The notes below the pieces were generated by a model. That model ran no database searches and was not told the origin of the DNA. It saw only the letters and a program-made list of their open reading frames with translations. The position numbers and the translations under genes were made by a program. Shown here piece by piece: positions 1-64,000 of a stretch of DNA of 64,000 nucleotides (position 1 is its first letter; the number at the start of each line of letters is the position of its first letter). The DNA is from Rhodothermales bacterium (GTDB lineage Bacteria; Bacteroidota; Rhodothermia; Rhodothermales; JANQRZ01), in contig JANQRZ010000014.1 of NCBI GenBank assembly GCA_028284265.1, positions 124,001-188,000 of the forward strand. The letters are read 5' to 3'.

Positions 1-4
1 CGTT

Positions 5-2095
5 ATGGGCATGATGACCAAGATGCGCGAGAGCACAGGTGTGGTTCTCTGGATTCTCGTTCTCTCGTTCGGCGGCCTGTGGGTCCTTCAGGACTCTGGT
101 GCCCTTGACAATATCGGCCTGCAACAGCGCCAGAACATCGCCGTCGTCAACGGCGAGCCTGTGCTCTACGAGGAGTATACGCGCGCGCTCGAACAGGAGG
201 TCCGCAACTACCAGCAGCAGACGGGTGAGTCGGCCACGCAAGCCCTCCGCGATCAGTACTCCGACACGGTCTACGATCGCCTCATCGAGAACAAGCTGCG
301 CGAGCGCGAGATGGACCGCCTCGGCATCCGCGTCACCGACGCTGAGGTCCAGAACCTCTTCACCGGCCCGAACCCAGACCCCATCGTCCGCCAGCTTTTC
401 GCCGGCGCGGATGGCGAACTCGACCGGGGCCTGCTCCAGAGCGCCATCGACAACCCCGAGGCCACGCAGGACCTGATCGCCATCGAGGAATACCTCCGCA
501 GCAAGCGCCGCGCTGAGAAACTGAACGCGCTCTTCGGGGCCGCCGTCCGCGTGACCGACGCCGAAGTTGACGCGGAGTACATCCGCCGCAACCGGACGGC
601 ACAGGGTCGCTACATCGCCCTCCGCTACGCCGAGATTCCCGACAGCGCTGTCGCGGTGACCGAGCGCGACTTCCGAGCCTACTACGACGACAACCGCGAC
701 GACTATGCCCGCGAGCGGACCGTCACCGTGGATTTCGTCACGCTCTCGCAGGAACCGAGCGCCGAGGATTCCGCCTCCGTCCTGAGCGACCTCGCCGACC
801 TCACCGACGCCTTTGCCGCTGCCGAGGATGACTCGGTGTTCGTCCTCCAGAACTTCTCGCAGGTGCCCTATACCGGAGCCTACGTCGGGCCGGGCAACAT
901 GGACACCGCCTTGGCTGAAGCCATCTTCGCTGACCCGACGGTGGGCCGTGTCGCTGGCCCGGTGCTCGTTGGCGATCAGGCACGGCTCGTCAAGATCACG
1001 GATGTCCGTTCGACCGGCAATACCGCCGTCCGCGCCCGCCACATCCTCTTCGGCAACCGGGGTGACACGGACGAGCAGCGCGAGGCCCAGCGCCAGCAAG
1101 CGCTCGACATCCGGCAGCGCCTCCAGAGCGGCGAATCCTTCGAGACCCTCGCCCGTCAGTATTCGCAGGACCCCGGCAGCGCCGCACGCGGTGGCGACCT
1201 CGGCTGGTTCGGCGAGGGCCGGATGGTCGCACCGTTTGAGGAAGCAGCCTTCGGAGCACGCATCGGCGATGTCGTCGGTCCCGTAGCGACAGACTTCGGG
1301 TTCCACCTGATCCGCGTCGAAGAGCGCACTGACGTTGAAGTCCAATTTGCGCAGGTTGCCCAGTCCGTCGGCGTCACCTCCGCCACCCTCCGCGCCGTCC
1401 GCGACAAGGCCGACGACCTGACCTACTACACCGAGGAAGGTGGCGACTTCGCCGCCGAGGCTGAACGCCTCGGGCTGGACCTCCAGCAAGCCGTTGTCCA
1501 AGGCGACCAAGCCTTCATCCCCGGCCTCGGCAACAGCCGCGCCGTGCGGAGCTTCATCGCCCGTGCCCAACCCGGCGACGTGTCTGACGTAATCGACACC
1601 GGCACCGACTTCGTCGTCGTCCGCGTGGCCGAGGTCGAGCCGGAGGGCTTCCGCTCCTTCGAGGACGTGCGCGCTGAGATCGAGCCGCGTGTCCGGCTGG
1701 AAAAGAAGAAAGAGGTGCAAGCCGCCAAGCTCCGCGAGGCGAGCGGTGGGCTGGACCAACTCGGTGCCGCTGTGGGTGCCCCCGTCCGCACCACGCAGGA
1801 CCTCGCGCTCTCAGCTACGACGGTGCCCGGTCTCGGGCGTGAGCCTGCCTTCATCGGCACGCTCCTCGGGCTGGACCAAGGCGAGACCTCGGGCGTTGTG
1901 ACCGGCGAGAACTCGGTGTTCGTCATCGAGTCCACCAGCGTCACTGACGCCGACGTGTCGGCTATGACCGCCGAGGAGCGGACGGCGCTGAAGACCGAAC
2001 TCACGAACCAGCGGCGGCAGCGCCTCCAGTCGCAGTGGATCGAGAAGCTCCGCGACGCCGCCGACATCGAGGACCACCGCTCGCTGTTCTTCTAG
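5..2095 (+). CDS. PpiD/SurA-type peptidylprolyl isomerase, membrane-anchored
   Basis: A 696-aa periplasmic foldase. The N-terminus ([13 protein letters not shown]) leads into a single membrane anchor at about residues 12-30, as in PpiD. A SurA-like N-domain follows, then a parvulin (rotamase) domain at about 338-445 with the hallmarks [20 protein letters not shown] and GFHLIRV. The C-terminal third resembles a second, degenerate chaperone/PPIase region, the usual Bacteroidota PpiD layout. It probably catalyses prolyl isomerisation and assists folding of envelope proteins. The start is only 5 bases from the window edge. ATGs at 5, 14 and 17 are all possible and the ribosome-binding site lies outside or at the edge. 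It ends in a shared terminator opposite dapF. Confidence 0.9.
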
Positions 2096-2128
2096 GACCG
2101 TACTCCTCGATAGCACCCAAAGCTTGTG

Positions 2129-2154
2129 TAGAGGCGACCGACTGGTCGCCTCTA
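2129..2154. terminator. Bidirectional hairpin between ppiD and dapF
   Basis: A perfect 11-bp stem (TAGAGGCGACC / GGTCGCCTCTA) with a GACT loop lies 33 nt after the ppiD-like stop and just beyond the dapF stop of the converging gene. A short T-containing tail follows on the plus strand (GCGTTTATAT). Its position between convergent genes suggests a shared terminator. Confidence 0.65.
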
Positions 2155-2159
2155 TGCGT

Positions 2160-2993
2160 TTATATCTCCAGCATGCCCTGATACACGGCGACGGCGGGGC
2201 CTTCGAGCCAGAGGTCGCGGACGTGCCCGTGCTCGTTGAGGGCGAAGCCGACACGGAGCGTCCCGCCGCGCGCGACGACCTCCACCTCCTCCCCGTCAAC
2301 GCGGTCCATTAGGCGTGCCACAAGCGCCGCCGCGAGCGCGCCCGTCCCGCAGGCCAGCGTCTCCCCCTCGACACCCTTCTCGAACGTCCGCACCTGCACC
2401 TTCGCCGGAGCCGCTGACTCGATCTGCACGAAGTTGACGTTGGCTCCCTCCGGGGCCAGCGCTGCGTCGTGCCGGATGCGCGGGCCGATCTTCTCGACGT
2501 TCGCCGTCGCCACGTCGCGGACGAAGACGACCGTGTGGTGGGTGCCGGTCCAGATGTAGGACACCGTCCCGCCTGCCGCGAGCACCCGCTGCGCGTCGAA
2601 GTGCTTCGGGTTCGGGACGAACAGGCGCACATTGGCCTCTGGGTCGTCGGGGACAGAGGCTTGGTAGACACCATCATCGGAGGCGAAGACGAGCGGCTCG
2701 GAAATCAGCCCTCCGGCGCGGGCGAAGCGGGCGAGACAGCGCGCCCCGTTGCCGCACATCCCGGCCCGCGAGCCGTCGGGATTGACGTACTGCATCCGGT
2801 AGTCGTGCCCCTCCTCCTCGGGCGAACTCAGCGCGAGCACCCCGTCGGCCCCAACGCCGAAGCGGCGCGGGCAGAAGCGCCGAGCGAGATCAGCCAGTTC
2901 ATCGTAGGAGAGGTGGAGGAAGCGGTTGTCGAGGACGATGAAATCGTTCCCCGCACCGTGCATCTTGGTGAACGGGACGACGAGCTTGGGCAT
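2160..2993 (-). CDS. dapF: Diaminopimelate epimerase
   Basis: A 277-aa enzyme converting LL-diaminopimelate to meso-diaminopimelate for lysine and peptidoglycan synthesis. It carries the two catalytic cysteine motifs of the family, MCGNGARC near residue 80 and ACGTGA near residue 215, plus the N-terminal MHGAGNDF signature. The length is normal. The ATG at 2993 is immediately preceded by an octamer-repeat leader and has no obvious Shine-Dalgarno sequence. It is divergent from the phoH gene. Confidence 0.95.
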   Translation of the reverse strand: MPKLVVPFTKMHGAGNDFIVLDNRFLHLSYDELADLARRFCPRRFGVGADGVLALSSPEEEGHDYRMQYVNPDGSRAGMCGNGARCLARFARAGGLISEPLVFASDDGVYQASVPDDPEANVRLFVPNPKHFDAQRVLAAGGTVSYIWTGTHHTVVFVRDVATANVEKIGPRIRHDAALAPEGANVNFVQIESAAPAKVQVRTFEKGVEGETLACGTGALAAALVARLMDRVDGEEVEVVARGGTLRVGFALNEHGHVRDLWLEGPAVAVYQGMLEI

Positions 2994-3024
2994 TGGGTGA
3001 TTGACTGACTGAGTGATTCCTTCG
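2994..3024 (-). repeat. Octamer-periodic leader before dapF
   Basis: Read on the minus strand, the bases directly before the dapF ATG are spaced copies of a CAATCACC/CAGTCAGT-like unit ending in ATCACCCA-ATG. The same ending precedes panC and fumC, and a related array precedes phoH. No function is known to me. Confidence 0.55.
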
Positions 3025-3099
3025 GAAGCCTAGCGGGTGGGCTGATTGAAGAGCCAGAGTAAACCACTAAACTAACCCCTCCGGCAACTCACAAGGAAA

Positions 3100-3137
3100 C
3101 CAATCACCCAATCAGCGAATTACCCAATCACCCAATA
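3100..3137 (+). repeat. Octamer-periodic leader upstream of phoH
   Basis: Nearly five 8-nt units (CCAATCAC, CCAATCAG, CGAATTAC, CCAATCAC, CCAATAG) run in tandem in the phoH leader. In dapF, panC and fumC the equivalent array ends in the start ATG. Here the corresponding triplet reads ATA, and translation probably begins 24 nt further on at TTG. The array is complementary to the dapF-side leader, so the dapF-phoH spacer could fold on itself. Confidence 0.55.
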
Positions 3138-3161
3138 GACATCACCCTATCCACTTCTCGC

Positions 3162-4118
3162 TTGGCCGAAAAAACTCTCACCATCGAAGGCGTCGAGCCG
3201 CTCCTGCTGTTCGGCTTCAACGACACCTATCTCCGCACCATCGAAGCGGCATTTGCCGACACCCGGATCACGGCGCGCGGGCAGCAACTCTTCCTCAAAG
3301 GCGACGAGGAGTCGATCCGACGCATCGAGCAGGTGCTCGGCGAAATGACGCGCATCCTGACGCGCAACGGCAACCTCACCGAGCGCGACGTGGACACCGT
3401 CCTCGACCTCACGACGGTCGGCAACGGATTGCCGCGTGCGGACACGACGGACGTCGTCCTCTTCACGCCATCGGGCGGCGTCATCAAGGCCAAGACGCCG
3501 GGACAGGTTCGCCTTGTCGAATCGGCGCGACAGAACGACATTGCGTTTGCGGTCGGTCCGGCGGGGACAGGAAAGACCTACCTCGCGGTCGCCCTCGCGG
3601 TCTCGGCGCTCAAGAGTCGGCAGGTGAAGAAGCTCATCCTCAGCCGCCCGGCGGTCGAGGCAGGCGAGAGCCTCGGCTTCCTGCCGGGCGACTTCCGCGA
3701 CAAGATCGACCCCTACCTCCGCCCGCTCTACGACGCGCTCGAAGACATGATTCCGCGCGACAAGCTCGCGGCCTACCTCGACCAGAACGTCGTCGAGATC
3801 GTCCCGCTCGCCTACATGCGCGGGCGCACCCTGTCGAGTGCCTTCGTGATTTTGGACGAGGCGCAGAACGCGACGGCGGCCCAGATGAAGATGTTCCTCA
3901 CCCGCCTCGGCCCCGGCTCCCGCTGCATCATCACGGGCGACGTGACCCAGACCGACCTCCCGAACCGCGCCGACAGCGGCCTCGTTCACGCCACCCGCAT
4001 ACTGCACGGCGTCGATGGGATCGACTTCGTCGAGTTCAACCGGGGCGACGTGGTCCGCCACCGCCTCGTGATGGACATCATCGAGGCCTACGAGAAGCAC
4101 GAGGACGAGAAGGAGTGA
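3162..4118 (+). CDS. PhoH-family ATPase
   Basis: A 318-aa cytoplasmic PhoH/YbeZ-type P-loop ATPase. The Walker A motif is GPAGTGKTYLA near residue 130 and the Walker B segment is AFVILDEAQNAT near 228. The family is linked to RNA metabolism and ribosome maturation together with YbeY. The start is TTG at 3162, which fits the conserved N-terminus; no in-frame ATG exists nearby. The stop overlaps the GTG start of the downstream MBL-fold gene (GTGA), indicating translational coupling. Confidence 0.92.
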   Translation: MAEKTLTIEGVEPLLLFGFNDTYLRTIEAAFADTRITARGQQLFLKGDEESIRRIEQVLGEMTRILTRNGNLTERDVDTVLDLTTVGNGLPRADTTDVVLFTPSGGVIKAKTPGQVRLVESARQNDIAFAVGPAGTGKTYLAVALAVSALKSRQVKKLILSRPAVEAGESLGFLPGDFRDKIDPYLRPLYDALEDMIPRDKLAAYLDQNVVEIVPLAYMRGRTLSSAFVILDEAQNATAAQMKMFLTRLGPGSRCIITGDVTQTDLPNRADSGLVHATRILHGVDGIDFVEFNRGDVVRHRLVMDIIEAYEKHEDEKE

Positions 4119-4903
4119 TTGAATACGGCGACCTTCGCATCTGGCCTCTCCCCGAGGGCCGCTTCACCGTCGGCTGGGACAAGCGCTTCGTGCCGCACGT
4201 CGAGGGCGAAGCACAACCTCCGGCGACGCTGTTCATCTCCGTCACCCCGTTCCTCGTCGAGACGCCGAGCGAGGTGCTCCTCCTCGACACCGGGCTGGGT
4301 GAGTACGCCCACGGGCGCGACGCGACGTTCCTCACCGACGGTATCCGCCGCGCCGGGTTCGAGCGAGAAGCCGTCACCAAAGTCCTCCTCTCGCACCTCC
4401 ACTTCGACCACGCGGGCGGCACCGTGCTCGACGCAAGCGGCATGGACCTCCCCACCTTCCCGAACGCCGAGTATGTTGTGCAAGCGGGTGAGATGGACGC
4501 GCCCTATTCGGGTGTCTCCGCCGAAGCTCGCGACCGTGTAATCCACACGCTCGACACGGCGGGCCAACTCGTGACCGTCGAGGGCAGCGGCTGGCTGACC
4601 GACGAGATCGAGTTTGAGCGTACGGGCGGTCACACGCGCGACCACCAACTGTTCCGCCTCCACACCGCCGGGCGCACCCTCGTCTTCGGCGGCGACGTGG
4701 TGCCGAGTCCGGGCCAGATCACCCGCTCGTTCCGGGCCAAGTACGACTTCGACCCCGAGCGCTCGCAGGCCGAGCGCAAGCGGATCGTCGGCGATGCCGC
4801 CGAGGGCGGACACCTACTCCTACTCTACCACTCAACCGAAGCACCCGCCGCGTTCGTGGACGAAGCCACGCATGGCTTCCGCGTCGAGCCGGTGACCGTC
4901 TAG
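4115..4903 (+). CDS. MBL-fold metallo-hydrolase
   Basis: A 262-aa metallo-beta-lactamase-fold protein. The metal-binding motif HLHFDHAGG lies near residues 95-103, a further His near 170 (GGHTRDH), an Asp in FGGDVVPS and a final His in LLYHSTEAP. This matches the zinc-dependent hydrolases that include lactonases, but the substrate cannot be told from sequence. It begins with GTG overlapping the phoH stop by 4 nt and so is probably co-translated with it. Confidence 0.85.
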   Translation: MIEYGDLRIWPLPEGRFTVGWDKRFVPHVEGEAQPPATLFISVTPFLVETPSEVLLLDTGLGEYAHGRDATFLTDGIRRAGFEREAVTKVLLSHLHFDHAGGTVLDASGMDLPTFPNAEYVVQAGEMDAPYSGVSAEARDRVIHTLDTAGQLVTVEGSGWLTDEIEFERTGGHTRDHQLFRLHTAGRTLVFGGDVVPSPGQITRSFRAKYDFDPERSQAERKRIVGDAAEGGHLLLLYHSTEAPAAFVDEATHGFRVEPVTV

Positions 4904-4966
4904 CCATCAGTAGTGCTTGGCGAGCAAGAGCATCTCCTACCACAAAGACAGAAGGGGTTTATTGCC

Positions 4967-5491
4967 ATGAAGACTTCGTTCCGTTCAGCAGCCAAAGCGA
5001 CTATCGAAGTAGTGGGCCTTATCGCTGTGGTCTTGTCTCTGCTACTGGTAGCCTATGAGGTTCGCCAGTCCAATCTTATAGCACAGGCAACCATCACGTA
5101 TGAGATCGGGAGGGACGTCAACCGGTTCAACGAACGGGGCTATGCCGATCCGCAGTTCACCGAGTTGCTAGTCAAGCTTCAGGATCCGGCCTTTGTGCCC
5201 TCCGAGGTAGACGCTATGCGGACGACCCTTCTCGCGCACCGATTCGTGAACATCTGGACCGTCCAGGAGAAGGCTCACCGCAATGGCCTTCTCTCAGACG
5301 AACAGTTTGCTTTTACCCGGGCCGACGTTATAACGGTCATGAATGCGTTCCCTGCGCTTATTCGGTCATGGAAGTACGTCCTACGTGACCAACCGAGCCT
5401 CAAAGAAAGCCTCGTTCTCGAACCTATCGTGACGGCCGTCTCAGCAGAGGACTCGTCCGCGAGCACCATCGCCCCGGACAACGACCTCTAA
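4967..5491 (+). CDS. Hypothetical single-pass membrane protein
   Basis: A 174-aa protein of unknown function. I chose the ATG at 4967 because it is preceded by a purine-rich AGAAGGGG at 4950-4957 and opens a standard topology: a short basic N-terminus, one membrane helix at about residues 12-30 (VVGLIAVVLSLLLVAYEV), then a soluble part with a pattern common in small marine-bacterial proteins (EVRQSNLIAQA, DPQFTELLVKL). The codon use and GC are slightly lower than in its neighbours. No catalytic motif is visible. Confidence 0.7.
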   Translation: MKTSFRSAAKATIEVVGLIAVVLSLLLVAYEVRQSNLIAQATITYEIGRDVNRFNERGYADPQFTELLVKLQDPAFVPSEVDAMRTTLLAHRFVNIWTVQEKAHRNGLLSDEQFAFTRADVITVMNAFPALIRSWKYVLRDQPSLKESLVLEPIVTAVSAEDSSASTIAPDNDL

Positions 5492-5581
5492 CTGCCGCGT
5501 GTCACGAAGCAGTCAGGCTGGCAGAACTTCTGCCGCCTCTAGTTCGCACGTATGAGCGTGACAGTGCGACAGTGAGCCAAG

Positions 5582-6625
5582 TCAGAGCGACCGAAGCGCC
5601 TGCCAGTAGGCGTAGGCAGACTTAGCCGTGCCATCGTTCTCGCGGAGACTCACATGGTTGAAGACGCCACTCGCCGCCTCCGTGTTGGGGTCGTGCGGAA
5701 AAACCCAGATGAGTGCCTCGACGGACTCATCGCGAGTGATCGTCAACAGGCGAAGCAGATAGTCAATTTGCGCCTGTTCGCTCGTTTCCACCATTGGTGC
5801 CGCGATCTCCTCGGACGGCCAGCCGGTCTCCGTGATCATGAGAGGTCGATCCGTGTAGGCGCGCAGCGCATCGAAATAATTGACCGGCACATCGGCAGGG
5901 CGGTTGAAATCGAGCCAAGGATAGGTCGTAATCGTGATGAGATCGAGCCGTTCGCCAAAACGCTCAATGAGGTAGAGGTGCTCCTCATGCGGTTCTCCCG
6001 TGAGGAAGGCCGCCCCGATCATCGTCTCATACTGGAGATTGGTTGCTACAAGTGTACCGGGCGATACGGCCTTGATGGCGTCATAGGCCTCCGCGTAGAC
6101 CGCAATGAAATCCTCATAGCCCTGCTCACTCTTCTCGAAGTAGCGGTTGCTCTCGACGCCGAGCAGGAGGATCTCTGGCCGGTGTGTCGCTGCAATGGCG
6201 ACGGCAACCTCTCGGAAGGCGTCCCCATTCACCTCGAAGTAGGTGTCAGCCTCTTGCTGCGTCATCGCGTCCGGCTCGAAACCAAGCGCGATGTAGGGAA
6301 CTGTGCCTGTACCCGCCGTGACCGTGTACGCGAGGTCTACCTGCGTCGGGATATGCTCTGCTGTCAAGTCGGCATCCCAAGCGACATGCACGCCGAAGCG
6401 CTCTCCATAGTCCGGCAACCTAGCGAAGAGGTCTTGCCAGTCGTCCTCTACCGGATTCGGCCAGTTTCGGGGCACGAAACCCGCTGTGCCTATCGAAAAA
6501 GATCGCGCCTCGATGGGCAACTCATCCACGAGCGGATCGGGGTCCAGCAGCGGGGCTGGCTCCTTGCTATCGCACCCAGCAAAAGCCAACGCAACGCCGA
6601 GAAGAGCCAGCACGATACGATTCAT
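5582..6625 (-). CDS. Lipoprotein with glycoside-hydrolase-like TIM barrel
   Basis: A 347-aa protein starting at the ATG at 6625, which opens a lipoprotein signal peptide (LLGVALAFAGC, lipobox Cys18). The rest resembles a clan GH-A (beta/alpha)8 glycosidase: LLLGVESNRYFE supplies a plausible acid/base Glu and MITETGWPSEE a plausible nucleophile Glu, with TITTYPWLDF between them. The pattern recalls endo-beta-galactanase/GH53- or GH17-like proteins, but I cannot assign a family or substrate. Its ATG overlaps the stop of the Nudix gene upstream (ATGA), so it is the last member of a coupled run. Confidence 0.7.
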   Translation of the reverse strand: MNRIVLALLGVALAFAGCDSKEPAPLLDPDPLVDELPIEARSFSIGTAGFVPRNWPNPVEDDWQDLFARLPDYGERFGVHVAWDADLTAEHIPTQVDLAYTVTAGTGTVPYIALGFEPDAMTQQEADTYFEVNGDAFREVAVAIAATHRPEILLLGVESNRYFEKSEQGYEDFIAVYAEAYDAIKAVSPGTLVATNLQYETMIGAAFLTGEPHEEHLYLIERFGERLDLITITTYPWLDFNRPADVPVNYFDALRAYTDRPLMITETGWPSEEIAAPMVETSEQAQIDYLLRLLTITRDESVEALIWVFPHDPNTEAASGVFNHVSLRENDGTAKSAYAYWQALRSL

Positions 6626-7269
6626 AGTTGACCTCCCTCGCGTTTGATCAAGACAAGCAGTTCGGCGAGCATCATCGCCGTCGCACCCCAGATTCTGAAG
6701 TCGCCGAACGCGAAGTAGGGAATCTCGATTTCGCGCCCCCGGATCGTCCACAGGCCCGAGGTGCGGCTCGCCGGGTCCAGAAGCGCAGGCAGCGGGACCT
6801 CGATGATCACATCGACCTCCTCCTCCTGCGGTCGGAAGACCGGTCGCTCACTGATCGCCGCGACGATAGGCGTGACCGTGAAATCAGACGGCGGGATGTA
6901 AAGGTCGGTCATCACGCCGAGCACGTCTGGCTCCTCGGGATCGACCCCGATCTCCTCCCACCCCTCGCGGAGCGCGGCTTCAATGGGGGTCTCCCCTTCG
7001 TCGATGCTGCCACCGGGGAACGAAATCTGGCCGCTGTGTGCCTTGAGATCCGCGTTGCGCTGGGTGAGCACAACGGCGGTGGTGCCGTCCATCGGATAGA
7101 GCAGCGCGAGGACAGCGGCGCGGCGAGCGTTTTGCTGCGCCTCGTCCCACTGCTCGGGCGCGCCTCGCTGCGGCGGCCCCATCGTGAGCTGCGCGTCCAG
7201 CCCAGGCAGCGGCCCGGCCAGCCGCTCACGCAGCACCTCTACCAATTCAGCGTGCGGCGGCAGCGTCAC
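6622..7269 (-). CDS. CoA-pyrophosphatase-like Nudix hydrolase
   Basis: A 215-aa protein with the Nudix box GGSIDEGETPIEAALREGWE followed by EIGV, directly preceded by the CoA-hydrolase (NudL-type) extension LKAHSGQISFPGG. It probably cleaves CoA or a related nucleotide diphosphate. The start is GTG at 7269, overlapping the SDR stop by 4 nt; the in-frame extension upstream of it is not conserved-looking. Its stop overlaps the lipoprotein start. Confidence 0.85.
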   Translation of the reverse strand: MTLPPHAELVEVLRERLAGPLPGLDAQLTMGPPQRGAPEQWDEAQQNARRAAVLALLYPMDGTTAVVLTQRNADLKAHSGQISFPGGSIDEGETPIEAALREGWEEIGVDPEEPDVLGVMTDLYIPPSDFTVTPIVAAISERPVFRPQEEEVDVIIEVPLPALLDPASRTSGLWTIRGREIEIPYFAFGDFRIWGATAMMLAELLVLIKREGGQL

Positions 7270-8024
7270 CCCTCCTCCCGGTCGATGAGAGAGACCGACG
7301 ACTGCGCGGTCGGCATCATGATGACTTCGGCGATGTTGACGTGCGGTGGTCGGGCGGCGCACCAAACAACAGCCTCGGCCACGTCTCTGGCCTGAAGCGG
7401 GGTCGTGGTCGAGTAGACGGTATCGGCACGGTCGGCGTCGCCGTCGAAGCGAACAAGCGAGAAGTCGGTCTCGGTGAGACCGGGATCGACGGTCGAGACG
7501 CGGACGGGCTTGCCGTGCAGGTCAACTTTGAGGCCCCGCGTGATGGCATCGACGGCGTGCTTGGTGGCGCAGTAGACCGAACCGCCTGCGTAGACACCGT
7601 GCCCGGCGGTCGAGCCGATGTTGATGATGTGCCCGCGTCCGCGCGCGATCATCCCCGGTACGACAGCCCGCGTAACCCACAATAACCCTTTCACGTTGGT
7701 GTCGAGCATTGTGTCGATCTGCTCGTCGGTGTGCTCCCACACCGGCTGGAGGCCCCGCGAGAGGCCCGCGTTGTTGACGAGCACATCAATCGCCTGCCAC
7801 GCCTCGGGTAACCCGGCGATGGCTTCGTTCACCGCCGATGCGTCACGGACATCGAGCGCGAGGAGGTGCGTATTCGGACCTAGCTGCGCCGCGAGTTCGT
7901 TCAGCCGATCTTCGCGCCGGGCGGCAAGAATCAGCCGCGCCCCGACCTCGGCGAACGCTTCGGCGCAGGCACGCCCGATGCCTGCCGAGGCTCCGGTAAT
8001 GAGAACGGTTTGGTCGCGAAGCAT
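7266..8024 (-). CDS. Short-chain dehydrogenase/reductase
   Basis: A 252-aa SDR oxidoreductase. It has the NAD(P) motif TGASAGIGRA at about residues 9-18, NNAG near 90, the catalytic Ser in NIGSTAG and the YxxxK pair in YCATKHAV. The YdfG/serine-dehydrogenase-like subgroup fits the length. The start (ATG at 8024) shares one base with the stop of the upstream dehydrogenase gene (TGATG). The substrate is unknown. Confidence 0.88.
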   Translation of the reverse strand: MLRDQTVLITGASAGIGRACAEAFAEVGARLILAARREDRLNELAAQLGPNTHLLALDVRDASAVNEAIAGLPEAWQAIDVLVNNAGLSRGLQPVWEHTDEQIDTMLDTNVKGLLWVTRAVVPGMIARGRGHIINIGSTAGHGVYAGGSVYCATKHAVDAITRGLKVDLHGKPVRVSTVDPGLTETDFSLVRFDGDADRADTVYSTTTPLQARDVAEAVVWCAARPPHVNIAEVIMMPTAQSSVSLIDREEG

Positions 8025-8884
8025 CAGCTTTGGGAGTAGTCGTAAAACCCACGTCCCGACTTCCGACCGAGTCGCCCGGCGACGACCATCTTCCGCAAGA
8101 GCGGGCACGGGCGGTACTTCGAGTCGCCGAGTTCGCGGTGCAACACTTCCATGATCGAGAGACACACGTCAAGGCCGATGAAGTCGGCGAGCGTGAGCGG
8201 CCCCATCGGGTGGGCCATGCCGAGCTGCATCACAGTGTCGATGTCCTTCGGCTCGGCGACGCCCTCCATCACGCAGTAGATCGCCTCGTTGATCATCGGC
8301 ATGAGGATGCGGTTCGAGACAAAGCCCGCGTAGTCGTTCACCTCGACCGGTGTCTTGCCGAGCTTCTCCGATAGGTCGTAGATCGTCTGGAACGTCTGGT
8401 CCGAGGTCTCCAGCCCGCGCACAATCTCGACGAGCTTCATGACCGGCACCGGGTTGAAGAAGTGCATTCCGATGACCTGCGCCGGGCGCTCGGTGTCAGC
8501 GGCGATCTGGGTGATCGAGATGGACGACGTGTTCGAGGCGAGGATGGCGTCGGGCTTCGTCGCCTTATCAAGAGCGCGGAAGATCTCGGCCTTGATGGTC
8601 GGATTCTCCGTTGCGGCTTCGATGACGAGGTCAGCTTCGGCGGTGTCGGCGGAGAGGTCGGTTGCACAGGTGATCCGGGCGAGGGTCTCGACCTGCTCGG
8701 CCTCGGTGATCTTCTCCTTGCTGACCTGCCGGGCGAGGTTCTTCTCGATGGTGGCGAGGCCTTGGTCGAGGCGGTCCTGGTTGACGTCGATCAGGGTGAC
8801 GTCGTGTCCAGCAAGGGCGCAGATGTGGGCGATGCCGTTGCCCATTGTGCCCGCGCCGATGACGGCGATGTGGTTGATGGTCAT
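8024..8884 (-). CDS. 3-hydroxybutyryl-CoA dehydrogenase
   Basis: A 286-aa (S)-3-hydroxyacyl-CoA dehydrogenase of the Hbd/PaaH type, acting in fatty-acid beta-oxidation or butanoate metabolism with NAD. The Rossmann motif [10 protein letters not shown] is at residues 10-19. The catalytic region [15 protein letters not shown] and the C-terminal [15 protein letters not shown] are intact. It is the first gene of a tightly coupled run (SDR, Nudix, lipoprotein). A thiolase lies upstream in the same orientation but is separated by a palindromic repeat. Confidence 0.92.
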
Positions 8885-8925
8885 GGGTGAGGTGGTTGAG
8901 ACTAGCTGTTTCTAGAGATCACGCC

Positions 8926-9020
8926 TGTCATTGCGAGGAGGCTGAAAGCCGACGCGGCAATCTCCAAAGGACAAGCACGCCCGAGGAGATTGCTTCGTCG
9001 CTACGCTCCTTGCAATGACA
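8926..9020. repeat. Interspersed palindromic repeat (TGTCATTGCGAGGAG type)
   Basis: Imperfect inverted arms about 36-40 nt long begin with TGTCATTGCGAGGAG on the left and close with the complementary CTCCTTGCAATGACA on the right. The inner arm segments CGGCAATCTCC and GGAGATTGC pair around a loop of about 17 nt. This class of intergenic palindrome is widespread in bacteria. Here it sits after the thiolase gene and before hbd, where it may end or attenuate the transcript. Confidence 0.75.
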
Positions 9021-9035
9021 GCTAAAGGCGAGGGG

Positions 9036-10208
9036 CTATAGGCGTTCGACGATGAGCGCCGTCGCTTCACCGCCACCGATGCAGATGGCGGCGAGGCCGC
9101 GCTTGGCGTCGTGCTCCTCCATCGCGTAGAGGAGCGTCGTCAGGATGCGCGCCCCGCTCGCGCCGATGGGGTGGCCGACGGCGACCGACCCGCCGCGCAC
9201 GTTCAGCTTCTCCATCGGAATCCCGAGCGCGTCCTGCGCCGCGAGCGCGACGACCGCGAACGCCTCGTTGACCTCGAACAGGTCGATGTCGTCCATCGTC
9301 AGCCCGGCCTTGTCGAGCACCTTGCGGACGGCCTCAACGGGGGCCGTCGTGAACTCCATCGGGGCCTGGCTGTGCTGCGACGAGGCGACAATCCGGGCGA
9401 CCGGCGTCTTGCCATTGGCCTCGGCCCACGCCTCACTCGTGACGACGAGCGCAGCAGCCCCGTCGTTGATCGTGCTCGCGTTGGCAGCGGTGACGGTACC
9501 CTCTTTCGAGAACACCGGGCGAAGCTGCGGGATCTTGTCGAAGTTGGTCCGCGCCGGTTCCTCGTCCTGCTCAACGACCGTGTCGCCCTTGCGCCCCTTG
9601 ATGGTCACGGGAACGATCTCTTGGGCGAATGCACCGTTCTCAACCGAGGCTTGGGCGCGGGTGTAGCTCTCGATGGAGAAGGCGTCTTGGCGCTCACGCG
9701 GGACGTTGCACGTCTCGCCGCACTTATCGGCGGCGACGCCCATCGCCACGCCGTCGTAGGCGTCGCGGAGGCCATCGTGGAAGAGACCGTCAATCAACTC
9801 GCCGTTGCCGTAGCCATAGCCGTAGCGCGCTTTGGCGAGGTAGAACGGAGCTTGGCTCATGTTCTCCATCCCGCCCGCGACCACCACTTCGGCATCGCCC
9901 GCGCGAATCGCCTGATCGGCGAGCATGACGGCCTTCATGCCACTCCCGCAAACCTTGTTGATCGTCATACAGTGGACGCCCTGTGGCAACCCGGCCCCGA
10001 GCGCGGCCTGCCGGGCCGGAGCCTGTCCCTCGCCCGCCGTCACGACATTGCCCATGATGACTTCGTTCACTTGGTCCTTACCGACCCCGGCACGGTCGAG
10101 CGCGCCTTCGATGGCGGTCGCGCCGAGCGTGGGCGCGGGAACGGACGAGAGCGCACCGCCAAAGGAACCGACGGGCGTGCGAGCAGCGGAGAGAATGACA
10201 GAAGCCAT
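9036..10208 (-). CDS. Acetyl-CoA C-acetyltransferase (thiolase)
   Basis: A 390-aa thiolase. The acyl-accepting Cys lies in KVCGSGMKAV near residue 90, the catalytic His in VAVGHPIGASGAR near 346 and the second Cys in AAICIGGGEA near 377. It condenses or cleaves acetoacetyl-CoA, which would serve beta-oxidation or the first step of polyhydroxybutyrate synthesis; phasins and PhaR are encoded further right. I start it at the ATG at 10208 (MASVILSAARTP), because the in-frame upstream extension is repeat-derived. Confidence 0.93.
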   Translation of the reverse strand: MASVILSAARTPVGSFGGALSSVPAPTLGATAIEGALDRAGVGKDQVNEVIMGNVVTAGEGQAPARQAALGAGLPQGVHCMTINKVCGSGMKAVMLADQAIRAGDAEVVVAGGMENMSQAPFYLAKARYGYGYGNGELIDGLFHDGLRDAYDGVAMGVAADKCGETCNVPRERQDAFSIESYTRAQASVENGAFAQEIVPVTIKGRKGDTVVEQDEEPARTNFDKIPQLRPVFSKEGTVTAANASTINDGAAALVVTSEAWAEANGKTPVARIVASSQHSQAPMEFTTAPVEAVRKVLDKAGLTMDDIDLFEVNEAFAVVALAAQDALGIPMEKLNVRGGSVAVGHPIGASGARILTTLLYAMEEHDAKRGLAAICIGGGEATALIVERL

Positions 10209-10245
10209 GGAGAGTCGTAGGTCGAAGGTCAGGGGTCGAGAGTTG
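10209..10245 (-). repeat. Periodic CGACCTAC-like leader before thiolase
   Basis: On the minus strand the bases just before the thiolase ATG read as loosely 8-nt-spaced units (CTCGACCC, CTGACCTT, CGACCTAC, GACTCTCC). The unit differs from the CCAATCAC leader of panC and fumC, but the spacing and position before the ATG are alike. Confidence 0.4.
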
Positions 10246-10386
10246 GGCGCGAGATACACTCGGTGCGCCGCGATGAGATGCTGGCTAAAAGCGCTTCCGA
10301 AAGATACCGGGCGCGGCTAGGCTAGTAGAGCCGAACGGCCCTGCGGGGTCCCAGCCTGACGCATTCTTCACCCGACCTCGGCTCCA

Positions 10387-11247
10387 TCAACCAGGCACGT
10401 CGAGGAACGTGTTGTCGATCAGCCGCGCCCCGCCGAAATAGACCGCTACGGCGGCGAGCGCTTCTTGCCCCGGCTGGAGCGTCTCGATGGGTTGGAGCGT
10501 CTCGGTATCGACGACCTCAGCATACTGCAAACGAGCTAGTGGGGCCGACCCAATCCCCATCTGCATCGACTCAACGAGCACCGCCGCCTGCCGCTCCCCA
10601 GACTCGACCTGTAGCCGCACGTCAGCCAGGGCCTTCGAGAGCACGACGGCCTGCTCACGCTCCCCCGCGCTGAGGTAACGATTCCGCGACGACATCGCCA
10701 GCCCGTCGGCCTCGCGCACCGTCTCGACGCCGACCACCTCGACGCCGAAGCCGAGGTCGCGGGCCATCCGGCGGAGGATAAGGAATTGCTGCGCGTCCTT
10801 CTTCCCGAAGACGGCGACATGCGGACGGCACGCCAGAAAGAGCTTGGTCACAATAGTCGTCACCCCGTCGAAGTGGCCGGGCCGATGCGCACCGCACAGA
10901 TGGTCGCCCAGTCCCTCGACCTCGACCGAGGTGGCCGCGTGCGCACCGTACATCTCTCCCACCTCCGGCACGAAGACGAGGTCAGCCCCACCGACGCTGC
11001 GGAGCGCGTCGAGGTCAGCGTCGAGGGTGCGGGGGTATGACTCGAAGTCCTCGCCCGGTCCGAACTGCGTCGGGTTGACAAAAATGGAAACAGTGACGTG
11101 ATCGGCACGGCGGCGGGCTTCTTCGACGAGGGCGAGGTGCCCGGCGTGCAGCGCGCCCATCGTCGGGACGAGCGCGAGCGCCTGCTCGGCGCAACGGGCG
11201 GCATCGGCGCGGGCCTGCATCTCGGCGACGGTGTGGACGAGGTTCAT
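10387..11247 (-). CDS. panC: Pantothenate synthetase
   Basis: A 286-aa ATP-dependent ligase joining pantoate and beta-alanine for CoA synthesis. Family motifs are complete: VPTMGALHAGH (HIGH-like), SIFVNPTQFGPGEDF, FGKKDAQQFLILRRM and MSSRNRYL (KMSKS-like). The ATG at 11247 matches the family N-terminus; the longer in-frame extension crosses the leader repeat. It is divergent from fumC. Confidence 0.94.
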   Translation of the reverse strand: MNLVHTVAEMQARADAARCAEQALALVPTMGALHAGHLALVEEARRRADHVTVSIFVNPTQFGPGEDFESYPRTLDADLDALRSVGGADLVFVPEVGEMYGAHAATSVEVEGLGDHLCGAHRPGHFDGVTTIVTKLFLACRPHVAVFGKKDAQQFLILRRMARDLGFGVEVVGVETVREADGLAMSSRNRYLSAGEREQAVVLSKALADVRLQVESGERQAAVLVESMQMGIGSAPLARLQYAEVVDTETLQPIETLQPGQEALAAVAVYFGGARLIDNTFLDVPG

Positions 11248-11283
11248 TGGGTGAATGAGTGACTTTGCGATTGAGTGATTTGG
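11248..11283 (-). repeat. Octamer-periodic leader before panC
   Basis: On the minus strand the leader contains AATCACTCAATCGC, AGTCACTC and ATTCACCCA spaced by about 8 nt and ending directly at the ATG. It is the same arrangement as at dapF and fumC. Confidence 0.5.
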
Positions 11284-11381
11284 GCTGCCAGCCCATCGCG
11301 TTGCGCTCGGAAGATCGGCACCGCAACCGGAAACGTCATAGTTTAGCAGCCTCTTCCCTCGCAGCTTCTCGAAGGAACTAC

Positions 11382-11417
11382 GCCAATCAGCCAATCACCC
11401 ATTCAGCGAATCACCCA
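11382..11417 (+). repeat. Octamer-periodic leader before fumC
   Basis: Tandem 8-nt units (GCCAATCA, GCCAATCA, CCCATTCA, GCGAATCA, CCCA-ATG) end at the fumC start codon. No Shine-Dalgarno sequence is seen. The array is complementary to the panC-side array across the divergent spacer. Confidence 0.6.
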
Positions 11418-12809
<1,392 letters not shown>

Positions 12810-12891
12810 GACTGGGCGTGGTGCCTCCGCTGCCGTCAGGCAACCACGCGGAGCCATCGTGCGTTCTCTATGGCAACCGACCGAGCTAGCC

Positions 12892-13104
12892 ATGAATCCT
12901 ATCGTCGTCCGAGACCCCGACATCCTCGGCGGAACGCCCGTGTTTGCCGGAACCCGCGTGCCCGTTCAGAACCTCGTGGACTACCTCGCCGCAGGGGACG
13001 ACCTCGGCGAGTTCCTCGCGGACTTCCCGACGGTCCGCCGAGAGCAGGTCGAGACGTTTCTAGAAAGGGCGAAGGACGCACTCCCCAAAGCCGAGGCTGC
13101 CTGA
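12892..13104 (+). CDS. DUF433 antitoxin-like protein
   Basis: A 70-aa DUF433 (VapB45-like) protein. The core DPDILGGTPVFAGTRVPVQ-NLVDYL is the conserved winged-helix segment of this family, which usually pairs with a DUF5615/PIN-like toxin gene directly downstream. Here the downstream partner begins 3 nt after the stop but is truncated. The start is ATG at 12892; an in-frame ATG at 12859 would add residues unlike the family. Confidence 0.85.
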   Translation: MNPIVVRDPDILGGTPVFAGTRVPVQNLVDYLAAGDDLGEFLADFPTVRREQVETFLERAKDALPKAEAA

Positions 13105-13107
13105 GCC

Positions 13108-13272
13108 GTGCGTGTCCTGCTCGACGAGTGCCTGCTAGGCCGGAAGCTCAAGCCAGGCTTTCCCGCCCACGATGTGCGGACGGTCGCCGACATAGAGACG
13201 TATTTACAGATGAACAATGAAAATACTAGGTGCCATATCAATAATCGCCTCTATATTACTTGGTTTTCTTAG
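13108..13272 (+). pseudogene. Truncated DUF5615/PIN-like toxin remnant
   Basis: A GTG at 13108, 3 nt after the DUF433 stop, opens a frame beginning VRVLLDECL and continuing to FPAHDVRTVAD. This is the N-terminal half-motif of the DUF5615 (PIN-like, Mut7-C-type) toxins that accompany DUF433. After about 30 codons the similarity stops and the frame runs into AT-rich sequence, ending at 13272 after 54 codons. The catalytic C-terminal part is missing. It probably broke when the AT-rich island was gained or by a deletion. Confidence 0.65.
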
Positions 13273-13513
13273 TGATTATTTTATACACAAGAGAGAACTG
13301 GAAGTTAATTTCTCAAAAGAAGAAAAAGAGAGCACGTATTCTGATCGTGGTATAGCATATCATATGTTTAATCTTAAAGAAAGCTTTAAGAGGAGTTGGG
13401 GTTTCATGCACGGTGACGATGCGATGCGGTCTCGTAATATAAGAATGTCTAAAATTTGCAATAGGATAAGCTTATTACTATTTGTTCTAGGTCTGGTCCT
13501 TGTCAGTGCATAG
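13217..13513 (+). CDS. AT-rich small membrane protein of unknown function
   Basis: A 98-aa protein with two predicted membrane helices (residues about 3-22 and 82-97) around a charged middle (SKEEKESTYSDRG). I do not recognise the family. Its DNA is about 35% GC against more than 60% on both sides and uses codons such as ATA, TTA and AAT freely, which points to recent acquisition. It overlaps the end of the truncated toxin frame. Confidence 0.55.
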   Translation: MKILGAISIIASILLGFLSDYFIHKRELEVNFSKEEKESTYSDRGIAYHMFNLKESFKRSWGFMHGDDAMRSRNIRMSKICNRISLLLFVLGLVLVSA

Positions 13514-13961
13514 ATGCTACGTGGGGGTTGAGGGTCCGTTGGTTTTGTCAGAGTGGAGATGCCTTCTTCACAGCGGATTTGCTCTCACGAATTGCTACAC
13601 TCGGTCTCAGTTTAAACATCAACCTGTATCCTCCCGGCAGTTCCCTCGCACTCCGTCGGTACGAGCGCCTACGAGCGCTCAGATGAGGCTCCGCCCGTAG
13701 GCATGCAATAGCTAAAGCCTGTCGCGCATTGCTAAAAAAGCAGCACGCCGCATACCAACTCCGCTGCTCGCGTCGTTAACGCCTCGCACCCTCCGAACAA
13801 ACCCGCTCGCGGGTCATGCAGCGTGGCCCCGGATAGCCGGAGGTTCACGCTGCATGTTTTTTCGGTGGAAGCCGCCGACGCGGTAGACCGGCCCGACACA
13901 AACCGCCGCGCCCGGCGTAGTACCCCCGACCGTTTCTCTACGCAACAACCTGATCATCGCC
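13514..13961. other. Gene-poor spacer between AT-rich island and htrA
   Basis: There is no credible gene in these 448 bases. GC returns gradually to the local level. The spacer contains a short perfect hairpin ACCCGC-TC-GCGGGT at 13801-13814 and a strong intrinsic terminator directly after it. The last 100 bases form the htrA leader. A small non-coding RNA ending at the terminator is possible but unsupported by any recognised family. Confidence 0.5.
13815..13862 (+). terminator. Strong intrinsic terminator upstream of htrA
   Basis: The outer stem CATGCAGCGTG / CACGCTGCATG is a perfect 11 bp. An inner CCGG-ATAG-CCGG helix stacks inside, and six T residues follow at 13857-13862. The T-run is on the plus strand only. 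The nearest plus-strand gene upstream ends 300 nt away. Confidence 0.75.
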
Positions 13962-15512
13962 ATGAGCACAGGCACTTCTCGTAGACTCTCCGTCGCGCTC
14001 CTCGTCGTCGCCGCGTTCATCGCGGGCGTGTTCTTCGTCACGTCGAGCGGCGCATTCCTCGACGGCACCCTCTTCGGCTCCGCCGAGGCCCAGCAAGCCC
14101 CCGCCGTGCGCGGGGACGTGTCCGAAGGCATCGAGACCGCGACCGAACTCGGCGAGGCGTTCGCCGCCGTTGCCGAGGCCGTCAACCCCGCCGTCGTCTC
14201 GATCTCCTCAACCCAACTCGTCCGCCAGCCAACCGGCGGTAGCGGCGGCAACCCATTCCAGGGCACACCGTTCGAGCAGTTCTTCGGCGATGGGTTCGGG
14301 GGCGGCAACGGACAGGCGATCCCGCGCTCCGGCCTCGGCTCCGGCGCAATTGTCCGCCCCGACGGCTACATCGTCACCAACAACCACGTCGTCGAGAACG
14401 CCGACGAACTCGTCGTCCGCTTCTTCGACGGGACCACACTCCCCGGCGAGATCGTCGGGACCGACCCATTCGCCGACCTCGCGGTCGTGAAAGTCGACGC
14501 CGACCGGCTCCCCTACCTCGGGTTCGGGAACGACGACGAACTCCGCGTCGGGCAGTGGGTGATCGCCGTAGGCAGCCCGCTCCAGCAGTCGCTCTCGAAC
14601 ACCGTCACTGCCGGAATCGTCTCGGCGCTCGGGCGGGCACAGGGCATCAACGGGCTGGAGAACTTCATCCAGACCGACGCCTCGATCAACCCCGGCAACT
14701 CGGGCGGCCCGCTCGTCAACCTGCGCGGCGAACTGATCGGGATCAACACCGCCATCGCCACGCGCACGGGCGGCTTCCAAGGCATCGGCTTTGCGATCCC
14801 GGTTGACATCGTCGAAAACGTCGTCGGCCAACTCATCGACACGGGCGATGTGGAGCGCGGCTACCTCGGCATCAGCTTCGGGCCAATCTCGCAGTCGCTC
14901 GCCCGCGCGCTCGACGTGCCGGTCGGCTCGGCGCAGGTCTCGTCTGTGCAGGACGGCAGTGCCGCGGACGAAGCCGGGCTTGCCGACGGCGACATCATCA
15001 TCTCCGTCGGCGGCGAGGAACTGCGGACCAGCAACGATCTCCTCGCTATCGTCGCCAACCAGCGCCCCGGCGATGCGCTCGACATCGAGTACATCCGCGG
15101 CGAGGACCGCCGCACCACGACCGTCGAGTTGGGCATCCGTCCGCAGGACGAGCAAGCCCAGCGGCAGCGCCGCGATCGGCGCAACGACGACGAAGAACCC
15201 ACTGGGCGCTCGATGGACGCACTCGGGATGGAACTGGGCGAACTGACCGCCGGGGCCGCCCAGAAATTCGGCTACGGCAGCGAAGCGGCAGGCGTCTACG
15301 TCACCGACGTGGAGCGCAACAGCGAAGCCTTCCGCGATGCCAACATCCGCCAGGGCGACCTGATCGTCAACCTCGACGGCGAGCCGGTCCGCTCGCTCCG
15401 TGAGTTCGAGCGCATCTACGACCAGATCGAAGACGGCGAGACGTTCCTCCTCACGCTGGAGCGCGGCGGGCAGGACGGTCGCCAACTCTACCGGACGGCG
15501 CTAACGAAGTAG
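13962..15512 (+). CDS. HtrA/DegP-type serine protease with two PDZ domains
   Basis: A 516-aa periplasmic Do-family protease/chaperone for misfolded envelope proteins. An N-terminal membrane segment (about residues 9-30) acts as signal or anchor. The trypsin-like domain (about 60-290) has His142 (TNNHVVENA), Asp172 (DPFADLAVVKV) and Ser247 (NPGNSGGPLVN). Two PDZ domains follow, at about 300-385 and 415-505, separated by an Arg/Asp-rich linker. The length and order are those of DegP/DegQ. Confidence 0.93.
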   Translation: MSTGTSRRLSVALLVVAAFIAGVFFVTSSGAFLDGTLFGSAEAQQAPAVRGDVSEGIETATELGEAFAAVAEAVNPAVVSISSTQLVRQPTGGSGGNPFQGTPFEQFFGDGFGGGNGQAIPRSGLGSGAIVRPDGYIVTNNHVVENADELVVRFFDGTTLPGEIVGTDPFADLAVVKVDADRLPYLGFGNDDELRVGQWVIAVGSPLQQSLSNTVTAGIVSALGRAQGINGLENFIQTDASINPGNSGGPLVNLRGELIGINTAIATRTGGFQGIGFAIPVDIVENVVGQLIDTGDVERGYLGISFGPISQSLARALDVPVGSAQVSSVQDGSAADEAGLADGDIIISVGGEELRTSNDLLAIVANQRPGDALDIEYIRGEDRRTTTVELGIRPQDEQAQRQRRDRRNDDEEPTGRSMDALGMELGELTAGAAQKFGYGSEAAGVYVTDVERNSEAFRDANIRQGDLIVNLDGEPVRSLREFERIYDQIEDGETFLLTLERGGQDGRQLYRTALTK

Positions 15513-15625
15513 GCCCTGCCCTCCTCACCTCCTCAACGCCAAATTCTCCGTCCGGGTGCGAACCTCTTTTGCGCCTGGACGGTTTAGGTTTATTGCCCCC
15601 GACGAAACCACCAGCTTTAGCCCCT

Positions 15626-16387
15626 ATGCCGACGACGGAAACCAGCAGTAGCGTCACCGACCAACTCCGCGCCCTCATCCGCCTCCAGCACATCGACAGC
15701 AAGATCGACCAAGTCGAGAAGCTGCGCGGCGACTTGCCCGAAGAGATCCGCGACCTCGAAGACGAGAAGGCCGGGCTTCAGACGCGCATCGACAACGCGA
15801 AGGACGAGGGCCAGCAGGCCGAGATCCAGCGCCGCAAGCTCCAGATGGACATCACCGAGAGCGAGGGCCTCATCAAGAAGTACGAGGAGCAGCAGCTCAA
15901 CGTCCGCAACAACCGTGAGTACGACGCTCTCACGAAAGAAATCGAAGCCCAGCGCCAGCGCATCGAGCAGGCCGAGGCCGACATCGAATCCCACACCGAG
16001 CGCGACGGCGCGAACGAAGAGATCGTCGCCGAAGCCAAAGAGCGACTCGGGGAACTCGACGAACTCCTGAAAGAGAAAAACGCCGAACTCGCCCAGGTCG
16101 TCGAGGAAACGGAGAAGGAGCAGAAGTCCTACGTCTCGCTCCGCGACGATGCCGCCGAGGCTATCGAGCCGCGCTACCTCCGGGCCTACGAGCGCCTCCG
16201 CAACCGCCTCCGCGATGGCCGCGCCGTTGTCCCGATTGAGCGCGGGGCTGCCGGATCGTTCATGGTCCCGCCGCAGCGCCAAGTCGAAGTCCGTCAGCGC
16301 AACCGCATCGTCGTCTGCGAGCACACCGGCCGCGTGATTGTCGACGATGAACTCTTCCGCGAAACGACGGACGACATGAAGATCTAA
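15626..16387 (+). CDS. DUF164/CdsZ-like coiled-coil protein with degenerate zinc ribbon
   Basis: A 253-aa protein consisting of a long antiparallel coiled coil (about residues 10-185), then the conserved VPPQRQVEVRQ stretch of the C4-type zinc-ribbon family. In most relatives that stretch is preceded by CxxC and followed by CExC. Here the first pair reads GAAGS and the second CEHTG, so only one cysteine remains in the entire protein and the zinc site is lost. The start is ATG at 15626; the in-frame extension to 15569 is not family-like. The function of the family is poorly defined. Confidence 0.8.
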   Translation: MPTTETSSSVTDQLRALIRLQHIDSKIDQVEKLRGDLPEEIRDLEDEKAGLQTRIDNAKDEGQQAEIQRRKLQMDITESEGLIKKYEEQQLNVRNNREYDALTKEIEAQRQRIEQAEADIESHTERDGANEEIVAEAKERLGELDELLKEKNAELAQVVEETEKEQKSYVSLRDDAAEAIEPRYLRAYERLRNRLRDGRAVVPIERGAAGSFMVPPQRQVEVRQRNRIVVCEHTGRVIVDDELFRETTDDMKI

Positions 16388-16393
16388 CCCCTT

Positions 16394-16817
16394 GCGTGCC
16401 GGTCGGACCGCCGCCTCTGACAGAGCAATCTGCTCAGGGGAGGAAAGTCCGAACACCGCAGGGACCCGTGCTTCCTAACAGGAAGGCGTTGAGAGCTTCG
16501 GCTCTTAGCGACAGCATGTGCAACAGAGAACAGACCAGCCGATGGACTCCGGCCTCCGGTGTCACAGGTGATGGGTGAAACGGTAGGGTAAGAGCCTACC
16601 AGCGCTCTCGGCGACGGGAGCGGCTAGGCAAACCTCACGGGGTGCAAGGCCAAACAGCGCCGCCTCCAGCTTCGGTTGGGGAACGGGTGCCCGCCCGAGG
16701 CGCGGGTAGGCCGCTCGAGGCTGTCGGCGACGACGGTCCCAGATAGATGGCGGTCGCTCCGACGCGGTTCACGGCAGCCGCCCGGAGGCACAGAATTCGG
16801 CTTACAGACCGGCACGC
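16394..16817 (+). ncRNA. rnpB: RNase P RNA (class A)
   Basis: The catalytic RNA of ribonuclease P, which matures tRNA 5' ends. The outer P1 helix is a perfect 11-bp pair between 16394-16404 (GCGTGCCGGTC) and 16807-16817. Universally conserved elements follow in order: GGAGGAAAGTCCGAACACC, GGGTGAAACGGTAGGGTAAG, GGCAAACC, AGATAGATG and ACAGAATTCGGCTTA. The length of about 424 nt fits the bacterial A type. Confidence 0.96.
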
Positions 16818-16847
16818 GCCGTTGATGCGGAAACCCGCATGACACAC

Positions 16848-16881
16848 GACGCCCCGCTTCTCCGACGAGAAGCGGGGCGTC
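16848..16881. terminator. 15-bp hairpin between rnpB and secG
   Basis: The perfect stem GACGCCCCGCTTCTC / GAGAAGCGGGGCGTC around a CGAC loop lies 30 nt after the RNase P RNA and 22 nt after the converging secG stop. There is no long T-run, but the position between convergent units indicates a shared transcription terminator. Confidence 0.75.
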
Positions 16882-16903
16882 GCTACGTAAAGCAGGAAGC
16901 GTG

Positions 16904-17263
16904 TTACTCTGACTCGACAGGCGGCGCTTCAACCGGGGCCGGGGCCTCACTCTCCACCGCGCCCGGAGGCAGCGTGCTCTCGATGGGGGCATTGGCCCCA
17001 CCGCCCTCTTGAATGACGCTTCGCTGTGCGTCCGACGGGTTGGCGAAGAAGTTGGCGAGGATGCAGAGCACGATGAAGACCGTGCCGAGCGTCCACGTTG
17101 CCTTCTCCAGCGTGTCGGGAGCCTGGCGGGCACCGAGGATTTGCGTCGTCTGACCGCCCGCTGCGATACCGGCGAGGCCACCGCCCTTGCCGCTCTGCAG
17201 AAGGACAGCAATCGCCATCAGCAGGGCGATCAGGGTAATGATGATAACGAGAAAGATGTACAT
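16904..17263 (-). CDS. secG: Preprotein translocase subunit SecG
   Basis: A 119-aa inner-membrane component of the SecYEG channel. It has two membrane helices (residues about 2-22 and 53-72) joined by the family loop LLQSGKGGGLAG. The C-terminus is an acidic, Pro/Ala-rich tail typical of Bacteroidota SecG. I start it at ATG 17263 (MYIFLVIIITLIA), which opens directly with the first helix. Confidence 0.92.
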   Translation of the reverse strand: MYIFLVIIITLIALLMAIAVLLQSGKGGGLAGIAAGGQTTQILGARQAPDTLEKATWTLGTVFIVLCILANFFANPSDAQRSVIQEGGGANAPIESTLPPGAVESEAPAPVEAPPVESE

Positions 17264-17356
17264 GGGAAGGCGCGGGCCGGTTGGAAGAAAGCAGCAGGAA
17301 AGGTAGCACCCGAAACGCCCGAGCGCAGGCAAGCGTGTGTGAAAAAACGGGAGGTG

Positions 17357-17905
17357 CTACGCCGAACGGGCCTCAACTTCAGCCCCCGCCCGCAACAGCG
17401 CGATGGCGCTTTTTGTGTCGAGCACCTCGCCGCGCCGTGCCATCGCGACGGCCTCGGCGAACGGCAACCGGAACGGCTCGACGAACTCGTCGTGCTCAAG
17501 CTCTGCGGAGGCTTCGGACAGGTCTTCGGCGAGGAAGAGGTGAATGACCTCATTGCTGTACCCGATGCACGGATAAGTCGGGCCGAGTGGCGTGAGGGTC
17601 TGCGCCGTGTAGCCCGCCTCTTCCTCCAACTCACGTACCGCCACGTCGGCAGGGTCCTCGCCCGGCTTGTCGATCTTGCCTGCCGGAACCTCGATGAACT
17701 CCCGTCCGGGTGCGTAGCGGTACTGCCGGAGCAGGATCGTCGTCCCATCTTCGAAGAGGGGCACCACCGCCGACGCGCCGGGATGCTCGATCCACTCGCG
17801 CACGGAGGTCTCGCCATCGGGCAGCGTGACGGTGTCACGGTAGGCTCGGAGCAGAACCCCGTCTACGAGAAGGTGGCGATCTTTCAGGGTCTCGGTGAGA
17901 TCCAT
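17357..17905 (-). CDS. ADP-ribose pyrophosphatase-like Nudix hydrolase
   Basis: A 182-aa Nudix protein. The box GKIDKPGEDPADVAVRELEE followed by EAGY is complete and preceded by ILLRQYRYAPGREFIEVPA, the NudF-type ADP-ribose pyrophosphatase pattern. The Pro in LGPTYPCIGYSNEV also fits NudF. The ATG at 17905 is preferred over an in-frame TTG at 17923. It lies between secG and rsmE on the same strand. Confidence 0.85.
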   Translation of the reverse strand: MDLTETLKDRHLLVDGVLLRAYRDTVTLPDGETSVREWIEHPGASAVVPLFEDGTTILLRQYRYAPGREFIEVPAGKIDKPGEDPADVAVRELEEEAGYTAQTLTPLGPTYPCIGYSNEVIHLFLAEDLSEASAELEHDEFVEPFRLPFAEAVAMARRGEVLDTKSAIALLRAGAEVEARSA

Positions 17906-17941
17906 CGTTTCGTTTCGATCCAAAGAGAAAGGCGCGTCGAC

Positions 17942-18661
17942 CTAAAGCGACTTGTGAAGCATAGCGACCGAAGCCGCAGCGATGGCGGCAGTCTCAGCGC
18001 GCAGGCGACGCGGGCCGAGTGAGGCGACGGTCCACCCTGCAACCTCTGCGTCGGCGACCTCGCTATCGCTGAACCCGCCTTCGGGACCGACGAGAATCGT
18101 AATGTCCTGCGCGGGGTTCCGCGCCAGTACACGCGGAAGTAGTGGTTCTGGGTCAGCGGCTTCGTGGCAGAGGATGCGCAGCCCCTCGGCGTGTTCGACC
18201 AGCCGATCGGCGAGGGGCTGCGGATTGGTCAGGGTCGGCAACCGGCTCCGTCCACTCTGCTTGAGGGCTGCGATGAGAATATTATCGAGCCGCTTCGCCT
18301 TAAGAATCGACCGCTCCGTCCGCTCTGTCACGAGCGGGACGATGTCGGTGACGCCTAGCTCGACCGCCTTCTCGACGAAGGTCTCGAACCGCCCGGCATT
18401 CTTGAGCACGCCTAGCCCGATGATCAGTCGGTGCGTCGGCTCACCGACATCGCGCTCGGTGCCGACGATCTCCCCTGCCGCGCCGCGCTTGTCGGCCTCG
18501 GTCAGTCGAACCCGGTAGCGTCCACCCGCCCCGTCCACGACGACAATCTCGTCCCCGACGCTGTGGCGGAGCGCTCGGACAGCGTGCCGGGCCTCATCAT
18601 CGGGCAGGACAATCCGACCGTCGGCGATATAGTCAGGGGGAGCGAAGAACGTGGTAGTCAT
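17942..18661 (-). CDS. rsmE: 16S rRNA (uracil1498-N3)-methyltransferase
   Basis: A 239-aa SPOUT-class methyltransferase that modifies U1498 of 16S rRNA using S-adenosylmethionine. The C-terminal SAM knot is clear: ILVGPEGGFSDSEV and LGPRRLRAETA are the family signature. The N-terminal PUA-like part contains DDEARHAVRALRHSVGD. The start is ATG at 18661. It begins 8 nt after the stop of the upstream barrel gene, so the two are probably co-transcribed. Confidence 0.93.
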   Translation of the reverse strand: MTTTFFAPPDYIADGRIVLPDDEARHAVRALRHSVGDEIVVVDGAGGRYRVRLTEADKRGAAGEIVGTERDVGEPTHRLIIGLGVLKNAGRFETFVEKAVELGVTDIVPLVTERTERSILKAKRLDNILIAALKQSGRSRLPTLTNPQPLADRLVEHAEGLRILCHEAADPEPLLPRVLARNPAQDITILVGPEGGFSDSEVADAEVAGWTVASLGPRRLRAETAAIAAASVAMLHKSL

Positions 18662-18669
18662 CCCAAAAG

Positions 18670-20394
18670 CTACAACCCGACAGAGAGGCCGATGTGGACC
18701 TTGCCGCGCGTCGGGCCGTCGTCGGGATTGAACGCATAGCTGACCGCGACGAGACCGAGCGGCGTGCGGTACTGAAGACCGAGACCGTAACCGGGGCGGA
18801 ACGAGCGATTCGCTGGAATTCCCGCTGTCACCGGGCGCTCGACGTAACCGAGATCGGTGAACAAAAAAGCGTAGGAGGTCCGGTCGATCTGATAGCGATA
18901 TTCGATGATCCCGCGCCCGACGATGTTGCCCCGGAACCGTTCCTCGTCGTAGCCGCGCAGCGAGGTCGCCCCGCCATAGCGGAACAGGTCGCTGTCGTCG
19001 TAGACATCCCCGAGCAAAAAGGCCGCATCGCCGCCGAGGACCAGCACCTGTCGCCGGAGCGTTGGGATGAACACGCGGGCCTCGGCGCCGAGCCGCTGCT
19101 GGCTGATGTTGACCGGCTCGGCGATGGCGGCGGTGTCGGCAGCGAGGTCGCGGCGCTTGACGCCTTGCTCCAGCGAGGTCTGGAGCCACAACCCTCGCCG
19201 GGGGTTCAGCCGCGCATCGACGCGCCGGTAGCGAACGCCGACACCCGCGAAGAACGCATCGGCCTGCGGGATCCGCTGTCGCCCCTCGACGAGCACCACA
19301 CCCGCAATCCCCGCCTCGACGAATTCCCGGCTGGCGGTCACGAACCCTTCGAGACCGGGCGCAAACCGATAGCCTGCCTCCACCCCGAACCGCTGGCGCT
19401 GGAAAGTTGAATCCTGCTGATAGCCTGCGAACTGTGCCTCCAGCCGGAGCGGCAACCCGAACACAAAGGGGTCGGCGACGCGCACATCAATCGAGGAAAC
19501 CAGACCGGGGTTGCGGACGAGTTGCAGCCCGAGGCTTCGCCCTCTGCCAAACAGGTTCCGCAGCAGCAGCGATCCGTTGCCGACGACCGAGCCTCCCTCC
19601 TCTCCTGAATTTGGCGGGAGATACCCGAAGACGAGGTCGAATGTGCCGGGCGGCGCTTCGGTCGCAGGCACCCGCACGGTCGCTGTGCCATCGGATCCAA
19701 GCGCCAACTCCGGCGTCCCGACCGATTCGAAGAGGCCGGTCTCCTCTAGTTCGCGCCGGATGCCGTCGGGATCGAAGGCTAAAAGCGGAGTATCGGGCTG
19801 AAGACCGGCGGTGCGAGCGGCGAACACGGGCGAGGTACGCCCGGCGGGAACCAGTTCGATGCCGCCGAAGGCGGGCGTCTCGCCCTCCGTCACTTGGATC
19901 GTCAGGTGTAGCCCCACTTCGTCGATGGCTACATCGGCGAGGGTCGCCTGCGCGAGGGGGTAGCCTGCCCGCTCGTAGTCTGCCAGCAGGGCATCGAGAT
20001 CGGTACGCAGCACGTCGGGATCAAGGGGGCGACCGGGGCGCGTCTCCATCTGGTCCCGCAGGCGGTCGGCGTCGAGCGTTGTCACACCTATAATCTCCAC
20101 CGAAGCAATCTCCACACGAGGTCCCTGCGTGGCGAACAACTTCACAGCCTGGCCCTCCATCCGTGCAGAATCGATGGAGGCATAGTAATAGCCGTCTTGC
20201 TGGAAGCGTTGTAAGACCGCCCTCGCCACGGCATCGAGACTGTCTGCCGGGAGCGGTCGGTCAAGCGACCATGCGACCTCGCGTCCGTCAGCCATGAGCG
20301 TCCAGCGAACCGCCGCCGTGTCAGCGGGCTGCGCGATGGCAGACGGCATGCACAGCAGCGTGCATGCCGCCAGAATGGGATAGACCATCTTCAT
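18670..20394 (-). CDS. BamA/TamA-family outer-membrane protein
   Basis: A 574-aa Omp85-superfamily protein. A signal peptide (ending SAIAQ) is followed by POTRA-like domains (about residues 75-235; VEIASVEIIGVTTLDADRLRD is one POTRA start) and a 16-strand-type barrel (about 245-574) ending in a terminal strand VHIGLSVGL. The LRGYDEERFRG segment resembles the conserved (V/I)RGF lid-loop motif. It is shorter than BamA, with fewer POTRAs, and closer to TamA-like or surface-antigen (D15) proteins; a role in inserting or exporting envelope proteins is likely. Confidence 0.82.
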   Translation of the reverse strand: MKMVYPILAACTLLCMPSAIAQPADTAAVRWTLMADGREVAWSLDRPLPADSLDAVARAVLQRFQQDGYYYASIDSARMEGQAVKLFATQGPRVEIASVEIIGVTTLDADRLRDQMETRPGRPLDPDVLRTDLDALLADYERAGYPLAQATLADVAIDEVGLHLTIQVTEGETPAFGGIELVPAGRTSPVFAARTAGLQPDTPLLAFDPDGIRRELEETGLFESVGTPELALGSDGTATVRVPATEAPPGTFDLVFGYLPPNSGEEGGSVVGNGSLLLRNLFGRGRSLGLQLVRNPGLVSSIDVRVADPFVFGLPLRLEAQFAGYQQDSTFQRQRFGVEAGYRFAPGLEGFVTASREFVEAGIAGVVLVEGRQRIPQADAFFAGVGVRYRRVDARLNPRRGLWLQTSLEQGVKRRDLAADTAAIAEPVNISQQRLGAEARVFIPTLRRQVLVLGGDAAFLLGDVYDDSDLFRYGGATSLRGYDEERFRGNIVGRGIIEYRYQIDRTSYAFLFTDLGYVERPVTAGIPANRSFRPGYGLGLQYRTPLGLVAVSYAFNPDDGPTRGKVHIGLSVGL

Positions 20395-20448
20395 AACGGT
20401 CGCCTACCTTCCAGCTCGCTTTCTGTTCTCCGTCATCCGATCCTGCTC

Positions 20449-21183
20449 ATGCGTACGTCCTGCCTACTTGTCTTCACGTTTTTCGCCACCCTCGCCACGG
20501 CGCAAGACGCTGACCGGGCGCATAGCACCGAACGCACGATCAGCGTCTATGGCACTGGTTACGTCGAGGGCGACGCCGACCGCGCCACAGTGACCCTCAC
20601 CCTCGAGGGCGAAGGCTCATCGCTTCAAGAAGCGATTGCGGACGCCCAAGAAAAGGTAGGCCAGATTACTGGCTCGCTCCAGCAACTTGGGCTGCCTGAG
20701 ACCGCCTTCGCCACGTTACGCTTCACCGGCTATGACGGCGGGCGTCCGTTCCTGTTCGCTAAACGCGAGTACAAGTCGAGCATTGCCCTCACCATCACCG
20801 TGGACGACCTCGACCTGCTCGAAGCGGTCGTGCTCACACTCAGCGAGAGTCCGGTGGAACGCATCGCCGGTATCCAGTTTTCGCTGCGCGACCTCGACGC
20901 GCTCCGCCGGGCCGCCCGCGAACAGGCCCTCGCCGATGCTGAGGCGAAGGCGGCAGCGATGACCGCCCAACTCAGCCTCCGCCTTGGGCCGGTGCTCCAC
21001 ATCGAGGAGGAACCTACGATTCGCCAGAATTCCCATATGGGCTACTACGCGGCAGGCCTGCACATGGCCGAATCGATCGTCGTGGAATATGAACGACCGA
21101 GGGTGCCAGAGGTACAGATTTTCGCGCAGCGCTTCGCCGTGCAGGCAGGGACACAGGTGACCTACGCTGTGTCCGGCGAGTGA
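20449..21183 (+). CDS. SIMPL-domain (DUF541) secreted protein
   Basis: A 244-aa protein with a signal peptide (LLVFTFFATLATAQ) and a SIMPL/DUF541 domain over the rest: ISVYGTGYVEGDADRATVTLTLEGEG is its typical start and AREQALADAEAKAAAMTAQL the conserved helix. Family members are periplasmic or surface proteins of obscure role, some linked to oxidative stress. It is divergent from the BamA/TamA-like gene with a 54-nt spacer. Confidence 0.85.
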   Translation: MRTSCLLVFTFFATLATAQDADRAHSTERTISVYGTGYVEGDADRATVTLTLEGEGSSLQEAIADAQEKVGQITGSLQQLGLPETAFATLRFTGYDGGRPFLFAKREYKSSIALTITVDDLDLLEAVVLTLSESPVERIAGIQFSLRDLDALRRAAREQALADAEAKAAAMTAQLSLRLGPVLHIEEEPTIRQNSHMGYYAAGLHMAESIVVEYERPRVPEVQIFAQRFAVQAGTQVTYAVSGE

Positions 21184-21203
21184 CGCCTCCGGCACAGCGG
21201 TCG

Positions 21204-21211
21204 TACCTTTG
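21204..21211 (+). promoter_or_regulatory. Possible Bacteroidota-type -7 element
   Basis: TACCTTTG matches the TAnnTTTG -7 consensus used by Bacteroidota sigma factors, 25 nt before the GTG start at 21237. A matching -33 TTTG is not evident, so this is tentative. Confidence 0.3.
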
Positions 21212-21236
21212 GCCTGCCCATCCCACCACGCTCTCC

Positions 21237-21566
21237 GTGCGACTCCTCCTGCCCCTTTTCGCCGCTGCCCTGCTCCTCCTCGGCACGGCCTTTCACACGC
21301 CACCGACGACCACCGCCGCCGATCGTCCCGCCGATACGCTGCGGCTCTCGGTGCGCTCGGGCGAGCCGCTCGTGACGCTCATCCCCGGCGGAGATGACGA
21401 CACCTTCCGCATGCTCCGTGCCCCGGCGCTGAGTTGGCTCGTCGGTCGGTCGTTCTACTGGAAAACACTGGCCGACGAACGAGGACGCGAGTTCGTGCTG
21501 ATCGAGCGGCGCGTCCGAGGCGAGGTTCGAGACACACTCGTGCTCGTGATTGATGTAGCGCCTTGA
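21237..21566 (+). CDS. Small secreted hypothetical protein
   Basis: A 109-aa protein of unknown family. I choose the GTG at 21237 because it opens a clear signal sequence (VRLLLPLFAAALLLLGTAF). The mature part (about 80 aa) is predicted beta-rich, with RLSVRSGEPLVTLIPGG and LVLVIDVAP. It follows the SIMPL gene by 53 nt and may share its transcript or have its own promoter. Confidence 0.6.
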   Translation: MRLLLPLFAAALLLLGTAFHTPPTTTAADRPADTLRLSVRSGEPLVTLIPGGDDDTFRMLRAPALSWLVGRSFYWKTLADERGREFVLIERRVRGEVRDTLVLVIDVAP

Positions 21567-22024
21567 ATGAGAGCGCATAGACACTCCTCACCTAGGGAGA
21601 CGCTACGCCTTCTCAACGAGACCACCAAGTCACCGGCAGTACTCCCGGTAGGCCGTGAACGCCACGTAACAGGTCAACAATTCTGCAAGCGCGATGAGCA
21701 TACCTAAAGCTTCCATTTGGCTAGGGACTCCGCCCGGTTGGACTGGAAGGTGAGGAACATGAGCACGCATCGCCGCTCTCTGTTCCCATTTATCGTCTGC
21801 AGACGTAGCGCTGAGATTCCCAAACGGTGTGCCCAAACAGCCCGAGCCGGGAGGAACGCACTCCTCCTCTCCTGTTGCCTTCCCCAAAGGGGCGCTAGAC
21901 ACCGCCTGAGCAGCTATCTACAGAGCAGATCAAGCCAAGACCTATGCCCATAACTCGTTGGACAATGGCAACCTAAAGACGTCAGGTAGGAAAAAACGTA
22001 AACGAGCATACCCAAAAGTACAGG
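21567..22024. other. Spacer before mutY, no convincing gene
   Basis: This 458-base stretch has ordinary local composition. It contains one minus-strand frame whose last 28 codons form a hydrophobic peptide (listed separately). The rest shows no codon pattern, repeat or RNA structure that I could recognise. Confidence 0.5.
21630..21716 (-). CDS. Possible 28-residue hydrophobic peptide
   Basis: An ATG at 21716 opens MEALGMLIALAELLTCYVAF and ends in YREYCR, a single potential membrane helix with a basic tail. A longer in-frame reading to 21902 exists, but its extra residues look non-coding. No ribosome-binding site or conserved context supports it. Confidence 0.2.
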   Translation of the reverse strand: MEALGMLIALAELLTCYVAFTAYREYCR

Positions 22025-23161
22025 ATGAACGACGGATACATTGAGCGCCTTGGGGAGCGACATCGCGCCGCATTTCATGGCCCGCTCGCCGACTGGTTCA
22101 AGGCTGTGCAACGCCCCATGCCGTGGCGCGAAACCGGGCCGGACGGACGGCGCAACCCGTACCGCGTGTGGCTCTCCGAGATCATGCTCCAGCAGACCCG
22201 CGTGGATCAAGCGCGACCTTACTTCGAGCGTTTCATCAACACCTTCCCAACCGTTGAAACCCTCGCTGCTGCTGACCTCGATGAGGTGCTGAAAGCATGG
22301 GAAGGACTGGGCTACTACAGCCGGGCGCGCAACCTCCACCGGGCCGCACAGCAGATCGTCGAAACATTCGACGGGCAGATGCCGGATACGGAGGAAGCCA
22401 TCCGCAGCCTGCCGGGCGTCGGGCCGTACACCGCCGCCGCCGTACTCTCGCTCGCCTATGGCGTCCCGCTCGCCGTGCTCGACGGCAACGTGATCCGCGT
22501 CCTCACCCGTGTCTTCACCATCGAGGACGACGTGACCTCGGGTCGCACCCGCCGCCACCTCCAAGTCCTCGCCGACGCACTACTCGACCCGGACCATCCG
22601 GGCCGGTTCAATGAGAGCGTGATGGAGCTAGGCGCGACGGTCTGCACGCCCTCCGCGCCCAGTTGCCCGAGTTGTCCTGTCAACGATGTCTGTGCTGCCT
22701 TTGCAGAGGGCGAGCCAACACGCTACCCCGTCGCCAAAAAGAAAAAGCCGGTACCCCACCACGATGTCGCCGTGGGCGTCGTCACCGACGAGGCAGGCCG
22801 CGTACTCGTGCAGCAGCGTCCGACCGACGTGATGCTCGGCGGGCTGTGGGAATTCCCCGGCGGCAAGGTCGAGCCGGACGAAAGCTTCGCCGAGGCATGC
22901 CGCCGCGAACTGAAGGAAGAGCTAGGCGTCGAGGTCGAGGTCGGCGAGTCGCTGGATCGAATCGACCACGCCTACTCGCACTTTAAGATTACGCTCCATG
23001 CCTTCCGCTGCCGTATCGTGTCGGGTACGCCCGTGCATCACGCGGCGCAACCGATTCGCTGGGTGACCGTCGAAGACTTGGGCGATCTCGCCTTTCCCCG
23101 CGCCAGCCGCCACCTGATCGACACGCTCATCGCCCGCGAGCAAAACCCGACGCTGTTCTGA
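22025..23161 (+). CDS. mutY: A/G-specific adenine DNA glycosylase
   Basis: A 378-aa base-excision repair enzyme removing adenine mispaired with 8-oxoguanine. The catalytic Glu lies in WLSEIMLQQTRVDQA, the helix-hairpin-helix is LPGVGPYTAAAV, and the catalytic Asp is in AVLDGNVIRVL. The [4Fe-4S] cysteines are spaced C-x6-C-x2-C-x5-C (CTPSAPSCPSCPVNDVC). A C-terminal Nudix-like 8-oxoG recognition domain follows, with GGLWEFPGGKVEPDESF. The full-length fusion architecture is normal for MutY. Confidence 0.95.
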   Translation: MNDGYIERLGERHRAAFHGPLADWFKAVQRPMPWRETGPDGRRNPYRVWLSEIMLQQTRVDQARPYFERFINTFPTVETLAAADLDEVLKAWEGLGYYSRARNLHRAAQQIVETFDGQMPDTEEAIRSLPGVGPYTAAAVLSLAYGVPLAVLDGNVIRVLTRVFTIEDDVTSGRTRRHLQVLADALLDPDHPGRFNESVMELGATVCTPSAPSCPSCPVNDVCAAFAEGEPTRYPVAKKKKPVPHHDVAVGVVTDEAGRVLVQQRPTDVMLGGLWEFPGGKVEPDESFAEACRRELKEELGVEVEVGESLDRIDHAYSHFKITLHAFRCRIVSGTPVHHAAQPIRWVTVEDLGDLAFPRASRHLIDTLIAREQNPTLF

Positions 23162-23180
23162 ACTGGCTTCGTTCCGAGCT

Positions 23181-23729
23181 ATGGATTTTGACCTGATCGT
23201 CTTCCTGCTGATCTTCCTTTTCCCGCTGTTCCAGCGGCTGTTCGGGAAGAAGCAACCGCAACCGTCGAAGTCCAAGCGCACGCCGCGCGAAGTGGAATCG
23301 ACTCCGTCTGAACAGATTGAGGACCCGCTCGGCGAGGCGCTACGCCAGATCCGCGAAGCGCTCGGTGAACCGACAGAACCGACACCCGAACCTACCAAAC
23401 CCGTCGTCGCCAAGCGAGACGATGAGTTTCGGGAGATAGGCGATTTCGAGCATGAGGCACATGGGTTCGGGCGAGAGAACCCAATCTCGGAGGAGGTCTT
23501 CGAGCAGCGTCCCGCCTTCCAGACACACCGTAGCACGAAGCGTATTCCTCAGAAAACGCTCCGCCAAGTAAACCTCTCGACCCCGCTGGAAGTCAAGAAA
23601 GCGGACGACACAGCCACCTCATCACGCACCGACCTCACGCGCCGATTGCGCCGTGCGAGCAGCGCCCGCAACGCCTTCGTGCTCAAGGAAATCCTTGATG
23701 CGCCCCGCAGCCAACGACCAATCCGCTAG
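23181..23729 (+). CDS. Hypothetical protein with N-terminal membrane helix
   Basis: A 182-aa protein of unknown function 19 nt after mutY. One membrane helix (residues about 4-20, LIVFLLIFLFPLFQRLF) is followed by a Lys/Pro- and Glu-rich disordered stretch. The C-terminal Arg-rich helix (LTRRLRRASSARNAFVLKEIL) resembles the tail of small Bacteroidota membrane proteins. It overlaps the converging gene downstream by 4 nt. Confidence 0.7.
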   Translation: MDFDLIVFLLIFLFPLFQRLFGKKQPQPSKSKRTPREVESTPSEQIEDPLGEALRQIREALGEPTEPTPEPTKPVVAKRDDEFREIGDFEHEAHGFGRENPISEEVFEQRPAFQTHRSTKRIPQKTLRQVNLSTPLEVKKADDTATSSRTDLTRRLRRASSARNAFVLKEILDAPRSQRPIR

Positions 23730-24223
23730 AATCCCGGCTCTGTCGGTTCCGGCCCGCCCTTCTTGAACATCGCGGCTCCGACGGCTCCGCCGATGGCCCC
23801 GCCAATGGCGCCAAGCACGCTCCCGATCAGCAGAAAAACGATTGGTGAACTGAATATCTCGGTCATCTCCTGCGCCTCCTCGATCTGCTCACGCGACATC
23901 CCGCGCTCCCGCATTTGCTCTGCCGCCGCAACCGCCGGGTCCGGCAGCACCCCCATCTGGATCAAGGTATAGCCGATGAGGCCGCCGATGATAGCCCCGA
24001 TAATTCCAACGAGGGTGCCCATGCTGGCTCCCGTTCCACCAGGAATCGTGAGTTGATGGGTCGAGGTGTAGTGCCACACAGCTACCATCGCACTGGCGAT
24101 CAGGACGAGGCAACCCAGTAACCCCGCCGCCGGGCCAGCCCCTGCAGCAAACACGTTGATGAGCAGACTGAGAAACACGTAGGCGAGAGCACCGATCAGG
24201 ATAGAAGTCCACTTGCTAGGCAT
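23726..24223 (-). CDS. Four-helix membrane protein, DUF4199-like
   Basis: A 165-aa integral membrane protein with about four helices (residues 8-26, 33-51, 68-90, 128-152). A soluble loop, VAAAEQMRERGMSREQIEEA, sits before the last helix, and a Gly-zipper (GAIGGAIGGAVGAAM) forms that helix. The layout matches the DUF4199 family of Bacteroidota, whose function is unknown; the assignment is tentative. Confidence 0.6.
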   Translation of the reverse strand: MPSKWTSILIGALAYVFLSLLINVFAAGAGPAAGLLGCLVLIASAMVAVWHYTSTHQLTIPGGTGASMGTLVGIIGAIIGGLIGYTLIQMGVLPDPAVAAAEQMRERGMSREQIEEAQEMTEIFSSPIVFLLIGSVLGAIGGAIGGAVGAAMFKKGGPEPTEPGF

Positions 24224-24300
24224 GGCACAGGAGGGCAGGTGAGCAAAGTGTCAGCAGACAAGGTAGGCGGTTCGGATGATTCGTGCCAACGGGCGACAGG

Positions 24301-24804
24301 TTACACCGATGATTCGGCCGCTGCCTCGTGTGCCGGGCGACGCGCCAGCGCACGGGCGAAAAGCACGCCCGCGACGACGCCAAACCACAGCCCCGTGACG
24401 AAGCGCGTCCCGACTGTGTTCGCCCACAAACCGAGCACATCGCCCCCCCAATCAACGGCTGCCGGAAGCATGGCGGCGAGCACCCACAGGCGCTCTTGAT
24501 GGGCGAAGTCCACGAGGCGGTTGCGGAGCAGCGGCAGCGCAAGTACACCGAACACGAGGCCAAGGAAGATGCCCGTGCATCGGTAGCACACGGCGAAGGG
24601 CACCCCGTCGATGACGAACGACCGGCTCACAAGCTGATGGCAAAGCGGATCGAACGCAGTATGAAGCAGAGCTTGTGTGCCTGTCCCTACGAACGGCGGC
24701 AGCACCGCAGGGACCATCAAGGCCAGAACGGCCATGAGAGCGACGCCCCACCCAGCGGTACTCCATCGGCTACCGCTCTGCGGTTTGCTTAACGCACTCT
24801 TCAT
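24301..24804 (-). CDS. DUF2085 membrane protein
   Basis: A 167-aa multi-helix membrane protein with the DUF2085 signature [12 protein letters not shown] and [15 protein letters not shown]. The Cys/His residues could bind metal. The function is unknown. It is divergent from groES with the CIRCE operator in the spacer. Confidence 0.8.
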
Positions 24805-24844
24805 TGCGGTCTCGAATCCTCTCGGGAAACGTTCGGTATCAGCG

Positions 24845-24871
24845 CTGGCACTCTCAATCTAGGAGTGCTAA
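24845..24871 (+). promoter_or_regulatory. CIRCE operator (HrcA binding site)
   Basis: CTGGCACTC-N9-GAGTGCTAA matches the CIRCE inverted repeat TTAGCACTC-N9-GAGTGCTAA with changes only in the first arm's outer bases. It lies 54 nt before the groES ATG. HrcA repression and heat induction of groESL are therefore expected. No hrcA gene is in the window. Confidence 0.9.
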
Positions 24872-24924
24872 AGCTTGGGTTCACCCCGCAGTTTACACCC
24901 GCTCACTTCAACTACCTAGTACCT

Positions 24925-25218
24925 ATGGCTATCAGCATCACGCCGCTCGCCGACCGCGTCGTCGTCAAGCCGCAGGACGCCGAGGAGACGACCTCCGGCG
25001 GCCTCATCATCCCCGACACCGCCAAGGAGAAGCCGCAGCGCGGCACTGTCCTCGCCGTCGGCACGGGCAAGGTCGAGAACGGCACCAAGATCGACATGAC
25101 CGTCAAGGAAGGCGACACCGTGCTCTACGGCAAGTACGCCGGGACCGAGATCACCGTCGATGGTGACGAGGTCATGATCATGCGCGAGAGCGACATCCTC
25201 GGCGTCGTCAAAGGCTAA
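24925..25218 (+). CDS. groES: Co-chaperonin GroES
   Basis: A 97-aa heptameric lid of the GroEL chamber. It begins [12 protein letters not shown] and contains the mobile loop [19 protein letters not shown] and the C-terminal [15 protein letters not shown]. The ATG at 24925 matches the family start. It is controlled by the CIRCE element upstream and followed after 49 nt by groEL. Confidence 0.97.
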
Positions 25219-25252
25219 GCCGAACGCCCCCTCTCTCCTCTCCCCATTCTGA

Positions 25253-26905
<1,653 letters not shown>

Positions 26906-26933
26906 ACCCACCCCTCGGCATCAACGCCTGAGC

Positions 26934-26970
26934 GGGGCGGCTCTCTTCGGAGGGCCGCCCCTTGTTTTTT
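26934..26970 (+). terminator. groESL terminator with UUCG tetraloop
   Basis: A 12-bp stem (GGGGCGGCTCTC / GAGGGCCGCCCC, one G-T pair) closed by a TTCG tetraloop is followed by TTGTTTTTT. This is a textbook intrinsic terminator 28 nt after the groEL stop. Confidence 0.92.
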
Positions 26971-27019
26971 ATATCCTTGTGTTCTACCATGATATCATCT
27001 TCCACAAACCGTTGTTGCC

Positions 27020-29551
27020 ATGAACTTGTATCTACGCTTCCCTCTCGCGGCACTCGCTCTCTTGCTTGCCGCCTCGCCCGCCTTTGCCCAGTACCCCCTC
27101 CACGTCGGTGGCCCACAGAACGATGTCGCCAACGCGACGCACTATGATGACTTGGGCAACACCTACCTCGTCGGAGCCTTCCGAGGCGCGGCGGACTTCG
27201 ACCCCAGTGTATTCTCCCTCACGCTTGGCTCGGCAGGTAACACCGATGCGTTCGTTGCCTCCTACGACCCCGGCGGCAACGTGCGCTGGGCCTTCGCCAT
27301 CGGAACCCCCGGCCGCGAGGTCGCCAACGACGTGATCCATCAGGACGGCGTGATCTATGTCACCGGTCACTATGAGGGGACGCCCGACTTCGACCCGAGC
27401 AGCGGCACCTTCTTCGCCCCGGCAGGGGGCGGACTCGACGCATTCGTCGCCGCCTACGACGTGACGGGGGCCTTCCCCGTCTTCCTGTGGCTGGCTCCCA
27501 TCTTCGGACCGGACGACCAGATCGGGCAGGACCTCGACATCCACCCGCTCCCACCGTTCAACGTATGGGTCACCGGCTCACTCGTGGATAACGCCGACTT
27601 TGGCGGGTCGATCCTCGCCGCGACGGGACCGAGTAGCGACATTTTCGTGGCAGGCTACGACGCGGGAAGCGGCCTCCTCTATGATGCCTTCGCTGTCGGT
27701 GGCAACGGCCTCGACGAAGGGCTGGGTCTCAGCCTGCTCCGGCCCAACCTGCCATGCATCACCGGGCGATTCCGCAACACGGTGGACTTCGATCCCAGCG
27801 GCGGCGTCTTCCTGCTCACGTCGGCGGCTGGCGACGATGGGTTCGCCGCATGCTACATCGACATTCCAGCGGGCACACCCACCCTCTTCGCCCCCTTCAA
27901 CGCGATCCAAATCAGCGGCCCGAGTATCCAGCGGGGCTACGACATCCACGCTACGTTTAACCAAATCGCCGTGACCGGGACCTTTGTGGCGACGACCAAC
28001 TTCAACGGCCCCTCCTTCCCGAGCAATGGGTCAGCCGATGCGTTCGTCGCTGCCTACGACCTAAGCGGCGCACCGCAGTGGGTGATCCCATTCGGCAGTT
28101 CCCAGATCGATGCCGGACTCGGCATTGATGCCGATGACTGCGGAAATGTCTACGCCACCGGCACCTTCCGCGATGGGCCAGTGGACTTCGATCCATTCGT
28201 TCTGGGGACCTACGACCTGCCGACGTTCGCCAACTACGATGCGTGGGTGGCGAGCTACGACGCGCTCGGCAACTTCCGCTTCGCCAATCGGATCGCCCGC
28301 AACCAGCGCGACGTCGGCTACGGGGTGGCCGTGAAGCCGACATCGGGTGCCCATCTCGCGGCAGGCGAGTTTGCCCAGACGCCCGTGTTCTCGTCGGGCA
28401 CCGTGGTGAGCGCAGCGGCTCCGATTACCTCGAACGGCAACCGGGACGGCTACCTCGCCGCCTACAACACGAACGGCGCGCTCCAGATGGCGTCTTGCCC
28501 GGCCCCGCCGGTTGGCCTCGAAGCGTGGACTGACTACGACGCCTTCACCAGCGGCGTCTACCTCGACCTCGCCTCGGTACTCTCACCCGCCAACAACGGC
28601 ACGCCCGTGGGCAGCGTTGTGAACGGCCCCGGTGCCGTGGGCGAAGCGGCCAACTTCACGGTCACGGGCGACCATATCGAGATCGCCCCCGACCCGTCGC
28701 TCGCAGTCAACACCGACGACCTGACAGTCGATGCGTGGGTGCAGATCGACCCGGTGTTCACCTCGGATTTCTTCACCATCGTCTCGAACCTGAACGCGCC
28801 CGACCGCAACGGCTACGAGGTGTATCTCCGCCGGGTCAACAACACCGATTGGGTCATCGTTGTCACCATTGGGGACGGCACGATTGGGTTTGACCTCGTC
28901 AGCCCGCCGTTCTTGATTACGCCGAGCACCTGGCGCTTCATTGCCGTCACGGTAGATCACGACATCCTAGCGACAACAGCGACGTTTTATCTCGATGGCC
29001 TCCCCTTCGCTACAGCGGCAGGGCCACCACTCGGTCCGATTACCTACGACGGACCGATGTACCAGCACCGCTCGGCGCAGTTCGGGCCAAACGACGAGTG
29101 GGGCTGGCTCGACGAGGTGGAGGTATTCCACGCGCTGCTGAGCGACAATGACATCGAACGGATCGCCCGGTTCGGAAAGTGCAAGCCCTGCTTCACCGCC
29201 GACTTCCAACCGACCTTCCGTGCCGCCCACGACGAGGAACTGGATGTAGACTTCGCGCCGGAGACTCCCTCCACGGCCGCCACGCCCGATATGTTCGCCC
29301 TCCCTCCGGCACGGCCCAACCCGTTCCGAGGCCAGACCGAGATCGACTTCTCGCTGCCCGAGGACGGACCCGTCCGCGTGCAGGTCTTCGACATGATGGG
29401 GCGGCGCATTGCTACTCTTGTGGACGAAGTTCGGTCGGCCGGATCGTACAGCGTCCGCTTCGACGCAGGCACGCTACCGAGCGGTGTCTACATCGTGCGG
29501 CTTGAAGGTAGCGAACAGATCCAAACGCAACGCATGACTCTTGTGCGTTAA
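27020..29551 (+). CDS. Large T9SS-exported protein with beta-propeller and LamG domains
   Basis: An 843-aa surface or secreted protein. The signal peptide ends at about residue 24 (ASPAFAQ). Residues about 30-490 contain at least six SBBP-like repeats of the form DFDPS...FVASYD..G, as in beta-propellers. A concanavalin/LamG-like domain covers about 510-720 (VDAWVQIDPVF, WRFIAVTVDH). The C-terminal 80 residues are a type A T9SS sorting domain (PNPFRGQTEIDFSLPEDG, GVYIVRLEG). Export by the type IX system and cell-surface attachment or release are expected; the ligand is unknown. Confidence 0.87.
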   Translation: MNLYLRFPLAALALLLAASPAFAQYPLHVGGPQNDVANATHYDDLGNTYLVGAFRGAADFDPSVFSLTLGSAGNTDAFVASYDPGGNVRWAFAIGTPGREVANDVIHQDGVIYVTGHYEGTPDFDPSSGTFFAPAGGGLDAFVAAYDVTGAFPVFLWLAPIFGPDDQIGQDLDIHPLPPFNVWVTGSLVDNADFGGSILAATGPSSDIFVAGYDAGSGLLYDAFAVGGNGLDEGLGLSLLRPNLPCITGRFRNTVDFDPSGGVFLLTSAAGDDGFAACYIDIPAGTPTLFAPFNAIQISGPSIQRGYDIHATFNQIAVTGTFVATTNFNGPSFPSNGSADAFVAAYDLSGAPQWVIPFGSSQIDAGLGIDADDCGNVYATGTFRDGPVDFDPFVLGTYDLPTFANYDAWVASYDALGNFRFANRIARNQRDVGYGVAVKPTSGAHLAAGEFAQTPVFSSGTVVSAAAPITSNGNRDGYLAAYNTNGALQMASCPAPPVGLEAWTDYDAFTSGVYLDLASVLSPANNGTPVGSVVNGPGAVGEAANFTVTGDHIEIAPDPSLAVNTDDLTVDAWVQIDPVFTSDFFTIVSNLNAPDRNGYEVYLRRVNNTDWVIVVTIGDGTIGFDLVSPPFLITPSTWRFIAVTVDHDILATTATFYLDGLPFATAAGPPLGPITYDGPMYQHRSAQFGPNDEWGWLDEVEVFHALLSDNDIERIARFGKCKPCFTADFQPTFRAAHDEELDVDFAPETPSTAATPDMFALPPARPNPFRGQTEIDFSLPEDGPVRVQVFDMMGRRIATLVDEVRSAGSYSVRFDAGTLPSGVYIVRLEGSEQIQTQRMTLVR

Positions 29552-29579
29552 TCTTCTCGTCCCTCACGGCACGATGGGG

Positions 29580-29605
29580 CCTCCTCTGGCATATGCCGGG
29601 GGAGG
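29580..29605 (+). terminator. Hairpin after the T9SS cargo gene
   Basis: The arms CCTCCTCTGGC and GCCGGGGGAGG form an 11-bp stem with two G-T pairs around an ATAT loop, 28 nt after the stop. The T-tract is weak (TCTCTCACTTT). Confidence 0.6.
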
Positions 29606-29643
29606 TCTCTCACTTTGGCCTACCCGCTCGTGACGGCAACGCA

Positions 29644-29760
29644 ATGACCCCTATCGATATCCTTGACGGTATCACGAGTCTTGGCGTCGGCGTTGCTCCG
29701 GCGAGACTCGCGGAGTTCGTCATCCTCCACCTGCGACGGCATAAGATCCCGTCCGCTTAG
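29644..29760 (+). CDS. Possible 38-residue small protein
   Basis: In the 316-base spacer before ctaA an ATG at 29644 opens a 38-codon frame (MTPIDILDGITSLGVGVAPA, ending in HLRRHKIPSA) with a plausible amphipathic helix. There is no clear ribosome-binding site. The remainder of the spacer shows only the terminator hairpin near 29,590. Confidence 0.25.
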   Translation: MTPIDILDGITSLGVGVAPARLAEFVILHLRRHKIPSA

Positions 29761-29867
29761 AGTGGCAGGTGAATGAGGAGGGCTGGTAGTTTGCACGAAT
29801 CCGGCTCCTCGACTGGAACCGAAATACGCCGAGCGTCTTTCTCGCTGGAACCACCCGCCCCCCACCC

Positions 29868-30800
29868 ATGTCTCCCTCCGTCCGCCGCTTCGTCGCCTTT
29901 GCTTGGGCGCTGCTCATCTACACCGTCCTCGTCATCCTGTGGGGGGCCTTCGTCCGCGCAACAGGCTCCGGCGCAGGCTGCGGGGACCACTGGCCGCTCT
30001 GCAACGGCGAGGTCATCCCTCGCGCCGAGACGATGGCAACGCTCATCGAGTTCGGCCACCGGCTGACGAGCGGGCTGGCCGGTCTGCTCGCGCTCGGGCT
30101 GGGCGTCTGGGCATTCCGGCTCTTCGAGAAGGGATCGAAGGTGCGAAAAGCAGCCGCTTGGACGGTCTTCTTCATGGGGACGGAAGCACTAATCGGGATG
30201 GCCCTCGTGAAGCTCGAACTGGTCGCCTACAACGTGTCCGTGCTGCGCGCTTGGGTGATCGCGGCACACCTGCTCAACACCTTCCTCCTGCTGGCAGCAC
30301 TCACCGCCACGGCGTGGTGGGCTGGTGGAGGGCATGCACCCCGGTTCCGAGGGCAGGGTGCGCTCGGTGCCACGCTGGCGGCGACCGTGCTCGGCGTCTT
30401 CGTGCTCGGCGCGAGCGGGGCGGTCACGGCGCTCGGCGACACGCTTACCATCGGTGGCGGCATCGACCCGGCGACGGACCCCATCGTGGCGGCACTCGTC
30501 GGGCTGCGCCTTTATCACCCGTTGCTGGCTCTCATCGTAGGCGTGGGCGTCATCGCGTCTTTTCTACTGGTCCGAAGGACGGGGCGGCGCAAGGCGTACT
30601 TCTTCAGCCTCGGGGTGCTCAGTCTCTACCTCACCCAACTTGCCATCGGCCTCATCAATGTCCGGCTAATGGCCCCGGTCCCCCTCCAGCTTATCCACCT
30701 CTTCCTGACCGACCTAATCTGGATTGGACTGGTCGTGCTCTGCTGCACGGCACTGGGCAGACCGATCCCTGACCGTCGACCGGTAGCCTCTGCCGCCTAG
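29868..30800 (+). CDS. ctaA: Heme A synthase (COX15/CtaA family)
   Basis: A 310-aa, eight-helix inner-membrane enzyme that oxidises heme O to heme A for aa3-type cytochrome oxidases. The signature near the N-terminus, GAFVRATGSGAGCGDHWPLC, contains the two family cysteines. Heme-ligand histidines are in EFGHRLTSG, IAAHLLNTF, LRLYHPLLAL and LQLIHLFLTD. No cytochrome oxidase gene is in the window. Confidence 0.92.
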   Translation: MSPSVRRFVAFAWALLIYTVLVILWGAFVRATGSGAGCGDHWPLCNGEVIPRAETMATLIEFGHRLTSGLAGLLALGLGVWAFRLFEKGSKVRKAAAWTVFFMGTEALIGMALVKLELVAYNVSVLRAWVIAAHLLNTFLLLAALTATAWWAGGGHAPRFRGQGALGATLAATVLGVFVLGASGAVTALGDTLTIGGGIDPATDPIVAALVGLRLYHPLLALIVGVGVIASFLLVRRTGRRKAYFFSLGVLSLYLTQLAIGLINVRLMAPVPLQLIHLFLTDLIWIGLVVLCCTALGRPIPDRRPVASAA

Positions 30801-30874
30801 CGTGCCGCGCGCGCTTTTCGGCTCCACCTTAGGCCTGCTGACCACGCCTCTCTTCTGGAATCACTCCACACACC

Positions 30875-31567
30875 ATGAGAACGCTGCCGGGACAACGCTA
30901 CCAACTCGACCGACGCAGTACCGCCGCCCAAGCGGTCTACCGGGTTCTCCGGCGCTCCCCCTTCTACCCCTCGCCCACGATCTACAACCTGACGATCTCG
31001 GACGAGAGAAAGTTCGTCTGGTTCAGGATTGCCAAGGTGGGGACGCGGACGATTTACAACCACCTCAAAGAGCACGCGAGTCCACTAACGGTCGATCACG
31101 TCGGGTCGGTCTACTATCCGGTCAATGCCTACGCGGACTACTTTAAGTTTGCCTTCGTCCGCAACCCGTGGAGTCGGTTGGTCTCATGCTGGCTCAACAA
31201 GGTCGTCGAGAACCAGTCGCACATCTTCCACGCTGACGAATCCTGGTTCGAGCGGATGCAAGACTTCGCCACCTTCGTGGACTATGTCGCGAGCCTCGAT
31301 CTGGAGACGTGTGACCGTCACCTGCGCCTCCAGTGTCGGTTGATCGACCTGAGCCACGTCGATTTCATCGGGCGGCAAGAGTCGTTCAACGACGACTTTG
31401 CCTACGTCTGCCGTCGGCTCGGACTGCCCGAGCACGGAGGAAGCAGGAAGAACTCAACCTCCGACAAGAAGCCCTACTACGAATACTACACGGACGAGCT
31501 ACGAGAGCGTGTGGGGCGTCTCTACGAGCGGGATATCAAAATCTTCGGCTACGACTTCCTAGCTTAA
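30875..31567 (+). CDS. Sulfotransferase family 2 protein
   Basis: A 230-aa sulfotransferase of the carbohydrate/HNK-1 type. The 5'-phosphosulfate loop is recognisable in FRIAKVGTRTIYNHL (residues 50-64) and the 3'-phosphate motif in FAFVRNPWSRLVSCW (92-106). It would transfer sulfate from PAPS to a surface glycan, but the acceptor is unknown. It converges on the SGNH/MBOAT cluster with a 21-nt gap. Confidence 0.85.
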   Translation: MRTLPGQRYQLDRRSTAAQAVYRVLRRSPFYPSPTIYNLTISDERKFVWFRIAKVGTRTIYNHLKEHASPLTVDHVGSVYYPVNAYADYFKFAFVRNPWSRLVSCWLNKVVENQSHIFHADESWFERMQDFATFVDYVASLDLETCDRHLRLQCRLIDLSHVDFIGRQESFNDDFAYVCRRLGLPEHGGSRKNSTSDKKPYYEYYTDELRERVGRLYERDIKIFGYDFLA

Positions 31568-31588
31568 TGATCACCGAAGCATTACGAA

Positions 31589-32641
31589 CTAGGGAATCTG
31601 GTCGGCAAGCTGAACAGTAACCCAGCGGGCTCCTTCGCTAGTCAGGTGGCCGATGTCGAACCAGTACTCGGGTGCATACATGTCAGGGTAGCGAGTTGGA
31701 TCGTTGAGCACAATGAAACGCCCTGATGGCAATCGCCCGGCAAGCACATTGGAGACGCCGATAGCTTCTACTTCGCCGATTTGCTCAACGAAGTAGACAG
31801 TAACGCCACGCGCTTCTAATCGCTGAAAAAGTTCGAGCCATATATTGGCTGAGACTGCATCTTGGGAAGTCGGTTGCTGCTCGGTGCGTGCCCGAAGCAG
31901 CATCACGTTATGGGCAAACTCGCGACGCCCTTTCGCTGAAAGAAATGCCTCGTGCCGCCGCTGTACCTCAGCAACTCGCCATTTGAGTCCCCCTCGCTCC
32001 TGCTGGGTAGAGAGAAGAGACGCGTAGCTCATAGCACGCTGTACTTCCTCTCTGAACGACGAGTACCCCTGCTCATCAAGGGGAGGCAACGGCTCCCACC
32101 CATGTATAGGTCCTGAAAAAAGACCTTCTGCCTGCCCTATAAGTGAATAATTCTGGAGCGCGATCACATACCGTTCCAGCGCTGCTTTCCAACGCTCAGC
32201 GTGCGGCATATTTGCGGCTAGGGCTACTTTCGCTCCGATTCGTGCCCGCCGAAGATCATGGTGATAGTAAGCCCGACGGGTATTCCGATTCTCGGACCGG
32301 ACTGCCGGTTCAAACGCACGAACTTCGAGTACCAGCGTCTCAATGTATGGATACATCATCAGCCGCTCGGCCAAATAGTGTAGCTCTAGTGCACGACCAC
32401 CTTGCACACCAAGATTGTAGCTGTTCCCGCCCCGTTTAAGACTATCGAAAAGCGCCGTATTCACGTGGCGGTACGTCCGGCTTGACCCGATGAAGACCGT
32501 CCTCGGCTGGAGACGTTCGATTTCTGCCAGCTTGTACCCGAGAAGCGAGATATCCTCTAGATCATCTTGACTTTTAACAACAAAGAGGATCATGCCCAGT
32601 CCAACGCAGAACCCGAGCAGCTTTAGGCTGACCTTGAGCAT
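31589..32641 (-). CDS. Membrane-anchored SGNH-like protein, copy 1
   Basis: A 350-aa protein with one N-terminal anchor (residues about 7-24). The block I-like GSSRTYRH is at 52-59 and a C-terminal D-x-x-H pair in DIGHLTSEGARW (Asp329, His332), the arrangement of the SGNH/AlgX-DltD-like partners of MBOAT acyltransferases. It is about 40% similar by eye to the protein encoded on the other side of the MBOAT gene. It probably receives an acyl group and transfers it to an extracytoplasmic polymer. The gene starts 12 nt after the MBOAT stop. Confidence 0.75.
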   Translation of the reverse strand: MLKVSLKLLGFCVGLGMILFVVKSQDDLEDISLLGYKLAEIERLQPRTVFIGSSRTYRHVNTALFDSLKRGGNSYNLGVQGGRALELHYLAERLMMYPYIETLVLEVRAFEPAVRSENRNTRRAYYHHDLRRARIGAKVALAANMPHAERWKAALERYVIALQNYSLIGQAEGLFSGPIHGWEPLPPLDEQGYSSFREEVQRAMSYASLLSTQQERGGLKWRVAEVQRRHEAFLSAKGRREFAHNVMLLRARTEQQPTSQDAVSANIWLELFQRLEARGVTVYFVEQIGEVEAIGVSNVLAGRLPSGRFIVLNDPTRYPDMYAPEYWFDIGHLTSEGARWVTVQLADQIP

Positions 32642-32653
32642 AGTAGGTACAGG

Positions 32654-34102
32654 TCAGAATTGAAAGTAGATAAAGGTCGTCTCGCCATACGATCCGAAGA
32701 GTATGATCACGGCCCCTAGGACAAGGTAGATACTCCAGCGCAGGGGCCACGCCATCGCGCCCAACCGCTCGGCGATGGAGCGACGGCGTTCGAGTAGGTC
32801 TACGAAGATCAGCACAACCACGGCCAGCGCCGTAATCACGAGGTTGAGCGTCGTAAAGCCCGGCAGGAAGGGCGAGGCATACGTCCCCGGCACAATCTCA
32901 AACGCCTGCTTCACCGTTAGCAGGGCACCCCGGAAGCTCTCGGCTCGGAAAAACACCCACGCCAGCAGCACAAGGTGGAACGTAAGGAACATCTGGAACC
33001 ACCGCCTCACCGCACCGCCGCCGTCAGCTTTGACGCGCGCCCACAGCCGATCCCGGAACGACTCCGTCGCGGCCCCGAGGGCGAGGTAGCCGCCGTGGAG
33101 CACACCCCATACCACAAACGTCCACGCCGCGCCGTGCCACAGCCCGCTCACGGCAAAGACGATCATCATGTTGACGTACCAGCGCCAGCGCGGCACCCGA
33201 TTTCCTCCGAGGGGAATGTAGAGATAGTCCCGAAACCACGTCGAGAGGCTGATGTGCCACCGCCGCCAAAACTCCGAGATCGACTTCGAGAAGTAGGGTC
33301 GGTGGAAGTTGTCCATTAGGTCGTAGCCCATCACCCGGGCCGTCCCAATAGCGATCAGGCTGTACCCGGCGAAGTCGCCGTAAATCTGGAACGCGAAAGC
33401 ATAGGTCGCTGCCCACACCGCCGGACCAGAGAATCCGCTCGGGTCGCTGTAGACCACGTCCACGAACGGGGCCAGTCGGTCGGCGACGACACACTTGATG
33501 AAGAAGCCCCAGAGCATAATCCGAAAACCCGCCCCGATGCGCTCGCCATCCAACTGGAACGTCTGGTGGAACTGCGGCAGCAGGTGTTGGCTCCGCTCGA
33601 TGGGTCCGGCCACCAACTGCGGGAAGAAGCTCACGTAGAGGGCGAAGATGCCAAGGTGCCGCTCCGGTTCCTGACGGCCTCGATACACGTCGATGGTGTA
33701 GGCCAGCGTCTGAAACGTGTAGAAGCTGATGCCCACCGGCAGCAGTAGTTCCAATACCGGAAATGGCACGTCACCCGCGACCACGGCCAGGAACCGCTGG
33801 ATCGTGCTCGTGAACAGACCGAGGTACTTGAAGGCAAAGAGTAGCCCGAGGTTCGAGCATAGGCTCAGGATGAGGAACGGTCGCCGCTCAGCACGGGTCT
33901 CGCGCTTGCCCATTGCCAGCGCCGCGAAGTAGTCGACTAGCGTCGAGATGAGAATCAGCGCGAGGTAATCGACGCGCCACCAGCCGTAGAAGAAATAGCT
34001 CGCGCCTAGCAGCAGCATCCACCGCTTCCGCGGCGGGATAGCGAAATACAACCCGACGACAATCGGGAAGAAAACAAGAAACGCAAGGGAATTAAACAGC
34101 AC
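32654..34102 (-). CDS. MBOAT O-acyltransferase (AlgI/DltB-like)
   Basis: A 482-aa polytopic membrane-bound O-acyltransferase. Family landmarks are LLPVGISFYTFQTLAYTIDV, FWRRWHISLSTWFRDYLYIP (His283) and the invariant His323 in SGLWHGAAWTFVVWG. It moves acyl groups, typically acetyl, across the inner membrane for esterification of surface polysaccharide or wall polymer. It starts with GTG at 34102. It lies between two SGNH-like paralogues, the probable extracytoplasmic transferases. Confidence 0.92.
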   Translation of the reverse strand: MLFNSLAFLVFFPIVVGLYFAIPPRKRWMLLLGASYFFYGWWRVDYLALILISTLVDYFAALAMGKRETRAERRPFLILSLCSNLGLLFAFKYLGLFTSTIQRFLAVVAGDVPFPVLELLLPVGISFYTFQTLAYTIDVYRGRQEPERHLGIFALYVSFFPQLVAGPIERSQHLLPQFHQTFQLDGERIGAGFRIMLWGFFIKCVVADRLAPFVDVVYSDPSGFSGPAVWAATYAFAFQIYGDFAGYSLIAIGTARVMGYDLMDNFHRPYFSKSISEFWRRWHISLSTWFRDYLYIPLGGNRVPRWRWYVNMMIVFAVSGLWHGAAWTFVVWGVLHGGYLALGAATESFRDRLWARVKADGGGAVRRWFQMFLTFHLVLLAWVFFRAESFRGALLTVKQAFEIVPGTYASPFLPGFTTLNLVITALAVVVLIFVDLLERRRSIAERLGAMAWPLRWSIYLVLGAVIILFGSYGETTFIYFQF

Positions 34103-34134
34103 GGGACGGCGTGGCTAGTAAGGAAGCAGGCAAC

Positions 34135-35121
34135 TTAGGGGACCTGTGCGGCGAAAATGTCTGTGATCCGCCGCGCACCACGCTCGTTGAGGTGGCCCGT
34201 GTCGAACCAGAGATCAGGGTCGAAGAGATCAGGATACCGGTCCAGATCATTGATGAGGATGAGGCGCTCGGGCGGGACCAACTCACTTATCGCCCGAGCG
34301 AGGCCGCCCAACTGGGCCTCACCGATCTGCTCGGCGAAGTACACCTCCACGCCTTGGGCCTCAGCGCGCTGGTACAGGTCGAACCAGATCGCGGCCATCA
34401 CCGAGTCGGCAGCCGCCGGGGCGACATCCCTGTTCCGAATTCGCTCCAGCTTCCGCTGAAAGGCCTGCTGCCCTCGCGGCGACAAAAACGCCTCGTTGCG
34501 CTGCTGGACATCGTCGGCATAGTCCAGTGCCAGAAAGCCCTGCCGGTCGAGCGGCGAGAACGACACAGGCTCGGCGGTCTTGCCCCTGATGAGTGCCTCG
34601 CCTTGGCCGGGAAGGAAGTAATGATCCAGCGCCACTTTGTACCGGCCACGCACAATCGCGAGCCGCTCTTTGAGGGGCATATCGAACGCGAGTGCCACCT
34701 TCGCCGCCAACCCAGCATGCCGGAGGTCATGGTAGTAGTAGGTCCGGCGCGTATCTCGGTTTTCTAGCTGCAACAGGGGCGGAATCATTCGAAGCTCGAC
34801 CACCAGTCGCTTGACGTGAGGCAGTTCGAGCATCCGCTCTGCCTGATAATGCGTCTCCAGTGCCGAGCCACCACGGAACCCCAGATTGTAGCTGACGCCT
34901 CCGCCTTGCAGGCTGTCGAAGCGAGCCGCATCAATGTGACGATATGTCCGGCTCGACCCTACAAAGATCGTCTCGGCCTGAAGCTCTTTCAGTTCCTTCG
35001 TCTTGTAGCCTACCTCTTCGATGTCGCTATGGTCATCGAACTGCTGAAGCACCAGCAGAAGCCCCCCGAGCAGGAGGGCAAATGCGCTGGCTTTCAGCAC
35101 AACCAAGCTAGCAGGGCTCAT
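34135..35121 (-). CDS. Membrane-anchored SGNH-like protein, copy 2
   Basis: A 328-aa paralogue of the protein encoded at 31589-32641, with a single N-terminal anchor (about residues 8-25). GSSRTYRH is at 55-62, followed by the shared pattern SYNLGFRGGSALETHY, and the C-terminal pair is in DTGHLNERGARR (Asp307, His310). It precedes the MBOAT gene by 32 nt in the same orientation and is a likely partner. The two copies may act on different acceptors or work in series. Confidence 0.75.
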   Translation of the reverse strand: MSPASLVVLKASAFALLLGGLLLVLQQFDDHSDIEEVGYKTKELKELQAETIFVGSSRTYRHIDAARFDSLQGGGVSYNLGFRGGSALETHYQAERMLELPHVKRLVVELRMIPPLLQLENRDTRRTYYYHDLRHAGLAAKVALAFDMPLKERLAIVRGRYKVALDHYFLPGQGEALIRGKTAEPVSFSPLDRQGFLALDYADDVQQRNEAFLSPRGQQAFQRKLERIRNRDVAPAAADSVMAAIWFDLYQRAEAQGVEVYFAEQIGEAQLGGLARAISELVPPERLILINDLDRYPDLFDPDLWFDTGHLNERGARRITDIFAAQVP

Positions 35122-35193
35122 GATGTTGCAGGATCAAAGGGACAGAGCTACAAAACCAGACGTAGTCGTAGCGCGGCCCGAAGATAATCCCGC

Positions 35194-36459
35194 CTAGGCA
35201 GCCCGGTCCAGCGCAGCGTCAAGCCGAGCCAGCACGTCCCGCAGCGTGCGCGCGACGGGCGTTCCCCGGTCATCCTCGTCGATCTGTGCCGGTTCTTCCA
35301 TCAGGTCCAGACCGACACCAGCCCAGAGGCGTGGAGCCGGATCGTCAAGCACCTCGTCGCGTAGGCGAAGCCCGTGCGCGGCCAGAATCGGACCTAGCGC
35401 ACTGCGACGCTCGGCGAGGCTGCGGAGCGTCGCATGGTACGCATGTTCCACGACGGCCTTGCGCGAGTCGTAGGAGAAGACATTCGTGAAGAACATCTGA
35501 TAGTCCTCCCGGCTCGGCTCGAAGAGGAGAATGTCCGCCCCTTGGTAGCGCGACTCGTAGGCCGCGATGCCGGTGGCGAGGCGCGAGTGGATCAGCGTGC
35601 GGAACGTCTGCGCGAGCACACCCGGCATGCCTCGGTCGATTAGCTTGCCGCGCCGCATAATCCCCTGCTCCACCGCCCGCGCTGTATCGACGGGCACGAT
35701 TGGGTTGACACAGAGCACGAGGTCGGCCCCGGCGTCGAGGGCGACGGACGCATGAACCGTTTTGAGCAGCACGCCGTCCACGTATTCCCTGCCCTCAATC
35801 GAGACGGGCGGATAGACCACCGGCAGCGCCGTGGAGGCCTGCACCGCCTCTGCGATCCCGATGTGGTCAAACCCGGCCTCGCCGAAGCGAACGGCCTCTC
35901 CTGAGTTCAGGTCCGAGGCCACAATCGTGAGGTGCGCCTTCAGTTCGCGGAAGTCGTTCGTGCGACCCTTCAGCGAGAACACCTTGCGGAGATAGTCCCG
36001 AATCCCCGCGTTGCTGAACAGCCCCACCGGCAGCGCCCGCCCGAGGCGGCCCGTGAGCGCGGCAATCATCCCGCCCTCGAAATCATGCTTGAAGAGCCAG
36101 TCGGCCAGCCCCTCAACGACGTGCCCCGGCACCGAGAGGCCGCGCCGAGCGAGTTCGCCATAGGCCGGAACCATGAAAAGGTCGGGGCGGAACGGGTGCT
36201 CGCCCGGCTCATCGTGGACTACGCTCCGGCAGAGCTGCGCCGTGCCTATGCCGTTGGCGAGGCACGACCCGATGAACGCCCCGGCAGAGACGCCGACGTA
36301 GATCGGTACCTGCGCGAAGTCGATGCCTTCGATGGCCTCCTCCAGCGCCCGCAACGCTCCAATCTCGTAGATCGCCCCCTCCGGCCCCCCGCCCGCCAGC
36401 GCGAGGGCAACGGTGGGACCGTGCGAGGCATCGTCGGGATGAAATGTGGAGACAGGCAT
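35194..36459 (-). CDS. Patatin-like phospholipase
   Basis: A 421-aa lipid acyl hydrolase. The oxyanion loop is GGGPEGAIYEIGA (from residue 23), the nucleophile elbow GVSAG (Ser58) and the dyad Asp in YVDGVLLKT (Asp228). No signal peptide is visible, so it is probably cytoplasmic. It sits next to two phasin genes and phaR; a role at storage granules is inferred from this neighbourhood only. The start is ATG at 36459. Confidence 0.85.
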   Translation of the reverse strand: MPVSTFHPDDASHGPTVALALAGGGPEGAIYEIGALRALEEAIEGIDFAQVPIYVGVSAGAFIGSCLANGIGTAQLCRSVVHDEPGEHPFRPDLFMVPAYGELARRGLSVPGHVVEGLADWLFKHDFEGGMIAALTGRLGRALPVGLFSNAGIRDYLRKVFSLKGRTNDFRELKAHLTIVASDLNSGEAVRFGEAGFDHIGIAEAVQASTALPVVYPPVSIEGREYVDGVLLKTVHASVALDAGADLVLCVNPIVPVDTARAVEQGIMRRGKLIDRGMPGVLAQTFRTLIHSRLATGIAAYESRYQGADILLFEPSREDYQMFFTNVFSYDSRKAVVEHAYHATLRSLAERRSALGPILAAHGLRLRDEVLDDPAPRLWAGVGLDLMEEPAQIDEDDRGTPVARTLRDVLARLDAALDRAA

Positions 36460-36573
36460 AGTGTGGAGGAGTAACGCACAGGGAGGGGTGCGAGCGGTGG
36501 GAGTTGGCACGGATGCCTGGTGCCCGCTCGCACCCCCGGTAAGATCGGCCACAGCGACCGGACGAATGGCGCG

Positions 36574-37320
36574 TTAGCGTTGCGCTTTCAGTCCGGTCAC
36601 AGCGGCCTCGGCGGCGTCCTTACCCTGTACCTTGTCGACTACCAAGCCGTTGAGCTTGATCTGGTACCAGCCGCCGCCGCCCTTCACCATGTCGACGCCG
36701 GAGGTACGCTCGGTCGCGGTAAGCGCCGCGTTTTCGCGCTGGAGTTCGGCTACGCGCTCCACAGCCTCGTCCTCGCCATGCACCTTCTCGGTGACGATGC
36801 CGTGGACGACGATTTCGTACCACCCGTTGCCGGTGGTGCGAGCCTCGACCTCGGGCTGCGCTTCAGCAGCCACCGCACGCTCCTTCCGAAGCGCGTCGAG
36901 GTTCTTGGAGAGCTTCTGCACGCTGATGCGGAGCGAGGCAATCTCGTCGCGGGTCGGGATGCCGAGGCCCTGAAGGGCGACCGTGACGGCGTCCTGCACG
37001 CGCTGCTCGACGCCGTTGAACGCGCCGTCGGCAGCTTGCTTGACCTTGCCCACCTGCGTGTCGATCACCTGCTTGACTTTGCCGGTCTGCTGGTCCACGT
37101 CGCGCTTGACCTGCCCGGCGCGGCCCTCGACCTGCTTGCGGATCTGCTCGACCTGCTCTAGGCCAGCCCCGTTGTACTTCTTACCCTTCTTGACAAGCTT
37201 CTTGAAGAGTTTGCTGCCCTGCTTCTCGGTGACGGAGAGTGCGCCGACACCGGCGAGGAGGACGCGCTCGGTTGCTTCCTGCACGTCGCTCGGGAGGGTG
37301 TTCATTTTCGTCTTTGCCAT
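36574..37320 (-). CDS. Phasin-family protein with duplicated C-terminal motif
   Basis: A 248-aa granule-associated-type protein. Residues about 10-150 form the amphipathic and coiled-coil phasin region, with IPTRDEIASLRISVQKLSKN as in PhaI/PhaF-like proteins. The C-terminus holds two tandem copies of a short module: GNGWYEIVVHGIVTEKVHG (about 164-182) and GGGWYQIKLNGLVVDKVQG (about 215-233), each followed by a short Ala/Glu-rich helix. I do not recognise this module. Its smaller neighbour lacks it. Confidence 0.75.
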   Translation of the reverse strand: MAKTKMNTLPSDVQEATERVLLAGVGALSVTEKQGSKLFKKLVKKGKKYNGAGLEQVEQIRKQVEGRAGQVKRDVDQQTGKVKQVIDTQVGKVKQAADGAFNGVEQRVQDAVTVALQGLGIPTRDEIASLRISVQKLSKNLDALRKERAVAAEAQPEVEARTTGNGWYEIVVHGIVTEKVHGEDEAVERVAELQRENAALTATERTSGVDMVKGGGGWYQIKLNGLVVDKVQGKDAAEAAVTGLKAQR

Positions 37321-37372
37321 GATGGAGTCCTCTGTGTTCTGTCTGTTGGTAAACTGAGAATGCCGCAGCGCG

Positions 37373-37792
37373 TTATGCCGCGCGGAGCTCGACGGCCTTC
37401 TTGTTGAGGCGCTCGACGCTCCGCTTGAGCGAGTCCACGTCGTCGCGCGTCGGGATGTTCATCCGGTGAAGCACAGTGCCGACCATCTCGGCGATGCGCT
37501 CTTCGACTTCGCTGCTGACGGCCTCGATCTGGTCGCCAACTTGCTCGATGTCTTGCTTGGCCTCGCGAACTTCGTCTTTGGCCTCAGCCACGACCTTCGC
37601 AGCGAGCGCCTTCGTGCGGCCTTGGTCCGCCTTGCGTCCTTCACGAACGAGCGCGTCGAATCCATCGACGATCTCTTCTTCGATCATGGCGACGAGGCCG
37701 ACGCCCGCGTAGTACACCTCGCGCGCAGCATCAACGAGCGTGTCGGCGGTTTGACGGAAAGCTTGGGTGGTGTCTTGGAGGGTCTGGTTCAT
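37373..37792 (-). CDS. Phasin-family protein
   Basis: A 139-aa, almost entirely helical protein. The C-terminal RMNIPTRDDVDSLKRSVERL is the conserved phasin-like coiled-coil end shared with the gene downstream. It probably coats polyhydroxyalkanoate granules. It lies between phaR and the larger phasin, all on the minus strand with short spacers, suggesting one operon. Confidence 0.78.
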   Translation of the reverse strand: MNQTLQDTTQAFRQTADTLVDAAREVYYAGVGLVAMIEEEIVDGFDALVREGRKADQGRTKALAAKVVAEAKDEVREAKQDIEQVGDQIEAVSSEVEERIAEMVGTVLHRMNIPTRDDVDSLKRSVERLNKKAVELRAA

Positions 37793-37846
37793 TTCGGTAG
37801 GATGTTGTGTTGGTAAAGGGAGCGGCGCTGTGGTGTGGGGCCGGGG

Positions 37847-38311
37847 TTATTCGGCGTTTTCTTGGTCTTTCTCGCCATCGGCGAGGCGACCAAGCGATGT
37901 TTCAAGGGCGTCGAGACGCTCGCGGAGGCGGGCCATCTCGTCCTGCATTGGGCTGGGCTGGCGGAGCTTGCCGAGCGTGCTGCGCGAGGCCTTCTGTACA
38001 ATCCCCTCGACGCCTTGCTGAAGCTGACGGACGCCCGTGGTGACGGCGTCTTCTCCGGCTTGCAAGGCTTCTTCGCCCGCCCGAATCAGGTCGTGCAGCA
38101 GCGTGCTCGGGAACGAGTTGCCCCGCCGCCCCTGCTCGGAGATCACCTGCGTGAGTACCTGCACGGTCACGTCCTCGCCCGACTTGTTATCCACGACCTC
38201 GATCTGCTCGCCGGAGCGGATTAGCTCGGCCACCTCCTGCATGGAGATGTACCGGCTCTCGCCAGTATCGTAGAGCTTGCGGCTGCCGTAGCGTTTGATG
38301 AGTCGGGACAT
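37847..38311 (-). CDS. phaR: Polyhydroxyalkanoate synthesis regulator PhaR
   Basis: A 154-aa regulator. The N-terminal DNA-binding domain is highly typical: LIKRYGSRKLYDTGESRYIS followed by VVDNKSGEDVT and LTQVISEQG. In studied bacteria PhaR represses phasin genes and itself and is titrated off DNA by the polymer. The gene directly precedes two phasin genes, consistent with that role. A palindromic candidate operator lies 61 nt before the ATG at 38311. Confidence 0.88.
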   Translation of the reverse strand: MSRLIKRYGSRKLYDTGESRYISMQEVAELIRSGEQIEVVDNKSGEDVTVQVLTQVISEQGRRGNSFPSTLLHDLIRAGEEALQAGEDAVTTGVRQLQQGVEGIVQKASRSTLGKLRQPSPMQDEMARLRERLDALETSLGRLADGEKDQENAE

Positions 38312-38339
38312 GGAGTGTGGTTGTTGGTTGCGGCCCCTA

Positions 38340-38386
38340 TGACGCATCGCGGCAAGACGAGTTTCCAATCATGACGCAATGCGTCA
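38340..38386 (-). promoter_or_regulatory. Candidate PhaR operator
   Basis: TGACGCAATGCGTCA at 38372-38386 is a perfect 7-1-7 dyad, and a further half-site TGACGCA occurs at 38340-38346. Known PhaR sites are GC-rich TGC/GCA dyads, and this element contains GCAATGC at its centre. Binding is inferred, not shown. Confidence 0.45.
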
Positions 38387-38412
38387 ATGTTCATGCGATC
38401 TCCTCAAAACAA

Positions 38413-38440
38413 GCGGGCTGCTCCCGAAGAAGCAGCCCGC
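38413..38440 (-). terminator. Terminator of the T9SS cargo gene
   Basis: The 10-bp stem GCGGGCTGCT / AGCAGCCCGC has an 8-nt loop. On the minus strand it is followed by TTGTTTT, 26 nt after the stop of the gene at 38467-39555. Confidence 0.85.
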
Positions 38441-38466
38441 CAACCCACCACATAGTGTCCCGCTCG

Positions 38467-39555
38467 TCAGCGCACGACGGTGAACGCGCGCGTCTGCTGC
38501 GCCCCGTCTGCTTGCAGCCGCACCACATACACGCCCGGCGCAAGGTCGCGTGTCTCGGCCACTACTTCGTGTGCCCCCGCACCTTGCACTTGCTCAACGA
38601 GTGTCATGACGGCCTTGCCAAGCACATCGTAGACCGTCAGCGTCACCGCGCCTGCCTCAGGAAGGTTGTAGCGCAGCGCGGCGTGTTCGTGAACCGGATT
38701 CGGGTAGACCGCCTCTAGCGTCAGACTAGAGGCTGAGGGTTCAGAGGCTGCGTCCGTTGCGGTGGCGTTGAGAATCGTGACGTAGGCCGTCGGGTTCTTG
38801 TCGAAGTCGCCCTCGCAGAAGACGGCTTCGACGAGAGCGTTGGCTCGCAGCTCGTAGCACACGGTGCTGAAGTCAAAACCCGCGACGGTCCGGGTTTCGG
38901 TGATCTTGACACGGAGTACCTCCACTGGCTCTTCGATATCCGGGACGAGCATGGAGCCCCACCCATCTACTTCGTACTCCATCGTGATGTCGGTACTGAA
39001 CGTCGAGCCGCCGAGCATCGTGGTCTCGGTAAATGCGCCTGACCACATACTGCCCATCATCATCGGGAAGACAAACTCCGGATCTCCGTTGGGCGTGCGT
39101 GTCGTGGAAAACTCGATGGGGCCTCCGTTGAAGGTCCCCTCGAAAATGCCGCCCAAGTTGTAGTTGGTGTTGGCTGTCTCAAGGACGTAGTCGTAGATGA
39201 TGCCTTCGTACATATTTCCTTCCTCCTCCAAGTTGAAGGGCAGCGCCAGCGTCAGCGTTGCTTGGTCCAGCGGCTCGGTGGCCGCCCCCGGCCCCACTGC
39301 ACCGTCCGTGAGTGCATACTGGCCCGTGAAGAGGTCTTCGTAGTCGATGGTTGTCAGGTCGTAGGTCTGGTTTGCACCGGATTGCCCGACGAGCGTGTTG
39401 ATGACCGTCGTGTTGGTGCCATCGAGGTTGTCCGTGTTGTACTGAGCGAATGGCCCCGTGCCTCTGGGAAACGGAAAGTCGTCGATCACGATTTGCGCCG
39501 TTGCCGCCAGAGGCATCAGCAGCAATCCGGTCAGCGCGTAGCGAAGCATCATCAT
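38467..39555 (-). CDS. T9SS-exported protein of unknown function
   Basis: A 362-aa protein. The signal peptide (LTGLLLMPLAATAQ) follows three consecutive ATG codons (39555, 39552, 39549), and an AGCAGGAG ribosome-binding site lies about 8 nt upstream. Residues about 25-280 are beta-rich and not recognised. The last 75 or so are a T9SS type A sorting domain (VYPNPVHEHAALRYNLPEAG, LAPGVYVVRLQADG). It is therefore expected on the cell surface or in the medium. Confidence 0.82.
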   Translation of the reverse strand: MMMLRYALTGLLLMPLAATAQIVIDDFPFPRGTGPFAQYNTDNLDGTNTTVINTLVGQSGANQTYDLTTIDYEDLFTGQYALTDGAVGPGAATEPLDQATLTLALPFNLEEEGNMYEGIIYDYVLETANTNYNLGGIFEGTFNGGPIEFSTTRTPNGDPEFVFPMMMGSMWSGAFTETTMLGGSTFSTDITMEYEVDGWGSMLVPDIEEPVEVLRVKITETRTVAGFDFSTVCYELRANALVEAVFCEGDFDKNPTAYVTILNATATDAASEPSASSLTLEAVYPNPVHEHAALRYNLPEAGAVTLTVYDVLGKAVMTLVEQVQGAGAHEVVAETRDLAPGVYVVRLQADGAQQTRAFTVVR

Positions 39556-39701
39556 GGCGTAGCTCCTGCTGGTTATGGAGAAAGTCCCTGCCTTTACCAC
39601 GATACTTGGGCCCGCGAGAGGTCAGTTCGCTCTTGCTTTCGGTGCGCGCAACAACACGAGGGCCGGGACGTACATTCCCCCCGTACCCGATCCTGCACCC
39701 C

Positions 39702-40442
39702 ATGAGCACGCGCACCCGGCACCGACAATCATCCGACGGCGAGGTTCACGAGGCGGACGATGTGTTTGCCTACGAAGCCGCCTACGGCCTCGACGATGAC
39801 ATCACAGACGATGACATCGAGGACTTCCTCCACTCGAAGGAAGCCGAAGAGGAAAAGCCCGGTATCTGGAACCTCCCGACCATCGCAGGCCTCTCCACGA
39901 TCACTGTCGGCTCGGCGTATCTCTTGCAGGAACTGGGGCTGTTCGCCTCGGGGTTCGACTTCTCGGCGCTCGTCGGGCCGTGGCTAATCGGAGTGCTGAT
40001 TATCCTGCTCGGCTTCGGGGTGCTCTCGTGGAGCCCCGACCGGAAGCGCCGGAAGCAGAAGCAACGCGAGAAGGCCGCGAAACGTCGCGCTCGCCAGCAA
40101 GCGAGTCGGTCGTCGTCCCGCCGTACTCGAAAGCAGGAGAAGCGCGAGCGTAAGACCGAACGCCGATCGGACCGGAAGGCGCGCTACGAGCGCCGCAAGG
40201 GCCGCTTTGTCAAGTCCCGCACGAACCGAAAGATCATGGGCGTCGCGGGCGGCATTGGCGAAGCGCTCGGCATCGACCCCACGCTCGTGCGGATCGCATT
40301 TGTGATTGCGATGATCGCTGGCTCTGGAACAGCTATCCCGATCTACTTCCTCCTCGGCTGGCTGATGCCGGACGCCAAGTCCACGGCGTCGTCCATCTCC
40401 GACCGCGACCTCGACGACGACCGGATGATCATCATCCGTTGA
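39702..40442 (+). CDS. PspC-domain membrane protein with basic linker
   Basis: A 246-aa protein. The acidic N-terminus is followed by two membrane helices (about residues 65-105). A strikingly Arg/Lys-rich segment (about 110-170) comes next, then a C-terminal PspC domain (KIMGVAGGIGEALGIDPTLV, IYFLLGWLMPDA). PspC proteins act in envelope-stress sensing with PspA, but no psp gene is nearby. The ATG at 39702 is preferred over longer in-frame starts that fall inside the divergent leader. Confidence 0.82.
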   Translation: MSTRTRHRQSSDGEVHEADDVFAYEAAYGLDDDITDDDIEDFLHSKEAEEEKPGIWNLPTIAGLSTITVGSAYLLQELGLFASGFDFSALVGPWLIGVLIILLGFGVLSWSPDRKRRKQKQREKAAKRRARQQASRSSSRRTRKQEKRERKTERRSDRKARYERRKGRFVKSRTNRKIMGVAGGIGEALGIDPTLVRIAFVIAMIAGSGTAIPIYFLLGWLMPDAKSTASSISDRDLDDDRMIIIR

Positions 40443-40470
40443 CCGGCGTGATGCTCCCGCTCGGTGTCGC

Positions 40471-42012
40471 TCACGCGCCCCACCACGAGCGGTCGAGCGA
40501 GCGGTACTGCACGGCTTCAGCCAGATGCGCGCTCTCGATCCGAGCGCTCCCGGCGAGGTCGGCGATCGTGCGGGCCACTTTCAGCATCCGGTCGTAGGCA
40601 CGCGCGGAGAGGCCTAGCCGCGAGAGCGCCATCTTCATCAGCGCCTGTCCCTCGGCGTCGAGCGCGCAGTGTTGGCGGACGAGGCGCGACCCCATCTGCG
40701 CGTTGGCGTAGACGCCCTCGTCCTCGGCGAAGCGCTCGGCCTGCCGCTCCCGCGCCTCGACCACACGGGCACGCACCGACTCCGACGGCTCGCCCGGTGC
40801 TCTGCGGTTGAGTTCGTCGAACGGCACGGGCGTGACCTCGACGTGGAGGTCGATGCGGTCCATGAGCGGGCCGCTGATTTTGGCGAGGTAGCGCTGTACC
40901 TGCGGCGGCGCACACACGCACGCCCTCGTCGGATCGTTCAGATGCCCGCACGGACATGGGTTCATAGAAGCAACCAACATAAACCTCGCGGGATACTCCA
41001 CTGTACAGCGGGCACGGGCGAGGGTGATCTGCCCCTCCTCCATCGGCTGTCGCATCACCTCCAGCACCTGCCGCCGGAACTCGGGCAACTCATCGAGGAA
41101 GAGCACCCCGTTGTGGGCGAGCGATATCTCGCCCGGCAGCGGGTTTGACCCGCCGCCGCACAGTCCGGCGTCGGAGATCGTGTGGTGCGGCGAGCGGAAC
41201 GGGCGCGTGGCAACCAGCCCGCGCTGCGCCGATCCGTTGAGGGCACCGCCGACGCTGTGGATCTTGGTCGTCTCGAGCGCCTCGTCGGGACTGAGAGGCG
41301 GAAGAATGGTCGGCATCCGGCGGGCCAGCATGGTCTTGCCCGCACCGGGCGGCCCGATGAGGAGCGCGTTGTGCCCGCCCGCCGCCGCCACTTCGAGCGC
41401 CCGCTTGACGTTCTCCTGCCCCCGCACATCGGCGAAGTCGACCGGGTAGTGCCGGGCCTCGTCGAAGAGCCGGTCGAGGTCGCGCCGGAACGGCGTGCCG
41501 GTGCCGTCGGCCAGAAGGGTGACCGCGTCGCGCAGGGTCTCGACCGGATACACGTCCAGCCCGTCCACAACGGCGGCCTCTGCCACGTTCCCCGCCGGAA
41601 CGATCAGGCCGCGCTTGCCTTCGCGCCGCGCCCGCACCGCCGTCGGCAACACGCCGCGCACGGGGCGTAGCGACCCGTCGAGCGACAGCTCGCCGAGGAC
41701 GAAGAGATCGTCGAGGCGTTCGGGTGGCAGCAAGCCACTCGCAGCGAGGAGACCGAGGGCGATGGGCAGATCGAAGGCGGCTCCTTCCTTCCGCACGTCC
41801 GCCGGTGCGAGGTTGACGGTGACGGCTCCGCGCGGCACGGGCAACCCCGCGTTTTTGAGCGCGGCCCAGACCCGGTCGCGGCTCTCGCGCACGGCCCCGT
41901 CCGGCAGCCCGACGACGGTCCACTTGGGCAGCCCCGGCTCGGTGTGGGTTTCGATCTCGATGGGGAGCGCGTCGACGCCGAGGACGGCGGCGCTCCAGAC
42001 GTGGGACAACAT
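40471..42012 (-). CDS. YifB/ComM-family Mg-chelatase-like AAA+ ATPase
   Basis: A 513-aa protein with an N-terminal Lon-protease-like fold domain (about residues 20-170), an AAA+ domain with Walker [10 protein letters not shown] (220-228) and Walker [12 protein letters not shown], and a C-terminal Mg-chelatase subunit-like domain. In naturally competent bacteria ComM is a branch-migration helicase for recombination of incoming DNA. The full length and motifs are intact. Confidence 0.93.
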
Positions 42013-42078
42013 GGCGACGGGGTCAGGTGGAGGGTCTCTCTCATAGACACCTTCATCGCACCCGCGTAACCTCGCACC

Positions 42079-42126
42079 AAAAAATCGCTTACTACCCGTT
42101 GACTTCTGAGTGAGTCGGTAAGCGAT
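42079..42126 (-). terminator. Terminator after the small membrane genes
   Basis: The arms ATCGCTTAC (42084-42092) and GTAAGCGAT (42118-42126) pair. On the minus strand they are followed by TTTTTT. It ends the transcript of the two small membrane genes just upstream. Confidence 0.7.
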
Positions 42127-42148
42127 GTATCACGTCACCACCACGAGG

Positions 42149-42382
42149 CTATGCAAACCTTCTGTAAATGCGGTACACGACAGCCATTATCAACGCAGAG
42201 ATTACAGCCGCCGTCGCATACAGACCAACATTCATTGCGACAGGATCAGACTCAGTACGGGCCATGAAATACACGACCAGAGGAGTCGTGTAGAACAAGA
42301 GGTTGATAATGACAACAAACGTTAAAACGGATATCAAACCAAACGTCACGAAGATGGCGAGAGGCTTCATCCACTTGCTCAT
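42149..42382 (-). CDS. Small two-helix membrane protein
   Basis: A 77-aa protein of unknown family with two membrane helices (residues about 8-40 and 50-70) and a basic C-terminus (YRIYRRFA). Its DNA is visibly lower in GC than its neighbours. It starts 4 nt after the stop of the next small membrane gene, so the two form a pair. Confidence 0.6.
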   Translation of the reverse strand: MSKWMKPLAIFVTFGLISVLTFVVIINLLFYTTPLVVYFMARTESDPVAMNVGLYATAAVISALIMAVVYRIYRRFA

Positions 42383-42386
42383 CTGC

Positions 42387-42602
42387 CTACCATCCCGTCA
42401 CATTCCGTGCGAGCCGGTACCCGATGAAGCCCGTCACGCCGAACATGATCGCGTAGAGCGTGTCGTCGTAGGCGTCCCCGGCGACGAGTTCGACCAAGAG
42501 CGCGGGGATGCCTGCTCCCAGCCCGCCTGCTACCGCGAATACGACAGCGTAGATGATCCAGAGAACAACGGCGCGGCTGGCGCTAAGGCGGGGTGTGGGC
42601 AT
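42387..42602 (-). CDS. Small two-helix membrane protein
   Basis: A 71-aa protein with two hydrophobic helices (residues about 11-38 and 45-62) and the sequence GDAYDDTLYAIMFGVTGFIG between and into the second. No family is recognised. It is probably co-expressed with the 77-aa membrane gene 4 nt downstream. Confidence 0.6.
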   Translation of the reverse strand: MPTPRLSASRAVVLWIIYAVVFAVAGGLGAGIPALLVELVAGDAYDDTLYAIMFGVTGFIGYRLARNVTGW

Positions 42603-42670
42603 GGCTGATCTTTGGTGGGTGTCCCTCGAAGATACCGCCCACGCCTTGCTCTATCTCAATGCTCAGGGTA

Positions 42671-42762
42671 TGTCATTTCGACGTAGCGAAGCGAAGGAGA
42701 AATCCCCTACGTCGGCGTGCTCCAAGGCGATGGGGATCTCTCACCTTCGTTCGAGATGACAC
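42671..42762. repeat. Interspersed palindromic repeat (TGTCATTTCGA type)
   Basis: The left arm begins TGTCATTTCGACGTAGCGAA and the right arm ends TTCGTTCGAGATGAC; they are imperfect complements over about 32 nt and enclose CCCC/GGGG-closed inner arms. This resembles the common bacterial ATTTCGA intergenic palindrome. It sits at the downstream end of the long minus-strand train that contains the T6SS-like genes. Confidence 0.7.
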
Positions 42763-42794
42763 AAGGAGATAGGGTACACTAGAGCGACCGTGCC

Positions 42795-43892
42795 TCAGAG
42801 CGCGATGCTGACCCCGCCGCCTGCGGTGAACCCGCTGAAGCTGCCAAGCGTGTAGACGAACCGCCCCGACAGACTCAGTGTCTCGGAGACCTCGACCATC
42901 GGCATCAGGCCGAGGTCGGTGAGCGTCTGGCCCTCAGCGAAGAGCGCGCTCTCGCCGTAGCGCCGCGCCCGCGCCAGCACGCCGACGCGGAACGTCGGGG
43001 CCACTTGGAACCGGGCATCACCCATCACCACCAGTCGCGTCGGCACCGCCACTTCAGCCGCAGAAACAGACAGCGGCAAGTCTCCCTCGCCCCGCTCGCT
43101 GTACCGAGCCACGAGGCGGACCTCGTGAAGGCCGAGGAGCTTGAGGAACTGAAGCGTCGCCGCCGTGGTGTTGCCCGGCTCGTACTCCACTGTCCCCCAC
43201 GAGTCGGTCCCGTTCAGGCCAAGCGATAGGTCGAGGGAAACGGAGGAGGTCGGCGTGATCTCGAGATCGGCCCCAGCGGTGAGGAGAATTTCCTCACCGG
43301 GGTCGTACTGGTCCGGCTGGTCGTCGAGCGGCTCGTAGGGCCCTCGGTACTGGTACGACGCGCCGAGACCGAGCGCGGTGCGGTCCCCTACCGGAAACGC
43401 ATAGGTCACCGACGGCGAGACGCGGATGCCCTGCCCAAAGGTGGGGACCCGGAGATCGTAAACCGTCTGCCCGGCCAGCGTCGCCGTGCGGAACTCCTCG
43501 AATGACAGTGCGGTGTCGCCGGTCGAAGCGCTGAAAGCGAGGCTTACCACGAGGCTCCCGTCCCCGGCAGGCTGGAAGTAGCTCGTCACGATCTGCACGT
43601 CGCCGACCCCGGAGAGCGTCTCGATCTGGCTCCCGCTGACGGTGGCATAGTTGGTGCTCAACCCGAGTGCGATGTTCGGGCCGATGGGGAGATACACACT
43701 CAGCGGCACGCTGATCTCCGTGATGTCCTCGCCCTCATCCTCGAAGCGCTGGAACACGCCCTCGAATGTGATGCGAGGCGGGGGCGTGTTCCCTCTTGCG
43801 TAGAGCGCCGCCGGTTCTTGCTCGGTCGGCTGCCCGAGCGCGAGCGGCGCGGCGAAGACCAGCAAAAGGAGAGACAGGGCGAGAGGTCGCAC
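42795..43892 (-). CDS. Outer-membrane beta-barrel protein
   Basis: A 365-aa protein. The signal peptide (LALSLLLLVFAAPLALGQ) starts from GTG at 43892. The mature part is made of alternating beta-hairpins, consistent with a 12-16-strand barrel, and the final strand is GFTAGGGVSIAL. It resembles uncharacterised transporter-like OMPs of Bacteroidota; no substrate is suggested. It is the last gene of the train and follows the T9SS cargo gene by 12 nt. Confidence 0.7.
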   Translation of the reverse strand: MRPLALSLLLLVFAAPLALGQPTEQEPAALYARGNTPPPRITFEGVFQRFEDEGEDITEISVPLSVYLPIGPNIALGLSTNYATVSGSQIETLSGVGDVQIVTSYFQPAGDGSLVVSLAFSASTGDTALSFEEFRTATLAGQTVYDLRVPTFGQGIRVSPSVTYAFPVGDRTALGLGASYQYRGPYEPLDDQPDQYDPGEEILLTAGADLEITPTSSVSLDLSLGLNGTDSWGTVEYEPGNTTAATLQFLKLLGLHEVRLVARYSERGEGDLPLSVSAAEVAVPTRLVVMGDARFQVAPTFRVGVLARARRYGESALFAEGQTLTDLGLMPMVEVSETLSLSGRFVYTLGSFSGFTAGGGVSIAL

Positions 43893-43904
43893 GGCAGTCG
43901 AGGG

Positions 43905-45593
43905 TTAGCGGAGAACGGACACCCGGCGCGTGACCGAGGCATCGGCGGCTCGGAGGCGGATGAGATAGACGCCACTGGCAACGGGGCGACCCGATCCGTC
44001 CAGACCATCCCACACGGCGGTATGCGCTCCGGCGTCGTGCACCCCATCAGTGAGCACCCGGACGCGGCGACCGAGCAGGTCGAAGACATCGAGCGTAGCC
44101 GAGCCGCGCGTGGCGAGGCGATAGCGGAGTGTGGTCTGCTCGGCGAACGGGTTGGGAAACCCAGCATCGAGCGCAAACGTGACCGGCTCCAGCGGCGCGC
44201 CCTCGCTCTCGGACCGGGCAAATGCCTCGGTTCCTGCAATCAGCCGGAGTCGGCGCACGGGCGCGTCCCGGTCGAGTGTCACCTCGAACATACCGTCCGT
44301 CACCGCCAGCGCGGTGCCAAGGTCGCGGTCGATCACCCAGAGGCCGAAGCCGGGCTGCCGGGTGCCTTCTTCGGTGAGCGACAGTTCGACGCGGCGCGCC
44401 CCAGTCAGCAGCTCGTCCGAGGCCGTGACTTCGATATCCCACACCTCGCCATCCGTGGGCGCGGGCCGGAGGTTGCGAATCCACAGCTTGCCACCATCGA
44501 GCACAGTGACCCGCAGGTGGTCGCCGATCATCGGTGGCTCGCGGAGGTCGAGCCGGTCGTGACCCGCCGAGGCGTCTGCCGCGAACCCAATCACGTTTAG
44601 CGTATCGCCGTAGGCTCCCGACCACCCGCTCAGACGGACCGAGTAAGACGCTGCTACTCCCGTAGCAGACTGGCGGGCGGCTCCGGCCTCACGCGCAGGC
44701 ACCATCAGCGTTACGGGCTGTCCGGTATCGTTCAAGACGAAGTAGCCCTGCCACGGTTCTAGGATCGTGGCCTCGACATACGGCGACACCCCATCGTAGC
44801 GCAGCGGCTGACCCACGCCTCCGTCCGTGTTGATATCGCTCCACGCGACCGGGAACGCGAAGGGGTTGCCAATCTGGTTATAGCCCGGTTGGAGCGTGAT
44901 GGTGTTCATCGAGTCCGGCTGGGTCGAGGTCGCAATATCCACATCGAACGTCTCGTCGATTGCAGTGATGACCCAGAAGGCCTCGCCGCCCAAAATAGTC
45001 TGCGCAGGCGGCGTGTTGTAGCCTCCGTCCCCTGGCTGCCAGCGCGCAGCCCGCCAACGCGCGTCCTGCTGCTGCCCAAGATCATCGCTCAAGATCGCCG
45101 TGATCGACGGCGTTCCCACATCAACAGGAATCGAAACCATGCGGTACTGGCGTGCCACCAAGTCTACCCCTGACGACACGGAGACCGAGTAGGTACGCAG
45201 ACGAAATGGATTGTCCTCGGGATTCTCCTCGGGGAACGTCGAGAGTTCTCCGTCTTCGACGAACTCGCCGTAGATATCCAATCCTCGCACCGTCACCACC
45301 TCCGATGGGACCTCGGCGCTGAAGATGGTCCCTCCCACGGGCGTGGCCGTAATCGAGGCATACGTGCTCGTCCCGGTTACGCGATAGAAGAGAGTCCCAC
45401 TCTTAGTCGTCGGCTCATTGGCCGTCACCGTGACCATAATCGCCTGACCAACCACGGGAACCCCCGGATTGACCTCGACGGTGAAGTCATCAAATACGAG
45501 GATCTGTCCCTGGGCCCACGCCTCCGGCCCGGCGACGATCAGCAGCGTCGCAAGAAAGCCGAGTGTTCGTATGATGGAGCGTAGCGTCGTCAT
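43905..45593 (-). CDS. T9SS-exported protein with FlgD-like C-terminal domain
   Basis: A 562-aa protein with a signal peptide ending GPEAWAQ. The mid part has Ig-like or beta-sandwich regions (VTVTANEPTTKSGTLFYRV; QYRMVSIPVDVGTPSI is typical of T9SS cargo). The C-terminal domain (FPNPFAEQTTLRYRLATRG, LDGSGRPVASGVYLIRL) is the FlgD-Ig type of T9SS sorting signal. It starts 8 nt after the CsgG-like lipoprotein gene, so it is probably in the same operon. Confidence 0.8.
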   Translation of the reverse strand: MTTLRSIIRTLGFLATLLIVAGPEAWAQGQILVFDDFTVEVNPGVPVVGQAIMVTVTANEPTTKSGTLFYRVTGTSTYASITATPVGGTIFSAEVPSEVVTVRGLDIYGEFVEDGELSTFPEENPEDNPFRLRTYSVSVSSGVDLVARQYRMVSIPVDVGTPSITAILSDDLGQQQDARWRAARWQPGDGGYNTPPAQTILGGEAFWVITAIDETFDVDIATSTQPDSMNTITLQPGYNQIGNPFAFPVAWSDINTDGGVGQPLRYDGVSPYVEATILEPWQGYFVLNDTGQPVTLMVPAREAGAARQSATGVAASYSVRLSGWSGAYGDTLNVIGFAADASAGHDRLDLREPPMIGDHLRVTVLDGGKLWIRNLRPAPTDGEVWDIEVTASDELLTGARRVELSLTEEGTRQPGFGLWVIDRDLGTALAVTDGMFEVTLDRDAPVRRLRLIAGTEAFARSESEGAPLEPVTFALDAGFPNPFAEQTTLRYRLATRGSATLDVFDLLGRRVRVLTDGVHDAGAHTAVWDGLDGSGRPVASGVYLIRLRAADASVTRRVSVLR

Positions 45594-45601
45594 GCCAGCG
45601 A

Positions 45602-46903
45602 TTAGTTGCCCCCCGGCGGGTCCGGCGGATCGGGCAAGGGGTCAGTAGGATTGCCGCCACTGCCGACTATGCCCTCGGCGGCCGGGTTTCGGGCGTCACG
45701 GCCCGGTCCCGGCACGAAGGCCGCCCCAACGCTGTTGTTGAGGTTGCGAAGTCGGCTGCCGACGAGGTCGATGCCGCCCAAGTCTTCGAGCGCGAGCGCC
45801 GCCGCCAGCCCTTTCTCGACCGAACCGCCTGACTTGGTCACGGCAGCGGTCTGCTCGGCGCGTGCGGCAGCTTGGCCGAAACCGGGGTCGAGCTTGGCTG
45901 CCGCCCGGAAGGAGCCAGTGGCTCCAGCAAAGTTGCCGTCATCTTCCTCTTGCAGACCGCGTGCGTAGAGAAGGAAGGCCTGGAGGTTGCGCGTCGGGAC
46001 CACCTCCAGAGCAGCCCGCTCCTGCGGCGACAGCACGACCTGCATCTGCTGAATGATGGCGAGGACGATCTCCCGCTTTAGCCTGAAGAGCCGATCCAGC
46101 TCGTCTGTGCGAGTCTGAAGATTGGGCTGCGGGTCTCGCTCAAGGTTCCACAGCGCCGCGTCGATGCGGAGGTCATCATCGTCCACGTCGAAGGAACCGC
46201 CGACGGCACTACCGGCCCGAAGCAGTCGCCCGAGGCGCGGAGCCGTCGCGGTGTCGAACGCTTCGGACTGCGAGAGCGCGAGTTCGTCAAGGAGCGTCTG
46301 CAACCGTACCCGCTCGACCACTTGCAGCGCCCCGAGACTTGCGAGGTCCGCCGTCAGAAACTCGCCGAAGGCGCGCCCGAGCGGGGCAAACCGGGGATCA
46401 CTGCCGAGATAGGCAAACGGAAACACCGCCACAACGCTCGGCGACGCGGCCTCGCCCGCGAGAGTATCTTCTCGGGCAATGAGCGCACCCATCTCCTCGC
46501 GGAGCCGCTCGCGGGCCAGCCATTCGTAGCGCCCCTGCAGCAGAGATCGGAACGGCGACCGGGGCGAGACCTCGGTGAACTGCCCATAGAACCGAAGCGC
46601 CTCGCCAGCGTTGCCCTCGGCCTCGACCGTCAGACCGAGGTAGTAGATCGTCTTCGGGTCACTCGGGCCGTCTACGTAGGCCTGCCGCAGATAGCCCTCG
46701 GCCTCCTCGAACTGTTCGGCCTGTGCCAGAAGCGCACCGAGGTCTCGACGTACCCGGACATTGGCAGGCTGACGGACGAGGTCCGCCCGTGCCCGTTCGA
46801 TGGCTCGGTCGAGCGTTTCAGCGTCTGCCCCCACACGGCTCGGCGCGCACGCAGCCAACCCGCAGGCTACCAGCAAGGTCAAGAAGGCAAGCGCACGAGA
46901 CAT
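45602..46903 (-). CDS. CsgG/FlgO-like lipoprotein with TPRs
   Basis: A 433-aa lipoprotein (lipobox GLAAC, Cys19). TPR-like helices at about residues 30-125 are followed by a CsgG/FlgO-like domain at about 150-300 (VVAVFPFAYLGSDPRFAPLG, LQVVERVRLQTLLDELALSQ, LLRAGSAVGGSF). Further TPR units come after it. The C-terminus ends in a Pro/Asp-rich tail. It is a likely periplasmic outer-membrane-associated protein paired with the related gene upstream. Confidence 0.8.
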   Translation of the reverse strand: MSRALAFLTLLVACGLAACAPSRVGADAETLDRAIERARADLVRQPANVRVRRDLGALLAQAEQFEEAEGYLRQAYVDGPSDPKTIYYLGLTVEAEGNAGEALRFYGQFTEVSPRSPFRSLLQGRYEWLARERLREEMGALIAREDTLAGEAASPSVVAVFPFAYLGSDPRFAPLGRAFGEFLTADLASLGALQVVERVRLQTLLDELALSQSEAFDTATAPRLGRLLRAGSAVGGSFDVDDDDLRIDAALWNLERDPQPNLQTRTDELDRLFRLKREIVLAIIQQMQVVLSPQERAALEVVPTRNLQAFLLYARGLQEEDDGNFAGATGSFRAAAKLDPGFGQAAARAEQTAAVTKSGGSVEKGLAAALALEDLGGIDLVGSRLRNLNNSVGAAFVPGPGRDARNPAAEGIVGSGGNPTDPLPDPPDPPGGN

Positions 46904-46949
46904 TAGCGAAGATGCAGCGTCATAGAGAAACAGGAGCCGAGCGAACAGA

Positions 46950-47957
46950 CTAGCTCAGCAGAGGCCGAAGGCTCTCGGCTTTCTGGCGGGCACGGACGTA
47001 GTTCGGGTCGTATTCGAGGGCTTCGATGAACTTGTCGTAGGCCTGCTGATACTTTTCCTCCTCTAGCAAACCAAGCCCCTGCGAGTAGGCCAGCACGGCG
47101 TCCAGCGAGCGCGTCTGCCCACCTTCGCCCTGCCCTGCCATCTCTACATCGATGGCGTCGGCTACTTGCTCGGAGAGGTCTTCGACGAGATCGAAGAAAT
47201 CGTCCTTCTTGCCGAAGATCTGCTCGGCGAGCAGGATCTCGCCGGTCTCGACCTTGACCAAGCGTGCCGAGATCCACATGTCCCGACCGTGGACCGTGAA
47301 TGCACCGAAGAGGACCGCCGTCGCACCGAGTAGTTTGCCCGTCCGCACCGCCGATCCCTGATCCACGAGGCCGGGGTCCCGCTGAAGCTCCAGTTCTTCG
47401 AGGAGCCACTGGATGCGCTCGCGCTCGACGACTTCTAGGTTGGTGGCCCCTTGGAGATAGTTAATCATCATCGAGGCGAACCCTTGCTGCATCGGGTCGA
47501 AGCGCTCCTTCTCATCGACGGAGGCGTTCGTGAAGTCCATCACGGCGAGGGTCGTCATGCCGGGATCGGGCCGCTCGACCTCGTAGCCGGTGTAGTCACG
47601 GCGGACTTCGTAGTAGAGCTTCATGAGCGGCGGCGGCTCGATGTCCGGGTCGAGGTCCACCAGCGGCGGCTCCAAATCAAGGAGTCGATCAATCGTCAGC
47701 CGGGCATCCTCGAAGGCACGCTTGGCGACATAGGCGCGCCCGAGATACTGGAGCGCTTCTTTTTTCACCGTCTTGTCCGCCGAAGCGTCTTCAACAAGCC
47801 CAGAGAAGCCAGCGATAGCCCGGTCATACTCGGCCATCTGGTAGGCGTCGATGGCTTCCTGAAGCACTTCCTGATCTTGGGCGCGGGCTGGCAACGCGAG
47901 AAGAACAACCGCGAGGCATAGCCCCACCCAAGAGGTTCGATACGTGGTCAGGCTCAT
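46950..47957 (-). CDS. CsgG-like periplasmic protein with TPRs
   Basis: A 335-aa protein related to its downstream neighbour. The signal peptide starts at ATG 47957 (LCLAVVLLALPARAQ). TPR helices cover about residues 25-110 and a CsgG-like domain about 140-290 (TTLAVMDFTNASVDEKERFD, LEVVERERIQWLLEELELQR, LGATAVLFGAFTV). One more TPR pair lies at the end. Together the two may form a complex at the outer membrane; their placement after the kinase gene suggests a link to its signalling. Confidence 0.8.
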   Translation of the reverse strand: MSLTTYRTSWVGLCLAVVLLALPARAQDQEVLQEAIDAYQMAEYDRAIAGFSGLVEDASADKTVKKEALQYLGRAYVAKRAFEDARLTIDRLLDLEPPLVDLDPDIEPPPLMKLYYEVRRDYTGYEVERPDPGMTTLAVMDFTNASVDEKERFDPMQQGFASMMINYLQGATNLEVVERERIQWLLEELELQRDPGLVDQGSAVRTGKLLGATAVLFGAFTVHGRDMWISARLVKVETGEILLAEQIFGKKDDFFDLVEDLSEQVADAIDVEMAGQGEGGQTRSLDAVLAYSQGLGLLEEEKYQQAYDKFIEALEYDPNYVRARQKAESLRPLLS

Positions 47958-48071
47958 AGCGTGTATCTGTTGACTGAAGGAGGCATGATGGGTAGAGACC
48001 AACCTGCGCGCCCTACCCGCTTCTCTAGTAAACGGAGTTTCCTCTAAGGTAAGGCCGAGGCGGCACGTATC

Positions 48072-50045
48072 CTATTGTTCTTCCATCTCAAAGATAAGCG
48101 GCACCGTCTGTTGCTCCAGCGAGGGTGTGATGGAAATACTGCGCGTTGGCGGCGTGACACGGTACCCATCGCGGCGGACTTCGACTTGGTACGTGCCAGG
48201 CCCCAGCATAAGAGACGCTGGGGTGGTCTCTCCGGTGGAATTGCCATCGATCCAGATGGAGCCCCACACGGGATTCGCCTGCACATTTACGCGCGTGCGG
48301 AAATGACACGTCGCTGTCGTTCTTTCTCCCGAGCGAACGCGCACGGTTGCCTCGTAGGAGCCGTATTGCGAGCTTTCGCACTGAACACGGTGGCTGCCCG
48401 GAGGAAGGTTGAAGGTGCCGCTTCCATCGGCCTGTTGCCCAGCAACGCGGACCGTGCCGCCCGGATCGACGCTCAGAGCGAGAACGCCGGGAGTCTGCAC
48501 CGGCGGATCTACGGGCGGCGGATCGTCATCGTCTGTTGTTGTTTCGGGCGGTGGCGAGTCTTCAGCCTGCGCACGCTGCAAGTCGGCAGTTAAGCGCACG
48601 GTTATATCGGGCTGTAGTTGCACGCCGGTTCGCTGCCAGCGGCGGTACCCCGCACGCTCGACGCGCACAGCTACGGGTACGCCCGTCGTGTCTTGATACG
48701 TCATCGGCGTCTGTCCGACACGTCTCCCGTTGATATACACGGTGGCAGCACTCGGCGTAGAACTGATCTCCAGCATCCGCGCCATAGCTTGATCCGACGC
48801 GAGGGCTGCGAGCGGAAAACGTAGCGAAACGGGTACCCCCTCGGCTAGCGAGAGCGACGTATCGACCGGTGCATAGCCAATGCGCTCAACCCGGAGTCGC
48901 CCCGTTCCATGCTCCACGGACTCGCGCAGCATCGGCGTCTCGCCGATGCGTTGATCGTTGAAATAGACAACGGCTCCGGGCGGATCGGTGATGATGCTGA
49001 GGGGCACGCCCCCCGAGGAAGGCCAGAACCAATACGCGAGCACCGCCACGAGCAGTGTCACCAACGTCCCGCCGCCAATCAACAGCGGGGTCGTCCTAGA
49101 CCGCGACGCCGCCACTGGAGCGGGAGCCGATGCGACGGGCGTAGGGCTTGGCGCATACGGTTCAGGCTCTACAATCGTCGGTGCTTCGCGGCGAGGCGCA
49201 CGGGCGGATGCAGAGCCAGAAGGAATGGCATCGAAGGCAGCCCGCATCGCCGCCGCGTTCGCGTAGCGTTCGTTCGGGTCTTTGACGAGGGCTTTCATCA
49301 CCGCCTCGCTGACGCCGGGAGGCAAGCCAGGGACGAACTGACTCAGCGGCGGGTACTCCTTCTCCACAATCGTCCGCATTGTCTCGAACTCGCTGCCTCC
49401 CCGCTCAAAGGGTAGGCGACCACTCAGCATCTCGTAGACCGTCATGCCAAGCGCATAGAGATCACTGCGCCCATCGAGGTTGCGGTCGCCTTTGACTTGC
49501 TCGGGGGACATGTAGTAGAGCGTCCCGGCAATGCCTTGCGTGACCGTCGCCGTGCCATCACCCGTGCGGAGCTTGGCGAGGCCGAAGTCGGTGACCTTGA
49601 CGTGGCCGGAATCCGTCAGGAGGATATTGCCCGGCTTGATGTCCCGGTGTACGACCCCAACGCCGTGCGCGTGTTCGAGCGCTGAGATCATCTCTAGGAC
49701 GATGGGACGGGCGTCGTCCCACTTGATCGGCCCCCAGTCCATCTTGTCACTGACGGTGCCGCCCCCGATGTACTCCATCACGATGAACAGCCCGGCGTCG
49801 GTGCGACGCAGCGCGTAGATGCGCGTGATGTTCGGACTATCAATCCGGGCGAGGGCACGCGCTTCGGACCGGAAGCGCCGCTCGAACGAGGCATCGCTGG
49901 CGAGATCGCGGGCGATCATCTTGAGGGCGACAGTCCGCGCGAGGGCGATGTCTTCGGCTTTGTAGACAACGCCCATCCCACCGCGTCCGAGTTCTTCAAG
50001 GATGCGGTAGCCGTCGATCTCCTGGCCTATGAATGTGTCGGACAC
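48072..50045 (-). CDS. Membrane Ser/Thr protein kinase with PEGA ectodomains
   Basis: A 657-aa PknB-type kinase. It has the Gly loop GRGGMGVV (20-27), Lys42, HRDIKPGN (133-140), DFG (153-155) and an activation segment ending GTLYYMSPEQV. A Pro/Ala linker leads to one membrane helix (about 320-341). The outer part contains PEGA-type beta domains (about 348-400, 425-480, 585-640) and a related segment (518-575). It starts with GTG at 50045. Its PP2C and FHA partners are encoded directly upstream, as in T6SS threonine-phosphorylation circuits (PpkA/PppA/Fha). Confidence 0.93.
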   Translation of the reverse strand: MSDTFIGQEIDGYRILEELGRGGMGVVYKAEDIALARTVALKMIARDLASDASFERRFRSEARALARIDSPNITRIYALRRTDAGLFIVMEYIGGGTVSDKMDWGPIKWDDARPIVLEMISALEHAHGVGVVHRDIKPGNILLTDSGHVKVTDFGLAKLRTGDGTATVTQGIAGTLYYMSPEQVKGDRNLDGRSDLYALGMTVYEMLSGRLPFERGGSEFETMRTIVEKEYPPLSQFVPGLPPGVSEAVMKALVKDPNERYANAAAMRAAFDAIPSGSASARAPRREAPTIVEPEPYAPSPTPVASAPAPVAASRSRTTPLLIGGGTLVTLLVAVLAYWFWPSSGGVPLSIITDPPGAVVYFNDQRIGETPMLRESVEHGTGRLRVERIGYAPVDTSLSLAEGVPVSLRFPLAALASDQAMARMLEISSTPSAATVYINGRRVGQTPMTYQDTTGVPVAVRVERAGYRRWQRTGVQLQPDITVRLTADLQRAQAEDSPPPETTTDDDDPPPVDPPVQTPGVLALSVDPGGTVRVAGQQADGSGTFNLPPGSHRVQCESSQYGSYEATVRVRSGERTTATCHFRTRVNVQANPVWGSIWIDGNSTGETTPASLMLGPGTYQVEVRRDGYRVTPPTRSISITPSLEQQTVPLIFEMEEQ

Positions 50046-50089
50046 AGCGAAGCGAGAGCCTGAAAGCCAAAGATCGCAAAGTACGCCTG

Positions 50090-50854
50090 TTACTTCACTT
50101 TAATGACGACGACCGTCACGTTATCCTGGCCGCCGCGCTCGTTGGCAAGGTTGACGAGCCGCTCCGCTGCCGCCTGTGGCTCCTCTGCTTGGACGAGGTC
50201 ACGAATCTCCGCATCGGTAACATGGGCGAGGCCGTCGGAGCACAGCACAAACACGTCGCCTGCTTCAGGTTCGGCGAGCCGCTCGATGTCTACCTCCACC
50301 GTCGGCTCCACACCGACTGCACGGGTGAGGGCATGGCGCTGCGGGTGGCGCTGCGCTTCGTCCTCGGTCAGCACCCCTTCGCGCCGCAGCGCATCGACGA
50401 GCGTGTGGTCGCGCGTGAGTTGCCGGATGCCCTCGCGGTTTACGCGGTAGGCCCGGCTGTCCCCGACGTGGGCCAGCCACGCGCCATTGCCCGTGAAGGC
50501 CACCGCCGTAAACGTCGTCCCCATCTTCTTCGGAACACTCCCCGCATTCGCCCAAGCATAGACCTGCTCATTCGCCGAAGCGATAGCTCCCCGAAAGCGT
50601 TCCTCTGCCGACGCTTCTTCCTGTTCAAAGTAAAACTTCCCGGCAATCTCGACGGCCATGCGACTCGCTCGCCCTCCGTCTTCGTGCCCACCCATACCGT
50701 CGGCGACAATGAAGAGGCAGTGGCCGTCTTCTTCGGTGCAGGCTCCGTCGGAAAAGCGCTCATAGGCGTCTTGGTTCTCCGTGCGCACTTGCCCGACATG
50801 CGTACACGCGCCGGAGCGTAGGGTGAGCGAGCGGTTGGAGCGCTTCCAGAGCAT
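50090..50854 (-). CDS. PP2C-family Ser/Thr phosphatase
   Basis: A 254-aa phosphatase. The metal-binding motifs are VRTENQDAYERF (N-terminal Asp), VADGMGGHEDGG, VGDSRAYRVNREG and SDGLAHVTD, followed by the final GGQDNVTVVVIK. It would reverse phosphorylation by the adjacent kinase, the role PppA plays in characterised T6SS pathways. It starts 12 nt after the FHA-transglycosylase gene stop. Confidence 0.93.
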   Translation of the reverse strand: MLWKRSNRSLTLRSGACTHVGQVRTENQDAYERFSDGACTEEDGHCLFIVADGMGGHEDGGRASRMAVEIAGKFYFEQEEASAEERFRGAIASANEQVYAWANAGSVPKKMGTTFTAVAFTGNGAWLAHVGDSRAYRVNREGIRQLTRDHTLVDALRREGVLTEDEAQRHPQRHALTRAVGVEPTVEVDIERLAEPEAGDVFVLCSDGLAHVTDAEIRDLVQAEEPQAAAERLVNLANERGGQDNVTVVVIKVK

Positions 50855-50866
50855 GGATGGAGCAGG

Positions 50867-52600
50867 TCAGGGCCGAGCGGGCGGCGCGTGGGCGATGGGT
50901 GAAGCCACAGCATCCTCAAGGTAGCGCTGCAGCGGGTTATCGAAGTCAAAGCCGAACAAACGAGGATTCTGGCCGATCACGGCGGCAGAGAAGATGTGGA
51001 GCACGTAGTCCTTCGTCTGGTCCGGCATCCGGTCGCGGTGCTCCGAGAGAAAGCGCCAATAGTTCCGCTCCTGCGGGTTCTGCGGGATGCCTTCGAGGTC
51101 GTGCTGCACCACTTCGAGCGGCGTCAGGTTATCGAGCCGCGGGCTAACTCGGTGCTCGCCCCAATTGTACGAGGCCATCACGAGCAAGCCCGACGCTTGG
51201 GCGAGTTCGGTGTAGATGGCAAGGAGATAGCGAGCGGCTGCGTCGGTCGCTTTCGGGACATCACACCGCTCGTCGATAGGATCGGGCACGCGCTGCTCCA
51301 CGCGGGGACCGGGGACAAGGCCATAGTGCTGCCCCGTACTGGGGATGAACTGCCACATCCCCTTGGCAATACCCCACCGCGTCGGCGGCCCCACGGCGCA
51401 GGCGTCGAAGTTGCTCTCCTGAAGGGCGAGGTAGAAGAACTCGGGCGGCAACCCGTAATCGATGAACGTCTCGACGATGTCACGGGTGTAGCCATTGGCC
51501 TCGGCCCGCCGAATGGCATTCTGGAACCGGGTAGACTGCTGCCATTCGTCGATGATCTCTTGCACCTCACGCACGAAGCCTGCCGGAATGGTGAACTCGC
51601 TCTCATTGAAGATGCGTGCCACCCGGTAGATCTCGCGCTCCTCGGGCGTGAGCCTGCGATAGAGGCCGAGTTCCTCGACGTAGCCCGCGTAGCGCTCCGC
51701 GGTGCGACGACGGCCCTCCTCCAGATTATCGAGTTGGGCGGCGAGGTCGTCGTTGCCCTCCTCCTCAGCCAAGAGGCGCAGTTGCGCGATGGCGATGTCC
51801 TGCTCCTTCATCTCATAGAACAAGGCCACCGTGGACTGCTCCAGCGCCGCCACACGGAACTGCTGCCAGATCGCAAACCCAAGCGCGACGATCAATAGCG
51901 CAGCGACGCCCGCGATGACTTTGCCATAGGCCAGTTTCTGCTTCTGCTGAACCTCCTGAAAGGCCTGCCGGATCATCATGGTCCGTTCGCCTGCAGGCTC
52001 GTCCTTCCGCTCGTCGAAATAGTGCCGGATGACTTGGCTCACAGACGCGGGCGCACTGCCACCCGCACGCTCCCCTGTCCCGCGGGATACCGGTCCCGTG
52101 TTGTGCTGTGTGGCTCCGTTGGCGGATGAGCTGTAGGTGTCCGACTGCCGCTGGGTATCCTGCGCGGCGGGCTGTTGCGCGGTGCCGTCGTAGAAGGGAT
52201 GGCGCTTGGCCTCCGGCTCCGTCGGAACCACAGCCCGCTCCTCTTGGCTCTCTGATATCCCAGCCCTCAAGGGCGCGTCTACTGACAGGTAGACAAACGG
52301 CCCATCCTTCCCCAAGCGTACCGTCGTCTCCCCGCTTAGGCTCACGCGCTCCACGCGTTCTCCGTTGTGGTATGTCCCGTTCGTGCTCCCGGCATCGCGC
52401 AGCACCCACGCTCCGCCTTCTTCAATCACCTCGACGTGAATGCGACTCACCCTCCCGGAGTCGATGTGCAGCGTCGCCTGCATCCCGCGCCCGATGTTGA
52501 ACGGCTCGGTGAAGACGCGCTCCATGTTGGGAATGGAACTGCCCTCAATGCGAACCCGAACAGGGGGTCGCTTGGCGGTGGGGGACGACGAGAAAGACAA
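50867..52600 (-). CDS. FHA domain - TM helix - lytic transglycosylase fusion
   Basis: A 577-aa protein with an unusual domain order. An N-terminal FHA phosphothreonine-binding domain (about residues 14-108) has NIGRG (35-39), SRIHVEV (52-58) and GSTNGTYHNG (71-80). A disordered linker leads to one membrane helix (about 228-246) and a coiled coil. An SLT/MltE-type transglycosylase domain (about 385-500) follows, with catalytic Glu395 in ALQESNF, KGMWQFIPSTG and ASYNWG. The topology places FHA in the cytoplasm and the wall-cleaving domain in the periplasm. The start is TTG at 52600; no better start is visible. Kinase and phosphatase genes follow downstream and the sheath gene precedes it. Confidence 0.9.
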   Translation of the reverse strand: MSFSSSPTAKRPPVRVRIEGSSIPNMERVFTEPFNIGRGMQATLHIDSGRVSRIHVEVIEEGGAWVLRDAGSTNGTYHNGERVERVSLSGETTVRLGKDGPFVYLSVDAPLRAGISESQEERAVVPTEPEAKRHPFYDGTAQQPAAQDTQRQSDTYSSSANGATQHNTGPVSRGTGERAGGSAPASVSQVIRHYFDERKDEPAGERTMMIRQAFQEVQQKQKLAYGKVIAGVAALLIVALGFAIWQQFRVAALEQSTVALFYEMKEQDIAIAQLRLLAEEEGNDDLAAQLDNLEEGRRRTAERYAGYVEELGLYRRLTPEEREIYRVARIFNESEFTIPAGFVREVQEIIDEWQQSTRFQNAIRRAEANGYTRDIVETFIDYGLPPEFFYLALQESNFDACAVGPPTRWGIAKGMWQFIPSTGQHYGLVPGPRVEQRVPDPIDERCDVPKATDAAARYLLAIYTELAQASGLLVMASYNWGEHRVSPRLDNLTPLEVVQHDLEGIPQNPQERNYWRFLSEHRDRMPDQTKDYVLHIFSAAVIGQNPRLFGFDFDNPLQRYLEDAVASPIAHAPPARP

Positions 52601-52692
52601 GGCTAAGGGAGCAAGATGCAGCCTACGTCACGAAAGAGCAGGCAGGATTAACTAATAGAAACGGAGTTAGAGACGGAATCAGGCCATGCCCC

Positions 52693-54525
52693 TCATGCAC
52701 GCGGCACGGGAAGCCCCACCGCGAGGTGGATGGGGTGATGCAGGATATGACGAGGTGGCTGCAACCGAACCGCCAGCAGATCGTGACCCTCGATATCAGC
52801 GTCGGGGACTGGCTCGACCGTCACGGCATCGCCGGGCACGTCGGCTTCGGAAGCTCCGAGGAAGGTACGGAGCCGCTGCACGATGGCCTCTTGCTTCTCT
52901 TCCAATGAGTCTGTCGCATTGAGTTCGCTAGGAAGCTTGAGCAACCGGTGCGCAGCACGAGCCGCGAAGAGACCACACCCGAGCGTCGCATGCGCCGCCG
53001 CATGGGCCGTCTTCTTCGGGTCGTCGAAGGTTTGGGGCTTCGAGAGGTTGGCGGCATGAGCCACCTGCATCGTATCCCGGTTGGCCGTGCCCGTGAGTAC
53101 AGCAAAACCGGCCTCGGCCAGTTCGGCGGCCTTCGCCTCCGGCAAGAGGGTTGCCAGCGGTGTCTGCCCGCGCTCCGTCGCGTGGATCGGCAGGTTCTCG
53201 ATAGACTGACCGGCAAGATGGGTCGGCCATCCGGTCTTGGCAAACGACGCACCGAGGGCCACAGCGACGGCAAGCGCCCCCCCGCCCCACAGGAAACCCT
53301 CTTCCTCAAGCGGCACGTCCTTCGATGGATGGTTCGGGCCGTAGGGCGAGCGGAGCAAGAACGGTGGGAATGCGAGCGCGATGAACCGTGCCTCATCGTT
53401 CTCCCGGAGCTTGTTCCAGTGGATGTAATCCGGTCCCTCCACGAGGTGCGGAACGAGCGGAATCGTGGTCGCGCCATCGGGCTTATCCAAGCCGAAGAAG
53501 CCGGAGTCCGCCGAGGCGATGAGGGGCGCTTGTAGGCTCGCCCCGGTTCCGGCGAGGTCTTCCAGTACCGCCACGTCGGCCTGACTGTTGCCAAAGGCGA
53601 AACCGAGAATCACCGCTGAGAGCGGTGCCCGGTCGTCGTCGGCGCTGTGCTCTGGGAGGAGTACCTGCTCGTAGAGGGCTTCGCCGAGGTCGTCGCGCCC
53701 GGCGGGCAACACATCGAGTTGCACCCCGTCGCGGAACGGTAGGCGGTCCACGAGGAATTTTAGCCCGCGCCACGCTGACTCCAAGCGCCGGAGGCCCGGG
53801 TGCTCGAGGATCGCCCGGAGCTGGCCTCCGAGCTTCCGGTCAAAGTCCGCAATGATCCCGTCAGCGACGGCACCCGCAATGCGCGGCTCATCGCCACTGA
53901 CGGCCCCAGCGATGGCGTCCCCGATCCCGGTCGTTTCATCGGCACTGCCATCGCCGGAATCCACCATGCCCATCAGCCGGTCGAGCGCGTCCTCTTCCGC
54001 AGCCGGTTTCGGTACGGGCTTCGGCTTGGGAGGTGAGACGGTAAGCTGGGCGTACAACCCATCGGCCGAGGCTTCGTCGACGCCAGCCTCGGCGAGGCGA
54101 GCGCGGAAGGTATCGCGGTCTGTGCCCTGCGTGCGGACCCCGTGGACCTCGGTGCGAATCGCCAGCAGACGAGCAAGGGCAGGCACCTGCCGCGCAATCC
54201 CACCCGGCGTGAAGTCTTTCAGCGACCGGAAGCGCAAGGCGATCTCCAGCGACTGCGGCTGCGGGCTGAGATGGTTCGGCACATCGAGCCGGAGCGCGGG
54301 CTGCTGTTCTTCCATCCACCCGGCAAACCCGTTGGTGTCCACCCGACGGACGAGCGAGGGGCCGCGCCAGTTGCTCCGTGCCTGCGGCGTCAGGTCAGCG
54401 ACGAGCAACAGCCGGAGCGGCATTGGTGGCTCACGTCGCTGGGCCGCGGGGCCAGCCTGAGACATCGAGGTCGTGTCCGGGTCGGAGGTGATGCGAATGC
54501 CTACGTTTTTGTGCGGGTCGCTCAT
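52693..54525 (-). CDS. Single-chain T6SS contractile sheath protein (TssB-TssC fusion)
   Basis: A 610-aa protein that joins both sheath subunits. Residues about 33-160 match TssB/VipA (LLLVADLTPQA, LEIALRFRSLKDFTPGGIAR). A Pro/Lys linker with an acidic stretch (165-200) leads to a TssC/VipB-like part (about 225-610: LGGQLRAILEHPGLRRLESA, WRGLKFLVDRL, ASADSGFFGLD, HWNKLRENDEARFIALAFPP, FLWGGGA). In well-studied T6SSs these are two genes. The Tss assignment is by motif; other contractile systems are less likely given VgrG, PAAR and ClpV next door. Confidence 0.85.
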   Translation of the reverse strand: MSDPHKNVGIRITSDPDTTSMSQAGPAAQRREPPMPLRLLLVADLTPQARSNWRGPSLVRRVDTNGFAGWMEEQQPALRLDVPNHLSPQPQSLEIALRFRSLKDFTPGGIARQVPALARLLAIRTEVHGVRTQGTDRDTFRARLAEAGVDEASADGLYAQLTVSPPKPKPVPKPAAEEDALDRLMGMVDSGDGSADETTGIGDAIAGAVSGDEPRIAGAVADGIIADFDRKLGGQLRAILEHPGLRRLESAWRGLKFLVDRLPFRDGVQLDVLPAGRDDLGEALYEQVLLPEHSADDDRAPLSAVILGFAFGNSQADVAVLEDLAGTGASLQAPLIASADSGFFGLDKPDGATTIPLVPHLVEGPDYIHWNKLRENDEARFIALAFPPFLLRSPYGPNHPSKDVPLEEEGFLWGGGALAVAVALGASFAKTGWPTHLAGQSIENLPIHATERGQTPLATLLPEAKAAELAEAGFAVLTGTANRDTMQVAHAANLSKPQTFDDPKKTAHAAAHATLGCGLFAARAAHRLLKLPSELNATDSLEEKQEAIVQRLRTFLGASEADVPGDAVTVEPVPDADIEGHDLLAVRLQPPRHILHHPIHLAVGLPVPRA

Positions 54526-54545
54526 GAGATTCGGAGGGAGAGGGT

Positions 54546-55613
54546 TTAGGCGACGCGGAGGTCGATGCCTGCGATGGTGTCTAGGCTCAACGAAGGAAGG
54601 GGATACATCCCGCGCCAGACCTGATAGAATACACCCTCGTCAGGGAGAAACACGAGGGTATCAAGATGAGCCGTGAGCGGGTGGCGGTGCGACGGGCGCT
54701 CGGCAGGGTCGGGCACTTCGTCCGATTCAGCCTCGCTGCTCGCTTCGTCATAGACGTGGAGGGCGATGTCGGGGCGGAGACCGGGAAGCCGGAAGCGCCG
54801 GTAGCCGTCGGGGGTGAGATGGCGCAACTCGACCTCCTCGTTACCTGCCAAGTAGCCGGGGACTTGGAGCGACGGGTGGGCACCGTTGTTGAAGCCAAAG
54901 TCGTAGTCGGCGGGCAGGCCGAACTCAGGATCAAGATCGTTGATCGCCTGACCGGTGAGGGTGGCACGGGGCTGCCAGCTTCGACCGTAAAAACCAAACC
55001 CAACGGGTGCGGGCTGGTCGTCCCACGAACGAATCAGTTGGCGGGGGTCTTCGAGGTTCGGCAGGGCCTTGCCGTCCACCGACTCGCGCGTCTTCTTTCC
55101 GATAAAGCCCTGCCCGATGTGATTCTGCGCGCACCACCCTTTCCCCTTGTGGTCGAACCCGCCGAAGGCACGCTCGTAGACGAGCGGCATCTCGGTAAAT
55201 GGCTCGGGGTTGGACATCGTCGGCACCATCACCATCCGGGTTGGGAACACCCACCGCCGATCACCAAAGACGCGGATCGCTTGCTGCACGCGACCGACGC
55301 GGAGCGCCACGTCGAGCGCTGCAACCGGCTTGCCGCCCGGCGCATAGGCCCGGCCTACGAGTACCACATCGGCGCGCGGCTTGAACGGCACCACATCGCT
55401 TTCGAGCCGGATGCTGCCCGTGACATCGCCCTTGAAGAACTCGTCACTGGCCGCGATTGGGAGTTGCTCGTCGGCAGCAGACGCGAGGGTGCCGTCGGCT
55501 CCATCGGGCATGCGAAACGTGGCCTTGAGCAGCACGGCGAGGCAGGGCTTGCGGTCCGGCCCCATACCCAGCGCAAGGCCATCGACAAACGGCGTGTCGT
55601 TCGTGACGTTCAT
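54546..55613 (-). CDS. DUF2169 protein, T6SS effector adaptor-like
   Basis: A 355-aa cytoplasmic-type protein opening VTNDTPFVDGLALGMGPDRK and containing VVLVGRAYAPGGKPVAALDV, GDRRW and YERAFGG, the DUF2169 hallmarks. DUF2169 genes are commonly found with PAAR, pentapeptide and RHS genes in T6SS loci and are thought to help load effectors. It starts with ATG overlapping the pentapeptide-repeat gene stop by 4 nt. Confidence 0.88.
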   Translation of the reverse strand: MNVTNDTPFVDGLALGMGPDRKPCLAVLLKATFRMPDGADGTLASAADEQLPIAASDEFFKGDVTGSIRLESDVVPFKPRADVVLVGRAYAPGGKPVAALDVALRVGRVQQAIRVFGDRRWVFPTRMVMVPTMSNPEPFTEMPLVYERAFGGFDHKGKGWCAQNHIGQGFIGKKTRESVDGKALPNLEDPRQLIRSWDDQPAPVGFGFYGRSWQPRATLTGQAINDLDPEFGLPADYDFGFNNGAHPSLQVPGYLAGNEEVELRHLTPDGYRRFRLPGLRPDIALHVYDEASSEAESDEVPDPAERPSHRHPLTAHLDTLVFLPDEGVFYQVWRGMYPLPSLSLDTIAGIDLRVA

Positions 55614-56659
55614 TGGCTAGGATGGTCTGGTGCGGCGGCAGTCTGGCGATAAAGCGGTACACGCCGAATGGCGGGAGGCCCCGTGCCCGGTCCAAACGCA
55701 GGCTTGACCGGTTCGGGCATCCGCGCCGACTCGAAATCGCACTGCGTCCGCTGGAAGGCATCGAGTGAGGCCCAGTAGAAATCGGCCCCGAAGAAGCTGC
55801 ACGTGGCGGCCTGCGCTCCGGCGAACTCGGCTCCGACGAAGTTGGCGAAGTTAAACGAGGACTGACTCAGCTTCGTCTCCCGCAGATCCGCATACTCAAA
55901 CACGGCGTTCTCGACGGTGCTATGCAGGAATGTCGCACGGGCAAGCGAGGCGCGGATGAAGGTGCCGACGGAGAGCTTGGCTCCCGAGAAGTCACACCCC
56001 GAAAGGTCAGCGCGTTGAGCGAAGGTGGCGACGAGGAACGCGCTGCGGAAGATGGCACCGGGAGCGCTCGCATTTTCGAGGATCGCCCCGGAGAGCACAG
56101 CGTCCGTGCAGTCGGCTCCGGCGAGGTTGGCGTCGCGCAGCAGGGCCTGTTCGAGGTTTGCCCCGCCAAGCTTCGCCCCACTGAAATCGGCATCGGCAAA
56201 GATGCTCCTGGCGAGGTTGGCCCCGGCGAGATCGCATCCGCCCAGCCTCGCCGCCCCTAGCACGGATTCTTGAATCGTGCAGCGTAGCATCGAAGCCCCC
56301 TGAAAGTCAGCTCGCTCGACGGCACAGGAAGCCAGCACAGCCTCATTGAGCCGGGCGTTGCGAAACACGCTGTCTTCGAGGAGGCACTCGTCGAAGGCGG
56401 CCCCATTGAGGTCCGCGTCCGCGAGGTTCGCCCCGTTCATTAGCGAGCTAGAAAACTGAACACCCCGGAGGTTCGCTCCTGTGAAATTCACGCCTTCGAG
56501 CAAGGCCCCTGCGATCTCGGCCTCTTGGAGATTCGTTCCGGCGAGGTCAGCTCCCGTGAGATCGACACCGGCGAGAGGCACCTCCCGCAAGTCGGCCCCG
56601 CGCAGGTCTGCACCCGGCGTGAGCCGTTCGAGGTCGAAACCGAACGCCGTCGTTTCCAT
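55610..56659 (-). CDS. Pentapeptide-repeat protein
   Basis: A 349-aa protein composed almost wholly of A(D/N)LxG-type pentapeptides (LRGADLREVPLAGVDLTGAD and onward, about 60 units), forming a right-handed quadrilateral beta-helix. The C-terminal 30 residues are Pro-rich and not repetitive. Such proteins recur beside DUF2169 in T6SS loci; adaptor, effector-handling or immunity roles are all possible. It is translationally coupled to the DUF2169 gene and starts 5 nt after the RHS stop. Confidence 0.9.
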   Translation of the reverse strand: METTAFGFDLERLTPGADLRGADLREVPLAGVDLTGADLAGTNLQEAEIAGALLEGVNFTGANLRGVQFSSSLMNGANLADADLNGAAFDECLLEDSVFRNARLNEAVLASCAVERADFQGASMLRCTIQESVLGAARLGGCDLAGANLARSIFADADFSGAKLGGANLEQALLRDANLAGADCTDAVLSGAILENASAPGAIFRSAFLVATFAQRADLSGCDFSGAKLSVGTFIRASLARATFLHSTVENAVFEYADLRETKLSQSSFNFANFVGAEFAGAQAATCSFFGADFYWASLDAFQRTQCDFESARMPEPVKPAFGPGTGPPAIRRVPLYRQTAAAPDHPSQ

Positions 56660-56664
56660 GAGTA

Positions 56665-59325
56665 TCAGGAACGGGTGAGTGTCTGATAGAGCCGGAGCAC
56701 GAGCACATCGGAGAGACTACCCGATGGGGTAAGCGGTGCCGATGCGAGGTAGGACCCGTGTGCCTGCCCTACCCATAGACGCGGGTGCAACACGCCCGTC
56801 CGATGGGAGCCGGTGAGTGTGTCGTCGGGTGAGCGCGCTGCATCGAGTTGGTGGTGCGGCAATGCACCGGGGAGCCGCCGCGTGAAGTGCGGGTCATAGC
56901 GGTCGCGGGCGAGGGCAAAGAAATCGAGCACGGTCCACGGCAACCCAAGCATCGTCGCGCTTGGAACCCCGGTCTCGAAACCTTCTGCCCGCGCGAGTGC
57001 CGACCATCGCTCCACAGGCGGCCCCGGTTCGGTAGATGCGTCAGCCAGCGCAGCCTCCGCCCCGAGAACAACGGTTCGGACGATCCGAGGGGCGAAAGGC
57101 ATTTGAGGCAGCCGCATCTCCTCATACCCCCATAGTGGCAATGTGAGTGTCCCGATCTCTGCCACGAGCGCAGCCCCATGTGGCGCGACGAAGAAGGCGA
57201 GGCTGTCGCCCACTGCTACACGCTCCGCCGTGCCTGCCACCGTTCGCTGCTCCGTCCCGCCCGCAGAATGAAACACCGTGCATCGGTCGAGGGCATCATA
57301 CTGAAACGTACAGCCGACCCCATCCCCCTCCAGCGCCATCAGTCGGTCGCCATCATCGAAGACAAAGCGGTAGGTCGCCTCACCTGCGTGGAGCGTTGCG
57401 GGTCGGAACCGGGCGTCATAGTCGAGCCGCAGCGTGCGGCCCTCTCCCCCCATCGTCGTCAGCAACCCATCGGGGTCGTAGCCCAACGTAACCGCCTCGG
57501 TGTCGTGCACGACACCGATGAGGTGCCCGTCGGCATCATACTCGAAGAACGTGCTGGTCTCATCGTCACCCTCCTCCTGCTCCACGGCGATGAGTTCACC
57601 CCTCGTGCCGTACTGGAACTGCCGATGGCGACTGTCGGGCGTGTGATCCTCCAGCAGTTCGCCGTGTACGCTGTAGACGCGGCGCTCCTCCCCGGTTGTC
57701 ACGGTCACATGGCCCGCTGCATAGCCGAAGATCGCCGTGCGAGTCGGCCCCTCGACGCGCGTGAGACGCTCCTGATCGTCGTAGGCAAACTGAACCTCCC
57801 CCGCAGCACCGCTCGCTCCTTGCATCCGTCCAGCGAGGTCATAGGCCAAGCGGAGTGCCCCCTGCCTCGATTCGATGGATAGCATGCGCCCGAGGCTGTC
57901 GTAGGTCCGGCGGACCTCGGCCCGTTCGGAGTCGGCGATCCGCACTAGACGGCCCACTCCGTCGAACTCCCACGCCACGCGGTACCCGTTCCCGACCTCA
58001 ACTCCAATGAGGCGACCTTCGGCGTCATAGCGAAAGCGCTGCTCGCGCCCGCGCCGGTCCGTGCGGACGGCAACCCGCCCGTAGAGGTCGGGCGTGAGGC
58101 GCAAGCGTATCCCTTCCTCGTCCTCCACAGCCAGCGCCATCCCCTCCCGGCGAAGCTCCACTCTCCGTCCGGCAGGGCTGACTACGGCGGCGGCGCGCCC
58201 TTTCCGGTCGCGCTCAAACGCCCACGCGGCACCGAGTGGGGTCGTGAGTCCAACGAGGTTAAACCGCTCGTCGTAATCGAAGGCATAGACTCCACCCGTT
58301 CCACCATCGACGGACTGGAGCAGCCCACCCGGCCCGAGTACCGCGTTCGAGAATCGGCTTTCGTGATCGATCTGGAAGTGCTCCCCACTCTCTGGATCGA
58401 GCCGCTGGAACATGGCGACGGTGCCATCGGGCGCAGAGTAGCCGATGAGATGCTGCGCCTCGTCGTAGTAATAATTGAAGCTCTCGCACGCCGCGTTGAT
58501 CCGTTCGAGGACGACAGTGCCCGCAGTCCCCGGAGCGTAGCGGTAGAGCGTCTGCTGCCCATCTATCCCGATAGCGCGCGTCGTCTGCCGGAGCGCGTCG
58601 TAGGCAAGGTGGGTCACAGCCGTGCCGTCGGAGCGCCAGAGGGCGATGCAGCGGCGGTCGCCGTCGTACTGGGCGAGCCACGCTGCGCTCCCCGAACCGG
58701 TGCGAACCAGCAGGCCGTCTTGGTAGGCATACTCCGTCGTCTGCCCTAGGCCGTCTGTCTCGGCGACGAGCGTATTTCCCATCCCGTAGCGGAATGTCCG
58801 CACGGCGCTTGCCCGACCATCTGCCCCCGTCACAACGATCTGCCCGACGACACCGCCTGCGTACACGAATCGGATGCGCTGCCCACCGGAGCCGGTGATC
58901 TCGGCAAGGCGTCCACCGGTGTATCCAAACTTGATGCGGTTGCCGTTCGGGTCTACGAGGCGCTCAAGCGGAAGCACACTCCCGCTCGCCCCCTTACGAA
59001 AAACGTCTTGCACGAGAGGCGAGGCAAACACCACCCACACGTCGGCATGGTGCTGGAGCGTCAATCCGCTGGGATGCCGTGCCTCCATGCCCACACCGAC
59101 CGGCTCGAACACGGTCTCGCGCCCCAAGCCATCGCGGTAGACAACCCGGTCGGCCATGACGTTGAGGGTGCGATCCAAACCGTGCTGCCAGCCCGCGCCG
59201 AAGATGCCCGACGGTGCCCCACTGCGGTACTGCCGCGCCAGCACAAGCGGGAGCGCCCCTTCCAACCGGAGGTCCGTCCGGTCAAGCGTGGTCTCGCCTG
59301 TTGCGATGTCGGCGCGCAGCATCAT
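56665..59325 (-). CDS. RHS-repeat protein without recognised toxin tail
   Basis: An 886-aa protein. The N-terminal part is DUF6531-like (DRTDLRLEGALPLVLARQYR, GAGWQHGLDRTL). About 20 RHS/YD repeats then follow (YDEAQHLIGYSAPDGTVAMF; LAYDLAGRMQGA; FEYDADGHLIGVVHD). The last 140 or so residues, from about 745, are unlike RHS and unrecognised. The DPxG...G.NxYxYxxNP motif that usually closes the RHS shell before a variable toxin is absent. No small immunity-like gene is next to it. It may be a T6SS cargo with a novel tail or a structural shell. Confidence 0.85.
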   Translation of the reverse strand: MMLRADIATGETTLDRTDLRLEGALPLVLARQYRSGAPSGIFGAGWQHGLDRTLNVMADRVVYRDGLGRETVFEPVGVGMEARHPSGLTLQHHADVWVVFASPLVQDVFRKGASGSVLPLERLVDPNGNRIKFGYTGGRLAEITGSGGQRIRFVYAGGVVGQIVVTGADGRASAVRTFRYGMGNTLVAETDGLGQTTEYAYQDGLLVRTGSGSAAWLAQYDGDRRCIALWRSDGTAVTHLAYDALRQTTRAIGIDGQQTLYRYAPGTAGTVVLERINAACESFNYYYDEAQHLIGYSAPDGTVAMFQRLDPESGEHFQIDHESRFSNAVLGPGGLLQSVDGGTGGVYAFDYDERFNLVGLTTPLGAAWAFERDRKGRAAAVVSPAGRRVELRREGMALAVEDEEGIRLRLTPDLYGRVAVRTDRRGREQRFRYDAEGRLIGVEVGNGYRVAWEFDGVGRLVRIADSERAEVRRTYDSLGRMLSIESRQGALRLAYDLAGRMQGASGAAGEVQFAYDDQERLTRVEGPTRTAIFGYAAGHVTVTTGEERRVYSVHGELLEDHTPDSRHRQFQYGTRGELIAVEQEEGDDETSTFFEYDADGHLIGVVHDTEAVTLGYDPDGLLTTMGGEGRTLRLDYDARFRPATLHAGEATYRFVFDDGDRLMALEGDGVGCTFQYDALDRCTVFHSAGGTEQRTVAGTAERVAVGDSLAFFVAPHGAALVAEIGTLTLPLWGYEEMRLPQMPFAPRIVRTVVLGAEAALADASTEPGPPVERWSALARAEGFETGVPSATMLGLPWTVLDFFALARDRYDPHFTRRLPGALPHHQLDAARSPDDTLTGSHRTGVLHPRLWVGQAHGSYLASAPLTPSGSLSDVLVLRLYQTLTRS

Positions 59326-59342
59326 AGGTCAGACTCCTAGCA

Positions 59343-59672
59343 TCAACCGACCAGTACCGTTGGCGCACCCATCACAATCGGGTTCGGTGGCGGGAGCGGA
59401 ACAACAGCGCCTGGCTCCATCACCTGATCGCCGAGTCCAGCAGCAGGCTTGTTGTTGATGAGGACGGTAACGGCTCCGGGCGGCGCGGTTACGCCGGGAC
59501 CGTGCGGCGTCCCCGGCCCCACCGGCGGCGGCGCATTCGGGATCGGGCATGTATGCTGGTCGCCGACACACCACGCCGGACGGTTGGCGATCAGCACAGT
59601 CGGCTGCCCCGCTCCAAGGAGCGGCGGGCCGTGCACGGCGTTGTCAGCGAGTTGAGCGGCTGGTTTCGGCAT
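59343..59672 (-). CDS. PAAR-like spike-tip protein
   Basis: A 109-aa protein with repeated short beta elements: GQPTVLIANRPAWCVGDQHT, GAVTVLINNKPAAGLGDQV and GAPTVLVG. This is the PAAR/DUF4150-like pattern that forms the sharp cone on VgrG. It includes His and Cys residues (CVGDQHTC) that could bind the tip metal. It lies between the vgrG and RHS genes, so it probably links them. Confidence 0.85.
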   Translation of the reverse strand: MPKPAAQLADNAVHGPPLLGAGQPTVLIANRPAWCVGDQHTCPIPNAPPPVGPGTPHGPGVTAPPGAVTVLINNKPAAGLGDQVMEPGAVVPLPPPNPIVMGAPTVLVG

Positions 59673-59724
59673 GGTGAGGTAGTGTTTCGTGTAGGGGTCA
59701 ACGACGACGTGAGCATGAGAGCTC

Positions 59725-62700
59725 TCATGCTCCAGCCTTAACTAGGCTTCCCTTGACCGACGTGATCTTGCCCACGGCATTCATCATCGTACCCTCGACC
59801 GTCGCATCTAGGGAAGCCTTGAGCTTGATGTTCAACCCGTCCATCTTGTTGTTCATGTTGGCTGCCGAAGTAATATTGCTGCCCTTCATCGTGATGTCCG
59901 AGGTGGCTTGCTGGGTGATCTTTTTCCCTTTAATCATGATATCCCCGCTCTTTTTCAGCTCAATACTAGCCTGCCCGCACTTGATGAGAATAGACCCATC
60001 TTTGATGGTTATGCCACTATCATCTTTCTCGTAGTCACTCCCCACAACAAACTGGACAAGTTTTTCAGAGAAGCCTAGCAGCTCTTTCTCGTCGAGCTTA
60101 AGCCTACCCTTTGCTTTGTTGGGCGCAAGGTTTCTCAAGGCTGCTTTATCCTTCAGCCCGTCGCGAGACCCGACTTCCAATACGACGCCGTCGCCTCCAG
60201 ACCATGCGTGAACCATTCCTTTATTAGCAAAAGCCTTGACATCTCCTTCGCCCTCGACGTGGGACATGATGTCGCCTGTGCCTTTCTGCTCCGACCCTCC
60301 CGTATGCAAGAGGATGTCCCCGTCATCGTTGTTAATGTCGATGGAGAACATCTCGTTGGGATCCTTGCTGAAGTTTGCGAAACGGGACTCAAATTGTCCG
60401 ATGAACGCCTTCAGAGCCGGACTCACAGCATCGCCTAGCTTGCCCAACGCTTTGAAGATGCCCTTGCCTTTGTAGGGCCGTCCTTTCGTAGTGATCTTGA
60501 TTCCTTCGTGCGAGCTGATCTCGACGCCCAAATCCGCTTTTTGCTCGATATTGCCGAAGGACTTCAGCGCCATCCCGCCCTGTCCGGCAGCCACGGAGGT
60601 GCTCTGAAGCGAGGTCAGTTTTAGCTCGCCCATCGACGAGACGTTGATGCCGGTGCGCTGGAGGAGCGTGAAAACCAGCGCACTCAACCGCTGCTCTTTG
60701 AAGTTCGACCGCCATTTGAACGCTGCCTTCACCTTCGGGTTGACGTGCGGATTCGTCTTGTACTTGTCCTCATCCTCCTTTGTGTCCATGATCTCGTCGG
60801 CCGTGCCGTTGATCACGTCCTGCCAGATCGTGTTGATGAGAAACTTCGAGATGGCCTCGGCCTGATACTGGTTTTTGCTGTCGTCGTCTCCGTTGAACAG
60901 GCTGGTGCTGAACATGCCAAAGAGGTTAGGCGATGTAATATTCACCCCATCCTTACCCGTGATACTTACATTCTTGTTCGTCCATATATTGACCCCAATA
61001 GGCGTCGTCGTCCCGAACGTATCGTCGACGTAGTCATCGGTCGTGATTTGGGAGGCCATGATGCCTAGGACTTCGGACGCCATGCCGGGGAAGTCTCGCG
61101 TGAAGACCGAGCGGAAGTAGCCAACCGCCGTGCTGATAATGCCGAGCGTCCGCTCTAGGTTACTGAGGTGGCGATACCCCCCCAACTCCATCTTGCTTCC
61201 CCAGTAAATGTCTCGGCCTGCACTGTTTTGAGCCTTCCCCACTTGGAATGTCATCCCGACGTTGGCTCCGGCGTCATTGTCATCCAAGATGATCTGATGC
61301 CCGCGCGCACTACGGATCACGTTTTTAAACTTGTCAAACGTGGACCTAGAACTCTCCGCCGCCGATCCCGTGGTGGGGTTCTGCGACCCTAGTCCATGCT
61401 CGGTCGTGGGCACGGGTGTGTGCGTCCACGGGTTCGCCACCATCGAGATGCCGAGAGGCCGATCCGGGTCGCCGTCGAGGCAGGCAAACACCATCTCGGT
61501 GTCCGGGCGATTCGGGAAATGGAACCCGTAGTCCGGTCCGGCATGCGGCTGGGCCAAGCGAACCCTCTTGGAAGTCCCCGACATACCAGCCCCGTTCTCG
61601 GGGTCAGGATCGAACGGGATTTCTACGTGATACCGCCCTTCAACATCGACGGGGCCCTCGTAAGGCAAGCGTTCATTGTATTCTGCTAGGTCAATATCGT
61701 ACTGCGCTTTTGCCGCGTCGTATGCCGGTTTATCGACACCGTATGTAGGCGAGCTTGGGTCAGGAGGCACAGGGGCGACGGGCGGACTTGGGGCAACCAC
61801 CTTCGCTGTCATCACACCGGGGACGCGCGGAACGGGAGTGATCCGGGGCGAGCGATACTGGATGCTGCTCGGCAGACAGGTAAACGTGTTCTGGTATACC
61901 GCAGGGTTCTGTTCCGTCAGCGTTCGTTCGGGATCGAGCGGCTCGAACCTGTGCTCTACCGCGGTAATCAGGAATTCGCGTGCCCCGGTCGACGGGAAAC
62001 GGAAGTGCCCCACGAGATCGAAAAGGTGCCCGGCTTGGAGCCGCACGACGTTCGACGCCCCTTGCCCCCTGACCCGTTGTGCTTCTAACTCCTGCGCCCG
62101 CACCATGGCGAGGTGGGTTACCTGAGTCGTCCGCCTTGTGATGTCATCGTTGCCAGCGGCTGCCGAGTCAGGGTCGTTGCTCTTCTTGTAGTCACTACCG
62201 ACGTGCTTCTGCTCGACGGTAAACAGCCCATGCTCATAGTGCGTCCCGACGCGGGCATACTCCGGCTCTGCCGCCGTCGTGTTCGCCATCGAGGTGTTGT
62301 GACTGACTTGCTCTGCGGCTGCAAACGACTCGTAGTCGTAGTCCCTTACCTCCACGGCTTTCGGCACAATGTGCTCATCGTAGATAAAGCGGTGGATATT
62401 CTCGCCGGTGGGATGCGGCCCTTCGGTGGTTTGGACAAAGTCAACTGACTTCGGGGCCTGTAGTGGATAGAGGTGGTCCTTACTGTCCGAGATGACGAGC
62501 ACGCCCCCGTCGTAGAAGTAATACCACCCCTCGTGCTCCATGAGCCGTTGAACGAAGTCGAGATCGGTTTCCCGGTACTGCGCGCAGAACTCACGCTTCT
62601 GATAGGTCTCCTTGAGCTGGAAGGTATAGTCGCTTGAGCTGAGGACGGGCACGCCGGGGCTGACCTCCTGCTCAAAGACCCGCTCGATGATTCCCTTTAC

Positions 62701-63072
62701 GTCAAGCCCCTGAAAGACGCGGCTCTGCTGAAACAGCTTCAGCCGCCACAGCTTAGGAACGAGAACAGCCTCACACTCTACGTACCGCTTCCCGTTCGTC
62801 TCGAAAGTTCGGTTCATGCGGAAGCTGGACACCACGCCTGCGGTCCTCACCGTCGTGGGGATGGCGGGCGATCCTGTGCTCTGCGCCATCACCAATTCGG
62901 CATTCTGGTTGACCACCTTCGAGAAGTCGAGTTGGGGGTCCGTGTGCCGAAGAACGAGCCGGTATTCGAATGGCTGTGAGATCCGCTCCTCTCCCCTAAA
63001 CGATATGACGTCGAACGTCGTCTCCGTTGTATCGGTAGCGGTGACCTTGAAGGTGAAAGTAGGAGCAGGCAT
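59725..63072 (-). CDS. VgrG spike protein, extended
   Basis: A 1115-aa TssI/VgrG protein. The gp27-like part (about residues 1-400) has RISQPFEYRLVL, KLFQQSRVFQGLDVKGIIER and TDLDFVQRLMEHEGWYYFYD. The gp5/OB-fold part lies at about 480-560 (YHVEIPFDPDP, MVFACLDGDPDRPLGISMV). A very long C-terminus includes a largely helical middle (about 640-800) and a beta-helical needle with repeats such as DIMIKGKKITQQATSDITMK. The usual core is about 650 aa, so 400 or more residues are extra. The DNA of the C-terminal half is visibly less GC-rich. Confidence 0.9.
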   Translation of the reverse strand: MPAPTFTFKVTATDTTETTFDVISFRGEERISQPFEYRLVLRHTDPQLDFSKVVNQNAELVMAQSTGSPAIPTTVRTAGVVSSFRMNRTFETNGKRYVECEAVLVPKLWRLKLFQQSRVFQGLDVKGIIERVFEQEVSPGVPVLSSSDYTFQLKETYQKREFCAQYRETDLDFVQRLMEHEGWYYFYDGGVLVISDSKDHLYPLQAPKSVDFVQTTEGPHPTGENIHRFIYDEHIVPKAVEVRDYDYESFAAAEQVSHNTSMANTTAAEPEYARVGTHYEHGLFTVEQKHVGSDYKKSNDPDSAAAGNDDITRRTTQVTHLAMVRAQELEAQRVRGQGASNVVRLQAGHLFDLVGHFRFPSTGAREFLITAVEHRFEPLDPERTLTEQNPAVYQNTFTCLPSSIQYRSPRITPVPRVPGVMTAKVVAPSPPVAPVPPDPSSPTYGVDKPAYDAAKAQYDIDLAEYNERLPYEGPVDVEGRYHVEIPFDPDPENGAGMSGTSKRVRLAQPHAGPDYGFHFPNRPDTEMVFACLDGDPDRPLGISMVANPWTHTPVPTTEHGLGSQNPTTGSAAESSRSTFDKFKNVIRSARGHQIILDDNDAGANVGMTFQVGKAQNSAGRDIYWGSKMELGGYRHLSNLERTLGIISTAVGYFRSVFTRDFPGMASEVLGIMASQITTDDYVDDTFGTTTPIGVNIWTNKNVSITGKDGVNITSPNLFGMFSTSLFNGDDDSKNQYQAEAISKFLINTIWQDVINGTADEIMDTKEDEDKYKTNPHVNPKVKAAFKWRSNFKEQRLSALVFTLLQRTGINVSSMGELKLTSLQSTSVAAGQGGMALKSFGNIEQKADLGVEISSHEGIKITTKGRPYKGKGIFKALGKLGDAVSPALKAFIGQFESRFANFSKDPNEMFSIDINNDDGDILLHTGGSEQKGTGDIMSHVEGEGDVKAFANKGMVHAWSGGDGVVLEVGSRDGLKDKAALRNLAPNKAKGRLKLDEKELLGFSEKLVQFVVGSDYEKDDSGITIKDGSILIKCGQASIELKKSGDIMIKGKKITQQATSDITMKGSNITSAANMNNKMDGLNIKLKASLDATVEGTMMNAVGKITSVKGSLVKAGA

Positions 63073-63129
63073 AACCGTCTCGAACGTGCAGCGTAGAGGG
63101 AAGTGTAAGTGAGGCCTACTGTGCTGGTG

Positions 63130-64000
63130 CTAGTCCTCGGCCGTTTCAGACTCAGCTTCTTCAGCATCGGCGTTGTCTGAGGCAACAGCATCCGACGTGT
63201 CAGCGACCTCATGCTCGACATGCCCGTTGGTTGAGAGGGATTCGTCCTCCCCACCGTAGCGGACACCATCGAAGGTGTAGGTGAAGTCACCGCGCTCGTT
63301 GATGCCGAGGACAAGTTGCTCAGGCACATGCTCATCCGCCATCTGAGCGAGGAGCGCGCGCGAGGCCTCGGGCAGAAGCGTCCGGTCGATGATGAAGTCG
63401 ATGTTGCGGGCACCGGAGTCGACCTGGGTGCAGCGTTCGGCGATACGGTCCACGACATCGTCGCCGTACTCGAAGGCCATCCCGTGGGTCGCCCGGAGCC
63501 GCTTCCCGATCTTGTTGAGCTTGAGGCGGGTGATCATCGAGATCGCCTCCTTGTCGAGCGGGAAGTACGGGACCACCTTCATCCGGGCGAGGAGCGCAGC
63601 CTGAAAGTGACTGACGAGTTGTGGGTGGATCGCAGCGCGAAGCGTGTCGGCGTCTGGGCGCTCGCCTCCTGCTGCGAGGTCCACCACGGTCTCGCTCCCG
63701 ATGTTGGAAGTCATCAGGATGATGGTGTTCTTGAAGTTGATCTCGCGGCCCTCGCCGTCGCGCATGAAGCCACTGTCGAGCACTTGGTAGAACAACTCCA
63801 TCACGTCGATGTGCGCCTTCTCGGTCTCGTCTAGCAGCACGACCGAGTACGGACGCTGGCGCACGGCCTCGGTGAGCACGCCACCCTCGCCGTAGCCAAC
63901 GTAGCCGGGCGGCGAGCCTTTGAGCGAGGAGACGGTGTGCGCCTCTTGGTACTCGCTCATGTTGATGGTGATGAGGAACCGCTCACCGCCGAACATCATC
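63130..64000 (-). CDS. ClpV/TssH-type AAA+ ATPase, C-terminal part (cut by window edge)
   Basis: The last 290 or so residues of a Clp/Hsp100 ATPase whose start lies beyond position 64000. It shows [20 protein letters not shown] followed by [17 protein letters not shown], Walker [12 protein letters not shown], sensor 1 LMTSNIGSE and a C-terminal small domain. The [12 protein letters not shown] pattern is ClpV-like rather than ClpB-like, and vgrG follows, so it is read as the sheath-recycling ATPase TssH. The tail is very acidic (about 40 residues of Glu/Asp/Ala). Confidence 0.88.

Follow-up and report, generated by a model that had tools for sequence, protein, structure and literature searches.

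A predicted FHA-lytic transglycosylase fusion protein with one membrane helix in a type VI secretion locus of a Rhodothermales bacterium

The window, a stretch of 64,000 nucleotides from a Rhodothermales bacterium analysed here at its full length, carries a gene whose predicted product joins an FHA domain, a membrane helix and an MltD-type lytic transglycosylase (LT). Family profiles, reading frame and predicted structure confirm that this protein, hereafter FHA-SLT, is a genuine single chain (Table 1). We favour, with a probability of about 0.6, the reading that FHA-SLT is an LT controlled by a kinase and a phosphatase, which serves type VI secretion system (T6SS) assembly in most carriers; this suggests that an internal phospho-signal positions a cut in the wall. 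How a T6SS opens the wall of the attacking cell itself, at the right place and time, has been worked out in very few cases, in which a separate protein does the cutting. Here, a phosphate reader and a wall cutter are fused, kept in two bacterial groups and accompanied by a candidate phosphosite, and a link from kinase signalling to local wall opening becomes directly testable with point mutants.

Table 1. Features of the window at the FHA-SLT locus (window coordinates)
Feature	Coordinates	Strand	Remarks
Second CsgG/TPR protein	45602..46903	(-)	lipobox-like signal
CsgG/TPR protein, after kinase	46950..48002	(-)	
Ser/Thr kinase	48072..50045	(-)	kinase motifs HRDIKPGN and DFG; helix 321-339 in the membrane, three PEGA domains beyond it
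PP2C-type phosphatase (Stp1/IreP family)	50090..50854	(-)	13 bp downstream of FHA-SLT
FHA-linker-membrane helix-lytic transglycosylase fusion (FHA-SLT)	50867..52600	(-)	577 aa; FHA 35-97, Thr207, helix 226-244, Glu395
Divergent TssB-TssC fused sheath-like protein	52693..54525	(-)	upstream of FHA-SLT
T6SS tip/effector block: DUF2169, pentapeptide, RHS, VgrG	54546..63072	(-)	
TssH (ClpV)	63130..63999	(-)	cut by window edge

Architecture and conservation of FHA-SLT

The open reading frame starts with TTG and encodes its 577 residues in a single frame without frameshift. Pfam recognises the FHA domain (E 6e-13) and, in the same frame and above the cut-off, an SLT domain at residues 385-486 (E 4e-12). 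A disordered linker separates the FHA domain from the only membrane helix, at about 226-244. An earlier sequence-only reading had proposed one polypeptide with an FHA domain, one membrane helix and an SLT domain with Glu395, and Pfam, the single frame and the predicted structure all agree with it.

A scan of 84,980 species genomes, which finds close relatives only, yielded 13 relatives, and further homologues were taken from 394 genomes of the window's phylum and 297 of the phylum of Desulfopila. The resulting alignment holds 24 homologues, from Bacteroidota/Rhodothermota and Desulfobacterota, and all those with a full N-terminus share the order FHA, helix, SLT. Among the carriers are two in culture, Roseithermus sacchariphilus (L007) and Desulfopila sp. 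IMCC35008 (L015), both environmental bacteria. The search for this architecture across genomes, which the earlier reading had called for, thus found relatives that keep FHA and SLT in one gene rather than in separate genes. Since the fused frame recurs in the 23 other homologues, a chance or frameshift fusion and an assembly artefact are ruled out. The fusion is rare in the Desulfopila phylum, where 2 of the 297 sampled genomes carry it.

The net charge around the helix averages +5.5 on the N-terminal and -0.1 on the C-terminal side, and the N-terminal side is the more positive one in 23 of 24 homologues. This bias argues for a single-pass, N-in topology with the FHA domain inside and the enzyme outside. 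On the enzymatic side, the protein combines the SLT fold with the conserved residues of an MltD-type LT, namely E395-S396, G414-M-W-Q-F and A476-S-Y-N-W-G, and Glu395 is kept in 23/24 homologues. The FHA fold bears the GR, SxxH and NG motifs of phosphothreonine (pThr)-binding domains. The pocket, which the sequence-only reading had singled out as a point to verify, is intact: the full set G37 R38 S52 R53 H55 S72 N74 G75 is present in 22 of 23 FHA domains, against a mean column identity of 47%.

The predicted structure (mean pLDDT 71) contains a well predicted beta-sandwich at 14-107, a region of low confidence at 111-186, an unbroken helix at 203-281 that spans the membrane segment, and a helical C-terminal domain. 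The model combines an FHA fold and an MltD fold in a single chain. Its N-terminal domain matches FHA-1 of Rv1747 (Z 16.9) and also the FHA domains of GarA and DgcB, and the best structural matches of this domain are pThr-reading FHA domains, including DgcB-FHA (PDB 6hc1). The C-terminal domain (model 325-563) aligns over 190 residues with Pseudomonas aeruginosa MltD (Z 13.7), which is also the best PDB sequence match (8rhe). FHA-SLT shares catalytic fold and motifs with MltD; however, it differs by its transmembrane anchor and cytoplasmic FHA domain, by an insert near 404-411 and in that Pfam found no LysM domain.

No NCBIfam family covers FHA-SLT, which scores 38 bits against TIGR03354 (TagH/Fha1), below the curated cut-off of 120. 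A search of the open-access literature, extending to few subscription papers, found no published fusion of FHA with an LT or SLT domain, so that a description elsewhere is possible; in two matching papers, one of them PMC1084347, FHA and LT are different proteins.

Just before the membrane helix lies a conserved segment, mostly G-E-[HR]-T207-x-x-[IVLM]-R-x-A. Thr207 is present in 22/24 homologues and, in each of these, I, V, L or M occupies position +3, a T-x-x-[IVLM] context that resembles known FHA ligands. In GarA and OdhI, the FHA domain reads a pThr of its own protein. We infer from the sequence that Thr207 is a candidate FHA-docking phosphosite, new here, which the kinase may phosphorylate and on which the protein's own FHA domain or that of a neighbour may dock. 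DgcB offers a parallel: the structure of its FHA domain contains the phosphorylated N-terminal peptide of the same protein (PDB 6hc1). However, GarA, OdhI and DgcB are soluble regulators, whereas the proposed pThr207 would be juxtamembrane, the output periplasmic and the self-binding is hypothetical.

Three relatives of one genus reach 1040-1093 residues through an expanded linker (L048:16419-19700, L050:16574-19765 and L054:18959-22081). The linker there runs to several hundred residues, contains a recurring '[ST]GFF.[AS]L'-like motif and may be a multivalent binding region. The window's genome also has a paralogue of the FHA part on another contig (G000:C6; L021:13985-14629(-), 60% identity). 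It ends right after the membrane helix, lacks the enzyme and the Thr207 motif and has no recognised T6SS gene nearby; it is a possible decoy or relic.

The signalling genes and the T6SS-i cluster

All the genes concerned lie on the minus strand. From downstream to upstream, the window contains the two CsgG/TPR genes, the PEGA kinase, the PP2C phosphatase, FHA-SLT, the TssB-TssC-like fusion and the DUF2169, pentapeptide, RHS, VgrG and TssH genes. A Ser/Thr kinase and a PP2C had been named as direct neighbours, and both were found, downstream of FHA-SLT. The CsgG/TPR protein that follows the kinase is a probable member of the signalling module.

The locus had been called T6SS-like. The assignment to T6SS holds and the qualifier can be dropped, as the locus belongs to a full T6SS-i cluster whose genes continue beyond the window edge. 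The same contig continues with TssG, F, E, Hcp, C, B, A, TagF, M, L, K and J and a TagH-type FHA protein, and the cluster (G000:C19, ∼183.7-206.7 kb, ending at G000:C19:206720) is complete for T6SS-i (TssA-C, TssE-H, Hcp, VgrG and TssJ-M). TssA, E, F, G, H, M, Hcp, VgrG and TssC were named by Pfam or NCBIfam profiles, and TssB, TssJ, TssK and TssL by place and homology among the compared clusters. The separate TagH-like FHA protein (C19:205251-206720) scores 89 bits against TIGR03354, below the cut-off of 120. The description of FHA-SLT as next to the sheath gene stands as far as a sheath-like neighbour goes and fails for the canonical sheath: the neighbour is a divergent TssB-TssC fusion, and canonical TssB and TssC are separate genes at C19:194000-196107. 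This fusion scores below both NCBIfam sheath cut-offs and its predicted structure (pLDDT 54.8, low confidence) was left unused. It lies beside FHA-SLT in 10-11 loci, with relatives in L005, L006, L011, L016, L039, L048, L050, L054, L058 and L061.

With a kinase, a PP2C and an FHA protein, the cluster encodes the gene set of the threonine-phosphorylation pathway. In Agrobacterium, Fha binds pThr14 of TssL (PMC3953482). The PpkA/PppA/Fha pathway of P. aeruginosa and A. tumefaciens likewise combines a Ser/Thr kinase, a PP2C and an FHA reader with TagF, all encoded in a T6SS-i cluster. The present cluster differs in that one of its FHA readers spans the membrane and carries an LT, in addition to the separate TagH-like one, and in that its kinase bears PEGA domains and is accompanied by CsgG-TPR genes. 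The sequence-only reading had stated that in characterised systems FHA proteins are cytoplasmic and wall-cutting enzymes separate, and the published accounts of Fha, TagX and MltE bear this out (PMC10433429). A wall cutter is linked to T6SS assembly in the case of MltE, recruited to the T6SS of EAEC (Santin and Cascales 2017), and of TagX (Weber 2016), as reviewed in PMC10433429. There, MltE is described as a housekeeping enzyme on which TssM has a stimulating effect and TagX as a separate endopeptidase, neither of them fused to a phosphate reader.

Association with the phosphatase and with T6SS

Within 12 kb of FHA-SLT, a kinase was found in 16/25 loci, a PP2C in 15/25, CsgG genes in up to 13/25 and the TssB-TssC fusion in 10/25 (11 with G034, where the best match is TssC), several of the remaining contigs being too short to tell. 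Among the 394 genomes of the window's phylum, FHA-SLT occurs in 13 and TssM in 11, and 9 have both (P 7e-14 by genome and 6e-9 by genus). A close PP2C (E <= 1e-50) is present in 12 of the 13 FHA-SLT genomes and in 1 of the 381 others, 13 in all (P 7e-21 by genome and 4e-13 by genus); this cut-off was picked after viewing the match list, and 29 genomes match at 1e-35. Both pairs of P values assume independent genomes or genera, and the carriers are partly related. The closest statistical partner of FHA-SLT is thus PP2C, rather than the injection apparatus. The link to T6SS that had been proposed for the fusion holds as a strong association (9/13 carriers with TssM) and not as an obligatory one (4/13 without), the PP2C being the closer partner.

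The four carriers G055, G251, G014 and G254 have no match to TssM or to the TssC-type family PF05943, and the proposal that FHA-SLT is strictly a T6SS part was rejected on these 4 of 13 carriers of the phylum sample. In G055 and G251, a PP2C-kinase-CsgG-CsgG operon lies elsewhere in the genome, and in G254 the PP2C, the kinase and two CsgG genes stand together on another contig. FHA-SLT adjoins an exo-muramidase gene in G055 (NamZ by Pfam) and a similar one in G251. G014 is the only carrier without a close PP2C. Its pocket is broken (R38N, R53P, N74T), the sole such case, and Thr207 is replaced by Arg. The only homologues that lack Thr207 are those of G014 and G254, two genomes without T6SS. 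Since the other three T6SS-less genomes keep an intact pThr pocket, the pocket does not track T6SS itself. The phosphate-reading part is correlated, in single lineages, with the PP2C-kinase pair rather than with T6SS as such. In G254, neither the catalytic Glu nor the third motif is present in the enzyme part; this homologue (L056:1-1319(-)), with an intact FHA domain and a degenerate catalytic site, is cut by the contig end and is possibly a pseudo-enzyme or a decaying gene.

Conversely, G328 has a T6SS-i without FHA-SLT. This genome contains no close PP2C, and neither the PP2C-kinase-CsgG block nor the TssB-TssC fusion is part of its cluster; a kinase and a CsgG homologue occur elsewhere in the genome. 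The PP2C-kinase-CsgG-CsgG group, with CsgG/LpoB-like TPR proteins as at 45602-48002(-) of the window, was also seen in T6SS-less genomes (L077, L078 and L079). TssM-bearing T6SS-i clusters occur in 11 of the 394 phylum genomes (G000, G030, G132, G267, G328, G353 and others), whereas only T6SS-iii has been reported for Bacteroidota (PMC10781749), a mismatch that perhaps reflects a different definition of the phylum.

Possible mechanism and competing explanations

In the reading that we favour, FHA-SLT would be a dedicated, inner-membrane-anchored LT whose cytoplasmic FHA domain is the output of a threonine-phosphorylation switch. The switch would consist of the PEGA kinase and the PP2C phosphatase, probably together with the CsgG-TPR envelope proteins. 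The kinase would phosphorylate the threonine read by the FHA domain, for which the best candidate is the protein's own Thr207, on which the FHA domain of that chain or of an adjacent one would dock, on the model of GarA, OdhI or DgcB; alternatively, the ligand may be a T6SS inner-membrane component such as TssL. Docking would cluster or position the periplasmic LT, which would open or remodel the peptidoglycan mainly where the T6SS-i envelope complex is assembled, and PP2C would reset the switch. Since lineages without T6SS retain both the phospho-module and the LT, T6SS would be the usual but not the only client, and the module could, as these members suggest, serve other envelope tasks. The coincidence in G014 of a missing close PP2C, a missing T6SS and a broken pocket fits this reading as a correlation in a single lineage. 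The separate TagH-like FHA protein of the same cluster could instead be the main phospho-reader.

A more specific version is put forward tentatively, as possible but well short of an even chance. The kinase and PP2C would set the phosphorylation of Thr207, the FHA domain would dock on it, whether in its own chain or in an adjacent one, and the resulting transmembrane switch would cluster or activate the periplasmic LT. FHA-SLT would then represent a new class of wall-cutting enzyme, a portable, kinase-gated peptidoglycan-opening module adopted by T6SS loci.

It is rather unlikely, though the strongest of the competing explanations, that FHA-SLT is a phospho-regulated wall enzyme of general envelope maintenance, part of a kinase/PP2C/CsgG envelope-stress module, which sits in T6SS loci by gene clustering only and acts away from the assembly site. 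The four T6SS-less carriers, two of them with the adjoining exo-muramidase gene, the PP2C-kinase-CsgG operon that is independent of T6SS in G055, G251 and G254, and the tighter association with PP2C than with TssM are all consistent with this explanation. However, in two groups distant from each other, most FHA-SLT loci show linkage to T6SS genes, and 9 of the 11 TssM genomes of the phylum sample have it. Moreover, the T6SS-less members require two changes on the FHA-SLT tree, where three of them nest among T6SS-linked members, although the outgroup root falls on the partial sequence L009 and is hence unreliable.

We consider improbable a second explanation, in which the FHA fold has a structural or scaffolding function, of the kind suggested for the SctD/YscD family of type III secretion; it would bind a membrane or baseplate protein of the T6SS without reading phosphate, and the LT would be recruited constitutively. 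A weak Pfam match to Yop-YscD_cpl points in this direction, and in type III secretion a domain of FHA fold precedes a transmembrane segment in an export ring, where a purely structural role has been considered for it (PMC1084347). Against this stand pocket residues that are near-invariant while the remaining domain is variable, the association with the kinase and PP2C, and the loss of the pocket in the sole carrier without a close PP2C.

Finally, that FHA-SLT is a T6SS cargo effector with transglycosylase activity, encoded in the effector/tip block, is very improbable: several loci do place it downstream of the VgrG, RHS and DUF2169 genes, and LT-type effectors such as Tse4 exist (PMC10433429), but a secreted effector is disfavoured by the N-in membrane helix with its cytoplasmic FHA domain, by the presence in T6SS-less genomes and by a vertical-like divergence that tracks TssM and TssK (r 0.96 and 0.93; 8 genomes, relatedness ignored).
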